Of a stretch of 64,000 nucleotides of DNA, positions 1 to 64,000 are shown piece by piece; position 1 is the stretch's first letter; the number at the start of each line of letters is the position of its first letter. The notes beneath the pieces are model-generated. The model was not told where the DNA came from and did not search any database. It saw only the letters and a program-made list of their open reading frames with translations. The translations under genes were made by a program, and so were the position numbers. Source of the stretch: Basidiobolus meristosporus CBS 931.73 (lineage: Eukaryota > Basidiobolomycota > Basidiobolomycetes > Basidiobolales > Basidiobolaceae); NCBI GenBank assembly GCA_002104905.1, contig MCFE01000078.1, positions 117,023-181,022 of the forward strand, given 5' to 3'.

Positions 1-204
1 TTGGGGATCTCCCAGTCGGCGCGACACTTTGTATTAGGCAAGCAGGATGAATATGTACTCATTGAGAGTTTGGAGCACAAGAAAGAGCTGAATGGTGAGG
101 GGGCGATGATGGACGCGGGAATGGGGATAACAGGGGACGGGTTTGAAGAAGTCCAGCTTTACGGCTTTGACTCGGACCTGCCACCAGCATACGACCAGGT
201 ATAG
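1..204 (+). CDS. PPxY-tailed membrane protein, 3' part only (cut by window edge)
   Basis: These are the last 67 codons of a gene whose 5' part lies outside the window. The frame matches residues 90-156 of the intact gene at 3257-3727 almost without change, so the absent part should hold the membrane span. The visible portion is a hydrophilic tail with an acidic stretch, ending in LPPAYDQV. PPxY is the known ligand of WW domains, including those of Rsp5/NEDD4 ubiquitin ligases; a role in sorting or turnover is inference. The stop is TAG at 202-204. The TTG at position 1 is only the first codon visible, not a real start. Confidence 0.6.
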   Translation: MGISQSARHFVLGKQDEYVLIESLEHKKELNGEGAMMDAGMGITGDGFEEVQLYGFDSDLPPAYDQV

Positions 205-585
205 ACAGCCTTTAGATCGAGGAGTGCCCAAACCTACCGTAAATACCCTCCGCAATTACCCTACCATTACATTAATTTGACATGCCATTGAACCAACCAC
301 AATAAAACGATTTGTGTCGAGTACATTTGAAGCTTGATGTGATAAAGAATGAGGATATACTCCAATTCCGTAGAGGTAACAGTTATCGCATGACACTGCG
401 TTACCAGATGAGCAGAACTGGAAGGCCCAAGTTGGGATTCTCTTGACAACGGGAACGCGGAATCAGAAACGGGATTTTCTAAAGCCGAACTTAATGTTGT
501 CTTGGATTTTAGTTCACGAAGAAACAACCATGGACAGGCCAGTGAATTTATAGGGATCCCTATAATTAGTGAACCTCATGGGATT
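1..585 (+). repeat. Direct repeat R1, copy 1
   Basis: Positions 1-530 match 3524-4053 at a constant offset of 3523 with only a few substitutions. Positions 353-585 match 4328-4560 again. The repeat covers the 3' end of the PPxY gene and its downstream flank, so a block of about 3.5 kb including the DM9 locus lies between two copies. Confidence 0.9.
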
Positions 586-814
586 TCGCGGATCAGCAGA
601 ATTTATGTATCAATCAGAAAATTTGCAGTACATGCCCAAATTATGATGGTGGCTGGAATGAATTATGCGGTAAGAGTTATAGCTAAGGGATCCTCAAATA
701 AATATGATCTCGTATATATTTTACGGAAGCAACACCAAAATCTTGACAATCCTTTATATTTTATCATTATTACTATACAGCTATGATGCTGAAAATAAAA
801 ACACTCTTTGGTAT

Positions 815-2010
815 GGGATTGCACGGGGAAGATTTGATGTTGAATGGAAAGTGTAGAAATGACCGTGGCTTGCTACATTAAGGCAACAATATTATGGTTG
901 AAGTATGTTTAATTGCAATACAATAGTAAATGCTTCGGCACAGAGAACATCGCTAATTCATACTATAAATAAAATTTCAAGAATTACAAAGCTCTTTGAT
1001 ATTGTTGTAATTGAAGAGGCTGCTTGTCATTGAGTGTGTACGACGCGATTTGATGACGTTTCTCTACCACTAAATCCCAAGGCCATACTTCTGCGTAATG
1101 ATCTCTAGATTTTCTTACTTACCTACCGCTCTCGTAACGGGTCATGGTGATGCACAGCTCGATTCTATCAGCCTCTTTACCAGCTTGCACAGGAGTGTAG
1201 TTCTCGGCGGTGGCTACATCACTGAACTCAACCCAACGAAGTTGTTTGGCCTCTCCGCAAAGATATAGCTGCTAGAAATAGTAGCCTTCCAAACATTAAA
1301 TACGATGGAGAGGCGCTTGCTGTGTTCGGATGCCTTCCCAATCTGATCAGTTTAGTGTGAATTTAGCTTTAGCCCACATGAAAACTATCTTACTGATGTC
1401 TCAAATATCCGTATTGCTACTACACAAAAACATGGCTTCAAGTGTTCAACTACCGTAACGATCTCAAGTATGGACAATTTGATGTAGATTAGGAAGGCTC
1501 AAGAATAATGGTGACTTGTGACATCAAGGCAGCAATGTGTTACTTTAAGCTTGTTTAATTACATTATAACAGTGAATACTTCGGGACAGAGAACAACGCT
1601 AATTTGTATTACAGCCATGAATCCAAAGATTACAAGTATCTTTGACTGACCTATGACTCAAGCGCCTATTGGTCGTTGAGCTTATGCAACGCAAAGCACG
1701 TAGTAGATGTTTGATGACTTGGCTTTACCACCATATCCAAAGGCCATACCTTCTGCTAGGTGGGCTCCAGATTTGCCGACCTGCTCACCACCCTCGTAAC
1801 GGGTCTTGGTGATGTAGAGTTCGTTCCCATCGGCCTCCTTTCCTGCTTGCAAAGGAGTGTAGTTCTCGGCGGTGGCTGCTCCGCTGCACTCGACCCAACG
1901 AAGTTGCTTGGCATCTCCGCAGAGGACATAATAGTCATGGATAATCACCTCCTTGTTACCGTATGCGATAGAGAGGCCCTTGATATGTTCAGCAACCTTT
2001 CCGACTTGCT
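815..2010. repeat. Diverged tandem duplication around the DM9 gene
   Basis: Two units of about 550-600 bp, roughly 815-1350 and 1440-2010, align along their length, including the AT-rich 3' flank and the DM9 coding part. The distal unit keeps an open reading frame (1682-2146), while the proximal one is decayed (1017-1350). The identity is clearly lower than that of repeat R1, so this duplication is older. Confidence 0.7.
1017..1350 (-). pseudogene. Decayed DM9-repeat gene copy
   Basis: On the minus strand this aligns with the DM9 gene at 1682-2146. The shared block at 1190-1260 corresponds to the start of the second DM9 repeat, and 1020-1110 corresponds to its C-terminus. Stops and small indels break the frame, and the N-terminal part cannot be followed beyond about 1350. 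I read it as a dead tandem copy. Confidence 0.65.
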
Positions 2011-2146
2011 CACCACCCTCGTAGCGTTGACGCCCGATGTATAGAGGTTGACCGTCGGCTTCGACTCCTCCCTGGACAGCATTAGGTGGGATTTCACCAT
2101 CCTTGGCATAGACCCATTGAACAGATTGAGATTGAGCAGACGGCAT
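1682..2146 (-). CDS. DM9-repeat (DUF3421-like) protein
   Basis: A 154-aa intronless protein made of two DM9-type repeats. Repeat 1 (about residues 8-77) has W, DG-LYIGR, YEGGEQVGK, an aromatic-G near AYGNKE and a final YYVLCG. Repeat 2 (about 80-154) has W, DGNELYITK, YEGGEQVGK, FGYGGK and YYVLC. DM9 proteins in animals such as oysters and insects are cytosolic mannose-binding or stress and immunity-linked lectins; fungal members are little studied, so sugar binding is inference. There is no signal peptide or membrane segment. The start is the first ATG in the frame, and the length fits two repeats. A decayed copy lies just downstream at 1017-1350. Confidence 0.85.
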   Translation of the reverse strand: MPSAQSQSVQWVYAKDGEIPPNAVQGGVEADGQPLYIGRQRYEGGEQVGKVAEHIKGLSIAYGNKEVIIHDYYVLCGDAKQLRWVECSGAATAENYTPLQAGKEADGNELYITKTRYEGGEQVGKSGAHLAEGMAFGYGGKAKSSNIYYVLCVA

Positions 2147-3256
2147 GATTGTGGACGATTTAGAGTTTAGTACAAATCCAGCTAGTTGTCAGACTATTCA
2201 CCACGAGCCGCCATTTATATGGACATCTTCCCGAGATCTTCGTCTTCGTCATCATATGGTGTATGAAATGCAGAGTTCTGTGAGCTGACACGGATGCCAA
2301 CTCAATTGGTTAATTATATTCGATAACGGTGGCTGAGCTCCTTATTTTGTATTCTTAAAGCCTTGATACTTCACTAACCTCACCACGAACAATAGTGGGT
2401 GACGTCAACCCCTCATTAAGTCATCACTGCTAAAATGCCATCGGACCTGATTGAAACAATCACATATGTCACCTGTGCTAACCGTGCAAACCACTTGAGG
2501 TAACAAATAATTGAAAAGCAACATAAGATCTTAGTTTAATCAGATAACATAGCCGTATTTCTTACTCAGTTCAAGGTTTCTCGCATAGTCGTACCGCGGA
2601 CAGTCAGCCAGTTGGAATTAGTATGGCTGTAGAGCACTAATATGCGACATTTTACTTACATCAAGAAGGCAACTAAGGTCAGGGCTCGGGCCTCAGTATA
2701 TATATAAAATCATACAATTAGAACGCTACTTAAAATTGCCATACTCCAGTTTAGTCCTACATGGTAAGGTAATGCGGACCCAGATTTCCGCCGCTGGAGG
2801 TGGAATGCACTGTTCTCCAGGTTTGCCTATCCCCGCTATCTGGTGGTGTGACTCAATTCAAGCACTCTTGCTGGGCCTGTACGGCAGTATGGAGATATTC
2901 AGAGATTCTGATTAGTGTAATGCATTGCATTGCATCGCATCTCACTGCCTTTGGCCTCTCTTCCCACTTGCATCCACACTCACGCCCACATCGACCACAT
3001 CTTTGTCATTCCACCACACCATGTACCTGTCACTCATTCCATACATTGTGCACTGTGTTGTGCGCACATCCGACCACCACCACCACTGCTGCTGCTGCCG
3101 CCGCCGCCGCCGCCTTCAACATGGTTATCATAAAAAGGGCAAGCTCGCGCCACATTCCATCCCACACACACCTCCTGTTGTCATCAGTTGATTAGTGAAG
3201 AGTCGTCTCTCAAGAGCGAACACCCCGCATCCTGATTAAGCTGGACCTATTGAGCA
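2147..3256. other. Intergenic, no gene seen; GC-rich triplet tract near its end
   Basis: This is the upstream region shared by the DM9 gene (leftward) and the PPxY gene (rightward). The only notable structure is a triplet-repeat tract at 3075-3114 (CAC, then TGC, then CGC runs). Short open frames across it are low-complexity artefacts. Confidence 0.6.
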
Positions 3257-3727
3257 ATGCACACACCGTACTACTTTACTGCTGCCATCACTTTCGCATC
3301 CCACAGACTCACGATGGTCTCGGGTATGGCAGAGCCCAACACCCCGATGATTGAGCCGATGGTTGTTCCCGGCATAAAGTTGCAATCCATTCTCAGCTCA
3401 CCACTCGCGTCACCGCTTCCTCACTTTTTCACCTCCATATCTGACAGCCTGGCCACGGTTGTCCTTGGAATGCTTATGCTCTCGATCATTGTCACTACCC
3501 TGCTCCTACTCTATCACGCACTTTTGGGGATCTCCCAGTCGGCGCGACACTTTGTATTAGGCAAGCAGGATGAATATGTACTCATTGAGAGTCTGGAGCA
3601 CAAGAAAGAGCTGAATGGTGAGGGGGCGATGATGGACGCGGGAATGGGGATAACAGGGGACGGGTTTGAAGAAGTCCAGCTTTACGGCTTTGACTCGGAC
3701 CTGCCGCCAGCATACGACCAGGTATAG
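3257..3727 (+). CDS. Small single-pass membrane protein with C-terminal PPxY motif
   Basis: A 156-aa protein I do not recognise by family. The N-terminal 60 residues are Ser/Pro/Met-rich. Residues about 66-90 form one strong hydrophobic segment (GMLMLSIIVTTLLLLY). The rest is a hydrophilic tail with two acidic clusters and PPAY at residues 150-153. Such a short membrane protein with a cytosolic PPxY resembles Rsp5/NEDD4 adaptors in design only. ATG 3257 is the first in-frame start; ATG 3314 (residue 20) is an alternative. The 3' 200 bp are repeated at 1-204, so the gene was duplicated recently. Confidence 0.6.
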   Translation: MHTPYYFTAAITFASHRLTMVSGMAEPNTPMIEPMVVPGIKLQSILSSPLASPLPHFFTSISDSLATVVLGMLMLSIIVTTLLLLYHALLGISQSARHFVLGKQDEYVLIESLEHKKELNGEGAMMDAGMGITGDGFEEVQLYGFDSDLPPAYDQV

Positions 3728-4053
3728 ACAGCCTTTAGATCGAGGAATGCCCAAACCTACCGTAAACACCCTCCGCAATTACCCTACCATTACATTAATT
3801 TGACATGCCATTGAACCAACCACAATAAAACGATTTGTGTCGAGTACATTTGAAGCTTGATGTGATAAAGAATGAGGATATACTCCAATTCCGTAGAGGT
3901 AACAGTCATCGCATGACACTGCGTTACCAGATGAGCAGAACTGGAAGGCCCAAGTTGGGATTCTCTTGACAACGGGAACGCGGAATCAGAAACGGGATTT
4001 TCTAAAGCCGAACTTAATGTTGTCTTGGATTTTAGTTCACGAAGTACAACCAA
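3524..4053 (+). repeat. Direct repeat R1, copy 2
   Basis: Nearly identical to 1-530. It includes the last third of the PPxY gene and about 325 bp of 3' flank. Homology stops within the stretch around 4044-4053. Confidence 0.9.
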
Positions 4054-4232
4054 GAACGTACGCCGCATTATAAATATATCCACAGCATTGTCAAATTGTG
4101 GGATTTATATTAGCAGCCAAATTTGAATGATATTCCTTTTGACCCTGTCACAACATCCCCCAAATATCCTGATCTAGCGATGTTTGTTTGGGTTGCACTC
4201 GAGTGTACTCATGACTGCTTAGAAAACAGAAT

Positions 4233-4258
4233 CACACACACACACACACACACACACA
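4233..4258. repeat. (CA)13 microsatellite
   Basis: An uninterrupted CA dinucleotide run between R1 copy 2 and the partial R1 copy 3. Confidence 0.95.
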
Positions 4259-4327
4259 GAGACTAGCAGTGGCTTTCATTTTGTCGAATTTTTCAAGTTT
4301 ATATGTATTCGTAGGTAGTTTATGTAG

Positions 4328-4560
4328 GGATATACTCCAATTCCGTAATGGCAACGGTCATCGCATGACACTGCGTTACCAGATGAGCAGAACTGGAAGG
4401 CCCAAGTTGGGATTCTCTTGACAACGGGAACGCGGAATCAGAAACGGGATTTTCTAAAGCCGAACTTAATGTTGTCTTGGATTTTAGTTCACGAAGAAAC
4501 AACCATGGACAGGCCAGTGAATTTATAGGGATCCATATAATTAGTGAACCTCATGGGATT
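4328..4560 (+). repeat. Direct repeat R1, partial copy 3
   Basis: Matches 353-585, the 3' flank part of R1, at offset 3975. It carries no coding part of the PPxY gene. Copies 1 and 3 share sequence beyond 530 that copy 2 lacks, so copies 2 and 3 look like one original copy split by intervening sequence. Confidence 0.85.
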
Positions 4561-4846
4561 GGATTGGATGCGAAATTTCCTGATCAACCGTTACAGTTCC
4601 AATTCCCCTGTATAACAGGTGGACAGAAGAACCCTTGAATCTGAACCTTGGTCCTTCCACACTACGCACCATCATCCTTCACTCATATCCAACCAACCAT
4701 TTTGTTACCAACGATAAATGTTATAGACAATTACCCATTCTTTATTGAAAACATCGATTATTTGTACATAAAATCAGGGTCTAAATTAGATCATTGAATA
4801 ATGGTTACAATTCATCAAGGATGAATGAATGGGTCGGATAGGTAAT

Positions 4847-7036
4847 TTAGTAACTTCTGCCGAACAAGGTCCAGCGCTTAGCGTCAGCACCACAAGCGGC
4901 ACACTTGGTGACCCCGGGGACGATGGGCTTGTCTTGGGGTTGCTCTAAGGGGATGCAGAGGGATTTGGCTCCCATGGATGGGGCTCTCTCGTCCTCAGCC
5001 TCATCCTCTTGCTCCTCGTTACGGGAGCTCTTCTCCTTAATGTCATCCTCACATTGGACTTCCTCACACCAGGGGATCATCACGGAGCAGCGGGAGTTCA
5101 AGGCAGGAACGAAGTCCTTCCACTCGGTGACGTATTTCACGTGTGCGTCGCGAACAGCCTTGGCACTCTCGAACATATCCTTTTGAATGGTTTGCAAAAG
5201 AGCAGGAACATCGGTAGCAAGAGAAGCCATGGGAATAGGTGCCTTCTTACCGTTGTCACGACGGACTGAGAGAGTGGACTTCTTGGCAAGGTCCATGGGG
5301 CCGATTTCAAGACGAAGTGGAGTACCACGGAGTTCCCAGTGGTTGAACTTGTATCCGGGAGTGTAGTTCTCTCTCAAATCAGCCTTGGCTCTAACGCCGA
5401 CAGACTTGAGGATCTTCACAACCTCCTTGACACCCTCCTCAACGTTACGTCTGTCTTCGTCGGTACTCTTAACGGTAAGACCGCAAGGAACGACGATGAC
5501 TTGGGTGGAGGCAACTCTAGGTGGGATAATCAAACCCTTGTCGTCACCGTGAACCATCACCATGACACCAATGGTACGGGTGGTGATGCCCCAGGAGTTC
5601 TGCCAGACGAACAACTTCTTGGCTTCAGCGTCATCACCGGCATTGGCAGGAGCGTTAGGGTCTTCAACGGTGATGTTGAACATCTTGGCGAAGTTTTGTC
5701 CCAAGCAGTGACTGGTGGCACCCTGAATACCACGTCCGGTGGTGGGGATGAAGCCTTCCACGGTGGTGGTGTAGAGGCCACCGGCGAACTTCTCCTTCTC
5801 GGATTTGATGCCCTTAATGACGGGAACAGCCAAAAGGTCCTCGTAGACTTGGCGGTAGAGATCCAAGATCTGGAAGACTTCCTCACTAGCAAGTTCCTTG
5901 GTCAGGTGAGCGGTGTGGCCCTCCTGCCAGAGAAATTCTCTGGTACGAAGGAAAGGTTGAGGGTGCTTGAATTCCCAACGAACAACATTACACCATTGGT
6001 TAATCTTGAGAGGAAGGTCACGATGACTACGAATCCACTTGGCAAAGTAAGGATACATGACAGTCTCGGAGGTGGGACGGATGGCAATGGGCTCATCTAA
6101 ATCAGAGGAACCAGCCTTGGTGACCCAAGCGACCTCAGGAGCGAATCCTTCGACGTGATCCTTCTCCTTCTCAAGAACCTTAGATGAGACAAACATAGGG
6201 AAGTAGGTGTTCTCGACACCCAACTCTTGGATCTCGGCATCGAAGAAATCGGTGATGTATTTCCAGATGTTGTAGGCCAAGGGTCTGATAATGTAACATC
6301 CGCTGACGTCGTAGTACTCGAGCATTTCACTCTTGGTGACCACCTGTTGGTACCACTTGGGGAAATCGACCTCCTTTTTATACTCGATTCCAATCTTGAC
6401 GCTGTCTTCCTCTGGCTTGGGCTTTTGGGCTTTGGTGGCGGCCTTAGGTGCCTTAGGTTGCTGAGGCTTGGCGGCAGGGGCTTCGGCAGCCAAGGCCTTG
6501 AAGTCAACTTCAGTGTATTTGGCGGAGGAGCTCTCGAGATATTTCTTGATCTCAGCGAGAGTAAGGAAAGTGGTCTTTTCGGAGGCAGATGGATGGAACC
6601 CGATGAGGGTTCCCTGGTCAACACTTAAAAGAGCAGCATCGACGACGAGATGAACGTTGCTGATGTTCTCGGCCGAGACGTTTTCAAGAGCAAAAGGAGA
6701 GGTAGCCTCCTTGGTAACCCCAAAGAAACTGCTCAACAAATCCTCGTTGGCAAAACGAAGATCCTTCAAACTGAGTTTTTTACCCAAGGCGGACATGTTG
6801 GTCTCGGTGGATTCCAAGGCAACAACCATCACGGGGGTCACTGGAGCATTCTTGGCGGTCTTGGGCTTGAGAACCAAGGTCTTGGTCAAGACATAGGTGC
6901 TGGGAAGGGAGGCTTGATCGCATTGGCCTAGAGCCTCGCTCCATTCAGCATTGTTCTTGACAGGTTCGTGGTCCACAACCTTAGGTGAAATGCTAAGCGA
7001 AGTGAAACGGTCAACAACAGATTGAAAAGTAGCCAT
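4847..7036 (-). CDS. Prolyl-tRNA synthetase, cytoplasmic (eukaryote-type)
   Basis: A 729-aa intronless class IIa synthetase that charges tRNA-Pro in the cytosol. Residues 1-180 form an N-terminal domain like the YbaK/INS-type editing extension of yeast ProRS, followed by an Ala/Lys/Pro linker (about 185-212). The catalytic core starts near 220: RPTSE at 320-324, motif 2 with [14 protein letters not shown] (364-377), and motif 3 around [12 protein letters not shown] (490-501). The anticodon-binding domain covers about 510-620. The C-terminal zinc-type domain has C650, C657, C662, C712 and C715, and the chain ends in Tyr as in eukaryotic and archaeal-type enzymes. ATG 7036 gives the expected yeast-like N-terminus. 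Length fits the family (about 690-730). Confidence 0.97.
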
Positions 7037-7470
7037 GGAGGAAGAAACTGGTTGTGTCGAAGGAAAGTTTATTTCAGTTCCAAGCGTTTACCAGAGGCAC
7101 TACCCTCTCTTGAATCAATCCCAAGAGAAAAAAAACCAATTAGAGGGCACATGCCCGGAGTAAGTATTTTTTTCGACCAGTAACTGGTCAGTTGGTTAGG
7201 TGGGAATTTTTAGTAACTTGGGTAAATCAGGCATGATTTGTGATTTTATTAATCGAATGGACGGCTAGCCAAATTAGACGTCGGTTGATTATCCTGATCG
7301 ATGGTGGCTTGCTGCATAGGTGAACTCTAATATATTAATTTACAAAGTACAGGGAAATACAAAGAGAGTAAAATAATAGAAAACATGGATACAATGGTGA
7401 GACCGAACTTAAATACATCAAACATGCTTAACTTTACATAGAATAGGGCCGATTCACTTTCTGACTCCCG
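7037..7470. other. Promoter region of the prolyl-tRNA synthetase gene
   Basis: A 434-bp gap between two genes on the minus strand. It contains the 15-bp inverted repeat at 7175-7189. No coding frame is convincing. Confidence 0.6.
7175..7189. promoter_or_regulatory. Perfect 7-1-7 palindrome upstream of ProRS
   Basis: GACCAGT-A-ACTGGTC lies about 140 bp upstream of the ProRS start codon. Its shape is that of a dimeric transcription-factor site; the factor is unknown. Confidence 0.3.
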
Positions 7471-8585
7471 TCATACCATGGCCGACTTCTCCGGGCCGTT
7501 ATCTGAAGGCACGGTAGTGATTTCGCCACCGAGGCTATTTTTCGCCCGGATCTTGTTCCTTAGTGCCTCCATAACCTCCGCATGAGATAGTGACCGACCA
7601 CGTTTTTTCGCGGTGCTCTCCTGATAGATAGGCTCTAGACCATTGTCTGACTTACTATCGAGTTGTGAAGAGCCTCGTTTTTTCGGTGGTGAAGGAAACT
7701 GCCTTGGGGTGCGTAAGGGCTGCGAGCTTGCGCGATTGGCCAAAGTACTGTTAATTATCAACCTGTTTGCCGGATGAGTGGTGTTTTGGAGTACTGTTGT
7801 CTGCCGATGCAGATTTGTCGGAGTCCCGATGGCACTGAGGCGGGCTGCACCCACCAGTGAGGTGGACTTCGAAGGCGTCGTAGATCCTGGGATAAGTCCA
7901 GACAGGGCTCCGTATGAATCTATCACAACCCTAAATATACCGCTAGTCAGTCAGGCAGGCTGAAATACAAGCATCCGGGTCAGAATATATTACCTTGACG
8001 TATACAAATCATCAGCTATGTGGTGGATATGAAAGTAGGTAAGCATCCGATATTAACAGGTGAATGTGCAATTACTATATATACCGATGGGAGTCGAATA
8101 ACCAACACCTATCCTTCGTTGCTCTCTCACAATCTCCAGATCGAGCAACCTTGACTCGAGAATGAGTTTTTCAGCGGCGCGTCGCTCTGCTTCACATACT
8201 CTCTGCAATCAACATGTCAGTTAAACCAATCATCGGCCGGAAGAGTATCTGGCAATCTTACATTATCTTCCGCGATTTTCGCATCGAGCACAAGCTGTAA
8301 CAAATCAGGCTTATCAGCATACTGTCGAAGAATCTCCCGCAGAGAGCAATGGGCGAAGGTGAGGGCACCCGTGAGTTGAGCGCTGGCATCCACACTTGCC
8401 TGCAAATACACTTGCATCAAGTGTGTCTGCACCTCTTGTGCTTGGTGGTGCTGAGTATGCTGGAATTGTTCTTGTTGTAGTTGTAGATGCAATTGCTGCT
8501 GTATGTCAGGGTGAGCCTGACCCTCGGAAAAATAATGATGTTCGATAGCCGTCGAGGCAGGCGTGGTGGGTGGAAAGTTATTCAT
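7471..8585 (-). CDS. Unknown 4-exon protein, Gln/His-rich start, coiled coil, basic C-terminus
   Basis: Exons 8585-8262, 8202-8085, 8015-7994 and 7930-7471 join in phase to give about 307 aa. Introns have GTAAGA/GTATAT/GTAATA donors and CAG/TAG acceptors. I do not recognise the family. Residues 24-60 are rich in Gln and His. About 75-145 are charged and helical (LREILRQYADK, EAERRAAEKLILE) and likely form a coiled coil. The last 150 residues are Ser/Pro/Thr-rich with basic clusters (PSPPKKRG, AKKRGRSLSH) that look like nuclear localisation signals. A nuclear structural or regulatory role is inference. Exon 3 is only 22 nt, a microexon. ATG 8585 was chosen; ATG 8642 in the same frame would add 19 residues. 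Confidence 0.7.
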
Positions 8586-9146
8586 ATCTGTCGCAGTAAA
8601 CGCTGCAAACTTTATCACACAACCTCCGGGCAAAGCAACCAACGACAGACAAAGAAGATAAAAATAAGGGATCCTAGGAGGGGTAGGGAATTATTTATAT
8701 TTGAAACCGACGATTATTTTGGATTAGCTTGGACTGCTGGATAATGCACGCATTTATTATCGCTACAATACCCGCGAATTTACCGTTTCAAGACGTGGTT
8801 TGAATGCTTCAAAAAGACACCGGAGGGGATTCCCATCGATTGGTCGGTATATATATTGGAGCTGGTCTCAACGCCAATTTCCATAACAACTAGGATACTT
8901 CCACTAATACAGTAGTTCGGCACACTGGTGGGATAATTGGCGGATATTTATAGATAGCGACAAGCAATGAGTATTTGGAAGCGGTGGGCTCCCCAGTTCA
9001 GTGAAGGACAGTCTAAAAGATCCAAATCGACCAGAGGAAAACAAAGCGAATCCACAATACGTCATAGTCATCTGACTAGTCGGCATATGATGCATCCACC
9101 TACTAGCCGTCCAGATGTAACCTAGGGTTGTTTATCGCACAAACCC
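8586..9146. other. Intergenic, nothing recognised
   Basis: AT-moderate sequence upstream of the coiled-coil gene (leftward) and of the arylesterase-like pseudogene (rightward). No ORF or RNA gene stands out. Confidence 0.5.
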
Positions 9147-9974
9147 ATGCGCATGTTTTTGATGCCAACCTTACTTTTCATCTTGTCAGTGGCACTACTT
9201 TTCCCATGTGTGCGACTGCTAAATGGATACAGACCTGCCCTTTACAACTTGTAAATTTTGTGGAGCGGTTCCCACTGTAATATATCCGTAACCAGCTGCT
9301 TCCGTGCGTCATCAACATTAGCAGAGACACGGGTGATTGGAATATTCAAAGCAGCTGCTGAGGACCCAACACAGAGCGTATCTGTCTAATCCAGCATGAG
9401 CGGATCTTAACGACGTACATGAGGGTATCACCAGGGCACCTAGAGCTCGGCCAGTCTTACTCATTTCAGACATTGAACGACCATGGTACCAAATGAAACA
9501 CATGCAGCAACAAGTACTAATTATACACAGGCTGGAGGCGAAAGTTGATCTTCCATTTGGCGGCGTGGCATACTACAATGCAGCCTTAGAAAAGTCACAA
9601 ATAGCGACCAAGCATATTGCACTTGCAAAGGGTATTACCTTAGGCCCATGTCCAGCGAAAAGTACCTTGCAGCTACTGCCAGGGTGATTTGGATCCGAAG
9701 CCTACCGTTGGTGGATTCAATACCGCAGGACATCCGAAGGCCCATACGGTATACTTATGATCGAGTAAATAGCCACCCCCTAAGCAAAGTGGTCCACATC
9801 ATCAATCCAGAAAACGAAACGCGAGTAGAAACGACGTTCGGCGACACTGATGCCAATTTTGGACTCAGTTCAGGTGCACCAGTCGACCGCGCCAACATCA
9901 CGTTCGTCGCTGGTTTGTATGAGGGCAGCCCACTCATTCGTAGCATAGAAATCAACAAAACAACCAGCTTCTGA
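9147..9974 (+). pseudogene. Broken arylesterase/paraoxonase-like (SMP-30 superfamily) gene
   Basis: The ATG at 9147 opens a hydrophobic segment (LLFILSVALLFP) like the uncleaved signal anchor of paraoxonases, then the frame is lost. Downstream pieces in different frames resemble the beta-propeller in order: TLNDHG (about 9464-9482), FGGVAYYNAALEK (about 9555-9593) followed by KGITL, then SSEKYLAATARVIWI (about 9651-9695) one frame over, and a C-terminal blade ending in FVAGLYEGSPLIRSIEI (9903-9953). In active enzymes these are contiguous; here at least two frameshifts and a loss between blades separate them. Similarity is from memory of the family and is moderate, so a badly modelled multi-exon gene is the alternative. 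Confidence 0.5.
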
Positions 9975-10035
9975 TTATATCGAATATGGAGGAATTTATT
10001 TTCTGGATTTTTAGCAGGGAAAGTACGAAGTGGAC

Positions 10036-10417
10036 TTATTTCTTGCCAGACTTCTTGATACCACCACCAACTACATAAGCAAAAGAGGTTGAGTAGGTGG
10101 ACAGAGGGATGCGAGGGGATGGAGCACTTACGTAGTGGGCCTCCACCCTTGGCCTTGGCTTGGAGTTCCTTCAACTTCTTTTGCTCCTCCTTTTGCTTTT
10201 GCTTGAAGGCAAGATCGTCCTACAAATCACAGAAGAACCGGGTTAATCATAGGCCTGCAGCGAAACCCCAGTTTCCCTATCACGTACTTCATCCATATCT
10301 TGTTGCTTCTTCTTGGGAGCCTTAAGAGGCTTAAGTTTTCCACCTGTCAACGAATCAGATTAACGTCGCTCCTTGCGGCCATGAAGGATACTCCCACTTA
10401 CCTTGTCTTCCTGACAT
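10036..10417 (-). CDS. TMA7: Translation machinery-associated protein 7
   Basis: Four exons (10417-10402, 10343-10288, 10219-10132, 10070-10036) give exactly 64 aa, the length of yeast Tma7. The protein starts MSGRQGGKLKPLK, has the hallmark DDLAFKQKQKEEQKKLKELQ and ends GGGIKKSGKK. Tma7 is a small, very basic ribosome-associated protein. All introns use GTAAGT/GTACGT/GTGATT-like donors with AG acceptors, and phases close. The first intron splits the glycine at residue 6. It is too short to stand out as an ORF, so it is easily missed. Confidence 0.95.
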
Positions 10418-10819
10418 ACTTGAAACTGGTGATAGATGGCTACTGAGGGTGGAATATTTAAATCATCAATATCTGATCACACTTCAAGAAAACCGAAAAA
10501 AAAAATGGCACAAAAATCATGGCGAGTGTTTGCTAATGGTCCCGAGTCCTTATTCCAATGAATGTTCCAGAATAGACATTACCAAGTCTGATCAATTCAC
10601 TTGGTCTGGTAAAATGATCTGGATTGAACATTTATTTTGGGTGATTCCGGCTATGGTGCATGTGTGAGGCAGGCGCCGATATCGAGGCTACCTGGGGGCA
10701 TATTAGAGGGAATATTTTTGGTGGTCGGATAATGAACAGGTCATGGAGGTGGTGACATGTATTCTAGAGTCGAAGGGAGGCAGTATGAGAGTGGTTTGCC
10801 ACGACGCCCACTTACAAGG
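10418..10819. other. Intergenic between TMA7 and the CDK gene
   Basis: A 402-bp region that holds the TMA7 promoter and the 3' end of the kinase transcript. It has a short A-run near 10500. No gene is seen. Confidence 0.5.
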
Positions 10820-12732
10820 CTATTTTTTCGCATCTTCATAACGTGCGCTCGGTTTCGGCGGGAGTGGGTGGGGCTTGTAATTATTGCTATGATTGTGACT
10901 CTTGGAATGTCCGTGTCTATCTCGGCGCTCCTGGTATGAAGAGCTGCCGTTTCGTTTATTGTCGTAAGGTTGTCGGAAGGAGCCATAGGGGTCGTTACGA
11001 TTGGCCTGATGGTTGCCACCTTCCCGCGATTTCTCCTCCTGCTTTTGTCTTCTTCTATTGAATTCATGACTGGCCTCATAAACGGGTAAGCTTCGAAAAA
11101 ACACAGTCAGTCATGATGAAGCGTGGCAACTAGTGGATAAATACTCACTCGCTAGGGTTGGCTGGTAGAGGTTCATACCAGAAATAATCGTGGTCCAGAG
11201 CCTCTCTGGCGGTCAACCTTTTCTTAGGGTCGAGAACCAATATCTTATTCAGCAAATCCACAGCATGTGCTCCATACCTAGCATACGAAAGAAAGGGTGA
11301 AGAAGGGTCAGTAAGCGCAGGTAGCAGTCCCGGAGATCTGGCGCTCACCGCTCAAACTCGTCCTTTAACTTGCGGGCATAGAACTTGAAGGATTTGATGC
11401 TCTCGCACCCTCCAAGTTCTCTCCAACCAGGCATCGAATCCTCCGATGGTGAGCCGCAGAGTCGGAATATCCGATCCAGTTGGTCAATATCCGAGCTACC
11501 AGGCAGAATTGGCTTCCCCTTCAATATCTCACCAAACACACACCTACATGCATCAACGGGTAAATAAGTGGTTGTCAATGTGGTATCCACCTTCACATAT
11601 TACCCCACACCCCACATATCGATAGCTGTCGTGTACTTCTTCTCGCCCATCAGCAGTTCAGGTGGGCGATACCACCTAGTGACAACACAGTTCGTATACT
11701 CCTTCTGAAGCTCAACGTCATACGGACGGGCCAAACCAAAATCTGCTATCTTGAGCACACCTTGGTTATTGATCAGCAGGTTGGCCGCTAGAAACACGTT
11801 AGTTTGGCCATTAGTTCCGAGGACAAGTTTGAACTCAGAGGTTCTATTTACCTTTCATATCTCGATGAAGGATTTTGTTCTGTGGAGATTGGAGAGTCGC
11901 TGTCAGTCAGTGAAAACACCACCCCTTTGATAACAATAAATGCGTACATTATGTAGATACATCATTCCCTCTAGCAACTGACGCATGTATAGTTTGATTT
12001 GTGGCACTGTAAAGGAAACGTTTGGATTTTCCAATAAACCGGCCAAGTCATGGTCCATGTAGGGAAACACCATGTAGATAGCACCACGCTGCCGATGGAG
12101 CCGATTACCTGATGCGAAAAATTGTCCGGTTTCAACACTGAAAGAGTAAGGAAGAAGCCTAGACAACAATACCCCTCAGTATCGCCATGTCCGTAAGATT
12201 GATGACGTTGATGTGGTTCAATGACTTGAGGATTTTGATTTCACGTAAAGCCGTGATGGGTACCTGAGTACGTAGACACGAAATGAGCAAACTATCATAG
12301 CGAAGTTCACGAGCGAAGGCTGAACATAGCGCTACTAACCCCCTCTTTCTCATTATGCATGAGGATCCGCTTTAAAGCCACTACCTCGCCAGAAACCTTA
12401 TGCCGTGCTTTGTGTACCTCCCTTAGATTGTAATGAGCACGTTGAATTGCAGCGAAAAAACAATCGTTGACCCCTAGGATGACTCACCCAAAAGTACCCT
12501 CGCCCAGTTTCTTCTCTATCTCGTAATCCTCGTAGCGTGAGCAGCCGGTGAATTTCTTTGAGTCTCTCTGTTTGTATAGTGGAGAAGCGGTGCTTGGACT
12601 GCTGGATATATACGGGGAAACCGGGACAGTTTGTGAGGTCCCATTGGAGGCGTTGGAAGGGCTAGTTCCATAGCTTGGTGGGTGTTTGTGCTCATGTTGG
12701 TCCTCAATTGAATCATCACCAGATCTCTTCAT
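10820..12732 (-). CDS. BUR1: Cyclin-dependent kinase of the BUR1/SGV1-CDK9 (P-TEFb) type
   Basis: Nine exons (12732-12488, 12421-12340, 12263-12173, 12108-11948, 11879-11852, 11787-11604, 11543-11349, 11277-11149, 11090-10820) close in phase to 461 aa. A Ser/Pro-rich N-terminus precedes the kinase. LGEGTFG is at 76-82, the ATP lysine K99 in VVALK, the cyclin-binding helix PITALRE at 111-117, HRDMK at 198-202, DFG at 218-220, and the T-loop threonine T234 in [24 protein letters not shown] is the defining signature of CDK9, which with a cyclin T/Bur2 partner phosphorylates the RNA polymerase II tail and Spt5 in the nucleus. The C-terminus ([15 protein letters not shown], then basic His/Asn/Arg-rich) matches Bur1/Cdk9 kinases. 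It is transcribed away from the ORT1-like gene. Confidence 0.95.
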
Positions 12733-13276
12733 TGTTTTACGAGCCCTACAAAAACAGTCTCTGGAGTAGAGGTTTGCCAAAAACAATCAACAGTATGGTG
12801 AGCGACCAAAAATGAAGGTCACACAGCTTGTAGAAAGGCAAGGTGATCTTTCGACAGAGTTTTAGAGGGAATTTTTTCTAGGGTTTTTTTTGTTCTTGGG
12901 TTTAGATTTAATGTACCGCGTTAACGTGAGCAGATCAAGTCTACTTCGAAGATTAATCACTTTGATTGAAACCGACTTTAAGAAATGAATCAATCAATGT
13001 CATCCCGCAGGTATGCTTAATGAATGTGGTAACTTATCGTCAAACCCGGCTGGTCATTGGCTGCTTAGATGAGAGTAACACTGACTCCTACAATATGTAA
13101 ATGCGACCGAATGAGTGTTTAGGTTTCCCTGTGAATATAATCATCGGATAAACCAACCTATAAAATTCCACTCAAGACTGGCAATCCAAGTGACTGCAGG
13201 CACCTATATAGTCCCTGTGTGTTTCTCAACCACTTGAGCTCCATTGCCGTTTTTGTCTGAAGCGTGCCTTTGGAGG
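12733..13276. promoter_or_regulatory. Divergent promoter region between BUR1 and ORT1-like genes
   Basis: A 544-bp region between two start codons. TGACTC at 13082-13087, about 190 bp before the carrier ATG, matches the core of the Gcn4/CPC1 site. General amino-acid control of an ornithine/arginine carrier would be sensible, but a hexamer is weak evidence. T-rich runs near 12885 lie on the BUR1 side. Confidence 0.35.
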
Positions 13277-14515
13277 ATGGAGTACATTCACAATTCCAAA
13301 GCAGAAAATACTGGCGGGAAGTTTGAATTGTCAAACCAGAATGGTATCCAGTTATTTGAAAAGGGCTCGACGGTTGCCGATTTGTTCTTTGGCTCGGTTC
13401 GCTGCTTAGGGTGGCTTATTTTGCCCTTTTTCATTCCCCTAATAAGCCCATTTCTGTACTCTAGGTTGCCGGAATGTTGGGCAAACTTGTTGAGTATCCA
13501 CTCGACACAGTTAAGGTTCGACTTCAATCACAGTCAGTAAGTGACAAAATGTTCGAAGGGCCTTTGGACTGCCTGAGAAAGACTATCCAACGCGAAGGCT
13601 TCTACGGGCTGTACCGGGTAGGTTCGGCATTCCATCTAGTACTCACCAAGGTAAAATATAACAATGTCACGGTTTCTTTGTTAGGGGCTTTCCTCGCCAC
13701 TAGTCGGCGCGATGCTAGAGAACTCTGCGTTATTTGTGGGCTACGCTCAAGGACAGAAGCTAATTCGGAGATTTCTCCGCCGAGAACACGAGTCGGAAAA
13801 CAAAGAGCTACTCCCGGAATTGACTCTACCCGAACTGTGTTTGGCAGGAGGATTCTCCGGAATCGCTGCCGCCTTCGTTTTGACTCCGATAGAGCTCATC
13901 AAATGCAAATTGCAGGTTCAGGAAGCCCGCATCTACGAAAGCACTATTTCCAATGAAAGTCATCCTCGGCGATTTAAAGGACCCCTCTCGATCGTTTCTC
14001 ACACGTTGAAGCACGAGGGATTGGTCGGATTCTATCGTGGAAACCTGCCGACGCTCTTCCGGGAGATTGGCGGTGGTGCTGCATGGTTTGGAGCGTACGA
14101 AGCTACCTGCCGGTGGTTTATCGCGCGGAAGCAGAAGCATGAAAGACCTAGTGAGCCGCTCACTAAAAGCTCCCTTGGCGCTGGTCAGCTGATGCTAGCG
14201 GGGGCACTGGGTGGGATGTCATACAACTTCATCTTGTTCCCGGCCGACGTTATCAAATCCCAGATGCAAACAGAAGTGCATGGGAGCAATCGCAGCATTG
14301 TGCAGATATCTAGAGAACTCTATGTAGCAGAAGGTATTCGAGGGTTCTATCGTGGCTGCGGTATCACCATGGCCAAAAGTGCGCCAACAAGCGCCATCAT
14401 CTTTTTCACACACGTAAGTAGAATGAGCTCCGCCGACGCTTCGAAACCTCAAAGGCTAACTTCTATTCTACCGTTATAGGAAACTCTCACCCGGTATTTC
14501 ACTTCAGCCTATTAG
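13277..14515 (+). CDS. ORT1: Mitochondrial carrier, ornithine/basic amino acid type
   Basis: Exons 13277-13396, 13465-13617, 13685-14413 and 14480-14515 join in phase to 345 aa. It is a three-fold mitochondrial carrier of the inner membrane. The Px[DE]xx[KR] signatures are YPLDTVK (motif at 52-57), TPIELIK (159-164) and FPADVIK in the third repeat, each followed by a QxxE/G-type helix. The GSVAGMLGKLVEYPLDTVKV region and the R/E residues in GFYRGNLPTLFREIGG match ORT1/ARG11-type carriers that export ornithine for arginine synthesis; substrate assignment remains inference from these motifs. The first 40 residues are longer than usual, and ATG 13244 would add 11 more. It is divergent from BUR1 and convergent with the MFSD5-like gene. 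Confidence 0.85.
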
Positions 14516-14846
14516 ATGCTGATATCCTGTACTGCATAGAATTGATTGTGCACCAAGTGGTTGAATTGTGGTCCCAAAGCGTTGCACCAATAAAACCTAA
14601 ACGCTGGGCTCGTTGAATACAAGGTCAGGAATTACTTTAATCTAAGTGGGAGCATTATACAAGCGCTGATTTCTCGGGGCAAATGAAGAATGCACTTTCA
14701 TCCGCCAATATATTGTTTGTTATTCTAATAAATACATGCTCACGTTCATGGTAAACAGCAGACTACTGGGGAAATTATGGACACATTGGCGCTCCTCAGG
14801 AGCTCCTTAAACACCGCAGCAGAGCGGCGGATGATTGTGAGGAGAG
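14516..14846. other. Convergent 3' region
   Basis: A 331-bp gap between the ends of the ORT1-like gene and the MFSD5-like gene. It contains AATAAA-like signals for both directions (AATAAA near 14589 on the plus strand and TTTATT-like sequence near 14730). No gene is present. Confidence 0.5.
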
Positions 14847-16654
14847 CTAGGAGCGGAGGAAGTGGATAAGCACAAACGCCAAAAATAGGTTGAGACTGCA
14901 TAACGTTAACAAGGTCGGAGCAGAGGTCGAGGCGGACTAAGCAATGCAAAGAAAGTAAATATGGCGGCAAAGTGTGTTTCCATTCAATGTAGTGTACGCT
15001 TACCGCCAACAGGATGAACACAACATAGATATTCCAAGGAATGGTGAAGAAGTTCATGATGGTGGAGCGGGATTCTTCTGGTATATACGCGCTACGCAAG
15101 GTCCCAATCATTGGATAATACATGCCGCATCCAAACTCGAAGATGTTGAAGCAAAAGAAGATCCAGTTCTGCGTCTAAAGAGCAAGGCAACGTTCAGTTG
15201 GAGAAGTTCGGTAGACACCAGCCAAAACACAAACCGAGATTATTTTGGTGCTGATCAGTGCGGAGCCGGAGATGAAGAAAGTGATTTTTCCAACGGTTTT
15301 GGGGTCCCACCGCGAGTTGGTCAGGAACTGGAAAACCGAAGACCCAATCATCATCGAGACCATGAAGCTGGAGAAGATGATTCCGTAAGGTAGCTCACTG
15401 CTCACTTTACGAGAGATTCGCTTTAGTAACTTCTCGTGGGTGAAATCGAAATCCCCAACAAACTTACCATCTGCTGCCTCAAGTATGGGCCCCCACAAAG
15501 AAATTAGGCTGAACATGGCGCCCTCAAACAGAGCCTGTATGGCCCCAACTAGGGCAACTTTTCGATCTACAGTCGAGATTAGCATGTCTTTGCATTGTGT
15601 ACCAGGCTAAAGAGTTCGTTACCGTGAATGATATGCTTGATCCCGCGATACAGCGAATCTTTGGTAGTTTCAAATTTCTGCGGAATCGCAATTAGAGACC
15701 AAGAACAAACACGTAAAATGGGTCCACAATCACCTCAGTGCCACCGTAGTTCTCGCTCCAATAGATAACTATCAACACGGCTCCGAGCATGAAGCATCCA
15801 ACCGCGGCAAAGAAGGGAGCTGCTTCCCCGAACCTCCCTACAGCGGTATCCGCGAACAAACCACAGCTGATTGCAGTAACTCCGTTCAGAAATGTGGCCC
15901 ACGAGAAGGTGGTTGACAAGGCCAGCGGCGAGAATTCTTTTCATAATGGGAGATGGTAAGCAACCCTAGCCACAAGGCAGACAAAACTAACTATGGCACT
16001 GGCTGACCTTCTTTGAGATGTTGACTAACCATCCAACTTTCGAAGATAGAATACAAAAGTGAGGTACTGATACCGCCCAAAATTTTTCCGACGAATAACA
16101 CAACGAAATTCGGAAAGGTGGCAAAGGTGCTCGAAATCGAGTAAAGCGCCGTGAACCATAAACAAACCCGCTTTCTTCCGCTACAAATATAGAAGCCTAG
16201 TCAATCATGTGCTCGTGCCGATTGGCCACACCAGCAAAAGTATGAACTGTCGCTTACTAATTATCCGCCAGAGAGCCCAGCAGCGCGCCAACCAAAGCGC
16301 TTGTGAGGTATCCGGTGATAAACAAGATTGAAATGTTATACATATCTAGGCCGTGCTTTTTGTACAGTGCGTATATGTAGGGCCCCTGAAGCCAGTCACC
16401 GGCTAGAGTGAGAACTGCCGTTAGAAGGAGGATTCAGGGCTGAAGCAAATTGTAAGTGTACCCATGACTAAACAGTATACTATCAAGTATTTGTTGCGGA
16501 ATGAGCGGTATTTCGCAGGATCATGCTTCGGCCTGGAGCTATTAGGATCTTCTTCGTCAAGAGGCAAAGGCTCTCCGCTCGCAAAACGGGCATTTACAAA
16601 CGCGAGTAAAACCGCCGGCACCGTGAGGCCGATAAAAGTTTCAGTAAATACCAT
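14847..16654 (-). CDS. MFSD5-like major facilitator (molybdate-anion transporter family)
   Basis: Nine exons (16654-16462, 16414-16258, 16180-16008, 15936-15734, 15677-15623, 15587-15468, 15404-15235, 15174-15004, 14936-14847) close in phase to about 443 aa. Family signatures are AGDWLQGPYIYALY, the ADNYGRKR loop, VGKILGGISTSLLYSIFESW, AIQALFEGAMF and LPYGIIFSSFM, as in human MFSD5 (about 450 aa), a high-affinity molybdate importer. About 12 membrane segments are predicted. The 63-nt intron at 15467-15405 is in frame with no stop, so skipping it would go unnoticed; a branch-like TACTAAA supports it. I chose ATG 16654, which opens directly into TM1 as in homologues. An upstream exon (16801-16730) can be spliced in frame but would start only 82 bp after the FRS1 stop. 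Confidence 0.88.
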
Positions 16655-16883
16655 GAAATTCAAGGAGAAGAGGCACTGACGGAAAAAGAGAGCAAAATGA
16701 TTAGGAAAACCAAAAAAAAATCAACTGACATCTGCATCTAGTAGCGAAATTCCGAAGTCTAAATTCGTTAAAGTACCCCTCAAAATAGCAATCACCATCA
16801 TCCAAATGACAAAATAAATGGATTTTATTGATCATTAGAAGTAAGACTGCAATCGAGATGGAAGAGTGGGGTTGATGGATGAT

Positions 16884-18996
16884 TTACAAGAAAGGCTCAA
16901 CTGAGAACTCGAGAGCAGAGCAGGGGAAGGGAATCTCGAAGTTACCCAGGACCTCAGGATGTAAAACACCGAATGCACCAATGACTGACGCTTCCCCACC
17001 AGCAGGGCGATAGAAAATATCAGCGCTACGGCCAGGGAAGAAGGTGGGGTTTTCAGACTCGGCGATGTAGTAGCCAGTCGACTTGGATGAGGCGGAAACC
17101 AGATTGACGTTAAGCATTTGCATGATGCGATTAAGAAGACCATGAATCACTTCGAAGTTATCGGTCTTGTTGCAATAGAGAGCGCATGCGTGACGCTCGT
17201 TGCGAGCACGACGTTCCTGAGTGTCGTCCTTGAAAACGACATCGGAGACCTCGAAGATCTTGATAGGAAGGGGCTGCTTCTTGTTGGAGCAAACGGTCTT
17301 CAATATGCCGGTAAGAAGAGCATTACGGACGACTTGGTATTCTACGGTCTTGGGGTTGGCAAGTTTAACCGCGGTATTGCCATCATCCTTCTTGTTAAGG
17401 TAGGCAAAGTTCTCGTCGTGGGAGCACAAGATCAATGGGAGGACTTCAGAGAACCCGGCCAAAGCAAATTCTCTTCTAATCAAGTCACTCAGCTTGTTAA
17501 CTGGCAGGGCACTTCCGATGGTGGTGGTCTTGGGGAAAGTCTTGGGGATGTTGTTGAATCCGTATGCGATAGCAACGTCTTCCATGATATCGCAAGGATG
17601 GAGGATATCACTTCTAGTGGGTGGGATCTCCACACTGATTTCTTTGGTTTCTTTATCAGTAACGCTAGCGTTGAGAGACATCCTGTTCAAGTGCTCAGCA
17701 ACCTCCTCAGGGGAAAGGTTGATGCCAACCATGCTGTTGATATAATCGGCATCGGTCTTGACAGTGCGGGAGCTAAGGTCTGGGTAGGTGTAGGTCTTAC
17801 CGTCGGGGTATACAACCTCAACTGGCTCGATACTCCACTTGTCGCCGCAATATTGCGAGAACATGGTAACCATAGTGTTCAAAACGATCTTTGCCTTTGT
17901 CAAATCAGTAGCAGTACACTCAATGAAGACATTCTTGGTGGTAAGCTTAATCTTAGAATGATCACCGTTGATGATGGGTGGAAGGGAGAGAACAGTACGC
18001 TTGGAGTCGTAAATGACGGGATAGACAGGGGAGTCCTTGATGATGGGCAAGAACTTAGAAAGATGCTTGTCCTTCTCGTAGAAAGCCATAAGCTGCTCTC
18101 CATCCATGCTCTGAGTTTGATTCAAGGGAATGAATTTGATTTCTTTAGGTTGTAAGGCTTCGTAGGTGAATGGGCCTTCAACAGTATCCAGATCATGGGT
18201 ACCAATGGCAACCAAAGTACGCTTTCTAAAGATTTGGGTAAACGAGCAAATCGAATACGTTTAGTCAAGGGTCAGATGTTGATCAACTCGACGGGAACTG
18301 ACCTGCAGATGTTGTTGTGCAGCTTGTCTTGCAAATCAATGAAGTTGTTGTAGTTCTCTTGGGTGAAGGTCATGTTACGCAAGATAGCACCGACAACGTA
18401 AGGTCTGATTTGAGCAGTCTAGAGAAATCCCAAGGTCACCACTACCGTCGACGCAAAGAATTAAGGAGAAATCTAATAACCTCAGGGCGAACAATCAACT
18501 GTTGAAGTTTGCCATCCTTGGGAGGGACTAATTTGTAGGTAGGAGGCTTAATCTTGTTTTGGAAAATCAGCAAGGCGCGAGAGAGACCCTCGGTACACAA
18601 CAAATCATATCTGAGAGATAGTTAGTGTTTCTATAAAAAAGGTGCATCTAGTTCAAATAACCACCTGTTGGCAGGAATGTCAATCTTCAGTAAAGGACGC
18701 TCGGAAAGATCTCCAGTATCTGTGCTGTTTCCCATCTTCGCGGCGATTTCTGCCTCTGAAGTCTATGAAGTAGGCTATAAGAGAGTGATGCGCAACAAAG
18801 TAAACAAGCCAGACGTACATCTTCTTCAAGCTCGATACCGAAGTCGAAGCATAATTCACGGAATTCGTCAGTGGCTTTAAATGAACAGTTGTCAGCGATG
18901 GGTCCCTTACTCTTTCAAAGAGTATCCAGAAAACTCACAATATTGGGTTCCAAGAATTTCGTAGAAAATTTCTTTATCGACGTTAACAGTAGGCAT
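16884..18996 (-). CDS. FRS1: Phenylalanyl-tRNA synthetase, beta subunit
   Basis: Six exons (18996-18939, 18874-18819, 18762-18665, 18610-18481, 18418-18303, 18225-16884) give 599 aa; the yeast subunit has 595. It is the non-catalytic half of the cytosolic alpha2-beta2 enzyme. The N-terminus [16 protein letters not shown] and the block [15 protein letters not shown] are typical of eukaryotic beta chains. The B3/B4 fold follows ([16 protein letters not shown], then [18 protein letters not shown]), then the B5 domain ([22 protein letters not shown]) and the catalytic-like domain ([36 protein letters not shown]). The last exon holds three quarters of the protein. The stop lies close to the MFSD5-like gene on the same strand. 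Confidence 0.96.
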
Positions 18997-19696
18997 GATT
19001 TAAGTCCTGAGGAGTTGAGAAGACCTGGAGTTCTCTACGTGGCTAAATACCAACAAAAGCTGCAAAATTAGCGCGATAAGATACTCCTCTGGCGATAGAG
19101 ATAATATTGAAAAAAAATCAAAAAAATTGTATGCTCTTCTCGATTCCTATGTTCTGATTGGCCACTGGGTGCTAACTACCACCAGTACACCAAGTTGTCC
19201 AGACGTCCCGACCCTAGCCCTAACCCTAACCGCCATAATCTTTAACTGATGATACTTTGAGAGGTATGGAGGCACCTAATACTTCTTAACCACTGCAGAT
19301 CCTATCTTCTTGGCAACTTGGCTGATATTGATTCTAGAGTAGATGAACCTATCTCACCACGAATTCTACACAATGTTTGCTTTATAAATATGACCCAGTC
19401 ATTGGATGTATACCTGCCACCACCCATATACCACAGTATCCCAATTCGCCTAATGCGTCACTTGGTGATGCATATGTAGGCTTACCTACTTCCATATACC
19501 AATGACTTGGATTCCCACATCATAGCCCATTCTTACTTAATATGTATGTGCTTGTGATCTCTAAAATTTGGAAACTGTGGAATACTGGTCGTTTCACAGC
19601 TGCAAACTTACCTGCTCAATCCAAGCCATCGATGGATTTGTTGTGTATAAAAGATGTTTATGAGATCGTGGAGAACCTATCAAAAGAGAAGTCAGC
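18997..19696. other. Divergent upstream region of FRS1 and the hydrolase gene
   Basis: A 700-bp region without an ORF. It contains the telomere-like motif at 19218-19231. The stretch 19240-19690 is AT-rich with no recognised element. Confidence 0.5.
19218..19231 (-). promoter_or_regulatory. Telo-box-like motif (CCCTAACCCTAAC) upstream of FRS1
   Basis: Two tandem CCCTAA units, preceded by a degenerate CCCTAG, lie about 220 bp before the FRS1 start. In several fungi TTAGGG motifs in promoters of translation genes are bound by Tbf1-type factors (established for budding yeast). This is orientation-opposite to the chromosome end and far too short to be an old telomere. Confidence 0.4.
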
Positions 19697-20665
19697 ATGA
19701 CAGCTGCCACCTCTAGCATTCCTTCCCACGTCAGTCGCATATTGCATTTGACCAATGGCTGTAAAATCAGCTACTCTGTAGTTGGTCCGAACGACGGATA
19801 TCCTGTAATATTCTTTCAGGGGCTTTCAGGCCATCGATTAACCACTCTTCTCTTTGACCAACTACTTGAGAAATATCATCTTCGCTTAATTTCCCCCGAT
19901 AGACCGGGTAATGGTCTTTCAGATGAACAAACCAAGGAGGAGAAACATCCACTTTGCTGTCCAAGTAAGTACTCCTAAGAGTATGACTCGAGTTACTTGA
20001 ACTAAATATCGCCTGAAGCCATCATTGCTCAGCTCCTAGAGGACCTTGGTATCGATCACTTTGCCATCTTAGCCCAGTCATTTGGCACTGTGTTTGCTTT
20101 GGCGACAACATTGAAGCTTCCTGAGAAGATCGTTGGTCCAATACAACTAGTTTCTCCTTGGATTCCATTGTCTGAGCCAGCTACCAACCCCAGCTTGCGC
20201 AACTTGCGCCATGTCCCTAATTTCCTACTTAGTGCTTCTCTAAGGACTATGGCGTGTATGCCAAAGTTAGCGCTTTCCTTCGGTTCCGTCAATGCCATGA
20301 CTACTGGCTGGAGTGCAAATGAGAAGAAGATCTACACTCCAGGCTTCTCTTCCACATATCAAGAAATATTGGCGGTGAGCACTAAAGAGAGAAGCAGTTA
20401 TGCAGCTGATGTGATTGCCTGTCTTGAAAAGGAACAACCGTTTGGGTTCTCCTACTACGAAGTAGACTACCCCATCAATATTTACCACGGTGATAAGGAT
20501 GGTATGATCCCGTTGGAAGCAGTGAACAGGATGAAATCAAAAATGTCCAACGCCACTTTGTATGTGCAGCCTGAAGGGACACACAACCTGCTGTTTGATG
20601 TCGAGATCTTGGAAATGATATTTTCGAACCTCCATGACATTTTCAAAACAAAAGCACTTTCTTAG
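19697..20665 (+). CDS. Alpha/beta hydrolase fold protein
   Basis: Exons 19697-19964 and 20019-20665 join in phase (A|CC) to 304 aa. The fold is visible: oxyanion-side loop FFQGLSGHR near 40, RPGNGLS near 73, nucleophile elbow AQSFG with Ser110, an acid in HGDKDGMIP near 253 and the histidine in PEGTHNLLF near 280. The elbow has Ala instead of the usual first Gly (GxSxG becomes AxSxG), seen in some active esterases. There is no signal peptide, so it is probably cytosolic. Substrate unknown. The gene is preceded by a TATAAA-like box (about 19646). Confidence 0.85.
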
Positions 20666-23236
20666 TCTATTTCTGAATGCATTTGTGATTTCCAGATATT
20701 CTACCCAATATATATATATATATATATATATACCGCAGTTCAAGTATCGTCCCATTCATCTTTGCAGCTGCTCGCCCTTCATGACAATACGCTCAATCCC
20801 AACAAACATCTGACCTCGGACTTGAGTGCTAGCCCTACATTTTCTGCTTGTACGGGATCCTAGATCAGCCGTCTTGAAATATGGCAGTTTCAAGAATGAG
20901 ATCCTATCAGTTGTCATGATGAGAGGGTTTTCATTAGGGTTAGTGATGTTATGGGGCTCAAATATACCTTAGATCCTATAAATATCGCTGCATGTCCATC
21001 CAATGAATCAGGTATTCTTGAGTAATTAGGCTACAGCTATTGGCAAACACAGTGTTGCAGTAGGTAGGTCTGGGCCAGTGGAAGGCTATGAAATCAATAC
21101 GATGTTTACAAACTTCCATCAAGGATTTAGAAGCGATCTATCATTCCTGATGTTGTGTGTTATTTGTCACGACATTGACAACCGTGTTGGAATTGCTATC
21201 TTACACGCATTACATAGAACTAAGCTCGCTAGTGGAGAGCTTGAATTCCTACGGCTTCACCCATGAAGGGTATGTTGCTTTCACTTGCACCAAGATGGTG
21301 TTCAGAGAATTGACAACTATCAATCTAATGGATTGCACAAGACCTGGCATGCTCAACATCATCTTTTGGATATCCGAGAAAGCTTTCCTACTCTACCGGA
21401 GTATAACAATATGAATATTCCAATATGCGAGATAAGAGCAGTGTTCAAATGGAGGTAAAGATAATGCCAGGTCTAAATGTCTAGTGCGTCCATTCCTAAT
21501 TCATACACAATTTGGTGCGGGTGCTTTGTATCATTTCTTTTTCGTATTCAAGAATAATCATAGACCTCCATAGGCGAGTGCTGTTTCTCCTTTAAGAACG
21601 GGTACCACTTTGCCATAGAGTCGATACAGTCAGTTGTTTCTGAAATTGTTCAAGTATATACTGGTGTTTGCTCTTGTCTGTGCAACCATCTTCATCCAGC
21701 GGCCATCTCCTACTCTATTAACGAGGTTCCCGCACAATTCCCCAACTTGACCTACATTTACATTTTATTCAATCAGGGCAAACAAGGAGTAAGAGTCTAG
21801 GATTGCAGTAGCGAAATCTTCTAGAGCAGTTTGGCACTGCCTTAACGGCTTCATAATGGATGAATTCGATGATGAGAAGATGCCCAGTTTATTAGCAACG
21901 GTAATACAGACGTTGTTACATATAGCAAGTCATCCATTGCTTACCCTGAACTCACTGCCGTATTTACTATAATTAGAAACTTGAAGTACCTTGGATGTAT
22001 ATTATTTGCATGACAAAAGTTACACAAAAATACTATACTGACGCTTCCAAGAGAATTTATTGTCAACCAGTTGTGTGATTGTATGTTCCGTCCCCAATTT
22101 TTCTTGGGATGTTTTATGTTATATAGACAGTACTACTTCGAAGTTCACGAGGTACTATTTACGCTTTGATTTCAATCTGAGTCCGTTTATTTTAAGTTTG
22201 CGAACACAAACAATAAGACCATTTCCCAGCCCATTGCCTGTATCTTCACTTCTGGTCCGTTCTGTTGCCTATTTACATAGATGCAGTCCTGTCTTGGATG
22301 GCTGAAATCTCACACACTATTTGTTTTGAGTACTCCAAGAGTCATTGATCGTTTTAGTACGTTGGTGGACCTCTGGTTTCTCTTTCTATGGGCACTATAG
22401 AGTAAGGTATGAATGACAAATGTCCGTCAATCACTACTACAGTATAATGTACATCAAATTAATGTTAAATAGCTATCAGAGTTCTAAGCAAACAAGGGAT
22501 TTGGATAGAGATCTAATGTAAAACATGTGACATACACATACAGCCAAAAAATTGGATGGCTCATAATTTCTCAGAAAACAGGTAGCCAGGCTTCGTACTT
22601 GGTACGTTATTTCTTCAATACTCACTTACATACTAACTCCAAGTTATTGGATAGCCCCCAACGCCAATTGCTACAAGTGGGCACAAACTCCTTTAATATC
22701 ACATTGTTTTTAGTATTTGAACACTCAAAGATGATGTTTTACTACGATCTCCTAACTGTAGGCTCCTAATGACCAGTATTCTCCAAACAAATAGGACATA
22801 CATTAGCAATAATTGCCCTCTACCACAAGAAATACAGTCTTGTGTAGGTTGGAAATCGAGCCATTTTGAACAATGAATAGAGTTGCAGCACGTTGCAAAC
22901 TACAATAATTCGCAAATTACACCTACAAGACAGCGATAACTAAAATACTCAAATCATGGCTATATGCATTGACGGTGAACAGACATTAAGGTCGGTATAC
23001 TTAGTTGCGCATGCATATGCAATCATCGCCATTCATTTAACAATATATTTTTCTGGATTAGATTCCATCTGAGACCAAGAATAGGTAACACCTTGAAAAG
23101 CTCAGACTATCCTTAAATTGGCCTGATGGTTAATGAGTGCGATCATCATTCTAAACTAATATATTACTGCGGCTAGTGAGTTTTTTAGGACTGTTAATGG
23201 TGATCTAGTTCAATTCTTAGTGTTGGTTGATAAACG
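20666..23236. other. Gene-poor AT-rich stretch
   Basis: Over 2.5 kb with only short, composition-driven ORFs. A (TA)12 microsatellite sits at 20708-20732, right after the hydrolase stop. I see no tRNA, transposon end or repeat shared with the rest of the window. Confidence 0.55.
20708..20732. repeat. (AT)12 microsatellite
   Basis: An uninterrupted AT dinucleotide run just 3' of the alpha/beta hydrolase gene. Confidence 0.95.
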
Positions 23237-23740
23237 TTGCTTACGATATTTCAGGTATATGTGCGAAGTGGTCAACTGACTATTTACTTTAGGGAATCGT
23301 CTGGTAATGATCTTGATCCAAACGGGACGAAATCTGCACCTATCAGTGCTAGAATACTGCATGTTTCAAGAAAATGCTTGGTGATTTTGGCCACCCAGCA
23401 ATACGAGTCGACAAAACAGACAGCAGTCACGTCGGGAAAATTGATGAGTCAAGTTTCGAGTTGGCTGTAATGCCGACAAAGATGAGCGCAGAATGAACTA
23501 CCGCCTAAAGCATCCGTTGCAATTCAACTACAGGTATTGACAACATCACCAACAACAGTTGCCTTGAATACGGATTCCATTCTCGTCTTTCAGATTGGCT
23601 CTCTGCGCTACGGCCAGTCTTTTCGCTTCACCATCATACAACTGATAGGTGCCACATCAGCGAACTCGCATGACTCGCAATTGGACATCAAGTTCAAACA
23701 TGGCGTCCAAGATGCCATGTTACAGTTTGATTTTAGATAA
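23237..23740 (+). CDS. Hypothetical protein fragment, two in-phase exons
   Basis: The segment 23237-23452 can be spliced in phase to 23534-23740 through an 81-nt intron (GTTTCG donor, CTACAG acceptor), giving about 141 residues to a TAA. A possible upstream exon would join at the CAG just before 23255. The second exon carries SILVFQIGSLRYGQS, which faintly recalls the beta-rich segment after the VWA domain in some fungal VWA/U-box proteins. I do not trust that enough to name it. No start can be assigned. It may be the 3' end of a decayed gene. Confidence 0.3.
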
Positions 23741-23808
23741 ATGCAGCTCGCTATCTGCTTTTATCTCCTGATATTTATATACCATTGACCCATTAAAGAG
23801 CATACTTC

Positions 23809-25502
23809 ATGGGTGATAAGTCGCAAGATACACCCCCATCCCCCACGCGTTCATCTTCCACCAAACCCTTAACTGACACTTCATACTGCGATGGCGATGG
23901 TTTCGAAACAAACATGCCCAGTGGTATGCTCTACGAGGATGAGGAGAGCAGCTGCCAAATTGCTATCGCAGAACAGGAGCATGCCGCTCAACGAAAACGT
24001 GACGAAGAAGCCAATATGGCAATGATGAGAGGCACATCCGGAAAAATCTTAGGATTGTGTACTCCTTCAACAGACTCGGACGATCAATCGACCTACTCCG
24101 GATTTGGCCACACAGTCAGACTTCACGCCAAACTGATGCGTGTCCAAGGCGGAGAAGATCAGAAAGTAACCAACATGGAGCTGTTTTTTGATCTGGTTTA
24201 CGTATATGCGAGTAAGTAGCGCTTTACAGCTCTGCTTTGATTACGTGTGAGAGGATGACAGGCAATGCATTGACCTGGACGTTGCATTTATAAAATAGTC
24301 AGCGCCATTTCCGAGACTATGGTCGAGAATCTAGTCTGGGAAACAGTACTCGAGATGCTGATTGTCACACTAGCGGTATGGTGGGCGTGGATCTACACCA
24401 CATGGACCACGAATTGGTAACCCCATTTAACATGCAGAGTAAAGGCCAATTCTTATTGTTACCATCAGGTTCAACCCCGATTCGTATCTGGTGCGGTTGC
24501 TGCTGTTGGCACTCATGCTCGCGAGTCTAATCCTCTCTGCGGTTATTCCAGACGCATTTGACGGGCAAAGTATGTTGTTTGCCTGCATGTTTGTCTTCAT
24601 CCAAGTAGGGCGGACCATTATTGTTGTCATCTGCCTACACGGCCATCGGCTCCAAATGAATTTCATTCGTATCCTGGTCTGGGAGGTTGTGGCCTCCATC
24701 TGCTGGATCGTTGGTGCAGCAGTTGGTGGCACACCTCGGAATATTATATGGGCTGTAGCCGTTGTTATTGATTATATCTCTCCCCGAGCTGGGTTTTATA
24801 CGCCTGGGCTTGGTCGGTCCGTTACTTTGGACTGGACAATACACGGTGGACACATTGCTGGTAGGGCGATTGCTTTTATGGTGATCAGTCATATAAAACT
24901 TATGCTTTCTGCTTGTAGAGCGCTGTTCGTTATTCATTATTATTGCGCTTGGTGAGTCGATTGTGGTTACAGGTGAAGCATTCCGAGAAGCACTTCACGA
25001 CCCCGCTGGCGTGGGGGCGTTCTTTATCGCGTTTCTTGGATCCGTATCTATGTGGTGGATCTATTTTCATTCCAGCTCTACTGAGGCAACTGAATATGTC
25101 GAAAACTCGGATGACCCGGGGAAGATGGGCCGCATGGGTTACACGTATCTACACTGCTTAATGGTAATCGGTATAATTTGGTGCGCAGTTGCCGATCGGC
25201 TCAGCATTGAAGAACCGCGCTTGATACCTGCGCATGAGAACAAGATGACTGATGTGGCCATTATGATCGGAGGGCCCGCCATCTTTGTACTTGGCCACGC
25301 CCTATTTCGCTTGACCTTTAATCCCAAAATCCCTTATGCTCATGTCTGTTCATTTGTGGTCTTGATTTGCCTCACTCCCATGGCTATCCATGTTCCATTA
25401 TGGGGGACAGCCTTGGCAACCACTGCCGTACTACTCTCTCTTGGTATTTATGAATCTTATTGGAGATGTGTTATTGTGCGTGGGCATGTACCTCAAAGCT
25501 AG
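23809..25502 (+). CDS. LtrA-family (low temperature requirement A) membrane protein
   Basis: Exons 23809-24211, 24299-24416, 24469-24860 and 24919-25502 join in phase to 498 aa. The cytosolic N-terminus (about 110 residues) is acidic and Ser-rich. The family hallmarks follow: MELFFDLVYVYAISAI, WWAWIYTTWTTNW, HGGHIAERCSLFIIIALGES and the C-terminal FLGSVSMWWIYFH. About 10-12 membrane helices are expected. LtrA was first defined in Listeria as needed for growth in the cold; fungal homologues are of unknown function. All four exons are needed to rebuild the conserved motifs, which supports the splice sites. Confidence 0.9.
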
Positions 25503-26040
25503 ATATCAAACATTAAATGCAGTATTATGATGATTTTTACACAATGTCATGACTTTGTGTATATCATGCACTTGTTGAATAGTATACCAAGAACATTGTC
25601 ATTCCACAGAGAGCATGTACAGAAGTCAGTATGCTATTGCAGCAGAGCTGGGAAGCTACTAGCCATTGACTACAATATGATACTAATTGAAAACAGATAT
25701 ACTTAAGATAGAGAGAATATGTTTGAGCAAAAGCTTTGCACTGGGAGCAATGCATTTGCTCATCAAGTTGCACATGGTGCATTTTAAGTAAAATGAGCCC
25801 TTTGTGATACTGGAAAATTTTGAAAGAATTGGCAAGATATTACAGAGTATCTGCTACCCAAAGTACTTCTCACAAGCTCCAATCAATATTCATATGCATA
25901 TGCAACAAAACAAATGCAAGGACTGGATGAACTGGACATATATTTATTCAAGTGGCCTTACAAAGTAATTTCTACCACAATTACATTGAAAGCATTTGCT
26001 GCAATATTCTGAGGAGTATTAGAAGTGATGTTGAGAACTA
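25503..26040. other. Intergenic, AT-rich
   Basis: Nothing recognised between the LtrA-like gene and the Copia relic. It may include more decayed transposon sequence. Confidence 0.4.
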
Positions 26041-27560
26041 GTGGACTTACATATTATTCACTTGTAGATTTATTGATCAGGAGTATGGTATTTATACTTT
26101 TGATAAAGTAAGACAAACAAGCATGTATAGTATGTTAAGGAAGATCCCAAGAGTATGTGTGCAATGCTTGGGGTCTTTTCAACAACTTTGAGAAAGGTCA
26201 TAATCTGGGTGCCTGATAATTTGGTGAAAATATTATAAGTGGATCCTGACATGAAATTTGGTCAGGACAGAATGCTAATAACAGAATAATATCTACGTGA
26301 CTAAGTTAGCATGGATATTTAGGTGATAGCTTAATAATTACAACTCAGAATACCATTGCTGTATCAGCTTAATTACAGCTTTCCCAAAAGCAACAACCCA
26401 CAACATCTCAGGTACTTGCTTCACAGAAGACAAGCCTACCATCTTTCCAGGGGGAGATTAGGCCAACTACCACTCATGCCAAACTTGGTAATCAGTTGCT
26501 AATTACTTCCACCAAGAATTGCAACCTAAAGTTTGAAGCAGCAACACAAGCTCAACACCAGCAAAGTACAAACAGAATACTAGCTGAATGCCAACTAAAA
26601 ATCTAATGATTCCAGCTTTGATATTTTTCATAGGGACTGTTTCTATCACATTGACCAACAGAGTAAATCTCTTGATTAGATTTTTCATTTCTGCTGCTTG
26701 GAGCATCTTTGTAGCAATATATTTTTGTCTAAGATATGTTATCTTGGCAGCCAAACATGACTGGTGGGTATCTTCTAATGCCTTCCAAGCATTCTTTGCC
26801 ATTTTGCTGTTAAGCATTGACTTAAGAAATTGTCTTGAACATCAAGGAAAATACAGTCAAAGGCACTTTACTCTTTCTTGTGATACTTTAAGGCTTCTTC
26901 TGCTACACCTTCATGAGGGCATTTATCTCCTGTGACAATATCCCAAAGTCCTCTTTCCTGTGACAGCATCTTTATCTTTGTCTTCCAGACTTGGCAGTTG
27001 AATCCATCCAACTATTCAGCACAGGGAGAAATTTCAGTAAAAGCAGTGGTGGACATCCAGAGAGCAACAGCTTGGGGATTTCAACCTGCTGTCAGAGTAT
27101 TGAAGATATTGGAAGTGGTTGGCAAAACAAGAAGATTATGTGGATTTCAAATAATGATTTATTTTGTGTCAAAGTGGTATTTCTACTTTGACATGGTTTT
27201 GGCAAAACAAGCACGTATAATATGCGTAGGAAGGTTCAAAAAGCATGGGTGCAAAGACAACTTTGAGAATCTTTATGTCCTAGGTACCTGATGTTTTGGT
27301 GAAAATATTCTAAGCAAATCCCAACCAGTAATCTGGTCATAGTTCTCAAAGACTTGTAGAATATGATCTTGGTCACCAAGTTAGGAGAATACTCAAGTAT
27401 ACTACAGAATTTACAACACTGGGAGCATGTTTTAATAGAGAAGATATTGTATGTATATCCTGATAAGGAATTTGGCCAGAATCTCCAAGGTTTGTAGGTA
27501 ATGATCTAAGTGACCAAGTTATGTGAATATATAGGTGTAACTACAAAATTTACCACACAT
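26040..27560 (-). mobile_element. Decayed Copia element (LTR - gag - LTR), same family as 54998
   Basis: Read on the minus strand: an LTR-like block at about 27430-27180, gag remnants at about 27050-26480, and a second LTR-like block at about 26350-26040. The gag piece retains MAKNAWKALEDTHQSC and EMKNLIKRFTLLV, matching KTAKNAWKALEDTYQSC and EMKNLINRITLLV of the element at 54998. Pol is gone. A further LTR-like stretch lies at about 27440-27560. LTR divergence is high, so the insertion is old. It shows the family had been in this subtelomere long before the newer copy. Confidence 0.75.
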
Positions 27561-28376
27561 ACAGACCAGCCACAACACATTGGAGAAGCCAGAGGTTACC
27601 AAGTAGTTTAGAAGATAATTCAATTCCAAGCTAAATTGGCCCTAACTTGGTCAAGCGGCTCCAAACCTTTCATATAACATCTATAATTAGGTAAATGTCA
27701 GCTTGATCAAACTCCAAGGTATGGGATTTGACTATGTACTCTAATTCCCATATTTGTCAATAGAATTTAGCAAAGTAGTAATAGTGACAACTACTTAGGT
27801 TTATTTACTCATGGTTTACTCACATCGAACTAGTCCACTTTGGTTAGATCATATTATAAGAACTTTGAAATATCCATATCATCTCAACACTATTAAAGGA
27901 TAGTACAGCATGGTTCTAGTTGTTACGGAATTGAGTCACATGGTATATACACTCCCAATGACCCTGTTCCAAAACGGTTCTCAATCGTAGCTTGACCAAA
28001 GACGGTTTGGGCATCCTTTCAGTTTGCAACCTCTATGATCAGTACATGGCTTTATCAATTTAGTAACGTTGTGTCTCCGTATCGGTGATTGTATCTCTGG
28101 TGTATAGAAGCTACCGAACCTTCTAGGTAGTGTAATGTATACTTCGAAATCCACGCTCGGCGTGCTCGTTTCAGCGTACACCATTGTAGCTGATCCCAGA
28201 ATTCATTCGACTGAGGTGATTAGTGACTTCCATATCAAGCGTTATCTGGAGGCGAGAATTGAGAATGGCTTATCTGCGTTTTCTGCATTTAATATTGACG
28301 GGTTAGGATGAAGAATATGCACAATGGAATGCGGAAAAAACATATAATCAGGGTTGAAGAATTGATGGTCATCAAA

Positions 28377-31034
28377 ATGAGGTCTACTGTCGCGCTGGTA
28401 GCCAGCGTATTATTTCTCATCAGTGTTGAGGCACTACCGCAGCCACAACTAAATAATGACATCGGTTCTGGAGAAGCACAGCAGTCATCGATATCAACAG
28501 ATAGATATACACCTGTCCCAACCAAGCTGGTGAAGACAGGTATATGCTCTGCGCCACCAGTTCCCGCAGCTTACACCTCAATCAAGCAAAGACCCACCTC
28601 CAAAAGTACGAAAGAAAGCCCAACAGGGAGCACCTTCGCATCCAATCACCTTACTCCCACATCTAAATTGCGGCTATTAACCACACATTCGGTGCAGAAA
28701 AGTGAATGTTTTCGACCACCGATACCCTCAACACAGGCCGCTGAGCCTCGACCCACCTTGAACAATTCAAGCAGGACGGTGAGCGGTACAACTGCATACA
28801 AAGCGTCACCAATACGAACACGTTCGGTGCCGACAAGTGAATGCTCTCAACCACCAGGACCTCCAACATATTCCACCACTAGCACAGCAAATACCGAGAA
28901 GAGCACACATGTGAAGGCAACAGTAGTGCCCTCATATTCTGCGCGGCAGAGCGAATGCTCTCAGCCACCATCACCCCCAACGTACGCCTCCATTAATCCT
29001 AGACCTACTGCAAAGAGCACTAACGGACTGGAATCCAGAAGCAACATTGAATCCAAGCATGTTACTTCTACACCCAGGGTGTCACTATTGCCAAACCACT
29101 CAGTACAGCAAACCGAATGCTCACAACCACCCGCTCCCCCAGCGTATACTTCCGTTAAACCTGGACCTGCTGAAAAGAGCGCTCAGGAAAGGGTAACAGG
29201 GAGTGAAATCGATTCGAAGCGTCCCACTTCTACATCCAAAGCGCCACTAGTGCCCACACACTCAGCGAAGCAAAGTAAATGCTCACAACCGCCTGCACCC
29301 CCAACGTATACCTCCTCAAGGCTTGGACCTACCGTAAAGAGCGCTCAAGTTAAGCCAACAAGGAGTGGAGTCGACCCAATGCACGGTACTCTTATGTCAA
29401 AAGCGTCACTAGTACCCACGCATTCTGAGCATCAGACCAGGTGCTTGAAGCCACCAGCCCCCCAAACGTATACTTCCCTTGAGCCGAGATCCACTGCACA
29501 GAGCACTCACCGGCTGGCCTCCAGAAGCAACATTGATTCCCCGCATGTTGCTTCTACATCCGTGGTTCCACTAGTGCCCACGCACTCTGTGCAGCAAAGC
29601 GAATGTTCACCGCCACCGGCTCCCCCAACCTATACTTCCATTAAACGTAGCCCTACTGTAAAGAGCGCTCAGGCAAAGGTAACAGGGAGTGAAATCAATC
29701 CGAAGCATGCTACTTCTACATCCACAGCGCCATTAGTGCCCACGCACCATGGGCAGCAAAGCGAGTGCTCACAGCCACCTGCTCCCCCAGCGTATACTAC
29801 CATTAAGCCTAGACCTACTGCTGAGAGCACTCAAAGAAGAGTACCAGGGAGTGAAGTCAATTTCAGGCATGCTTCTTCTGTGTTCAAGACTTCAGTGGTG
29901 CCCACGCATTCTGTGCAGCAGAGCGAATGTTCACCGCCACCAGCTCCCTCAACTTATGCTTCCATTAAGCCAAGACCTACCGCCAAGAGCGCTCATAGAA
30001 TAACAACAGAGGGTGTAATTGATGCCAAGCATGCTTCTTCTGCGTCCCAGACTTCATCAGCCCCCCAAACGTATACTTCCATTAAGCCGAGATCCACTGC
30101 AGAGAGCACTCACCGGCTGGCCTCCAGAAGCAACATTGATTCCCCGCATGTTGCTTCTACATCCCAGGCTTCACTATTGCCCACGCATTCTGTGCAGCAA
30201 AGCAAATGCTCACCACCACCGGCTCCCCCAACGTATACCTCCTTTAAGCCTATACCTACCGTAAAAGGCACCCAAACAGTGGCAACAGAGAGCGAGGTCG
30301 ACTCTATACACGCATCTCCTACTTCAAAGGCCTCACTAGTACCCACGCATTCTGAGCATCAGACCAACTGCTCGCAGCCACCTGCTCCCCCGACGTATAC
30401 CTCCATTAAACCTAGACCTAGTGCAAAGAGCGCCAAGGGAAGAGCAGGAGGGAGTGAAGTCAATTCGAAGCATGCTGCTTCTACATCCAAAGCGCCACTG
30501 GTGCCCATGCACTCAGAGAAGCAAACTGAATGCTCACAGCCACCTGCGCCCCCAACGTATACTTCCATTAAGCCTGGACCGACCGTAAAGAGCACTCAAG
30601 GAGGGGTGACAGGGAATGAAGCCGATACCATGCACGCTACTTCTACATCGAAAGCGTCACCAGTACCTACCCATTCCGAGAGCCAGAGCAACTGCTCACA
30701 GCCGCCCACCCCACCTATTCATACTTCCATTATGTCTAGTCCTACTGCAAAGAGTACTCAGAGAAGGGCCACAGGGAGTGACATTGGTTCCAGGCATGCC
30801 ACTTCTACGTCCGAAGGCAAATTGGTGCCTACACCATCGGTCAAGCAAAGTGAAAGCGCTCAATCTACTTTGCCCTCAACACATGCCACTGGACCTGCTA
30901 TGAAGAGCCCCGGTGACAGGACCACCACTATTTCTACGCCCAAAGTGCCATCAATGCCGACACATTCGGCGCAGAATAGTGAGTGCCCTCAACCACCTAC
31001 ACCACCAACGTACGTTGCTGAGCCGTCCCTATGA
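28377..31034 (+). CDS. Secreted Ser/Thr/Pro-rich 54-residue-repeat protein, copy 1
   Basis: About 885 aa from the chosen start. MRSTVALVASVLFLISVEA is a clear signal peptide; the frame is open back to 28308 but unit 3 has a frameshift there, so translation from 28377 (or MVIK at 28365) is likelier. After the signal come about 16 imperfect 54-residue repeats with the core CSQPPAPPTYTSIKPRPTAK, a variable acidic-polar middle and PTHSxQQSE. Each repeat has one cysteine. No membrane helix or GPI signal follows. Heavy O-mannosylation and a wall or mucin-like role are inference. Relative to copy 4 an AGA-to-TGA change removes the last 22 residues. One repeat is duplicated and 45 nt near the N-terminus are deleted relative to copy 2. 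Confidence 0.8.
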   Translation: MRSTVALVASVLFLISVEALPQPQLNNDIGSGEAQQSSISTDRYTPVPTKLVKTGICSAPPVPAAYTSIKQRPTSKSTKESPTGSTFASNHLTPTSKLRLLTTHSVQKSECFRPPIPSTQAAEPRPTLNNSSRTVSGTTAYKASPIRTRSVPTSECSQPPGPPTYSTTSTANTEKSTHVKATVVPSYSARQSECSQPPSPPTYASINPRPTAKSTNGLESRSNIESKHVTSTPRVSLLPNHSVQQTECSQPPAPPAYTSVKPGPAEKSAQERVTGSEIDSKRPTSTSKAPLVPTHSAKQSKCSQPPAPPTYTSSRLGPTVKSAQVKPTRSGVDPMHGTLMSKASLVPTHSEHQTRCLKPPAPQTYTSLEPRSTAQSTHRLASRSNIDSPHVASTSVVPLVPTHSVQQSECSPPPAPPTYTSIKRSPTVKSAQAKVTGSEINPKHATSTSTAPLVPTHHGQQSECSQPPAPPAYTTIKPRPTAESTQRRVPGSEVNFRHASSVFKTSVVPTHSVQQSECSPPPAPSTYASIKPRPTAKSAHRITTEGVIDAKHASSASQTSSAPQTYTSIKPRSTAESTHRLASRSNIDSPHVASTSQASLLPTHSVQQSKCSPPPAPPTYTSFKPIPTVKGTQTVATESEVDSIHASPTSKASLVPTHSEHQTNCSQPPAPPTYTSIKPRPSAKSAKGRAGGSEVNSKHAASTSKAPLVPMHSEKQTECSQPPAPPTYTSIKPGPTVKSTQGGVTGNEADTMHATSTSKASPVPTHSESQSNCSQPPTPPIHTSIMSSPTAKSTQRRATGSDIGSRHATSTSEGKLVPTPSVKQSESAQSTLPSTHATGPAMKSPGDRTTTISTPKVPSMPTHSAQNSECPQPPTPPTYVAEPSL

Positions 31035-31494
31035 AGCGGTAGTGGGAAGTCTAAGGCTAGTGATAGCAATACGCTGCGTCCAAAGCAATAGTGCTCACGC
31101 TCCCTTACTCTGCAGAAAAGTGTATGGTGCCAGTCACGTTTACCCCCACTAAGCTTGAGTGTATCTTGGAGTGGACTATGTCCATCACTGGTACAGAAAT
31201 CATGGGTATAGAAAAAGCGATTTAATAAATACACCAAGCAATTTTAGGATATCAACTAACTACTTCGTCAACGATGTGCTGCGTGCCATTGAGGAAACAA
31301 AATGTGGTCTGGGTTATGTTGATTGATCCCAAAATACAGGTTTTCCTAAGATATCCAAGCGAAATGGAGTAGTGATTAGTCGGCATCAGCGTCTCTCATT
31401 GGGCATGCACTGAGTGATGGAGTAATTCAGAGTGATTAATAATTGATATCTAGTGTTTATTAATGATTGATGTACAGCGTATATTGGTGGAAAT

Positions 31495-32301
31495 TCAAGC
31501 TTTGTTGAACTTGTCGGTGAATGTGTTAACTGTGCAGTAATTGTAAGAATACCAACTGGCGTCATTACGGTTGCAGTACTGGGAAGTCTTGTTGTATCCG
31601 CCCACTGACATCCATGTACCAACACCGTTGTTAGTGATTCCGTAGCCCCAGCATTGGGATTGGTCAACTTGTGTGAAGTCCATGTAGAAGCCGAAGTTGG
31701 GGTAGTTGAAGTCATCGTCCAGCACGCGGTAGGTCATTTCACTGAAGATCCCGGCGGCCATTTGGTTAGTTGGATTCAATATCTTTTGGACCATCTGGTA
31801 ATCCGATAGCAAGTTGTAGCGGCCAAAGTTGCGTCCTCGAATGCTGCTGACGAGCTGCCATTCACTTCCGTCCTTGACATAGGTGGTGAATACGGCATCA
31901 TTGTGAATGAATTCAAGATCAAGTCGGAGGCGGTACTGAACCCCAGCGCGCCAATCGAATGGGATACCAGCATTGATCCAGCCAGAGCCGGTGGAATCTC
32001 CATTTTCACCCACTTTCACCAGCTCCACCGAGGTGTCACCCCCGTTGTTATTCATCCAGAACCTGAGTGATTTTTTGTCGTTATAGTCGTTGGCAAGGTA
32101 GAAGCTGCCGATGTTGAAGTGGAAAGCGACCCACTGAGCTGACTGGACATCATAGCCTTGCGGGACCTCAAGGTTGGTCTCGACTCTGACAATGGGTGGA
32201 ATATTACCCTCCGGGAAGTAGACGTAGTTCAGCAGATTCGATGCCTTTGCCAGCATCGGCAGGATGGTAATGGCACCGGCGAGGATAGTCTTGAACAGCA
32301 T
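31495..32301 (-). CDS. 268-aa secreted protein of unknown family, copy 1
   Basis: An intronless gene with a signal peptide (residues 1-20, cleavage likely after LAKA). The mature part is rich in aromatic residues and beta-strand-like segments (VAFHFNIGSFYL, GVQYRLRLDLEFI, AVFTTYVKDGSEW, FGFYMDFTQVDQSQCWGYG) and has three cysteines. I do not recognise it for certain; the middle resembles DUF3472-type jelly-roll domains, which is a guess. It converges on the repeat-protein gene 460 bp away. A TATA box lies 33-42 bp upstream of the ATG. Copy 1 differs from the others mainly at its C-terminus (NYCTVNTFTDKF). Confidence 0.85.
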   Translation of the reverse strand: MLFKTILAGAITILPMLAKASNLLNYVYFPEGNIPPIVRVETNLEVPQGYDVQSAQWVAFHFNIGSFYLANDYNDKKSLRFWMNNNGGDTSVELVKVGENGDSTGSGWINAGIPFDWRAGVQYRLRLDLEFIHNDAVFTTYVKDGSEWQLVSSIRGRNFGRYNLLSDYQMVQKILNPTNQMAAGIFSEMTYRVLDDDFNYPNFGFYMDFTQVDQSQCWGYGITNNGVGTWMSVGGYNKTSQYCNRNDASWYSYNYCTVNTFTDKFNKA

Positions 32302-32321
32302 TTTGATGGTGCTTGATTATC

Positions 32322-32343
32322 CTCGTCGACGAGTTTATATATA
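32322..32343 (-). promoter_or_regulatory. 12-bp palindrome and TATA box before copy 1 of the 268-aa gene
   Basis: TATATATAAA (minus strand, 32343-32334) is followed by the perfect palindrome CTCGTCGACGAG (32333-32322), then 20 bp to the ATG. The same arrangement occurs at 39686-39707 and 46481-46502; unit 4 keeps the TATA box (53510-53519) but the palindrome is mutated. Confidence 0.55.
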
Positions 32344-35300
32344 CGAGTCCTAATGCGATGGCTTCCGTTTATGACTTTGGATCTATTCATGCCCTTGTTT
32401 AGAAGATGAACCGTCAATGCCGTTATCAGGCTGTTTATCAGAACGAGCTCTTGGAAGGGAATAAATCCTCACCTATCTGCCTGAATTAATCAGAGATCAT
32501 TGTTCGGAAACTTCCTTCCGTGTGATTAGCAACATTCTAATGTCCAACTTTGGGCACTCTTCTACGTAGATTATGCGCCTTGGAATTTCTCTGGATTACC
32601 ACCCCTTCCAGCTTATCTTTGTTTCATATAAATATAATAATACGAGAGTCGTTCCCATCACTGGAGGAGAATTGAGCACTCCATATGGAGGACAGTGGTC
32701 CAAGGACTCGGATGTTTTCCATGTATGATCATTAGTAAATATATCTGCGATAAATTAAGCAATTGATTCCAGATCTGTGATAGTGTCGGAAGTTATTACC
32801 TGATTCATCAAGCATTCATTTGTGAAATGCCCAGACTTCTGCAGTAAAAACCCATCTAGAGCTCACTAATCAGGAAAAGCTATTCCAAATAACGAAAATT
32901 AGAGTGAGCCATCCCAATTGAAACCAGCCGGAATAGATTGCCCTAATTCGATGTGATGCTGAATGAAACGGGCAAGTGTTTGGCTTTCATTGCTCATCAG
33001 TAAAGCTCCGATTGTTCTATATGCTGTGATACCCATCTTCATAAATATATTAGAAATCAATCGAACGTCCTCTTAGAGGTTTAGAAGAGTTGCAGAAGGA
33101 CGGAATGGTGATAACTTCTTCAAAGCTTAAAATGGCCAGGAAGCTTTGAATGTACCCTTCTATGGCGCATTTCTTATTTGTTTTTCTCAAAAATAGCTTC
33201 ACATGTTTGCACCTTATTCTTGTCCTGAAAAGTGAAAATACTCCTAAATCGCATGGCAACCGCCAACATTCACATTATCCAGAAGACACACACTACACTC
33301 TCAACTTCCATGTAGTACTTTGCAGATGAAATAAACATCAATTGACTAGGCAGTGAGTGAGACTGATCAGCAATAGAAGCTCATCCTTTAGCAGACACTA
33401 AGAAACCATAATCACATCCGCAATTTAGTATTGAAGGCATGAAGTATATGCAAATTGGTACATGTGTTATAAGCAATCGGGTATTGCACCCTCCACATGT
33501 TGTTTGATCCGTAGAAAATATTGCCATTGCTAAAACCTGAAATCGGCTTTAAATTGATTACTCTAGTTGTTTTACATACAGACGTTAAGTGAGCGATCCA
33601 TGTTCTTTTGCGGCTCGGCGACACTTCCCACCATCATTGTAGCAAACTAGCATGATCTGTGATGGCAAAGGTTGGGAAACTACAGATTACTTGGGAGCAA
33701 TGTGATTCAAAAGAGAGCGCTCGTGGCTACTCCCCATCATACCTCCTGGAAACTGATTTGAAACGAGATTAACCAAGTTAGTCTGGTCCTCTTCGGTCTC
33801 AACTGCGCCTACGCAAGTAGCTGTCCATATTTCATGATGGAGGTAGTCAAAATGGCTTAAAAAGCAAGGGGAGATAAACCCAACAAGGCTGCAATGGTAT
33901 GACAGTACTCCTGTACAATCAATAACAGCTTGAAACAGAAATAGACCCAGGTTGCTTCGAGACGCCACCGAGTCCTAAGGTCACCTGAAACAGTCGAGCC
34001 AGTAGTAACAATAGCATGGGCCTAGACCATAAAGACCAAAATAGTCTGCTTCCATTAGCTTGGATTCAACGCATGGACCTGGCAGAAATGCGCGGATCAC
34101 CCCACCACTCATACAGCAACTGATTAACCTGTTTAGTTCAATAACAATCGCAGTGAGCTTGTTTGCTTCGATACAGCTCGTGATTAGCTTAATTTTCCGG
34201 ACAAAATGATGATAAACTTCCGTACTGGATGCCACCCATCGAAATCCGCTACACACTGTTCTGGATTACTATCCTTGGAATATCTGGCCGAATCTTTTGC
34301 TAATCTCAAAATGGCACGCTGTAAAATTATTTCAACCTGAACCGGCCCGAAGTTTTATCATCTGGATTCTGTTAGCCAAGTCACGTTATTTCCACAACCG
34401 GGATCTCATAAGTTGGGAGTGGCCATTTATGATTGGTATGCATGCTGATGAAAGCCCGAACTATCGCACATGTCAACACTACCCCCTGAACTTGGGAAAA
34501 ATGACATTTGGAGTCTGGGAGTCAATCGTATGCTTTCTATAGTGTGACTTTTACTTCTGCAGAAAATCATTAAGTTATACGTTTAAACGAGCCATCTCAG
34601 TGTAGCGCTAAGAAAGTAGAGGAAGGTCACATGTCCACTCGGCCATATCGTGTAAGGATGGAGTGTTCTGGAAGAATATGAAAAATTAAAATAGGCTATG
34701 TTAACACACAAATGTAAAGCGATAACATTATCATAGGTGGCTATCATATAACAATGCGCTTCCATTGCATGTTGAGTTGGGGATGCGAAATAAAAGGATA
34801 TGGTGTCTTTAAGGGAATGTTAATCACCAATCGCCAAGATATTTATTTCAATCAATAAGATCAACGAAGTCTGGTATCATTGAGGTATTTCTTTACAAGT
34901 AAATGCAGAGATAAATGGTGATGAGAAAGCTGATTTAGATTGTGGTAGGAGCGAAGTGTCCTGCAAAAGAAAAAGTACAAGACCCAAATGTTGACCAAAG
35001 ATAGGTAAACTACCATAAACCCAACTTACTCGAATATTAGGAATAAGCTGCTAATTTAATGCTCAGGGGACAAGACCAAAAAGAATGCATGAAATGCAAT
35101 GGAAGAAACCTGTCATACATCATCACCGCAAGCTGAGAGCCTTATAGTTATACTTCTATTGCATAATATATTAAGCCCGAAAACGCTTACATCATATTTC
35201 ACTCGCAGCTTACCTGGATCGAACCATTCCACTTTGATTAGATCCAATTTTATGAATTCTGAAATATCCACATCATCTCACCACTATTAAAGGATAGTGC

Positions 35301-35700
35301 ATCATGGTTCTAGTTGTTACGGAATCGAGTCACATGGTATATACACTCCCAATGACCCTGTTCCAAAACGGTTCTCAATCGTAGCTTGACCAAAGACGGT
35401 TTGTGCATCCTTTCAGTTCGCAACTCCTATAATCGGTACATAGCATTATTAATTTAGTAATGCTTGATCGACGTATCAGTGATTGTATCTCTAGTGTATA
35501 GAAGCAGCAGAACCTTCTAGGTGGTGTAATGCATACATCGAAATCCACGCTCGGCATGCTCGACTCAACGGACACCGTTGTAGATGATCCCAGGATTCAT
35601 TCGACAGAGGTGATTAGTGACTTCCATATCAAGCGTTATCTGGAGGTGAGAATTGAGAATGGCTTATCTGCGGTGTCTACATTTAATATTGACGTGTTGG
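32344..35700. other. Conserved non-coding part of unit 1
   Basis: No convincing gene. Blocks such as 33040-33260, 33400-33620 and 33980-34260 recur in unit 2 with high identity, but short ORFs in them are not kept across all units and lack signal peptides or known motifs. Unit 2 has about 180 bp at 41092-41272 that unit 1 lacks. Confidence 0.55.
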
Positions 35701-35770
35701 GATGAAGAATGTGCACAATGGAACGCGGAAAAAACATATAATCAGGGTTGAAGACTTGATGGTCATCAAA

Positions 35771-38356
35771 ATGAGGTCTACTGTCGCGCTGGTAGCCGGC
35801 GTATTGTTTGTCATCAGTGTTGAGGCACTACCGCAGCCACAACTAAATAATGACAGTAACTTGTCATTATTGCCATCTACATCCATTGAGCAAGTCGACA
35901 TCGGTTTTGGAGAAGCACAGCAGTCATCGATATCAACAGATAGATATACACCTGTGCCAACCAAGCTGGTGAAGACAGGTATATGCTCTGCGCCACCAGT
36001 CCCCGCAGCTTACACCTCAATCAAGCAAAGACCCACCTCCAAAAGTACGAAAGAAAGCCCAACAGGGAGCACCTTCACATCCAATCACCTTACTCCCACA
36101 TCTAAATTGCGGCTAGTAACCACGCATTCGGTGCAGAAAAGTGAATGTTCTCGACCACCGATACCCTCAACACACGCCACTGAGCCTCGACCCACCTTGA
36201 ACAATTCAAGCAGGACGGTGAGCGGTACAACTGCATACAAAGCGTCACCAATACGAACACGTTCGGTGCCGACAAGTGAATGCTCTCAACCACCAGGACC
36301 TCCAACATATTCCACCACTAGCACAGCAAATACCGAGAAGAGCACACATGTGAAGGCAACAGTAGTGCCCACACATTCTGCGCGGCAGAGCGAATGCTCT
36401 CAGCCACCAGCGCCCCCAACGTATGCCTCCATTAATCCTAGACCTACTGCAAAGAGCACTAACGGACTGGAATCCAGAAGCAACATTGAATCCAAGCATG
36501 TTACTTCTACACCCAGGGTGTCACTATTGCCAAACCACTCAGTACAGCAAACCGAATGCTCACAACCACCCGCTCCCCCAGCGTATACTTCCGTTAAACC
36601 TGGACCTGCTGAAAAGAGCGCTCAGGAAAGGGTAACAGGGAGTGAAATCGATTCGAAGCGTCCCACTTCTACATCCAAAGCGCCACTAGTGCCCACACAC
36701 TCAGCGAAGCAAAGTAAATGCTCACAACCGCCTGCACCCCCAACGTATACCTCCTCAAAGCTTGGACCTACCGTAAAGAGCGCACAAGTAAAGCCAACAA
36801 GGAGTGGAGTCGACCCAATGCACAGTACTCTTATGTCAAAAGCGTCACTAGTACCCACGCATTCTGAGCATCAGACCAGCTGCTCGAAGCCACCAGCCCC
36901 CCAAACATATACTTCCCTTAAGCCGAGATCCACTGCACAGAGCACTCACCGGCTGGCCTCCAGAAGCAACATTGATTCCAAGCATGTTACTTCTACATCC
37001 GTGGTTCCACTAGTGCCCACGCACTCTGTACAGCAAAGCAAATGTTCACCACCACCGGCTCCCCCAACCTATACTTCCATTAAACGTAGCCCTACTGTAA
37101 AGAGCGCTCAGGCAAAGGTAACAGGGAGTGAAATCAATCCCAAGCATGCTACTTCTACATCATCAGCGCCATTGGTGCCAACGCACCATGAGCAGCAAAG
37201 CGAGTGCTCACAGCCACCTGCTCCCCCAGCGTATACTACCATTAAGCCTAGACCTACTGCTGAGAGCACTCAAAGAAGAGTACCAGGGAGTGAAGTCAAT
37301 TTCAGGCATGCTTCTTCTGTGTTCAAGACTTCAGTGGTGCCCACGCATTCTGTGCAGCAGAGCGAATGTTCACCGCCACCAGCTCCCTCAACTTATGCTT
37401 CCATTAAGCGCAGACCTACCGCCAAGAGCGCTCATAGAATAACAACAGAGGGTGTAATTGATGCCATGCATGCTTCTTCTGCGGCCCAGGCTTCACTATT
37501 GCCCACGCATTCTGTGCAGCAAAGCAAATGCTCACCGCCACCGGCTCCCCCAACGTATACCTCCTTTAAGCCTATACCTACCGTAAAAGGCACCCAAACA
37601 GTGGCAACAGAGAGCGAGGTCGACTCTATACACGCATCTCCTACTTCAAAGGCCTCACTAGTACCCACGCATTCTGAGCATCAGACCAACTGCTCGCAGC
37701 CACCTGCTCCCCCGACGTATACCTCCATTAAACCTAGACCTAGTGCAGAGAGCGCCAAGGGAAGAGCAGGAGGGAGTGAAGTCAATTCGAAGCATGCTGC
37801 TTCTACATCCAAAGCGCCACTGGTGCCCATGCACTCAGAGAAGCAAACTGAATGCTCACAGCCACCTAGGCCCCCAACGTATACTTCCATTAAGCCTGGA
37901 CCGACCGTAAAGAGCACTCAAGGAGGGGTGACAGGGAATGAAGCCGATACCATGCGCGCTACTTCTACATCGAAAGCGTCGCCAGTACCTACCCATTCCG
38001 AGAGCCAGAGCAACTGCTCACAGCCGCCCACCCCACCTATCCATACTTCCGATATGTCTAGTCCTACTGCAAAGAGTACTCAGAGAAGGGCCACAGGGAG
38101 TGACATTGGTTCCAGGCATGCCACTTCTACGTCCGAAGGCAAATTGGTGCCTACACCATCGGTCAAGCAAAGTGAAAGCGCTCAATCTACTTTGCCCTCA
38201 ACACATGCCACTGGACCTGCTAGGAAGAGCCCCAGTGACAGGACCACCACTATTTCTGCGCCCAAAGTGTCATCAATGCCGACACATTCGGCGCAGAATA
38301 GTGAGTGCCCTCAACCACCTACACCACCAACGTACGTTGCTGAGCCGTCCCTATGA
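35771..38356 (+). CDS. Secreted Ser/Thr/Pro-rich 54-residue-repeat protein, copy 2
   Basis: About 861 aa from the signal-peptide start MRSTVALVAGVLFVISVEA. The architecture is that of copy 1, with about 15-16 repeats of 54 residues and one Cys in nearly every repeat. It retains the N-terminal segment SNLSLLPSTSIEQVD that copy 1 has lost between two GAC triplets, and lacks the extra repeat of copy 1. It ends at the same TGA (PTYVAEPSL). Copy 1 and copy 2 are nearly identical over long stretches, so one arose from the other recently or they undergo gene conversion. Confidence 0.8.
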   Translation: MRSTVALVAGVLFVISVEALPQPQLNNDSNLSLLPSTSIEQVDIGFGEAQQSSISTDRYTPVPTKLVKTGICSAPPVPAAYTSIKQRPTSKSTKESPTGSTFTSNHLTPTSKLRLVTTHSVQKSECSRPPIPSTHATEPRPTLNNSSRTVSGTTAYKASPIRTRSVPTSECSQPPGPPTYSTTSTANTEKSTHVKATVVPTHSARQSECSQPPAPPTYASINPRPTAKSTNGLESRSNIESKHVTSTPRVSLLPNHSVQQTECSQPPAPPAYTSVKPGPAEKSAQERVTGSEIDSKRPTSTSKAPLVPTHSAKQSKCSQPPAPPTYTSSKLGPTVKSAQVKPTRSGVDPMHSTLMSKASLVPTHSEHQTSCSKPPAPQTYTSLKPRSTAQSTHRLASRSNIDSKHVTSTSVVPLVPTHSVQQSKCSPPPAPPTYTSIKRSPTVKSAQAKVTGSEINPKHATSTSSAPLVPTHHEQQSECSQPPAPPAYTTIKPRPTAESTQRRVPGSEVNFRHASSVFKTSVVPTHSVQQSECSPPPAPSTYASIKRRPTAKSAHRITTEGVIDAMHASSAAQASLLPTHSVQQSKCSPPPAPPTYTSFKPIPTVKGTQTVATESEVDSIHASPTSKASLVPTHSEHQTNCSQPPAPPTYTSIKPRPSAESAKGRAGGSEVNSKHAASTSKAPLVPMHSEKQTECSQPPRPPTYTSIKPGPTVKSTQGGVTGNEADTMRATSTSKASPVPTHSESQSNCSQPPTPPIHTSDMSSPTAKSTQRRATGSDIGSRHATSTSEGKLVPTPSVKQSESAQSTLPSTHATGPARKSPSDRTTTISAPKVSSMPTHSAQNSECPQPPTPPTYVAEPSL

Positions 38357-38858
38357 AGCGGTAGTGGGAAGTCTAAGGCTAGTGATAGCAATATGCTGCG
38401 TCTTAAGCAATAGTGCGCACGCTCCCTTACTCTGCAGAAAAGTGTATGGTGCCAGTCACGTTTACCCTCACTAAGCTTGAGTGTATCTTGGAGTGGACTA
38501 TGTCCATCACTGGTACAGAAATGAAGGGTATAGAAAAAGCGATTTAATAAATACACCAAGCAATTTTAGGATATCAACTAACTACTTCGTCAACGATATG
38601 CTGCGTGCCATTTGAGGAAACAATACGTGGTGTGGGTTATGTTGATTGATCCCAAAATACAGGTTTTCCTAAGATATCCGAGCGAAATGGGGTGGAGTGA
38701 TTAATCGACATCAGTGTCTCTCATTGGTCATGGGCAAAGTGATAGGTGATCAGTGTCTAGTTGAGCATGCACTGGGTAATGGAGTAATTCAGAGTGATTA
38801 ATAATTGATATCTAGTGTTTATTAATGATTGATGTACAGAGTATATATTGGTGGAAAT

Positions 38859-39665
38859 TCAAGCCTTGTTGAACTTTTCAGTGAATTTGTTAACTGTGCA
38901 GTGATTGTAAGAATACCAACTGGCGTCATTACGGTTGCAGTACTGGGAAGTCTTGTTGTATCCGCCCACTGACATCCATGTACCAACACCGTTGTTAGTG
39001 ATTCCGTAGCCCCAGCATTGGGATTGGTCAACTTGTGTGAAGTCCATGTAGAAGCCGAAGTTGGGGTAGTTGAAGTCATCATCCAGCACGCGGTAGGTCA
39101 TTTCACTGAAGATCCCGGCGGCCATTTGGTTAGTTGGATTCAATATCTTTTGGACCATCTGGTAATCCGATAGCAAGTTGTAGCGGCCAAAGTTGCGTCC
39201 TCGAATGCTGCTGACGAGCTGCCATTCACTTCCGTCCTTGACATAGGTGGTGAATACGGCATCATTGTGAATGAATTCAAGATCAAGTCGGAGGCGGTAC
39301 TGAACCCCAGCGCGCCAATCGAATGGGATACCAGCATTGATCCAGCCAGAGCCGGTGGAATCTCCATTTTCACCCACTTTCACCAGCTCCACCGAGGTGT
39401 CACCCCCGTTGTTATTCATCCAGAACCTGAGTGATTTTTTGTCGTTATAGTCGTTGGCAAGGTAGAAGCTGCCGATGTTGAAGTGGAAAGCGACCCACTG
39501 AGCTGACTGGACATCATAGCCTTGCGGGACCTCGAGGTTGGTCTCGACTCTGACAATGGGTGGAATATTACCCTCCGGGAAGTAGACGTAGTTCAGCAGA
39601 TTCGATGCCTTTGCCAGCATCGGCAGGATGGTAATGGCACCGGCGAGGATAGTCTTGAACAGCAT
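38859..39665 (-). CDS. 268-aa secreted protein of unknown family, copy 2
   Basis: Differs from copy 1 by only a handful of residues, all near the C-terminus (NHCTVNKFTEKF). The signal peptide, three cysteines and the TATA-palindrome upstream region are the same. The frame is intact. It is convergent with repeat-protein copy 2, about 500 bp apart. Confidence 0.85.
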   Translation of the reverse strand: MLFKTILAGAITILPMLAKASNLLNYVYFPEGNIPPIVRVETNLEVPQGYDVQSAQWVAFHFNIGSFYLANDYNDKKSLRFWMNNNGGDTSVELVKVGENGDSTGSGWINAGIPFDWRAGVQYRLRLDLEFIHNDAVFTTYVKDGSEWQLVSSIRGRNFGRYNLLSDYQMVQKILNPTNQMAAGIFSEMTYRVLDDDFNYPNFGFYMDFTQVDQSQCWGYGITNNGVGTWMSVGGYNKTSQYCNRNDASWYSYNHCTVNKFTEKFNKA

Positions 39666-39707
39666 TTTGATGGTGCTTGATTATCCTCGTCGACGAGTTT
39701 ATATATA

Positions 39708-42700
39708 CGAGTCCTAATGCGATGGCTTCCGTTTATGACTTTGGATCTATTCATGCCCTTGTCTAGAAGATGAACCGTCAATGCCGTTATCAGGCTGTTT
39801 ATCAGAACGAGCTCTTGGAAGGGAATAAATCCTCACCTATCTGCCTGAATTAATCAGAGATCATTGTTCGGAAACTTCCTTCCGTGTGATTAGCAACATT
39901 CTAATGTCCAACTTTGGGCACTCTTCTACGTAGATTATGCGCCTTGGAATTTCTCTGGATTACCACCCCTTCCAGCTTATCTTTGTTACATATAAATAAC
40001 GAGAGTCGTTGCCATCACTGGAGGAGAATTGAGCACTCCATATGGAGGACAGTGGTCCAAGGACTCGGATGTTTTCCATGTATGATCATTAGTAAATATA
40101 TCTGCGATAAATTAAGCAATTGATTCCAGATCTGTGATTGAGTAGGAAATAATTTCTTGATTCATCAAGCAATAATTTGTGAAAATGCCTAGACTTCTGC
40201 AGTAAAAACCCATCTCCAGCTCGCTAATCGGGAAAAGCTATTCCAAATCACGAAAATTAGAGTGAGCCATCCCAATTGAAACCAGTCGGAATAGATTGCC
40301 CTAATTCGATGTGATGCTGAATGAAACGGGCAAGTGTTTGGCTTTCATTGCTCATCAGTAAAGCTCCGATTGTTCTATATGCTGTGATACCCAACTTCAT
40401 AAATATATTAGAAATCAATCGAACGTCCTCTTAGAGGTTTAGGAGAGTTGCAGAAGGACGGAATGGTGATAACTTCTTCAAAGCTTAAAATGGCCAGGAA
40501 GCTTTGAATGTACCCTTCTATGGCGCATTTCTTATTTGTTTTTCTCAAAAATAGCTTCACATGTTTGCACCTTATTCTTGTCCCGAAAAGTGAAAATACT
40601 CCTAAATCGCATGGCAACCGCCAACATTCACATTATCCAGAAGACACACACTACACTCTCAACTTCCATGTAGTACTTTGCAGATGAAATAAACATCAAT
40701 TGACTAGGCAGTGAGTGAGACTGATCAGCAATAGAAGCTCATCCTTTAGCAGACACTAAGAAATCATTATCACACCCGCAATTTAGTATTGAAGGCATGA
40801 AGTATATGCAAATTGGTACATGTGTTATAAGCAATCGGGTATTGCACCCTCCACATGTTGTTTGATCCGTAGAAAATATTGCCATTGCTAAAACCTGAAA
40901 TCGGCTTTAAATTGATTGCTCCAGTTGTTTTACATACAGACGTTAAGTGAGCGATCCATGTTCTTTTGCGGCTCGGCGACACCTCCCACCATCATTGTAG
41001 CAAACTAGCCTGATCTGTGATGGCAAAGGTTGGAAAACTACAGATTACTTGGGAGCAATGTGCTTCAAAAGAGAGCGCCCGTGGCTAACCCGGCTGAGTT
41101 TACCATGTTCCTTACCAGGATGGTGCAAGCATTTCTTGCCCAATCGATGCTCAAGGTGGAGATTGTCCAGTTAAGACCAATATGGTACTTTTGGCACTTA
41201 ACTCCTTGACTAGGTTGCGATTTGTTCGACTAGCAATACCATGAAGCTATTTAGTGGTGTTCAAGAAATCCCCATCATACTTCCTGGAAGCAGATTTGAA
41301 ACAGGATTAACAAAGTTAGTCTGGTCCACTTTGGTCTCAATTGCGCCTACGCAAGTAGCTATCCATATTTCATGGTGGAGGTAGTCAAAATGGCTCAAGA
41401 AGCAAGGGGAGATAAACCCAACAAGGCTGCAATGGTATGACAGTACTCCTGTACAATCAATAACAGCTTGAAACAGAACTAGACCCAGGTTGCTCCGAGA
41501 CGCCGCCGACTCCTAAGGCCACCTGAAACAGTCGAGCCATTAGTAACAATAGCATGGGCCTAGACCATAAAGACCAAAATAGTCTGCCTCCATTAGCTTG
41601 GAATCAACGCATGGACCTGGCAGAAATATGCGGATCACCCCGCCACTCATACAGCAACTGATTAGCCTGTTTAGTTCAATAATAATCGCAGTGAGCTTGT
41701 TTGCTTCGATACAGCTCGTGATTAGCTTAATTTTCCGGACAAAATGATGATAAACTTCCGTACTGGATGCCACCCATCGAAATCCGCTACACACTGTCCT
41801 GGATTACTATCCTTGGAATATCTGGCCGAATCTTTTGCTAATCTCAAAATGGCACGCTGTAAAATTATTTCAACCTGAACCCGGCCCGAAGTTTTATCAT
41901 CTGGATTCTGTTAGCCAAGTCACGTTATTTCCGCAACCGGGATCTCATAAGTTGGGAGTGGCCATTTATGATTGGTATGCATGCTGATGAAAGCCCGAAC
42001 TATCGCACATGTCAACACTACCCTTTGAACTTGGGAAAAATGACATTTGGAGTCTGGTAGTCAATCGTATGCTTTCTATAGTGTGGCTTTTATTTCTGGC
42101 GAAAATTATTAAGTTATACGTTTAAACGGGCCATCTCAGCGTAGCGATAAGAAGGTTGAGGTCATATGGCTGCTCGGCTATATCGTGTGAGCTAGTGGTG
42201 TTCTGGAAGAATATGAAAAATTAAACTAGCCTATGTTAACACACAGATTTAAAGCGTTAGCATTATCATAGGTGGCTACCATGTAATAATGCGCTTGCAG
42301 TGCATGTTGAGTTGGGGATGTGAAATATAAGCACATGAAGTCTTTAGGGGGATGCTAATCACTAATTGTTAAGATGTTTATTTCAATCAATAAGATCAAC
42401 GAAGTCTGGTATCATTGAGGTATTTCTTTACAAGTAAATGCAGAGATAAATGGTGATGAGAAAGCTGATTTAGAATATTGTACGAGCGAAGTGACCTGCA
42501 ATAGAAACAGTACAAGACCCAAATGATGACCAAAGATTGACAAACTACCATAAACTCAACTTACTTGAATATTAGGAATAAGCTGCTAATTTAATGCTCA
42601 GGGGACAAGACCAAAAAGAATGCATGAAATGCAATGGAAGAAACCTGTCATTCATGACCACCGCAAGCTGAGAGCCATATAGTCATACTTCTATTGTATA

Positions 42701-42990
42701 ATATATTAAGCCCGAAAACGCTTATTTAACGATTCACTCGCAAAGGCATTATCATTTAGCAATACTTTATCTCCATATTGGTGATTGTATCTCTGGTGTA
42801 TAGAAGCTACAGAACCTTCTGGGTAGCGGAACACATGCTTGGAAATCTACGCTTGGCATACTTGTTTCAGCGCACACCATTGTTAATGATCCCAGAATTC
42901 ATTCGACCGTGGTGATTTGTGACTTCCATATCAAGCGTTATCTGGAGGCGAGAATTGAGAATGGCTTATCTGCGCATTCTGCACTTAATA
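39708..42990. other. Conserved non-coding part of unit 2
   Basis: Collinear with the non-coding part of unit 1, with an extra block of about 180 bp at 41092-41272. No gene is supported. Confidence 0.5.
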
Positions 42991-43071
42991 ATGACGGGTT
43001 AGGATGAAAAATATGCGCAATGGAACGCGGAAAAACAAATAATCAGAGTCGAAGCCTCGATGGTTATCAAA

Positions 43072-45200
43072 ATGAGGTCTACTGTAGCGCTGGTGGCCAG
43101 CGTAATATTTCTCATCAATGTTGAGGCACTACTGCAGTCACAACTAAATAATGACAGTGACTTGTCACTATTACCACCTACATCCATTGATCAGGTCGAC
43201 ATCGGTTCTGGAGAAGCACAGCAGTCATTGATACCAACAGATAGATATACACCCGTGCTAATCAAGCAGATGCAGACAGGTATATGCTCTACGCCACCAG
43301 TCCCCGAAGCTTACATCTCAATCAAGCAAAGACCCACCTCCAAAAGTACGAAAGAAAGCCCAACAGGGAGCACCTTCGCATCCAATCACCTTACTCCCAC
43401 ATCTAAATTGCGGCTAGTACCCATGCATTTGGTGCAGAAGACTGAATGTTCTCAGCCACCGATACCCTCAACACAAGTCTCTAAGCCTCATCCCACCTTG
43501 AACAAATCAAGTAGGAGGGTGAGTGCTAAAACTAAATCCAAAGCGTCACCAATACGGACACATTCGGTGCCGACAGGCGAATGCTCTCAACCACCGGAAC
43601 CTACAACGTATTCTTCCACTAGGAAAGCAATTAACGAGAAGAGAACACGTGCAAGGGCAACTGTAGTTCATACAAGTTCCGGGCAGCGGAGCGAATACTC
43701 TCAGCCACCAGCGCCTCCAACGTATGCCTCCATTAATCCTAGACCTACTGCAAAGAGCACTAACGTACTGGAATCCAGAAGCAACATTGAATCCAAGCAT
43801 GTTACTTCTACAACCAGGGTGTTACTAGTACCAAATCACTCAGGACAGCAAAGCGAATGCTCACAGCCACCCGCTCCCCCAACGTATATCCCCTTTAGGC
43901 CTAGACCTAACGTGAAGATCACTCAAGCAACGGCAATAGAGAGCAAAGTCAATTCCATGCACCCAAATTCTACTTCAAAGGCCTCACTAGTAAACACGCG
44001 ATCCGAGTAACAGACCAGCTGCTCACAGCCATCTGCTCCCCCAGCATATACTTCCATTAAGCCTGGCAGCTGAGATCACTCAGGGAAGAGTACCAGGGAG
44101 TGAAGTCAATTTCAGGCATGCTTCTTCTGTGTTCAAGACTTCAGTGGTGCCCACGCATTCTGCGCAGCAGAGCGAATGTTCATCACCGCCCGCTCCCCCG
44201 ACGTATGCTTCCATTAAGCCTACACCTATCGCAAAGAGCGCTTAGAGAATAGCAGCAGAAAGTATAATTGATTCCAAGTATGCTTCTTCTACGTCCCACA
44301 CTTCGCTTGTGCCCACGCATTTGGTGCAGCCGAGCAAATGTTCACCGCCACTCGCTCCCGCAACGTATACCTCCTTTAAACTTGGACCTACTGCAAAGAG
44401 CGCTCAGCAAAGGGTAAAAGGGAGCGAAACCAATTAGAGGCATGTTGCTCCTGCATCCAAAGCACCACTAGTACCCACGCACTCGGGGCAGCAATGTGAA
44501 TGTTCACAGCCACCTGCTCCCCCAACATATACCTCCTTTAAGTCTATACCTACCGTAAAAAGCACCCAAACAAGCGCAACAGAGAGCGAAGTCGGCTACA
44601 TACACGCATCTCCTACTTCAACGGCCTCACTAGTATCCACGCATTCTGAGCATCAGACCAACTGCTCGCAGCCACCCGCTCCCCCAATTTACAATTCCGT
44701 TAAATCTGGAGCTACTGCAAAGAGTACTCAGGCAAAGGTAACTGGCAGTGATAACAATCCGAAGCGTGCTACTTCTACATCCAAAGCGCCAATAGTGCCC
44801 ACGCATACAGGGATGCAAACCGAATGCTCACAGCCACCTGCACCCCCAATTAAGCCTGAAACTACCGTTAAGGACTCACAATTAAGGGCAACCACATACG
44901 AAAGCGAGATTGCTTTTACGTCCGAAGGGAAATTGGTAGCTGGACCTTCAATTACGCAAAGGGAAAGCGCTCAATCTACTTTGCCCTCAGCACATGCCAC
45001 TGGACCTGCTATGAAGAGCCCGGTGACAGGACCACCACTATTTCTACGCCCAAAGTGACATCAATGCCGACACATTCAGTACAGGATAGCCAATGCTCCC
45101 AACCACGAACACCACCAACATACGTTGCTGAGCCGTCCCCTAGAAGCGCTAGTGAGAGGTCCAAAGCTAGTAATAGCAGTACGCTGCATCCAAAGCAATA
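43072..45200 (+). pseudogene. Repeat-protein gene, copy 3, disabled
   Basis: The signal peptide and the first six or so repeats are open (to the TAA at 44008-44010), after which stops follow (for example TAG near 44243 and 44436) along with frameshifts. The repeat texture continues in changing frames to about 45200. A one-base loss in an A-run upstream of the start puts a stop before MVIKMRST. Since copy 3 probably functioned once, that supports the downstream ATG as the family start. A truncated 312-aa secreted protein could still be made. Confidence 0.85.
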
Positions 45201-45653
45201 ATGTTCACACTTCTTGTGCAGAAATGTGCATGATCTCAGTCATGTTTACCCGAGCAAACACTTCTGCTGAACTTGATTGTACATATAGTTGGCCATGCCC
45301 ATCACTGTTGCAGAAATGAAGGGTACAGAAAAAGCGATTCAATAAATACACCAAGCCATTTCAGGATATTAACTAACTACTTCGTCAACGATGTGCTGCG
45401 TGCCATTTGAGGAAACAATACGTGGTGTGGGTTATGTTGATTGATCCCAAAATACAGGTTTTCCTAAGATATCCAAGCGAAATGGAGTTGAGTGATTAAT
45501 CGACATCCGTGTCTCTCATTGGTCATGGGCTAAGTGATGGGTGATCAGTGTCTCGTTGAGCATGCACTGGGTAATGGAGTAATTCAGGGCGATTAATAAT
45601 TGATATCTAGTGTTTATTAATGATTGATGTACAGAGTATATATTGGTGGAAAT

Positions 45654-46460
45654 TCAAGCTTGGTTGAACTTTTCGGTGAATTTGTTAACTGTGCAGTGAT
45701 TGTAAGAGTACCAACTGGCGTCATTACGGTTGCAGTACTGGGAAGTCTTGTTGTATCCGCCCACTGACATCCATGTACCAACACCGTTGTCAGTGATTCC
45801 GTAGCCCCAGCATTGGGATTGGTCAACTTGTGTGAAGTCCATGTAGAAGCCGAAGTTGGGGTAGTTGAAGTCATCATCCAGCACGCGGTAGGTCATTTCA
45901 CTGAAGATCCCGGCGGCCATTTGGTTAGTTGGATTCAATATCTTTTGGACCATCTGGTAATCCGATAGCAAGTTGTAGCGGCCAAAGTTGCGTCCTCGAA
46001 TGCTGCTGACGAGCTGCCATTCACTTCCGTCCTTGACATAGGTGGTGAATACGGCATCATTGTGAATGAATTCAAGATCAAGTCGGAGGCGGTACTGAAC
46101 CCCAGCGCGCCAATCGAATGGGATACCAGCATTGATCCAGCCAGAGCTGGTGGAATCTCCATCTTCACCCACTTTCACCAGCTCCACCGAAGTGTCACCC
46201 CCGTTGTTATTCATCCAGAACCTGAGTGATTTTTTGTCGTTATAGTCGTTGGCAAGGTAGAAGCTGCCGATGTTGAAGTGAAATGCGACCCACTGAGCTG
46301 ACTGGACATCATAGCCTTGCGGGACCTCAAGGTTGGTCTCGACTCTGACAATGGGTGGAATATTACCCTCCGGGAAGTAGACGTAGTTCAGCAGATTCGA
46401 TGCCTTTGCCAGCATCGGCAGGATGGTAATGGCACCGGCGAGGATAGTCTTGAACAGCAT
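45654..46460 (-). CDS. 268-aa secreted protein of unknown family, copy 3
   Basis: Intact although its partner gene in this unit is dead. It shares GITDNG and the ending KFNQA with copy 4 and has private changes (GEDGDSTSSG). The TATA box and the 12-bp palindrome are conserved upstream (46481-46502). Confidence 0.85.
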   Translation of the reverse strand: MLFKTILAGAITILPMLAKASNLLNYVYFPEGNIPPIVRVETNLEVPQGYDVQSAQWVAFHFNIGSFYLANDYNDKKSLRFWMNNNGGDTSVELVKVGEDGDSTSSGWINAGIPFDWRAGVQYRLRLDLEFIHNDAVFTTYVKDGSEWQLVSSIRGRNFGRYNLLSDYQMVQKILNPTNQMAAGIFSEMTYRVLDDDFNYPNFGFYMDFTQVDQSQCWGYGITDNGVGTWMSVGGYNKTSQYCNRNDASWYSYNHCTVNKFTEKFNQA

Positions 46461-46502
46461 TTTGATGGTGCTTGATTATCCTCGTCGACGAGTTTATATA
46501 TA

Positions 46503-49500
46503 CGAGTCCTAATGCGATGGCTTCCGTATACAACTTTGGATCTATTCATGCCCTTGTCTAGAAGATAATCCGTCAATGCCGTTATCCGGCTACTTATCAA
46601 ATCAAGCACCTGGCAGGGCATAAATCCTCACCTATCTGCCTGAATTAATCCGTGATCATTGTTCGGAAACTTCCCTCCATGTGATTAGCTACCTTCCAAA
46701 GTCCAATTTGGGCACTTTATACGTATATTTCAGGTGTTTTCATTTTGTTGGACTGCCCCATATTCTAGCTTATCTTTGCACCACACAAGTAACGAGAACC
46801 ATCGCCATCACTCGAGAAGAATTGAGCACTCCATATGGAGGAGTGGTCCAAGGACTTGAATGTTTTCCATTTATGATCATTAGTAAATATATCTGCGATA
46901 AATTAAGCAATTGATTCCAGATCCGTGATAGAGTAGGAAATTCTTATCTGATTCACTGAGCAATCATTTGCGAAAAAGCCCAGACTTCTGCAGGAAAAAT
47001 TCCATCTCGAGCTTACTAATCGGGAAAAGCTATTCCAAACAACGAAAATTAGAGTGAGCTATCACAGTTGAAACCAGTCGGAATAGACTACCCTAATTCG
47101 ATGTGATGCTGAATGAAACGTGCAAGTGTTTGGCTTTCATTGCTCATCAGTAAAGCACCGATTGTTCTATATGCTGTGATACCCAACTTCCTAAATATAT
47201 TAGAAATCAATCGAACGTCCTCTTAGAGGTTTAGGAGAGTTGCAGAAGGACGGAATGGTGATGACTTCTTCAAAGCTTTAAATGGCCAGGAAGCTTTGGA
47301 TGTACCCTTTTGGCGCATTTCTTATTTGTTTTTCTTAAAAATAGCTTCCCTAAATTACGGTGTAACCACCAATATTCACATTGTTCAGATGACATACGCT
47401 GTACTCTCAACCTCTATGTAGTACACTGCAGTTGAATTGAAACATCAATTTACTAGCCGTTGAGTGAGACTGATCAGCATGAGAAACCTACTCTTCAGCA
47501 AACAGAACTGGACCCTGTTACTCTGGGACACTTGCGAACCCTACGGCCGCTTGGAACGGATAACTCAATATCAACAATAGTATGGGCCTAGACCATAAAA
47601 ACCAAATTAGTCTGCCTCCATTAGCTTGGATTCAACGCATGGACCTGGCAGAAATGCGCGGATCACCCCACCACTCATACAGCAACTGATTAGCCTGTTT
47701 AGTTCAATAACAATCGCAGTGAGCTTGTTTGCTTCGATACAGCTCGTGATTAGCTTAATTTTCCGGACACAATGATGATAAACTTCCGTACTGGATGCCA
47801 CCCATCGAAATCCGCTACACACTGTCCTGGATTACTATCCTTGGAATATCTGGCCGAATCTTTTGCTAATCTCAACAAGGCGCGCTGTAAGATTATTTCA
47901 ACCTGAACCCGGCCCGAAGTTTTATCATCTGGATTCTGTTAGCCAAGTCACGTTATTTCCGCAATCGGGATCTCATAAGTTGGGAGTGGCCATTTATGAT
48001 TGGTATGCATGCTGATGAAAGCCCGAACTATCGCACATGTCAACACTACCCTTTGAACTTGGGAAAAATGACATTTGGAGTCCGGTAGTCTATCTTATGC
48101 GTTCTACAGTGTGGCTTTGACTTTTGGCAAAAGCTAGTATGTTGTACATTCATATGAACCGTCTCAGAGTAGTGTTGAAAAATTAGAGGAAGGTCAATCG
48201 GCTATTCGGTCATATTGTTTGTGTGGGTGGGGTGTTTTGGAAGTATGAGAAATTGAACTAGTATTTGTTAACCTATGAATTCAACGCATTAGCATTATCA
48301 TAGGTGATTGCTATATAGCAATGCGCCTCCAGAGCATGTTCAGGTGGGGATGTGAAACAAATGTACATGAAGTCTTTAGGGGGATGGTAATCACTAAGCG
48401 GTAAGATATTAATTTCAATCAATAAGACCAAGGAAGTCCGATATCATAGAGGTGTTTCTTTACAAATAAATGCAGTAATAATTGTGGTGAGAAAGCTTAT
48501 TTAAATTGTGGTAAGACCAAAGTGTCCTGCAAGAGACACAGTATAAGACGCAAATTATGACCAAAGATAGGCAAACTGCCATAAACTCAACTTACTTGAA
48601 TACTAGGAATAAATTGCTAATTTAATACTCCGGGGACAAGACCAAAAAAATGCATGAAATGCAATGGAAGAAACTTGCCATTCAGGATCAGCGGCTAACA
48701 AGATGCTTTAAAGATGAAAATTCCTCACAACTCAGATGCTCCCAAGCAATGCGCTCAAGAACATAATAGGAAGAATCCATGTGGATGCAAATCATTATCG
48801 AAGAAGTGGCATTTACATTCCTAGATAATATGGCAACCAAAATTGAGATATACAGAAGCACATGGTACTATTAGTATTGCATAGCATTGTGCAAGAACAC
48901 AGACTCTGTAAGTGATGAGTCTGGTAAGGAAATAACTTCAGTTTGGAATATGCATTACGGATGCCCATTTGCGAAAAACCATAAATACAAGACAACCTGC
49001 TTTCATTTGGCTGCAAAAATATTTTGTCTTCCGCAAGCACTATCTTCCCACCGCGATGTGCAAAATACATTTTGTTGTATTGCTTCTGTACAAGCTGAGT
49101 TATATAGTCGTACTTCTATTATACAATACATTAAGCCCGAAAATCCCCACAGTATAATTCACTCGCAGCTTACTTGGATCGAACCATTCCACTTTGATTA
49201 GATCCAATTACAAGAACTTTGAAGTGTCCATATCATAGCACCACTATTGAAGGATAGTGCATCATGCTGCTGATTGTTATGGAATAGTGTTACATGGTAG
49301 ATTCACTCCCAATGAGCCTGTTCCAAAACGGTTCTCAATCGTAACTTGACTAAAGATAGTATGGGCATTCGTTCATTGCTTTATCCCTGTGATCAGTACA
49401 TGGCATTATCAATTTAGTAATGCTTGATCTCCATATTGATGATTGTATCTCTGATGTTAGAAGCTACAGAACCTTCTGGGTAGCGGAACACATGCTTGGA

Positions 49501-49660
49501 AATCTACGCTTGGCATACTTGTTTCAGCGCACACCATTGTTGATGATCCCAGAATTCATTCGACCGTGGTGATTAGTGACTTCCATATCAAGCGTTATCT
49601 GGAGGTGAGAATTGAGAATGGCTTATCTGCGTTTTCTGCATTTAATATTGACGGGTTAGG
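46503..49660. other. Conserved non-coding part of unit 3
   Basis: Shorter than in units 1-2: a segment corresponding to about 33,260-33,980 of unit 1 is largely missing or diverged at 47340-47580. No gene is supported. Confidence 0.5.
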
Positions 49661-49729
49661 ATGAAGAATATGCACAATGGAACGCGGAAAAAACATATAA
49701 TCAGAGTTGGAGCCTTGATGGTCATCAAA

Positions 49730-52213
49730 ATGAGGTCTACTGTCGCGCTGGTAGCCAGCGTATTATTTCTCATCAGTGTTGAGGCACTACCGCAGTCACA
49801 ACTAAATAATGACAGTGGCTTGCCATTATTGCCACCTACATCCATTAATCAGGTCGACATCGGTTCTGGAGAAGCACAGCAGTCATCGATATCAACAGAT
49901 AGATATACACCTGTGCCAACCAAGCTGGTGAAGACAGGTATATGCTCTGCGCCACCAGTCCCCGCAGCTTACACCTCAATCAAGCAAAGACCCACCTCCA
50001 AAAGTACGAAAGAAAGCCCAACAGGGAGCACCTTCGCATCCAATCACCTTACTCCCACATCTAAATTGCGGCTAGTAACCACGCATTCGGTGCAGAAAAG
50101 CGAATGCTCTCAACCACCGATACCCTCAACACACGCCGCTGAGCCTCAACCTGCCTTGAACAAATCAAGCAGGAGGGTGAGTGCTACAACTGCATCCGAA
50201 GCGTCACCAATACGAACACATTCGGCGCCGACAAGCGAATGCTCTCAACCACCGGAACCTCAAACGTATTCTTCCACCAGGACAACAAATACCGAGAAGA
50301 GCACACGTGCGAGGGCAACAGTTGTGCCCACACATTCTGAGCAGCAGAGCCAATGCTCACAGCCACCAGCGCCTCCAACGTATGCCTCCATTAAATCTAG
50401 ACCTACTGCAAAGAGCATTAATGGGCAGGCGTCCAGAAGTAACATTGATTTAAAACATGCAAATTCTATGTCCAAAGCTTCACTGATGCCCACGCATGCG
50501 GTGCAGCAGAGCGAATGTTCACCGCCGCCCGCTCCCTCAACGTATGCTTCCATTAGGCCTAGACCTTCTGCAAAGAGCGCTCGGGAAAGGGTAACAGGTA
50601 ATGAAATCAATTCGAGGCATGCTGCATCTGCATCTGCATCCGAAGCACCACTAGTACCCACGCACTCGGGGCAGCAAACCGAGTGTTCACAGCCACCTGC
50701 TCCCCCAACGTATACCTCCTTTAAGTCTATACCTACCGTAAAAAGCACTCAAACAAGGGCAACAGAGAGCGAAGTCGGCTCTATACATGCAACTCCTACT
50801 TCAAAAGCCTCACTAGTACACACGCGTTCCGAGCAACACACCAGCCTCTCACAGCCACCTGCTCCCTCAACCTTTACTTCAATTGAGCCTCAACTCACTG
50901 CTAAGAGCGCTCAGGAAACAGTAACAGCGAGTAAAATTAATTCGAAGCATGCTACATCTATATCCAACACACCACCAGTGCCCACACACTCAGAGCAGCA
51001 AACTGAATGCTCACAGCCACCTACACCCCCAACGTATACTTCCGTTAAGCCTCAACCCACTGCTAAGAGCGCTCAGGGAAGAGCCGTACGAAGTGAAATC
51101 GAATCCAGAACTGCTACTTCGGTGTCCAAGGCTTCACTGATGCCCACGGATTCCTCTCAGCAGAGCGAATGTTCACAGCCACCAGCTCCCTCGACGTATA
51201 CTTCTATTAAACCTAGAACTACTGCAAAGAGCACTCAGGAAAGGGTAACAGGGAAGGAAATTAATTCGAAGCATGCTACTTCTACATCCCAAGCGCCACT
51301 AGTGCCAACGCACTCGGGGCAGCAGAGCGACTGCGCACAGCCCCCTACTCCCACATTATATACTACCATTAAGCCTAGGCCTTCTGCAAAGAGCTCTCAG
51401 GGAACGGCAGCAAGGAGTGAAATCAATTCCAGGCATGCTTCTGCGTCCCAGGCTTCACTAGTGCCTACGCATTCGGCGCAGCAGAGCATATGTTCACCGC
51501 CACCCGCTCCCCCAACGTATACTTCAATTAAGCCCAAACCTACTGCCAAGAGCGCTCAGGAAAAGGTAACAGGGAGTAAAATCAATTCGGAGCAGGCTAC
51601 ATCTATATCCAACGCACCACCAGTGCCCACACACTCAGGGCAGCAAACTGAATGCTCACAGCCACCTAGGCCCCCAACGTATACTTCCGTTAAGCCTGGA
51701 CCTACCATAAAGAGCACTCAAGGAGGGGTGACAGGGAATGAAGCCGATACCATGCGCGCTACTTCTACATCGAAAGCGTCACCCGCACCCACCCATTCGG
51801 AGAAGCAGAGCAACTGCTCACAGCCGCCCACTCCACCTACCTATACTTCCATTATGTCTAGACCTACTGCAAAGAGTACTCAGAGAAGGGCCACAGGGAG
51901 TGACATTGGTTCCAGGCATGCCACTTCTACGTCCGAAGGGAAATTGGTGCCTAAACCATCGGTTAAGCAAAGTGAAAGCGCTCAATCTACTTTGCCCTCA
52001 ACACATGCCGCTGGACCTGCTATGAAGAACCCCGGTGACAGGACCACCACTATTTCTACCTCCAAAGTGACATCAATGCCGACACATTCAGTACAGGATA
52101 GCGGATGCTCCCAACCACCTACACCCCCAACATACGTTGCTGAGCCGTCCCCAAGAAACGGCAGTGGGATGTCCAAAGCTAGTAATAGCAATACGCTGCG
52201 TCCAAAGCAATAG
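49730..52213 (+). CDS. Secreted Ser/Thr/Pro-rich 54-residue-repeat protein, copy 4 (longest C-terminus)
   Basis: About 827 aa from MRSTVALVASVLFLISVEA, with about 15 repeats of 54 residues. Most have one Cys in CSQPPAPPTYT-type cores; one repeat has Leu instead. It reads through the position of the TGA in copies 1 and 2 and ends RPKQ, so it probably shows the ancestral C-terminus. Its middle repeats differ much more from copies 1-2 than the flanks do, which is expected of repeat-driven recombination. Confidence 0.8.
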   Translation: MRSTVALVASVLFLISVEALPQSQLNNDSGLPLLPPTSINQVDIGSGEAQQSSISTDRYTPVPTKLVKTGICSAPPVPAAYTSIKQRPTSKSTKESPTGSTFASNHLTPTSKLRLVTTHSVQKSECSQPPIPSTHAAEPQPALNKSSRRVSATTASEASPIRTHSAPTSECSQPPEPQTYSSTRTTNTEKSTRARATVVPTHSEQQSQCSQPPAPPTYASIKSRPTAKSINGQASRSNIDLKHANSMSKASLMPTHAVQQSECSPPPAPSTYASIRPRPSAKSARERVTGNEINSRHAASASASEAPLVPTHSGQQTECSQPPAPPTYTSFKSIPTVKSTQTRATESEVGSIHATPTSKASLVHTRSEQHTSLSQPPAPSTFTSIEPQLTAKSAQETVTASKINSKHATSISNTPPVPTHSEQQTECSQPPTPPTYTSVKPQPTAKSAQGRAVRSEIESRTATSVSKASLMPTDSSQQSECSQPPAPSTYTSIKPRTTAKSTQERVTGKEINSKHATSTSQAPLVPTHSGQQSDCAQPPTPTLYTTIKPRPSAKSSQGTAARSEINSRHASASQASLVPTHSAQQSICSPPPAPPTYTSIKPKPTAKSAQEKVTGSKINSEQATSISNAPPVPTHSGQQTECSQPPRPPTYTSVKPGPTIKSTQGGVTGNEADTMRATSTSKASPAPTHSEKQSNCSQPPTPPTYTSIMSRPTAKSTQRRATGSDIGSRHATSTSEGKLVPKPSVKQSESAQSTLPSTHAAGPAMKNPGDRTTTISTSKVTSMPTHSVQDSGCSQPPTPPTYVAEPSPRNGSGMSKASNSNTLRPKQ

Positions 52214-52670
52214 TGCTCACGCTCCCTTACTGTGCAGAAAAGTGTATGGTCTCAGCCACCTTTACCCCCATAGACACTTCTGTTGAACTTGAGCGTACGT
52301 TGGAGTGGACTATGTCCATCACTGGTACAGAAATCACGGGTATAGAAAAAACGATTTAATAAATACACCAAGCAATTTTAGGATATTAACTAACTTTTTG
52401 GTCTACGATGTGCTGCGTGCCATTTGAGGAAACAATTCGTGGTGTGGGTTATGTTGATTGATCCCAAATAACCGGTTTTCCTAAGATATCCAAGCGAAAT
52501 GGAGTTGAGTGATTAATCGACATCCGTGTCTCTCATTGGTCATGGGCTAAGTGATGGGTGATCAGTGTCTCGTTGAGCATGCACTGGGTAATGGAGTAAT
52601 TCAGAGTGATTAATAATTGATATCTAGTGTTTATTAATGATTGATGTACAGAGTATATATTGGTGGAAAT

Positions 52671-53477
52671 TCAAGCTTGGTTGAACTTTTCAGTGAATTT
52701 GTTAACTGTGCAGTGATTGTAAGAATACCAACTGGCGTCATTACGGTTGCAGTACTGGGAAGTCTTGTTGTATCCGCCCACTGACATCCATGTACCAACA
52801 CCGTTGTCAGTGATTCCGTAGCCCCAGCATTGGGATTGGTCAACTTGTGTGAAGTCCATGTAGAAGCCAAAGTTGGGGTAGTTGAAGTCATCGTCCAGCA
52901 CGCGGTAGGTCATTTCACTGAAGATCCCGGCGGCCATTTGGTTAGTTGGATTCAATATCTTTTGGATCATCTGGTAATCCGATAGCAAGTTGTAGCGGCC
53001 AAAGTTGCGTCCTCGAATGCTGCTGACGAGCTGCCATTCACTTCCGTCCCTGACATAGGTGGTGAATACGGCATCATTGTGAATGAATTCAAGATCAAGT
53101 CGGAGGCGGTACTGAACCCCAGCGCGCCAATCGAATGGGATACCAGCATTGATCCAGCCAGAGCCGGTGGAATCTCCATTTTCACCCACTTTCACCAGCT
53201 CCACCGAAGTGTCACCCCCGTTGTTATTCATCCAGAACCTGAGTGATTTTTTGTCATTATAGTCGTTGGCAAGGTAGAAGCTGCCGATGTTGAAGTGAAA
53301 TGCGACCCACTGAGCTGACTGGACATCATAGCCTTGCGGGACCTCAAGGTTGGTCTCGACTCTGACAATGGGTGGAATATTACCCTCCGGGAAGTAGACG
53401 TAGTTCAGCAGATTCGATGCCTTTGCCAGCATCGGCAGGATGGTAATGGCACCGGCGAGGATAGTCTTGAACAGCAT
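52671..53477 (-). CDS. 268-aa secreted protein of unknown family, copy 4
   Basis: An intact frame with a few private changes (YVRDGSE, QMIQKIL), otherwise as copy 3. The TATA box at 53510-53519 is kept but the palindrome is altered by two changes (GTCGGCAAG). Confidence 0.85.
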   Translation of the reverse strand: MLFKTILAGAITILPMLAKASNLLNYVYFPEGNIPPIVRVETNLEVPQGYDVQSAQWVAFHFNIGSFYLANDYNDKKSLRFWMNNNGGDTSVELVKVGENGDSTGSGWINAGIPFDWRAGVQYRLRLDLEFIHNDAVFTTYVRDGSEWQLVSSIRGRNFGRYNLLSDYQMIQKILNPTNQMAAGIFSEMTYRVLDDDFNYPNFGFYMDFTQVDQSQCWGYGITDNGVGTWMSVGGYNKTSQYCNRNDASWYSYNHCTVNKFTEKFNQA

Positions 53478-53519
53478 TTTGATGGTGCTTGATTATCCTC
53501 GTCGGCAAGTTTATATATA

Positions 53520-54997
53520 CGAGTCCTAATGCGATGGCTTCCGTATACAACTTTGGATCTATTCATGCCCTTGTCTAGAAGATAATCCGTCAATGCCGTT
53601 ATCCGGCTACTTATCAAATCAAGCACCTGGCAGGGCATAAATCCTCACCTATCTGCCTGAATTAATCCGTGATCATTGTTCGGAAACTTCCCTCCATGTT
53701 ATTAGCTACCTTCCAAAGTCCAATTTGGGCACTTTATACGTATATTTCAGGTGTTTTCATTTTGTTGGACTGCCCCTTATTCTAGCTTATCTTTGCACCA
53801 CACAAGTAACGAGAACCATCGCCATCACTCGAGAAGAATTGAGCACTCCATATGGAGGAGTGGTCCAAGGACTTGGATGTTTTCCATTTATAATCATTAG
53901 TAAATATATCTGCGATAAATTAAGCAATTGATTCCAGATCCGTGATAGAGTAGGAAATTCTTATCTGATTCACTGAGCAATCATTTGCGAAAAAGCCCAG
54001 ACTTCTGCAGGAAAAATTCCATCTCGAGCTTACTAATCGGGAAAAGCTATTCCAAACAACGAAAATTAGAGTGAGCTATCACAGTTGAAACCAGTCGGAA
54101 TAGACTACCCTAATTCGATGTGATGCTGAATGAAACGTCCAAGTGTTTGACTTTCATTGCACATCAGATAGCTCGGATTGATTCATATAATGATATTCTA
54201 AACTGATATCATGGTAAACAATAAAAGGAACTATTAATGGATAATAATGAGTAGAGTTGACAAATTTTGTCGAAGTTATCCAATAGCGACAAGGCTTTGC
54301 ATGTACCTTCTATAGCTCATTTTTGTATATTTTTACCAAAATAACATTAAATGTTTGCACCTTGCACTTATCTTGAAAAGTTTAAGTACTCATAAATCAC
54401 GGTGCAACCACCAATATTCACATTATTCAGATGACAAACGCTATACTCTCAACCTCAATGTAGTACTCTGCAGTCGAATTGAAACATCAATTTATTAGCC
54501 GTTGAGTGAGACTGATCAGCATGAGAAACCTACTCTTCAGCAAACAGAACTAGACCCTTGTTACTCTGGGACATTTGCGAGCCCTAAGGCCGTTTGGAAC
54601 AGTTGACTCAATATCAACAATAGTATGGGCCTAGACCATAAAAGCCAAATTAGTCTGCTCCCATTAGCTTCGATTCAACGCATGGACCTGGCAGAAATAT
54701 GCGGATCACCCCGCCACTCATACAGCAACTGATTAGCCTGTTTAGCTCAATAATAATTGCAATGATTTTGTTTGATTTGATACCGCTCGCCATTAGCTTA
54801 ATTTTCCGGACAAATTGATGATAAACTTCCGTACTGGATGCCACCCATTGAAATCTGCTACACATTGTCCTGGATTACTATCCTGTAATATCCGGCTAAA
54901 ACCTATGTTAGTCTCAAAAACTCACATTGTAATATTATGTCAACCTGCAGCTAGCACAAGGTTGTATTGTCTGGAATCTGTTAGCCAAGTCACTTAG
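53520..54997. other. Non-coding part of unit 4 up to the Copia insertion
   Basis: Collinear with unit 3 until about 54150, then diverged with AT-rich sequence and similar again from about 54480. No gene is supported. Confidence 0.5.
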
Positions 54998-55347
54998 TGT
55001 TGTAAAAATTCGTAATTCCACCTAAATATTCACCTAACTTAGTCACTTAGATCATCACCCTTAAAATCCTAGAGAATACTGACCAAATTCCTTGTTGGGA
55101 TTTACTTAGAATATTTTCACCAAAATACCAGGTACCCAGAACATGAAAATTCTCAAAGTTGTCCAAACAGCCCCAAACTTTGCACACATGTTCTTGGGAC
55201 CTTCCTTAACCTATTCTATGTGTTTGTAATGCCAAGACCAGGTAAAAGTATAAATACCACTATTACATTCAATAAATCATTAAGTAAAAATAACATAATC
55301 TACTTGTTCTCCCAATCACTTCCAATATCTCCAAGACTCTTACAACA
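54998..55347 (+). repeat. 5' LTR of the Copia element
   Basis: 350 bp from TGTTGTAAAA to ...TTACAACA. Related blocks occur at 26040-26350 and 27180-27430 (minus strand). GGTTATGAGCCCC directly after it resembles the Copia primer-binding-site pattern next to initiator tRNA; no 3' LTR exists here to confirm the boundary. Confidence 0.75.
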
Positions 55348-55351
55348 GGTT

Positions 55352-58094
55352 ATGAGCCCCAAGCTGTCACTCTCTGCAATGTCTACTACTGCTATTACTG
55401 GAATTTTCCCCTCTGCTGAAAAGTTGGATGGATCTAACTACCAAGTGTGGAAGGTGAAGATGAAGATGCTGCTACAAGAAGGAGGCCTTTGGGATATTGT
55501 CATGGGAGAAGAATGCCCTCCTAAAAACGTGGGAGAGGAAGCCTTAAAGTACCAGAAGAAAGAACAAAGTGCCTTTAACTGCATTTGCCTTAATGTCAAG
55601 GACAAATTGCTAATTCAATGCTCAAGAGCAAAAACGGCAAAGAATGCCTGGAAAGCATTAGAAGACACCTACCAGTCATGTTCAGCTGCTAAGAAAATGT
55701 ATTTGAGATAAAAATTCTTTACTAAAAAGATGCTGCCAGGAGAAGAAATGAAAAATCTAATTAACAGAATTACCCTGCTGGTAGATGGGATGGAATCTGT
55801 GGGCGTACCAACTACTGATGAGGATGTGATAGTTACCATCCTGAATAGCCTGACAGACAAGTTTCAGGGCCTTGTATTAGCCCTAGAGTCCAGAACTGAA
55901 GATTTGACCTTAAATTACATATTTGGAAGGCTCCTGGATGAAGAATTAAGAAAATCAAGCACCAATAGGAAGGAAGAAGAAAATGCTTTAATAAGCAATG
56001 ATAACCAACAAAGGAGGTACCCACAACCCTACAAAGGCAACAGCAACCTATTTTGCAACTACTGCAAAAGGAAAGGACACACATCAGACTGGTGTCTCAA
56101 AAAGAAAGATAATCAGCAAAAGAAGCTTGAATATGGAAATGATGCAACAACTGAAAATAGACTATTCATATCTGCACTAAATATGACCACAAACAAGGAT
56201 TCTCAGACATGGTATATTGACTCTGGAGCATCTCAACACTTTATACACCAAAAAGAACTTTTTACCCCATATCAAGAAATTCCAATTAAGAAGGTTTTCA
56301 TGGGTGATGATAGAACACTTGATGCGGTGGGAGAAGGAACTATCCAAGTAAACCTTAGAAGAGTGAAGGAAGCCATACACTGACCTTTAAAGAAGTACTC
56401 AATGTACCAGAAATAGCCAAGAACCTACTCTCTGTAAGCAAGGCCACAGCAGAAGGACTCAGTTTCAGTATTGACAATTCTGGATGCAGGATTACTGATC
56501 AAAATGGTGCCCATATTGCTTTGGGCATCAGAGATCAGAATCTATACCAGTTGACTTATATTCCATCATATTTGGAAGCCAATATAAGTAACTTAAATGA
56601 AGAAACACCAATGCTTTGGCACAGGAGATTTGGACACATCAATTTTGATTATTTGCGCAAAATGATCAAAGATCAGCTAATTTCTGGAGTGAAAATTGAT
56701 CCCCCAGCTAATTTGGAGCACTGTGAAGCCTGCATATATGGGAAACAAGCCAGGCAACCATTCAAGAGCTCTGGGTTAATCAAAACTAAGAAAAAATTAG
56801 ATCTAATTCACTCAGATCTGAGTGGATCTATGCAAAATTTATCCTTAGGCAGGATGAAGTATTTAATCACTTTTATTGATGATTATACAAGATACACATG
56901 GGTCTACTTCATGGAGAGAAAGGAAGAAGCTCTGTCTAAGCTCAGGGAGTTTAAAGTCATGGTGGAGAGAGAAACTGGTGAAAAAATCAAGAAAATACGC
57001 TCTGACAATGGTGGTGAATATACCTCAAAACTCTTCATCCACTTCTGCAAAATTCATGGGATAAAGCAAGAGACTACTGTACCATACTCCCCACAGCAAA
57101 ATGGAGTAGCAGAACGAGCTAACAGATCAATAATTGATATGGCAAGATCTATGATCCATGATCAAAAATTATCCTATGATTTTTGGGCAGAATCAGTTGC
57201 CACTGCTGTATATCTTAAAAATAAGAGTTATAACAGAATACTTCGTGATTCTACTCCATTTGAAGCATGGTTTGGATACAGACCAAGTGCAGAACATCTA
57301 AGAATATTTGGGTGTACAGCATATGTCAAAAAACTGGCCGGAAATCAGTCAAAATTTGAGCCAAAAAGTGTAAAATGCATATTTTTGGGCTACTGCAATG
57401 AGAGTAAGGCATACAGACTCTACAATACCAAAGCAAAGAAGCTGAGCAAGTCCAGGGATGTGTTGTTTGATGAAAATTCAAAATTTTCACCAAAAATGAC
57501 ACCAGATGATGTCAAAAATTTGATCTCAAGTCCACCAATTGTCAGGATTGAATCAGAGCAAAACAATGAAACTTTTTCACTCCAGAGGACTCTACAACCG
57601 TGGTTCAGCCAGAATCAGTGCCCAGGAATATCCCAGAAGTGATCATTCCAGTATCAAATGCCTGGAGATCCAATTGGGCAAGAAATATCCCAAATTACTA
57701 TATCAATGAGGGTACAAACTTAGTCTATGCCTATTCAGTCCATATTGATGAGCCCCAGACTGTAAAAGAGGCCCTAAATAGCCCTCAGACAAAGTTTTGG
57801 AGATCTGCAATGACTGAGGAATATCAGGCCCTAATGGAAAATCAAACTTGGGACTTAGTCAAATTACCGATCAGCCAAAAATCAATTGGATGCAGATGGG
57901 TCTTCAAGACAAAATACAAGGCTGATGGTACAATTGAAAGATACAAAGCAAGACTTGTAGCCAAAGGATACTCTCAAACAAAAGGACTTGACTATACTGA
58001 GACCTTTGCACTGGTAGCAAAGTTTAATTCCATCAGATTAATATTGGCTATTGCAGCCAAATATAGGTTTTTTACTCATCAAATGGATGTAAAA
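55352..58094 (+). pseudogene. Copia gag-pol, broken and truncated
   Basis: Gag begins at ATG 55352. An in-frame TAA at 55709-55711 interrupts it, after which the same frame runs to 56383. The zinc knuckle CNYCKRKGHTSDWC lies near 56055-56096 and the protease site YIDSGAS near 56214. A frameshift near 56375 leads into the integrase frame: the HRRFGH pre-integrase motif, HSDLSG, the D-D-E core with IRSDNGGEY and QQNGVAERANR (to 57642). Another shift near 57600-57640 leads into RT (CRWVFKTKY, KARLVAKGY). One stop and two shifts mean it is inactive. Confidence 0.9.
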
Positions 58095-58105
58095 GGGTTA
58101 GGGGG
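58095..58105 (+). repeat. Telomeric junction 1 (Copia break point)
   Basis: GGGTTAGGGGG directly follows the broken RT codon and precedes the first element end. It is read as telomere addition at a broken end. Confidence 0.7.
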
Positions 58106-58180
58106 AGGAAAGTCACCAAGTGGTGAAATCTTTATTTACTTATGACAAGTATCTAAAGAAGCCAAGTTAATCTGAACACA
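58106..58180 (-). mobile_element. SINE-like family A, 75-bp 3'-end fragment
   Basis: Identical or nearly so to 62175-62250, the 3' end of the longer A copy, and truncated at its 5' side. It includes the 3' hairpin TCACCA-AG-TGGTGA (58113-58126). Telomeric tracts lie on both sides (58095-58105, 58182-58197). Confidence 0.75.
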
Positions 58181-58181
58181 T

Positions 58182-58197
58182 TTAGGGTTAGGGGGGG
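58182..58197 (+). repeat. Telomeric junction 2
   Basis: TTAGGGTTAGGGGGGG between the A fragment and the LINE. Confidence 0.85.
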
Positions 58198-58251
58198 AGA
58201 CAGTCACCAACAGGTGAAATCTTTATTTCAGTTGAAACAAAGAAGCCAGCG

Positions 58252-61005
58252 CTACTGTTGTAGCTTTGATACAAGAGTGTGTAGCTGAGGGGAATTTGTA
58301 GGTAAGTTAATAAGAAGTGATGATAGTTCTTCAGTGCTAAACACACTGTTTAGTGGGAAGGGGGGTAGCAAGAGAGGTAAGAATGACTTGTGAACAACAT
58401 TAATGAGGGGAATGTGATAAGGATTGATATTCATCATAAATGGAGTGTGCTGCTGCAGATATTGCTGCCAAAGGTCTGTCAAGTACTTCAGGTAGGCCAG
58501 CTTGGGTTTTTCTGACTGCAGAATAAAGTGAGCAAACTTCTTGACTTCAGGATCTCCAAGTATAGTTCTCCAGCAGGAACCAGGTGTTGTGTGGTGTGTT
58601 CTCTTCCAGGCCTTAATCAGTGGGTTGTTGCAGTTGTGAAGTCTGAGGTATAATCTGGTTCTAAGGTAGAGAAGTCTGATCTTATAGGGCATAAACCCAA
58701 AAGCACCAAGAATAGCATGTCTGTAGGGGCATTCAGGCAAATGAGGCACCAAGGAGGTAATGCACCATACTGCAAACTTGTCAAGCTTAGTGCAGTCTCT
58801 AGAAGTAAGAGAGAGAAGTGGTAAGCCAAATTCCAGGACAGGGAAGACAAACTGCTTGAGTAGAAGGAGGCAGCTGGGAGCTGAAGTTGTAGGAGGAGTA
58901 ACAGCCAACAGCTTGTGGAGTGCCTGTCTTGCCAGGATAATTCTCTTCTTCAGGTGTGCTCCAGAGTCTAGTCCAGTAGGAAGGAAAGGAAAGCCAAGAT
59001 ATGTAGCAGAAACCTGAGCAGGTAGAGTGGAGTTCTCCAGGTTGATGGGAGAGCCCAAAGGTACTGTCTTTGCAATGGAAAGCTGGAGATTATTCTTCTG
59101 CAGATACTGGTGGATGGTCTGGGAGTCTTGTTGCACATTGGAGGAGGATGTTCTGATGTCATCAGCAAAGAGAGTAACCAGGCAGTCAGCTGAGAGTCTT
59201 GGGAAGTCATTCAGGAAGATGGCAAACAGTATAGGACCAAGCACAGAGCCTTGAACCACTCCATTAGGAACTGAGAACACAGCTGATTGCTCACTTGGGT
59301 GCAGAATTCTTGCTTGTGGATCCAGAAACAGAGACCTGACAAGGAGGGTGAGAGAGGTACTGGAGAAGCATTGCAACTTGGACCAAAGCAGATTTCTGTC
59401 AACTGAATCAAAGGCCTTAGTAATATCAAACAGAACAGAGGGATACTTGCACTGGAGAGAGTGATCTTGGCTAAGTATGACTGCATATTCCAAGGAGAGG
59501 CCAGGAACAAAGCCAAACTGTGCAGGATGGAACTTGAGGGAGTCAGAGTAGAGCTGCTGAGCAAGCAGAAGCTCAAACACCTTTCTGCAGGTGGGCAGCA
59601 GAGATATTGGCCTGTAGGAGCTAGGATCCAGATGCTTTCCTTTACCCTTGTACAGTGGCAGAACATTTGCAAAGGACCATTCCTCAGGAGTAGAAAGCTG
59701 GGCTGAGCATTGCTGAAACAGTGGAAGCAGAAGTGCAGACATGGCCTTGGTACTAGTCTTCAGAAGCTCATAGGAGATTGTGTCCACACCTGGAGCAGTA
59801 GAGTTGGGAAGCCTCTTGAGCACATTATGGATTCTCCTTTGATCAAGTGCAAGTGGGATGGGCAGAGTCTTGAAGTCAGGATGAAAGCCAGGAGTTGAGT
59901 ACTGCTTTGTAGAGAAGAAGATGTTAGCCAGCTGTTCTGTTGAAGGTAACTTCCAGGAAGAGGGCCTCATTGCCCTGTAGAGTCTTGATACTGTTCTTGT
60001 GATAGAGTTGGAAGATTGCAGAGGCAAAGAACTCATAATATGATCCCAGAGCTGAGTATGCAGAGTGTGGTGAATTGCCTTGGAGTGGTGTATTGCTGTC
60101 AGGAGGAGTTTCTCTGTTTTTGGGTTAGGGAAACTCAGGTAGCTTTGTTGCAGGGCTGAAACAATGGATTCCCATTTTCTTGAGGTAACAGCAGTAGTCT
60201 TGCATGGCAGTGAGAGGGAGGCAGACACCAGAATCAGATGCTTCACAAAGAGCCAGGCATAGTTGAGATCATCTGGCAGAGAAAGTAGCAAACTGGCAAG
60301 CTTCAAGTAGTTCCCAAAGTCTTTCTTCTGATTCTTGGTAGCTTTGTGGGTGAGCACAGTAAGTTTTGGCAGCTTCTTCTTCACAACTGGTTGCATAGAA
60401 AGGGACCAGGCTGGGTGGTCAGAGGCTCTCAAGGATCCTAGCTCAGCTCCAGAGAATTGCTTGACTTCATTCACAAAGTAGAGGGCAGCAGCAGAAGGGC
60501 AGATCCAGTCAACACATCTTTTCTCAGATTGAGCACCCAGTGCTAGCAGATGGCTTTCTCTCAGGAAGTTCAGTAGGAATGTGGACCTTGGCTTCATTCT
60601 TGCAGTCAGAGTAGTCTTGTTCTAAGGATGGGGAATGTTGAGATCTCCAAGCAAGATAACAGGTGTTGATATAGATTGCTGGTATTGCTGAACTTTCTGG
60701 CATATAACTTGCACTTCCTGAAGGGCAAGACTTGGAGGCAGATAGCAGAGCACCAGACTGATAGTTGGCAACTGGAGAGCAGCACAGTAAGGGGAGTAAA
60801 GAGGAACACAGAGCTGAGGAGTATTGATGGTAGAAGAGATGAAGCAGATGGAGGAGGTATTCTTTGTTCTAGGAGTAGAAAAGTAATATAGATTAGTCAA
60901 AAGTATAGAGGGTAGCTGGACATCAATCAAACACAGGAGGGAAAATCTTGAAAGAAGTCTCTCTAGAGTTGGTCTTGATGGCTGTATGCTGTTGCAGTTA
61001 AGCAA
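58252..61005 (-). pseudogene. LINE ORF2: endonuclease and reverse transcriptase, one in-frame TAG
   Basis: The APE-type endonuclease starts with LLNCNSIQP and has GDLN, VDWI and SDH motifs in order. RT has SSYRPISLLP, QFGFVPGLS, FDITKAFDSVD, GVVQGSVLGP and the catalytic LFADDI. A single TAG (60622-60624) right after GDLNIPHP splits it; the frame on both sides is the same. The RT part alone is 781 aa from ATG 60597. The endonuclease part has no ATG of its own: the frame continues upstream into ORF1 with only the TGA at 61021-61023 between. Either the stops are mutations or translation depends on readthrough or reinitiation. Confidence 0.88.
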
Positions 61006-61020
61006 CAGAACTTCAGGTAG

Positions 61021-62125
61021 TCAGGCAGAGGTTGTAGCTTCTTCAGAGGCAGCATTGACAATGTGACCTGCAGAGTCCCAGAGCTCTTCAAATGGTGCAT
61101 CACTTAAGTCAGCAAGGAGGGAAATGGCATGATTCTTGAGGAAGTATGCCACATCATAGGAGGGGGCTTGTCTCTTGATGGCAGCAAAGAAAGACAGAAT
61201 GGCAACATGGGCTGGAGGCTTGTTGAACAGTAGAGAGTCAGAGGATTCAGATTCTTCAGGCACTATCTTGAAGTCAGTTTTCAGCCAGTTAAGGTTCTTC
61301 TCCACAAAGGCAACAAATGGGTCAGCAATGTTTTGGTCTAGGATAACCTCCAGAATCTTCCCTTTTCTCCAGGCCAGGTTGACAATTCTTGAGAGCTGAA
61401 TATTGCATGCCTTGAGTGCTTTCCTGATGTTTGAGAATGGGAGTCCAGGGAACTTGCTTCAAGTACACCACAGTCCAGGTAGAAGCTGGTGGTAGGTTTG
61501 CTGGGGGCTTGTAAGTCCTTCTGTGTTGCAATGGAGCTGAAGTAGTCAGATTGGAGTCCACATTCTCAGTAGAGGGTTTTCTTGATGTGTCTTGCTGAAT
61601 GGTACTGGAGCTGGATGTGTTGATAATTCTTGCTAGAACCTTGCCTGCATAAGTCTGAGGTATAGCTGAGGTGACTGTAGAGGTGGTGGCAGCTGGTGCA
61701 GGTGGAGAGGCAGAAACTGAAGCAGGAACTGAGGTCACCTGGGAGAAGGCAGTAGAAGCAGGTTTTCTGGGAGGAACAGAGTTCACTATCCAGTTGTTCT
61801 GTAAAACACTGGAGTAGCTTTTCTGTGGAACAGGATCTTGCTCTTGAACAGGAACAGAAGCAGGAGGCTGGGGCTGAGCAGTGGTGGTAAGGCAGTGGCA
61901 CTCCAAGGAAGCTTTTTGCAAGGCATCTCTGGCAGTGTTCAGGGCAGTATTGGCTTCATTCTTGAGCTTCTTGCATTGGGCATCCAGTCTCTTGTTTTCA
62001 ATAGCCAGGGCAGTATTGGCAGCCTCTAAATCAGCAATTCTCTTCTCAACTGCAAGGAATCTCTGAAGAAATGCATCAGTAGAAGTGCTGGCATCTGGGA
62101 GAGCAGTGGCAGGAATAGAGTCCAT
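61021..62125 (-). pseudogene. LINE ORF1: coiled-coil gag-like protein, one frameshift
   Basis: Begins at ATG 62125 (MDSIPATALPD). Residues about 20-75 form a heptad-rich coiled coil (VEKRIADLEAANTALAIENK), followed by a Pro/Ser/Thr/Ala-rich linker. At about 61450 the frame changes by one base: VVYLKQV continues as PGLPFSNIRKALKACNIQL in the next frame and on to the TGA at 61021. The region after the shift (IVNLAWRKGKILEVIL, FVEKNLNWLKTDFKI) looks like an RNA-binding fold. The downstream part is in the ORF2 frame. Known LINE ORF1 proteins bind the element RNA; that role is inferred. Confidence 0.75.
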
Positions 62126-62166
62126 TGACAGTGGGCTTCCTGGAGGCAAGGAAAGGGGACAGGCAG

Positions 62167-62174
62167 ATTAGGGG
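62167..62174 (+). repeat. Telomeric junction 3
   Basis: ATTAGGGG between the 5' end of LINE B and the 3' end of the A element. Confidence 0.7.
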
Positions 62175-62678
62175 AGGAAAGTCACCAAGTGGTGAAATCT
62201 TTATTTACTTATGACAAGTATCTAAAGAAGCCAAGTTAATCTGAAGTAATTCCTAGAAAGCTAGGTCTGAGAGATATCTTCCTGGTAAGCCAGGTCTGAG
62301 AGTTGAGAAGCTGAGTGGTACTATATTTCCTAGTTAGCTAGGTCTGAGAGAGGTTTCCTGGAAAGCCAGGCCTGAGAAGTGAGAATCTGAATATATCTGA
62401 GCTAAGTTATACTGGTTTGCGGTAGCTGGTTGTGGCCGGAAAGGCCAGTAGACTGGGGAACTGAGATGAATTTCTGGGCAATCACTGGCCAAATTTACTA
62501 GCAAATCTGCCATTAGCATTTCAAGGATTTCAGCAATCAGAGCCTTTACTTTGCCAATGGTTGATCAAGCATCTCCAATGAGCACACATCAATTTATTAA
62601 TCAAATTTTGCTGGATCCAGGATTTGAACCACAACCATGGTATGAAGGTTAGGGATAACACAAGGCTAAGTGTTCTTG
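62175..62678 (-). mobile_element. SINE-like family A element, about 500 bp, tRNA-like head
   Basis: Read on the minus strand the 5' end has a box A-like TAGCCTTGTGTT (62668-62657) and a box B GGTTCAAATCC (62630-62620), the arrangement of RNA polymerase III tRNA promoters. A body with four mini-hairpins (62252-62370) follows. The 3' end carries the hairpin TCACCA-AG-TGGTGA (62182-62195) and the AAATAAAGATTTCACC segment shared with LINE B. No coding frame is present. Telomeric tracts bound both ends. The box spacing is a little shorter than in a tRNA and the T-arm pairs poorly, so this is a relic tRNA head, not a functional tRNA. Confidence 0.6.
62252..62370. other. Four mini-hairpins with compensatory changes in family A
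   Basis: Stems CCTAG/CTAGG (62252-62265), CCTGG/CCAGG (62281-62294), CCTAG/CTAGG (62329-62342) and CCTGG/CCAGG (62357-62370), with loops AAAG, TAAG, TTAG and AAAG, each followed by a GTCTGAGAG-like spacer. Confidence 0.8.
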
Positions 62679-62691
62679 GTTAGGTTAGGGG
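62679..62691 (+). repeat. Telomeric junction 4
   Basis: GTTAGGTTAGGGG between the A element and the second B fragment. Confidence 0.8.
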
Positions 62692-62828
62692 AGACAGTCA
62701 CCAACAGGTGAAATCTTTATTTCAGTTGAAACAAAGAAGCAGCGCTACTGTTGTAGCTTTGATACAAGAGTGTGTAACTGAGGAATTTGTAGGTAAGTTA
62801 ATAAGGAGAGATGCTAGTTCTTCTGTAC
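62692..62828 (-). mobile_element. LINE family B, 137-bp 3'-end fragment
   Basis: Matches 58198 to about 58335 with few changes, including the hairpin TCACC-AACA-GGTGA (62698-62711). It is 5'-truncated and followed by CTTAGGGTTTAGGGTT (62829-62844). Confidence 0.8.
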
Positions 62829-62844
62829 CTTAGGGTTTAGGGTT
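62829..62844 (+). repeat. Telomeric junction 5
   Basis: CTTAGGGTTTAGGGTT, slightly degenerate telomeric sequence after the truncated B fragment. Confidence 0.65.
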
Positions 62845-63455
62845 CTAGTGCTTTATTGGGAAATTTGCACAAGGAGTGCAATCTTGAAATATGACAAAGT
62901 CATATGAATATAGCAACTATTATAAAATGAAAACTACTTTGCCAGTAAAAGGGGTGAAGGAAACTGTAAAAGCTATAAAGGAAAAGCTGGGGACACAAGA
63001 AATTTACAGTACCATTCATTGCCCTACACTGCAAGTAAGCTCAAGGAACATAAGGGGAAGCTTTACCAGACTGAACTAAAGAATCTTGCTACAGATCACA
63101 AAGGAAACAATGAGGACTGCAGAAGCTTTAAAGGAAACCAAGGTTCCCATAGTGATGGCTGACTGGGAAATCTACAGAAGCATTCACTGATCCAAAAGAA
63201 AGAGGCAAGAGGCTAGAGTAATGTCATCAAAAGAAAATGAACCATAAGCTGAAGTTCAGGCACATGCATCAAGTCCAATCATGCCAAAGACAGCTGCAGA
63301 AGCTTGAAAGGAAACAGAAAGTCTCCATTGGGGTGACTCCAGTGGAAATCCACAGTCAGCCCTTTACATCACCAGAGGTGGGCAGTGTCTGAAAGAAAGG
63401 AAGGAAAGAGCAAGAGAAAAGGGAAGGAGAGAAGAAAAAGGAAGGAGAGAAGAAT
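62845..63455. other. Subtelomeric sequence of unknown origin with internal repeats
   Basis: No coding frame of note. A degenerate internal repeat is visible: GCAGAAGCTTTAAAGGAAAC at about 63119 and GCAGAAGCTTGAAAGGAAAC at about 63297, each followed by similar text about 170-180 bp apart. It turns into a purine tract (about 63390-63455). It may be another telomere-attached element family. Confidence 0.5.
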
Positions 63456-63471
63456 GGGGTGGGTGGGTGGG
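63456..63471 (+). other. G-quadruplex motif
   Basis: GGGGTGGGTGGGTGGG: four G-runs with single-T loops, the most stable parallel G4 class, on the G-rich strand at the start of the 86-bp satellite. Confidence 0.85.
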
Positions 63472-63472
63472 A

Positions 63473-63879
63473 AATCTTATAGGTGAAGGATCTTGTTAAA
63501 GATCACATCACTAGGTTAGGGGAGATTGTTAGGGAAGGAGCATCAGGTCAGAAGACCCAATCTTATAGGTGAAGGATCTTGTTAAAGATCACATCACTAG
63601 GTTAGGGGAGATTGTTAGGGAAGGAGCATCAGGTCAGAAGACCCAATCTTATAGGTGAAGGATCTTGTTAAAGATCACATCACTAGGTTAGGGGAGATTG
63701 TTAGGGAAGGAGCATCAGGTCAGAAGACCCAATCTTATAGGTGAAGGATCTTGTTAAAGATCACATCACTAGGTTAGGGGAGATTGTTAGGGAAGGAGCA
63801 TCAGGTCAGAAGACCCAATCTTATAGGTGAAGGATCTTGTTAAAGATCACATCACTAGGTTAGGGGAGATTGTTAGGGG
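63473..63879 (+). repeat. 86-bp subterminal satellite, 4 full copies plus a partial fifth
   Basis: Copies start at 63473, 63559, 63645, 63731 and 63817, exactly 86 bp apart with essentially no differences. Each has the inverted repeat GATCTT-GTTA-AAGATC and a telomere-like block AGGTTAGGGGAGATTGTTAGGG. The last copy runs into the telomere. Confidence 0.95.
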
Positions 63880-64000
63880 AGATTAGGTTAGGGTTAGGTA
63901 GGTTAGGGTTAGGGTTAGGGTTAGGTTAGGGTTAGGGTTAGGGTTAGGGTTAGGGTTAGGGTTAGGGTTAGGGTTAGGGTTAGGTTAGGGTTAGGGTTAG
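63880..64000 (+). repeat. Telomere (TTAGGG)n, reaching the window edge
   Basis: Mostly TTAGGG with some TTAGG units near its inner end and one more near 63985. The G-rich strand runs 5' to 3' toward the right edge, as at a right-hand chromosome end. Confidence 0.97.

Follow-up and report, generated by a model that had tools for sequence, protein, structure and literature searches.

In Drosophila, HeT-A, TART and TAHRE form serial 5'-truncated copies whose 3' ends point to the centromere, and in the eel, UnaL2 and UnaSINE1 make up a LINE/SINE pair with a common 3' tail. Targeted retrotransposition of the Drosophila elements lengthens telomeres, according to the available part of the source (PMC5537684). 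As far as the accessible portions of three reports go, MoTeR elements form head-to-tail arrays with short TTAGGG tracts, in which the 5' end is the one closest to the chromosome terminus; the nonautonomous partner MoTeR2 has both termini in common with MoTeR1, and telomerase healing is described (PMC7367193; PMC12857005; PMC12810828). An excerpt of PMC12857005 assigns MoTeR, FoTeR and Cnl1 a restriction-like endonuclease (RLE) and groups them with CRE/SLACS. SART1, in the available section of PMC7265360, inserts within telomeric repeats and needs at least three of them. We analysed a comparable locus in Basidiobolus meristosporus CBS 931.73. The window, a stretch of 64,000 nt, has as its last base the end of contig C1068 (length 181022).

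Results

Layout of the array

The original prediction for this locus, made from the letters alone, had described four element ends between 58095 and 62844. All four (a SINE fragment, a LINE, a SINE and a LINE fragment) were found at the positions given, in the same orientation and separated by TTAGGG tracts (58098, 58182-58193, 62168, 62685 and 62830-62842), but the stack extends beyond this interval, with a third retroelement and 86-bp repeats before the terminal telomere (Table 1). From the inside outward, the right end consists of the SINE fragment, the near-complete LINE, the full SINE, the LINE fragment, the third element, the 86-bp repeat and a TTAGGG cap. The third element has 33 places in the genome, 30 of which begin at query positions 1-4, which is its 3' end. 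At the base of the stack, the copia-type element halts at the SINE tail near 58094; another copia copy (L071) aligns up to query position 3094/3095 and then runs on past it. The window has 13 occurrences of the 12-mer TTAGGGTTAGGG, whereas shuffles gave 0.00. The terminal telomere accounts for eleven of them and the spacer at 58182 for one, while the last is found at 19218 on the minus strand, indicating that the majority of spacers comprise a single hexamer or part of one.

Table 1. Features at the right end of the window (window coordinates)
Feature	Position	Strand	Details
Copia-type LTR element, stack base, truncated where the array begins	55073..58094	+	Pfam gag, pre-integrase, integrase and SH3-like domains, two ORFs
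Partial telomeric tract AGGGTTAGGG, joint of copia element and SINE 3' end	58094..58103	+	
SINE fragment, 5'-truncated, 3' end inward	~58104..58176	-	100% to SINE q1-74
(TTAGGG)2 spacer	58182..58193	+	
LINE, near complete	58196..62166	-	
LINE 3' tail: AAUAAA, hairpin UCACC-UGUU-GGUGA, C-run	58203..58231	-	fold z -2.98
LINE ORF2, APE-type endonuclease and reverse transcriptase	58252..61020	-	PF00078; fold of homologue P0002
LINE ORF1 frame, coiled coil	61021..62166	-	broken in window copy, 5'-truncated
TTAGGGG junction of LINE truncation and SINE 3' end	62168..62174	+	G's common with the SINE's own G-run
Full-length SINE	~62172..62679	-	3' hairpin tail like the LINE's
TTAGGTTAGGGG spacer	62680..62691	+	
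LINE 3' fragment, 5'-truncated	62690..62826	-	
TTAGGG/TTTAGGG spacer	62830..62842	+	
Third telomeric retroelement family	62843..63472	-	AAUAAA and a different 3' hairpin, UGCAC-N5-GUGCA
86-bp tandem repeat, 4.7 identical copies	63473..63878	.	TTAGGGGAGATTGTTAGGG in each copy
Terminal telomere (TTAGGG)n, then contig end	63886..64000	+	

The LINE and its endonuclease

The LINE had been described as near-complete; the window copy is without about 0.6 kb of 5' sequence found in copies L004 and L009, including an upstream stretch of the ORF1 frame. The ORF1 frame ends TGA-CTA and is in frame with ORF2. In the window copy both frames are broken, ORF2 by one stop in the endonuclease part that is absent from 12 other copies compared (one of which represents a diverged family). 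A zinc-ribbon-like stretch of ORF1 gave a weak Pfam match (PF14690, E 0.17).

The assignment of the endonuclease to the APE type was borne out by the N-terminal APE fold of homologue P0002, for which TRAS1 EN was among the tied closest solved structures. By sequence, the endonuclease piece had no match in the PDB at E <= 10. The patterns of a C-terminal RLE (CCHC zinc finger and RHD/N) were absent from all five LINE homologues inspected (P0001-P0004 and P0006), which would place the element outside the MoTeR/FoTeR/CRE clade.

The SINE partner and the shared tail

The shorter family, which the original prediction called element A, is a SINE, as judged from pol III boxes across the family (B box in 39 of 42 copies, A box likewise in 39 of 42), and should carry an internal pol III-type promoter. 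The full-length window copy has a B box at 62620-62630, but its own A box (~62659-62668) is degenerate. TTTT is absent from 41 of the 42 copies, compared with 3.8 expected. When a tRNA origin of the SINE head was considered, ARAGORN found no tRNA in window 62000-63500, and tRNA was not among the Rfam matches listed for window 62100-63500 or six further loci.

Both LINE and SINE end in the tail TCACC-N4-GGTGAAATCTTTATTT, and further families with the same tail also exist. The SINE tail hairpin alone folds just slightly better than shuffles (z -1.23), so that the case for this hairpin rests on its occurrence across families. With up to two mismatches, the LINE tail was found at 879 places in the genome and the SINE tail at 483; the best 40 scored matches to the 3' 2 kb of the window LINE were 99-100% identical. 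Full-length copies accounted for 43 of 53 SINEs and for 3 of 45 LINEs, the window query being one of the three and 8 of the 45 being cut by the fetched end.

Orientation and position in the genome

Orientation was counted solely on contigs >40 kb, since shorter ones are uninformative as to which end a copy faces. The 3' end pointed inward in 40/40 LINE tails (among 100 places listed, 60 left out by the size rule), 31/32 LINE 2-kb matches (among 40, 8 left out), 30/30 SINE places (among 39, 9 left out), 50/50 SINE tails (among 100 listed, 50 left out) and 53/54 LINE-protein matches (among the first 65, 11 left out). The 39 SINE places represent each of the 38 contigs listed, with C424 entered twice, and some contig sizes were bounded from size-ranked contig numbers (61/61 known sizes were monotonic). 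When a nearest-end rule was applied to all contigs, it fitted 91/100 LINE tails, 35/40 LINE 2-kb matches and 38/39 SINE places.

The orientation claimed for the window, with all 3' ends toward the centromere, therefore recurs genome-wide. Random orientation and many internal copies had been named in advance as observations that would speak against a telomeric system. The former was rejected for the places listed. As to the latter, the copies listed for contigs >40 kb fit confinement to telomeres in one orientation, with exceptions on two contigs among the places examined: the array of C726 is inverted, and that of C558 is interior (95.2-99.5 kb of 218 kb), the latter falling within the 53/54 by orientation though far from the contig end.

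Contig C424 (312,558 bp) has a SINE cap at each end, on opposite strands. Among contigs C1-C302, 28 have a telomere start as detected by a pattern that finds only starts with non-T five bases ahead of the first repeat. In 22 of them, a LINE, SINE or third-element tail lies within 5 kb (tally cross-read by hand from tail listings); among the remaining six, one terminates in the LINE and two in a different family that has the shared tail. LTR elements underlie three of the 28 telomeres sampled.

Junctions with telomeric sequence

At the element 3' end, the strand with TTAGGG is directly continued by the element's antisense (cDNA) strand. Pattern matches with TTAGGG 0-8 nt from the 24-mer LINE tail numbered 535, compared with 653 exact tails (5 of the first 100 matches were double counts), and telomeric 3' junctions of the SINE numbered 408 (13 of the first 100 double counts). 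No poly(A) joints were seen at the junctions. At 94 of 100 junctions, the perfect telomeric tract ahead of the element did not exceed 12 nt, and some interstitial tracts reached at least five repeats (C110, C95 and C424). Terminal tracts had a median of 207 nt (n = 23).

In the fetched loci, telomeric sequence directly adjoined 45 of the 67 truncated 5' ends; the other 22 were not classed as telomeric, and some of them enter LTR elements. Truncation coordinates were all distinct in 44 of 44 fetched copies, with two pairs <=5 nt apart; outside this count, the window LINE and the LINE of C47 have one truncation point in common (GGCAG|ATTAGGG). Microhomology at 5' junctions exceeded the null (1.42 vs 0.77, 0/5000 resamples). 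A hand count at eight joints to long terminal arrays gave a mean of 1.0, so the excess alone does not show telomerase healing. Copies adjoining the terminal telomere were not measurably younger (p 0.34 for LINE, 0.25 for SINE), and the idea that the youngest copies lie outermost was dropped for want of an age difference.

Telomerase

A telomerase domain is encoded in the genome: a search for the TERT RNA-binding domain found two pieces over the cut-off at C880, one of them across a TAG, and gave 0/14 in control genomes. Given these pieces and the TTAGGG caps, the elements would not be a replacement of telomerase in the fashion of HeT-A and TART.

Discussion

We consider it probable that a telomere-dedicated LINE, a pol III-type SINE borrowing its machinery, other tail-sharing families and the third element insert at chromosome ends. 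Priming by the 3' end of the telomeric G strand, as originally proposed, is supported by the orientation and by the 3' junctions. We infer that the LINE protein would bind the common 3' hairpin of LINE or SINE RNA, and that the terminal C-run of this RNA would anneal to the GGG-3' end of the G strand. The primer would be a natural or eroded end instead of a nick inside repeats. Reverse transcription from the G-strand end would then extend the chromosome outward by an antisense copy, which for the LINE would mostly break off early and for the SINE would mostly be complete. Telomerase would add TTAGGG to the new end, which could take the next element.

Insertion may instead follow the manner of TRAS, with the APE-type endonuclease nicking the G strand in intact duplex repeats, so that elements would insert internally and long leftover tracts would later be lost. 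We regard this as rather unlikely, since proximal tracts are so short although chromosome ends carry about 200 nt, and since the metal-binding Glu of the endonuclease is Asp in P0002, P0004 and 12 of 12 LINE copies read, whereas Glu is present in each of the 37 other aligned homologues for which the position is filled. Recombination or break-induced replication among chromosome ends could also spread the elements without retrotransposition. Such spread is known for MoTeR arrays (PMC7367193, in the part available), and the truncation point shared by the window LINE and the C47 LINE fits it; the distinct truncation coordinates of all 44 fetched copies, and a family mix and order that vary from one mapped end to another, make it quite improbable here.

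Ordinary dispersed LINEs and SINEs might seem terminal simply since contigs break at repeats, and in an assembly of 1311 contigs such breaks would place copies near contig ends. However, telomere arrays directly follow at many contig ends and C424 is capped at both ends. Moreover, a single orientation (40/40, 50/50) cannot come from breaks, which largely refutes this explanation and leaves it barely credible; an assembly artefact was discarded on the grounds of orientation and of the telomere arrays at contig ends.

Building on end-primed retrotransposition, we tentatively suggest that a telomere-only SINE could, together with its LINE, form an end-maintenance layer beside telomerase, in which any 3' end with a few G's would be extended with LINE or SINE cDNA and re-capped. 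The Glu to Asp exchange might then mark an endonuclease whose activity was reduced or put to another use, the primer being provided by the natural end.

End-stacking telomeric retroelements are of a kind already known, and the newest part is the telomere-dedicated SINE, of which the open-licence literature searched gave no report. In frogs, a SINE-derived minisatellite is subtelomeric and intact SINEs are dispersed over the genome, according to the part of the source available. For telomeres or retrotransposons in Basidiobolus, the match found in the open-licence literature concerned, in its accessible part, DNA methylation in Mucorales. If our reading is correct, an early-branching fungus that has a telomerase gene would possess an APE-type end-stacking telomeric system, apart from the RLE-type fungal cases. 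The telomere-confined SINE would offer a short, easily tracked template for studying how a LINE protein selects RNA and primer, and would also allow one to ask whether retroelements rescue eroded ends despite telomerase.

Comparison with known systems

The Basidiobolus elements are like MoTeR1/MoTeR2 of Magnaporthe oryzae, FoTeR of Fusarium oxysporum and Cnl1 of Cryptococcus in being fungal telomeric non-LTR elements, but their endonuclease is APE-type, with the RLE zinc-finger pattern absent from 5/5 homologues, and in contrast to MoTeR2 the nonautonomous partner has pol III boxes. Unlike in the HeT-A/TART/TAHRE system, pieces of a telomerase gene occur together with TTAGGG caps, and no poly(A) joints were seen. 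Penelope-like telomeric elements lack an endonuclease, whereas the LINE has an APE fold, as seen in homologue P0002. In its APE-type endonuclease and telomere-repeat target, the LINE resembles TRAS1 and SART1 of Bombyx mori, yet its tracts, compared with the requirement of SART1, are mostly <=2 repeats, and its tail has a C-run and lacks poly(A). As in the pair UnaL2/UnaSINE1, SINE and LINE have the hairpin and the surrounding 3' tail in common, with the difference that the Basidiobolus copies examined, except those on C726 and C558, lie at chromosome ends.

Organization of the array at the contig end

The contig, C1068, is 181,022 bp long and ends with the window, its last 64 kb. The original prediction that the LINE and SINE ends of the terminal array lie one way round was borne out. 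On the plus strand both elements read antisense, and their RNA 3' ends consequently point inward, away from the chromosome end; the third element reads likewise, judging by its 3'-anchored copies. Followed along the plus strand, the telomeric G-strand therefore leads into the cDNA strand of an element, which is what priming of synthesis by a TTAGGG 3' end would produce.

Layers of the terminal array, from the innermost outward (window coordinates)
Feature	Position	Orientation	Placement and remarks
Copia-type LTR element	ends near 58094, cut off there		innermost layer
SINE 3' fragment			second layer, after the LTR element
(TTAGGG)2			third layer, between SINE 3' fragment and LINE
LINE	58196-62166 (3,971 bp)	antisense on plus strand	fourth layer
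Full SINE	62172-62690 (interval used for GC skew)	antisense on plus strand	outward of LINE
LINE fragment, then short TTAGGG tract			outward of full SINE
Third element	62843-63472	read from its 3'-anchored copies	outward of short TTAGGG tract
86-bp tandem repeat	63473-63878		4.7 copies, 100% identical; between third element and terminal telomere
Terminal telomere			outermost, outward of 86-bp repeats

Each 86-bp copy contains two TTAGGG-like motifs. The plus strand is G-rich in all three elements (GC skew +0.25 in the LINE, +0.20 in the SINE, +0.22 in the third element, versus -0.03 for window 1-58000), so their G-richness agrees in strand with that of the telomere. At 42344 and 48376, 16-22 kb from the end, lie two degenerate motifs that resemble each other and an element tail (TTTAGGGGGATG...); they are in array orientation and may be old relics. 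Repeats of 162 bp occupy 28946-38138 and 50324-51938; the latter, within ORF 49652-52213, encode a repetitive, secreted-looking protein.

Genome-wide orientation

With up to 2 mismatches, the LINE tail (29 nt) was found at 879 genome places (797 plus, 82 minus) and the SINE tail at 483 (450 plus, 33 minus); reversed-pattern controls gave 0 for both. Telomere repeats are nearly all on the plus strand across the assembly (7428 vs 81 24-mers), so contigs are apparently oriented telomere-right, and the plus-strand excess of tails looks like a property of contig orientation.

Orientation was scored relative to the nearest end on contigs >40 kb, with tail orientations and distances drawn from the first 100 places listed per tail; some contig sizes were bounded by contig numbers, which are size ranks in lexicographic order (61/61 known sizes monotonic). 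Among the matches listed, LINE tails pointed inward in 40/40 cases, all at most 18.3 kb from the end and 35 within 10 kb, and SINE tails in 50/50, 49 of them within 10 kb. So did 30/30 SINE places and 53/54 LINE-protein matches among those listed, and 31/32 of the 2-kb LINE matches on such contigs from the best 40. The predicted terminal, one-way pattern held on the contigs examined except two. On C726 (56500-63000) an inverted array, the single misfit among the 54, sits beside a correctly oriented one; on C558 (93000-100000) the array is interior, at 95.2-99.5 kb of 218 kb, and by strand is counted among the 53. Both are possibly old end fusions or misjoins. Both ends of C424 are correctly capped.

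Junctions with telomeric sequence

At 3' junctions, TTAGGG is followed by extra G's and then AGACAGTCACC for the LINE or AGGAAAGTCACC for the SINE, with a total G run of 4-7 in 89/100. For the LINE there were 653 exact tails and 535 pattern matches with TTAGGG 0-8 nt before (5 double counts in the first 100); for the SINE, 408 matches had TTAGGG ahead of the tail, the first 100 of them including 13 double counts, and the 483 that serve as denominator were counted with a different pattern. In the fetched loci, the perfect telomeric tract before the element was at most 12 nt in 94/100 junctions, 13-24 nt in 5 and longer in 1. Longer interstitial tracts occur on C110, C95 and C424. At the 23 ends measured, the median length of the terminal tract is 207 nt.

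Among the 67 copies with a truncated 5' end, 45 join telomeric sequence directly at that end. Microhomology there was 1.42 vs a null of 0.77, much of the excess stemming from joints between stacked elements; at the eight joints to long terminal arrays it averaged 1.0 by hand count. Most copies look separately made, because truncation coordinates were distinct in 44/44 copies with an intact 3' end (two pairs lie within 5 nt). The window LINE and the C47 LINE, both outside these 44, share a stop point.

The SINE and its tail

The 42 full SINE copies are mostly about 521 nt long, with a median pairwise identity of 98.3%. A B box of the GGTTCAAATCC type and an A box, TAGCCTTGTGG, are each present in 39, and TTTT is absent from 41 (3.8 expected), a condition that pol III would require in order to transcribe the SINE from end to end. 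No tRNA model matched: ARAGORN gave none in window 62000-63500, and Rfam none in window 62100-63500 or in 6 loci. Positions q81-148 and q158-224 of the SINE query form an internal duplication of about 70 nt, about 83% identical.

SINE and LINE tails have in common AAUAAA, a UCACC-N4-GGUGA hairpin and a C-run. Other families carry this tail too, one being a diverged LINE sequence (locus L017, 69-74%). The motifs GGGTTAGGG or CCCTAACCC occur inside elements (window 60122-60130, L004 at 4596, L009 at 4640, and the SINE between A and B boxes); the ORF2 copy is retained in L017 (4237).

Chromosome ends and telomerase

Among 28 contigs of C1-C302 with a detected telomere start, 22 contain the tail of a LINE, SINE or third element no more than 5 kb away. 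The other six ends lie in the LINE (1), another tail-sharing family (2) or LTR elements (3); therefore retroelements of these kinds lie close to the cap at 25/28 of the ends sampled. On C58, C202 and C205 (L073, L076, L077) the telomere sits directly on a truncated LTR element, and these ends look like healed breaks. A telomerase RNA-binding domain was found on C880 in two pieces, both above the curated cut-off and one spanning a TAG; 0/14 control genomes gave a match for this domain.

Proposed mechanism and comparison with known systems

We favour a reading of these sequences in which reverse transcription of the element RNA would be primed from the chromosome end and telomerase would then cap the new end. 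A TRAS-like nick inside telomeric repeats, with later loss of long tracts, would yield the same picture, given the tract instability in MoTeR, where long interstitial tracts are reported to be unstable and stable ones to have at most two repeats (PMC7367193). However, the metal-binding Glu of the LINE endonuclease is conservedly replaced by Asp and the tracts before elements are short, and because of these two features we lean toward end priming.

The closest named relative of the RT is a protein of Basidiobolus meristosporus CBS 931.73, which contig C1202 matches at 98% over residues 176-443. The telomeric retroelement lists in the accessible portion of PMC10088271 name none from Basidiobolus, and we found no report of a telomere-dedicated SINE in the open-licence papers searched. 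SART1 is described as needing three repeats and inserting within repeats (PMC7265360). The fungal telomeric LINEs MoTeR, FoTeR and Cnl1 either are RLE-type or cluster with elements of that kind (PMC12857005, PMC12810828), whereas the Basidiobolus LINE is APE-type.
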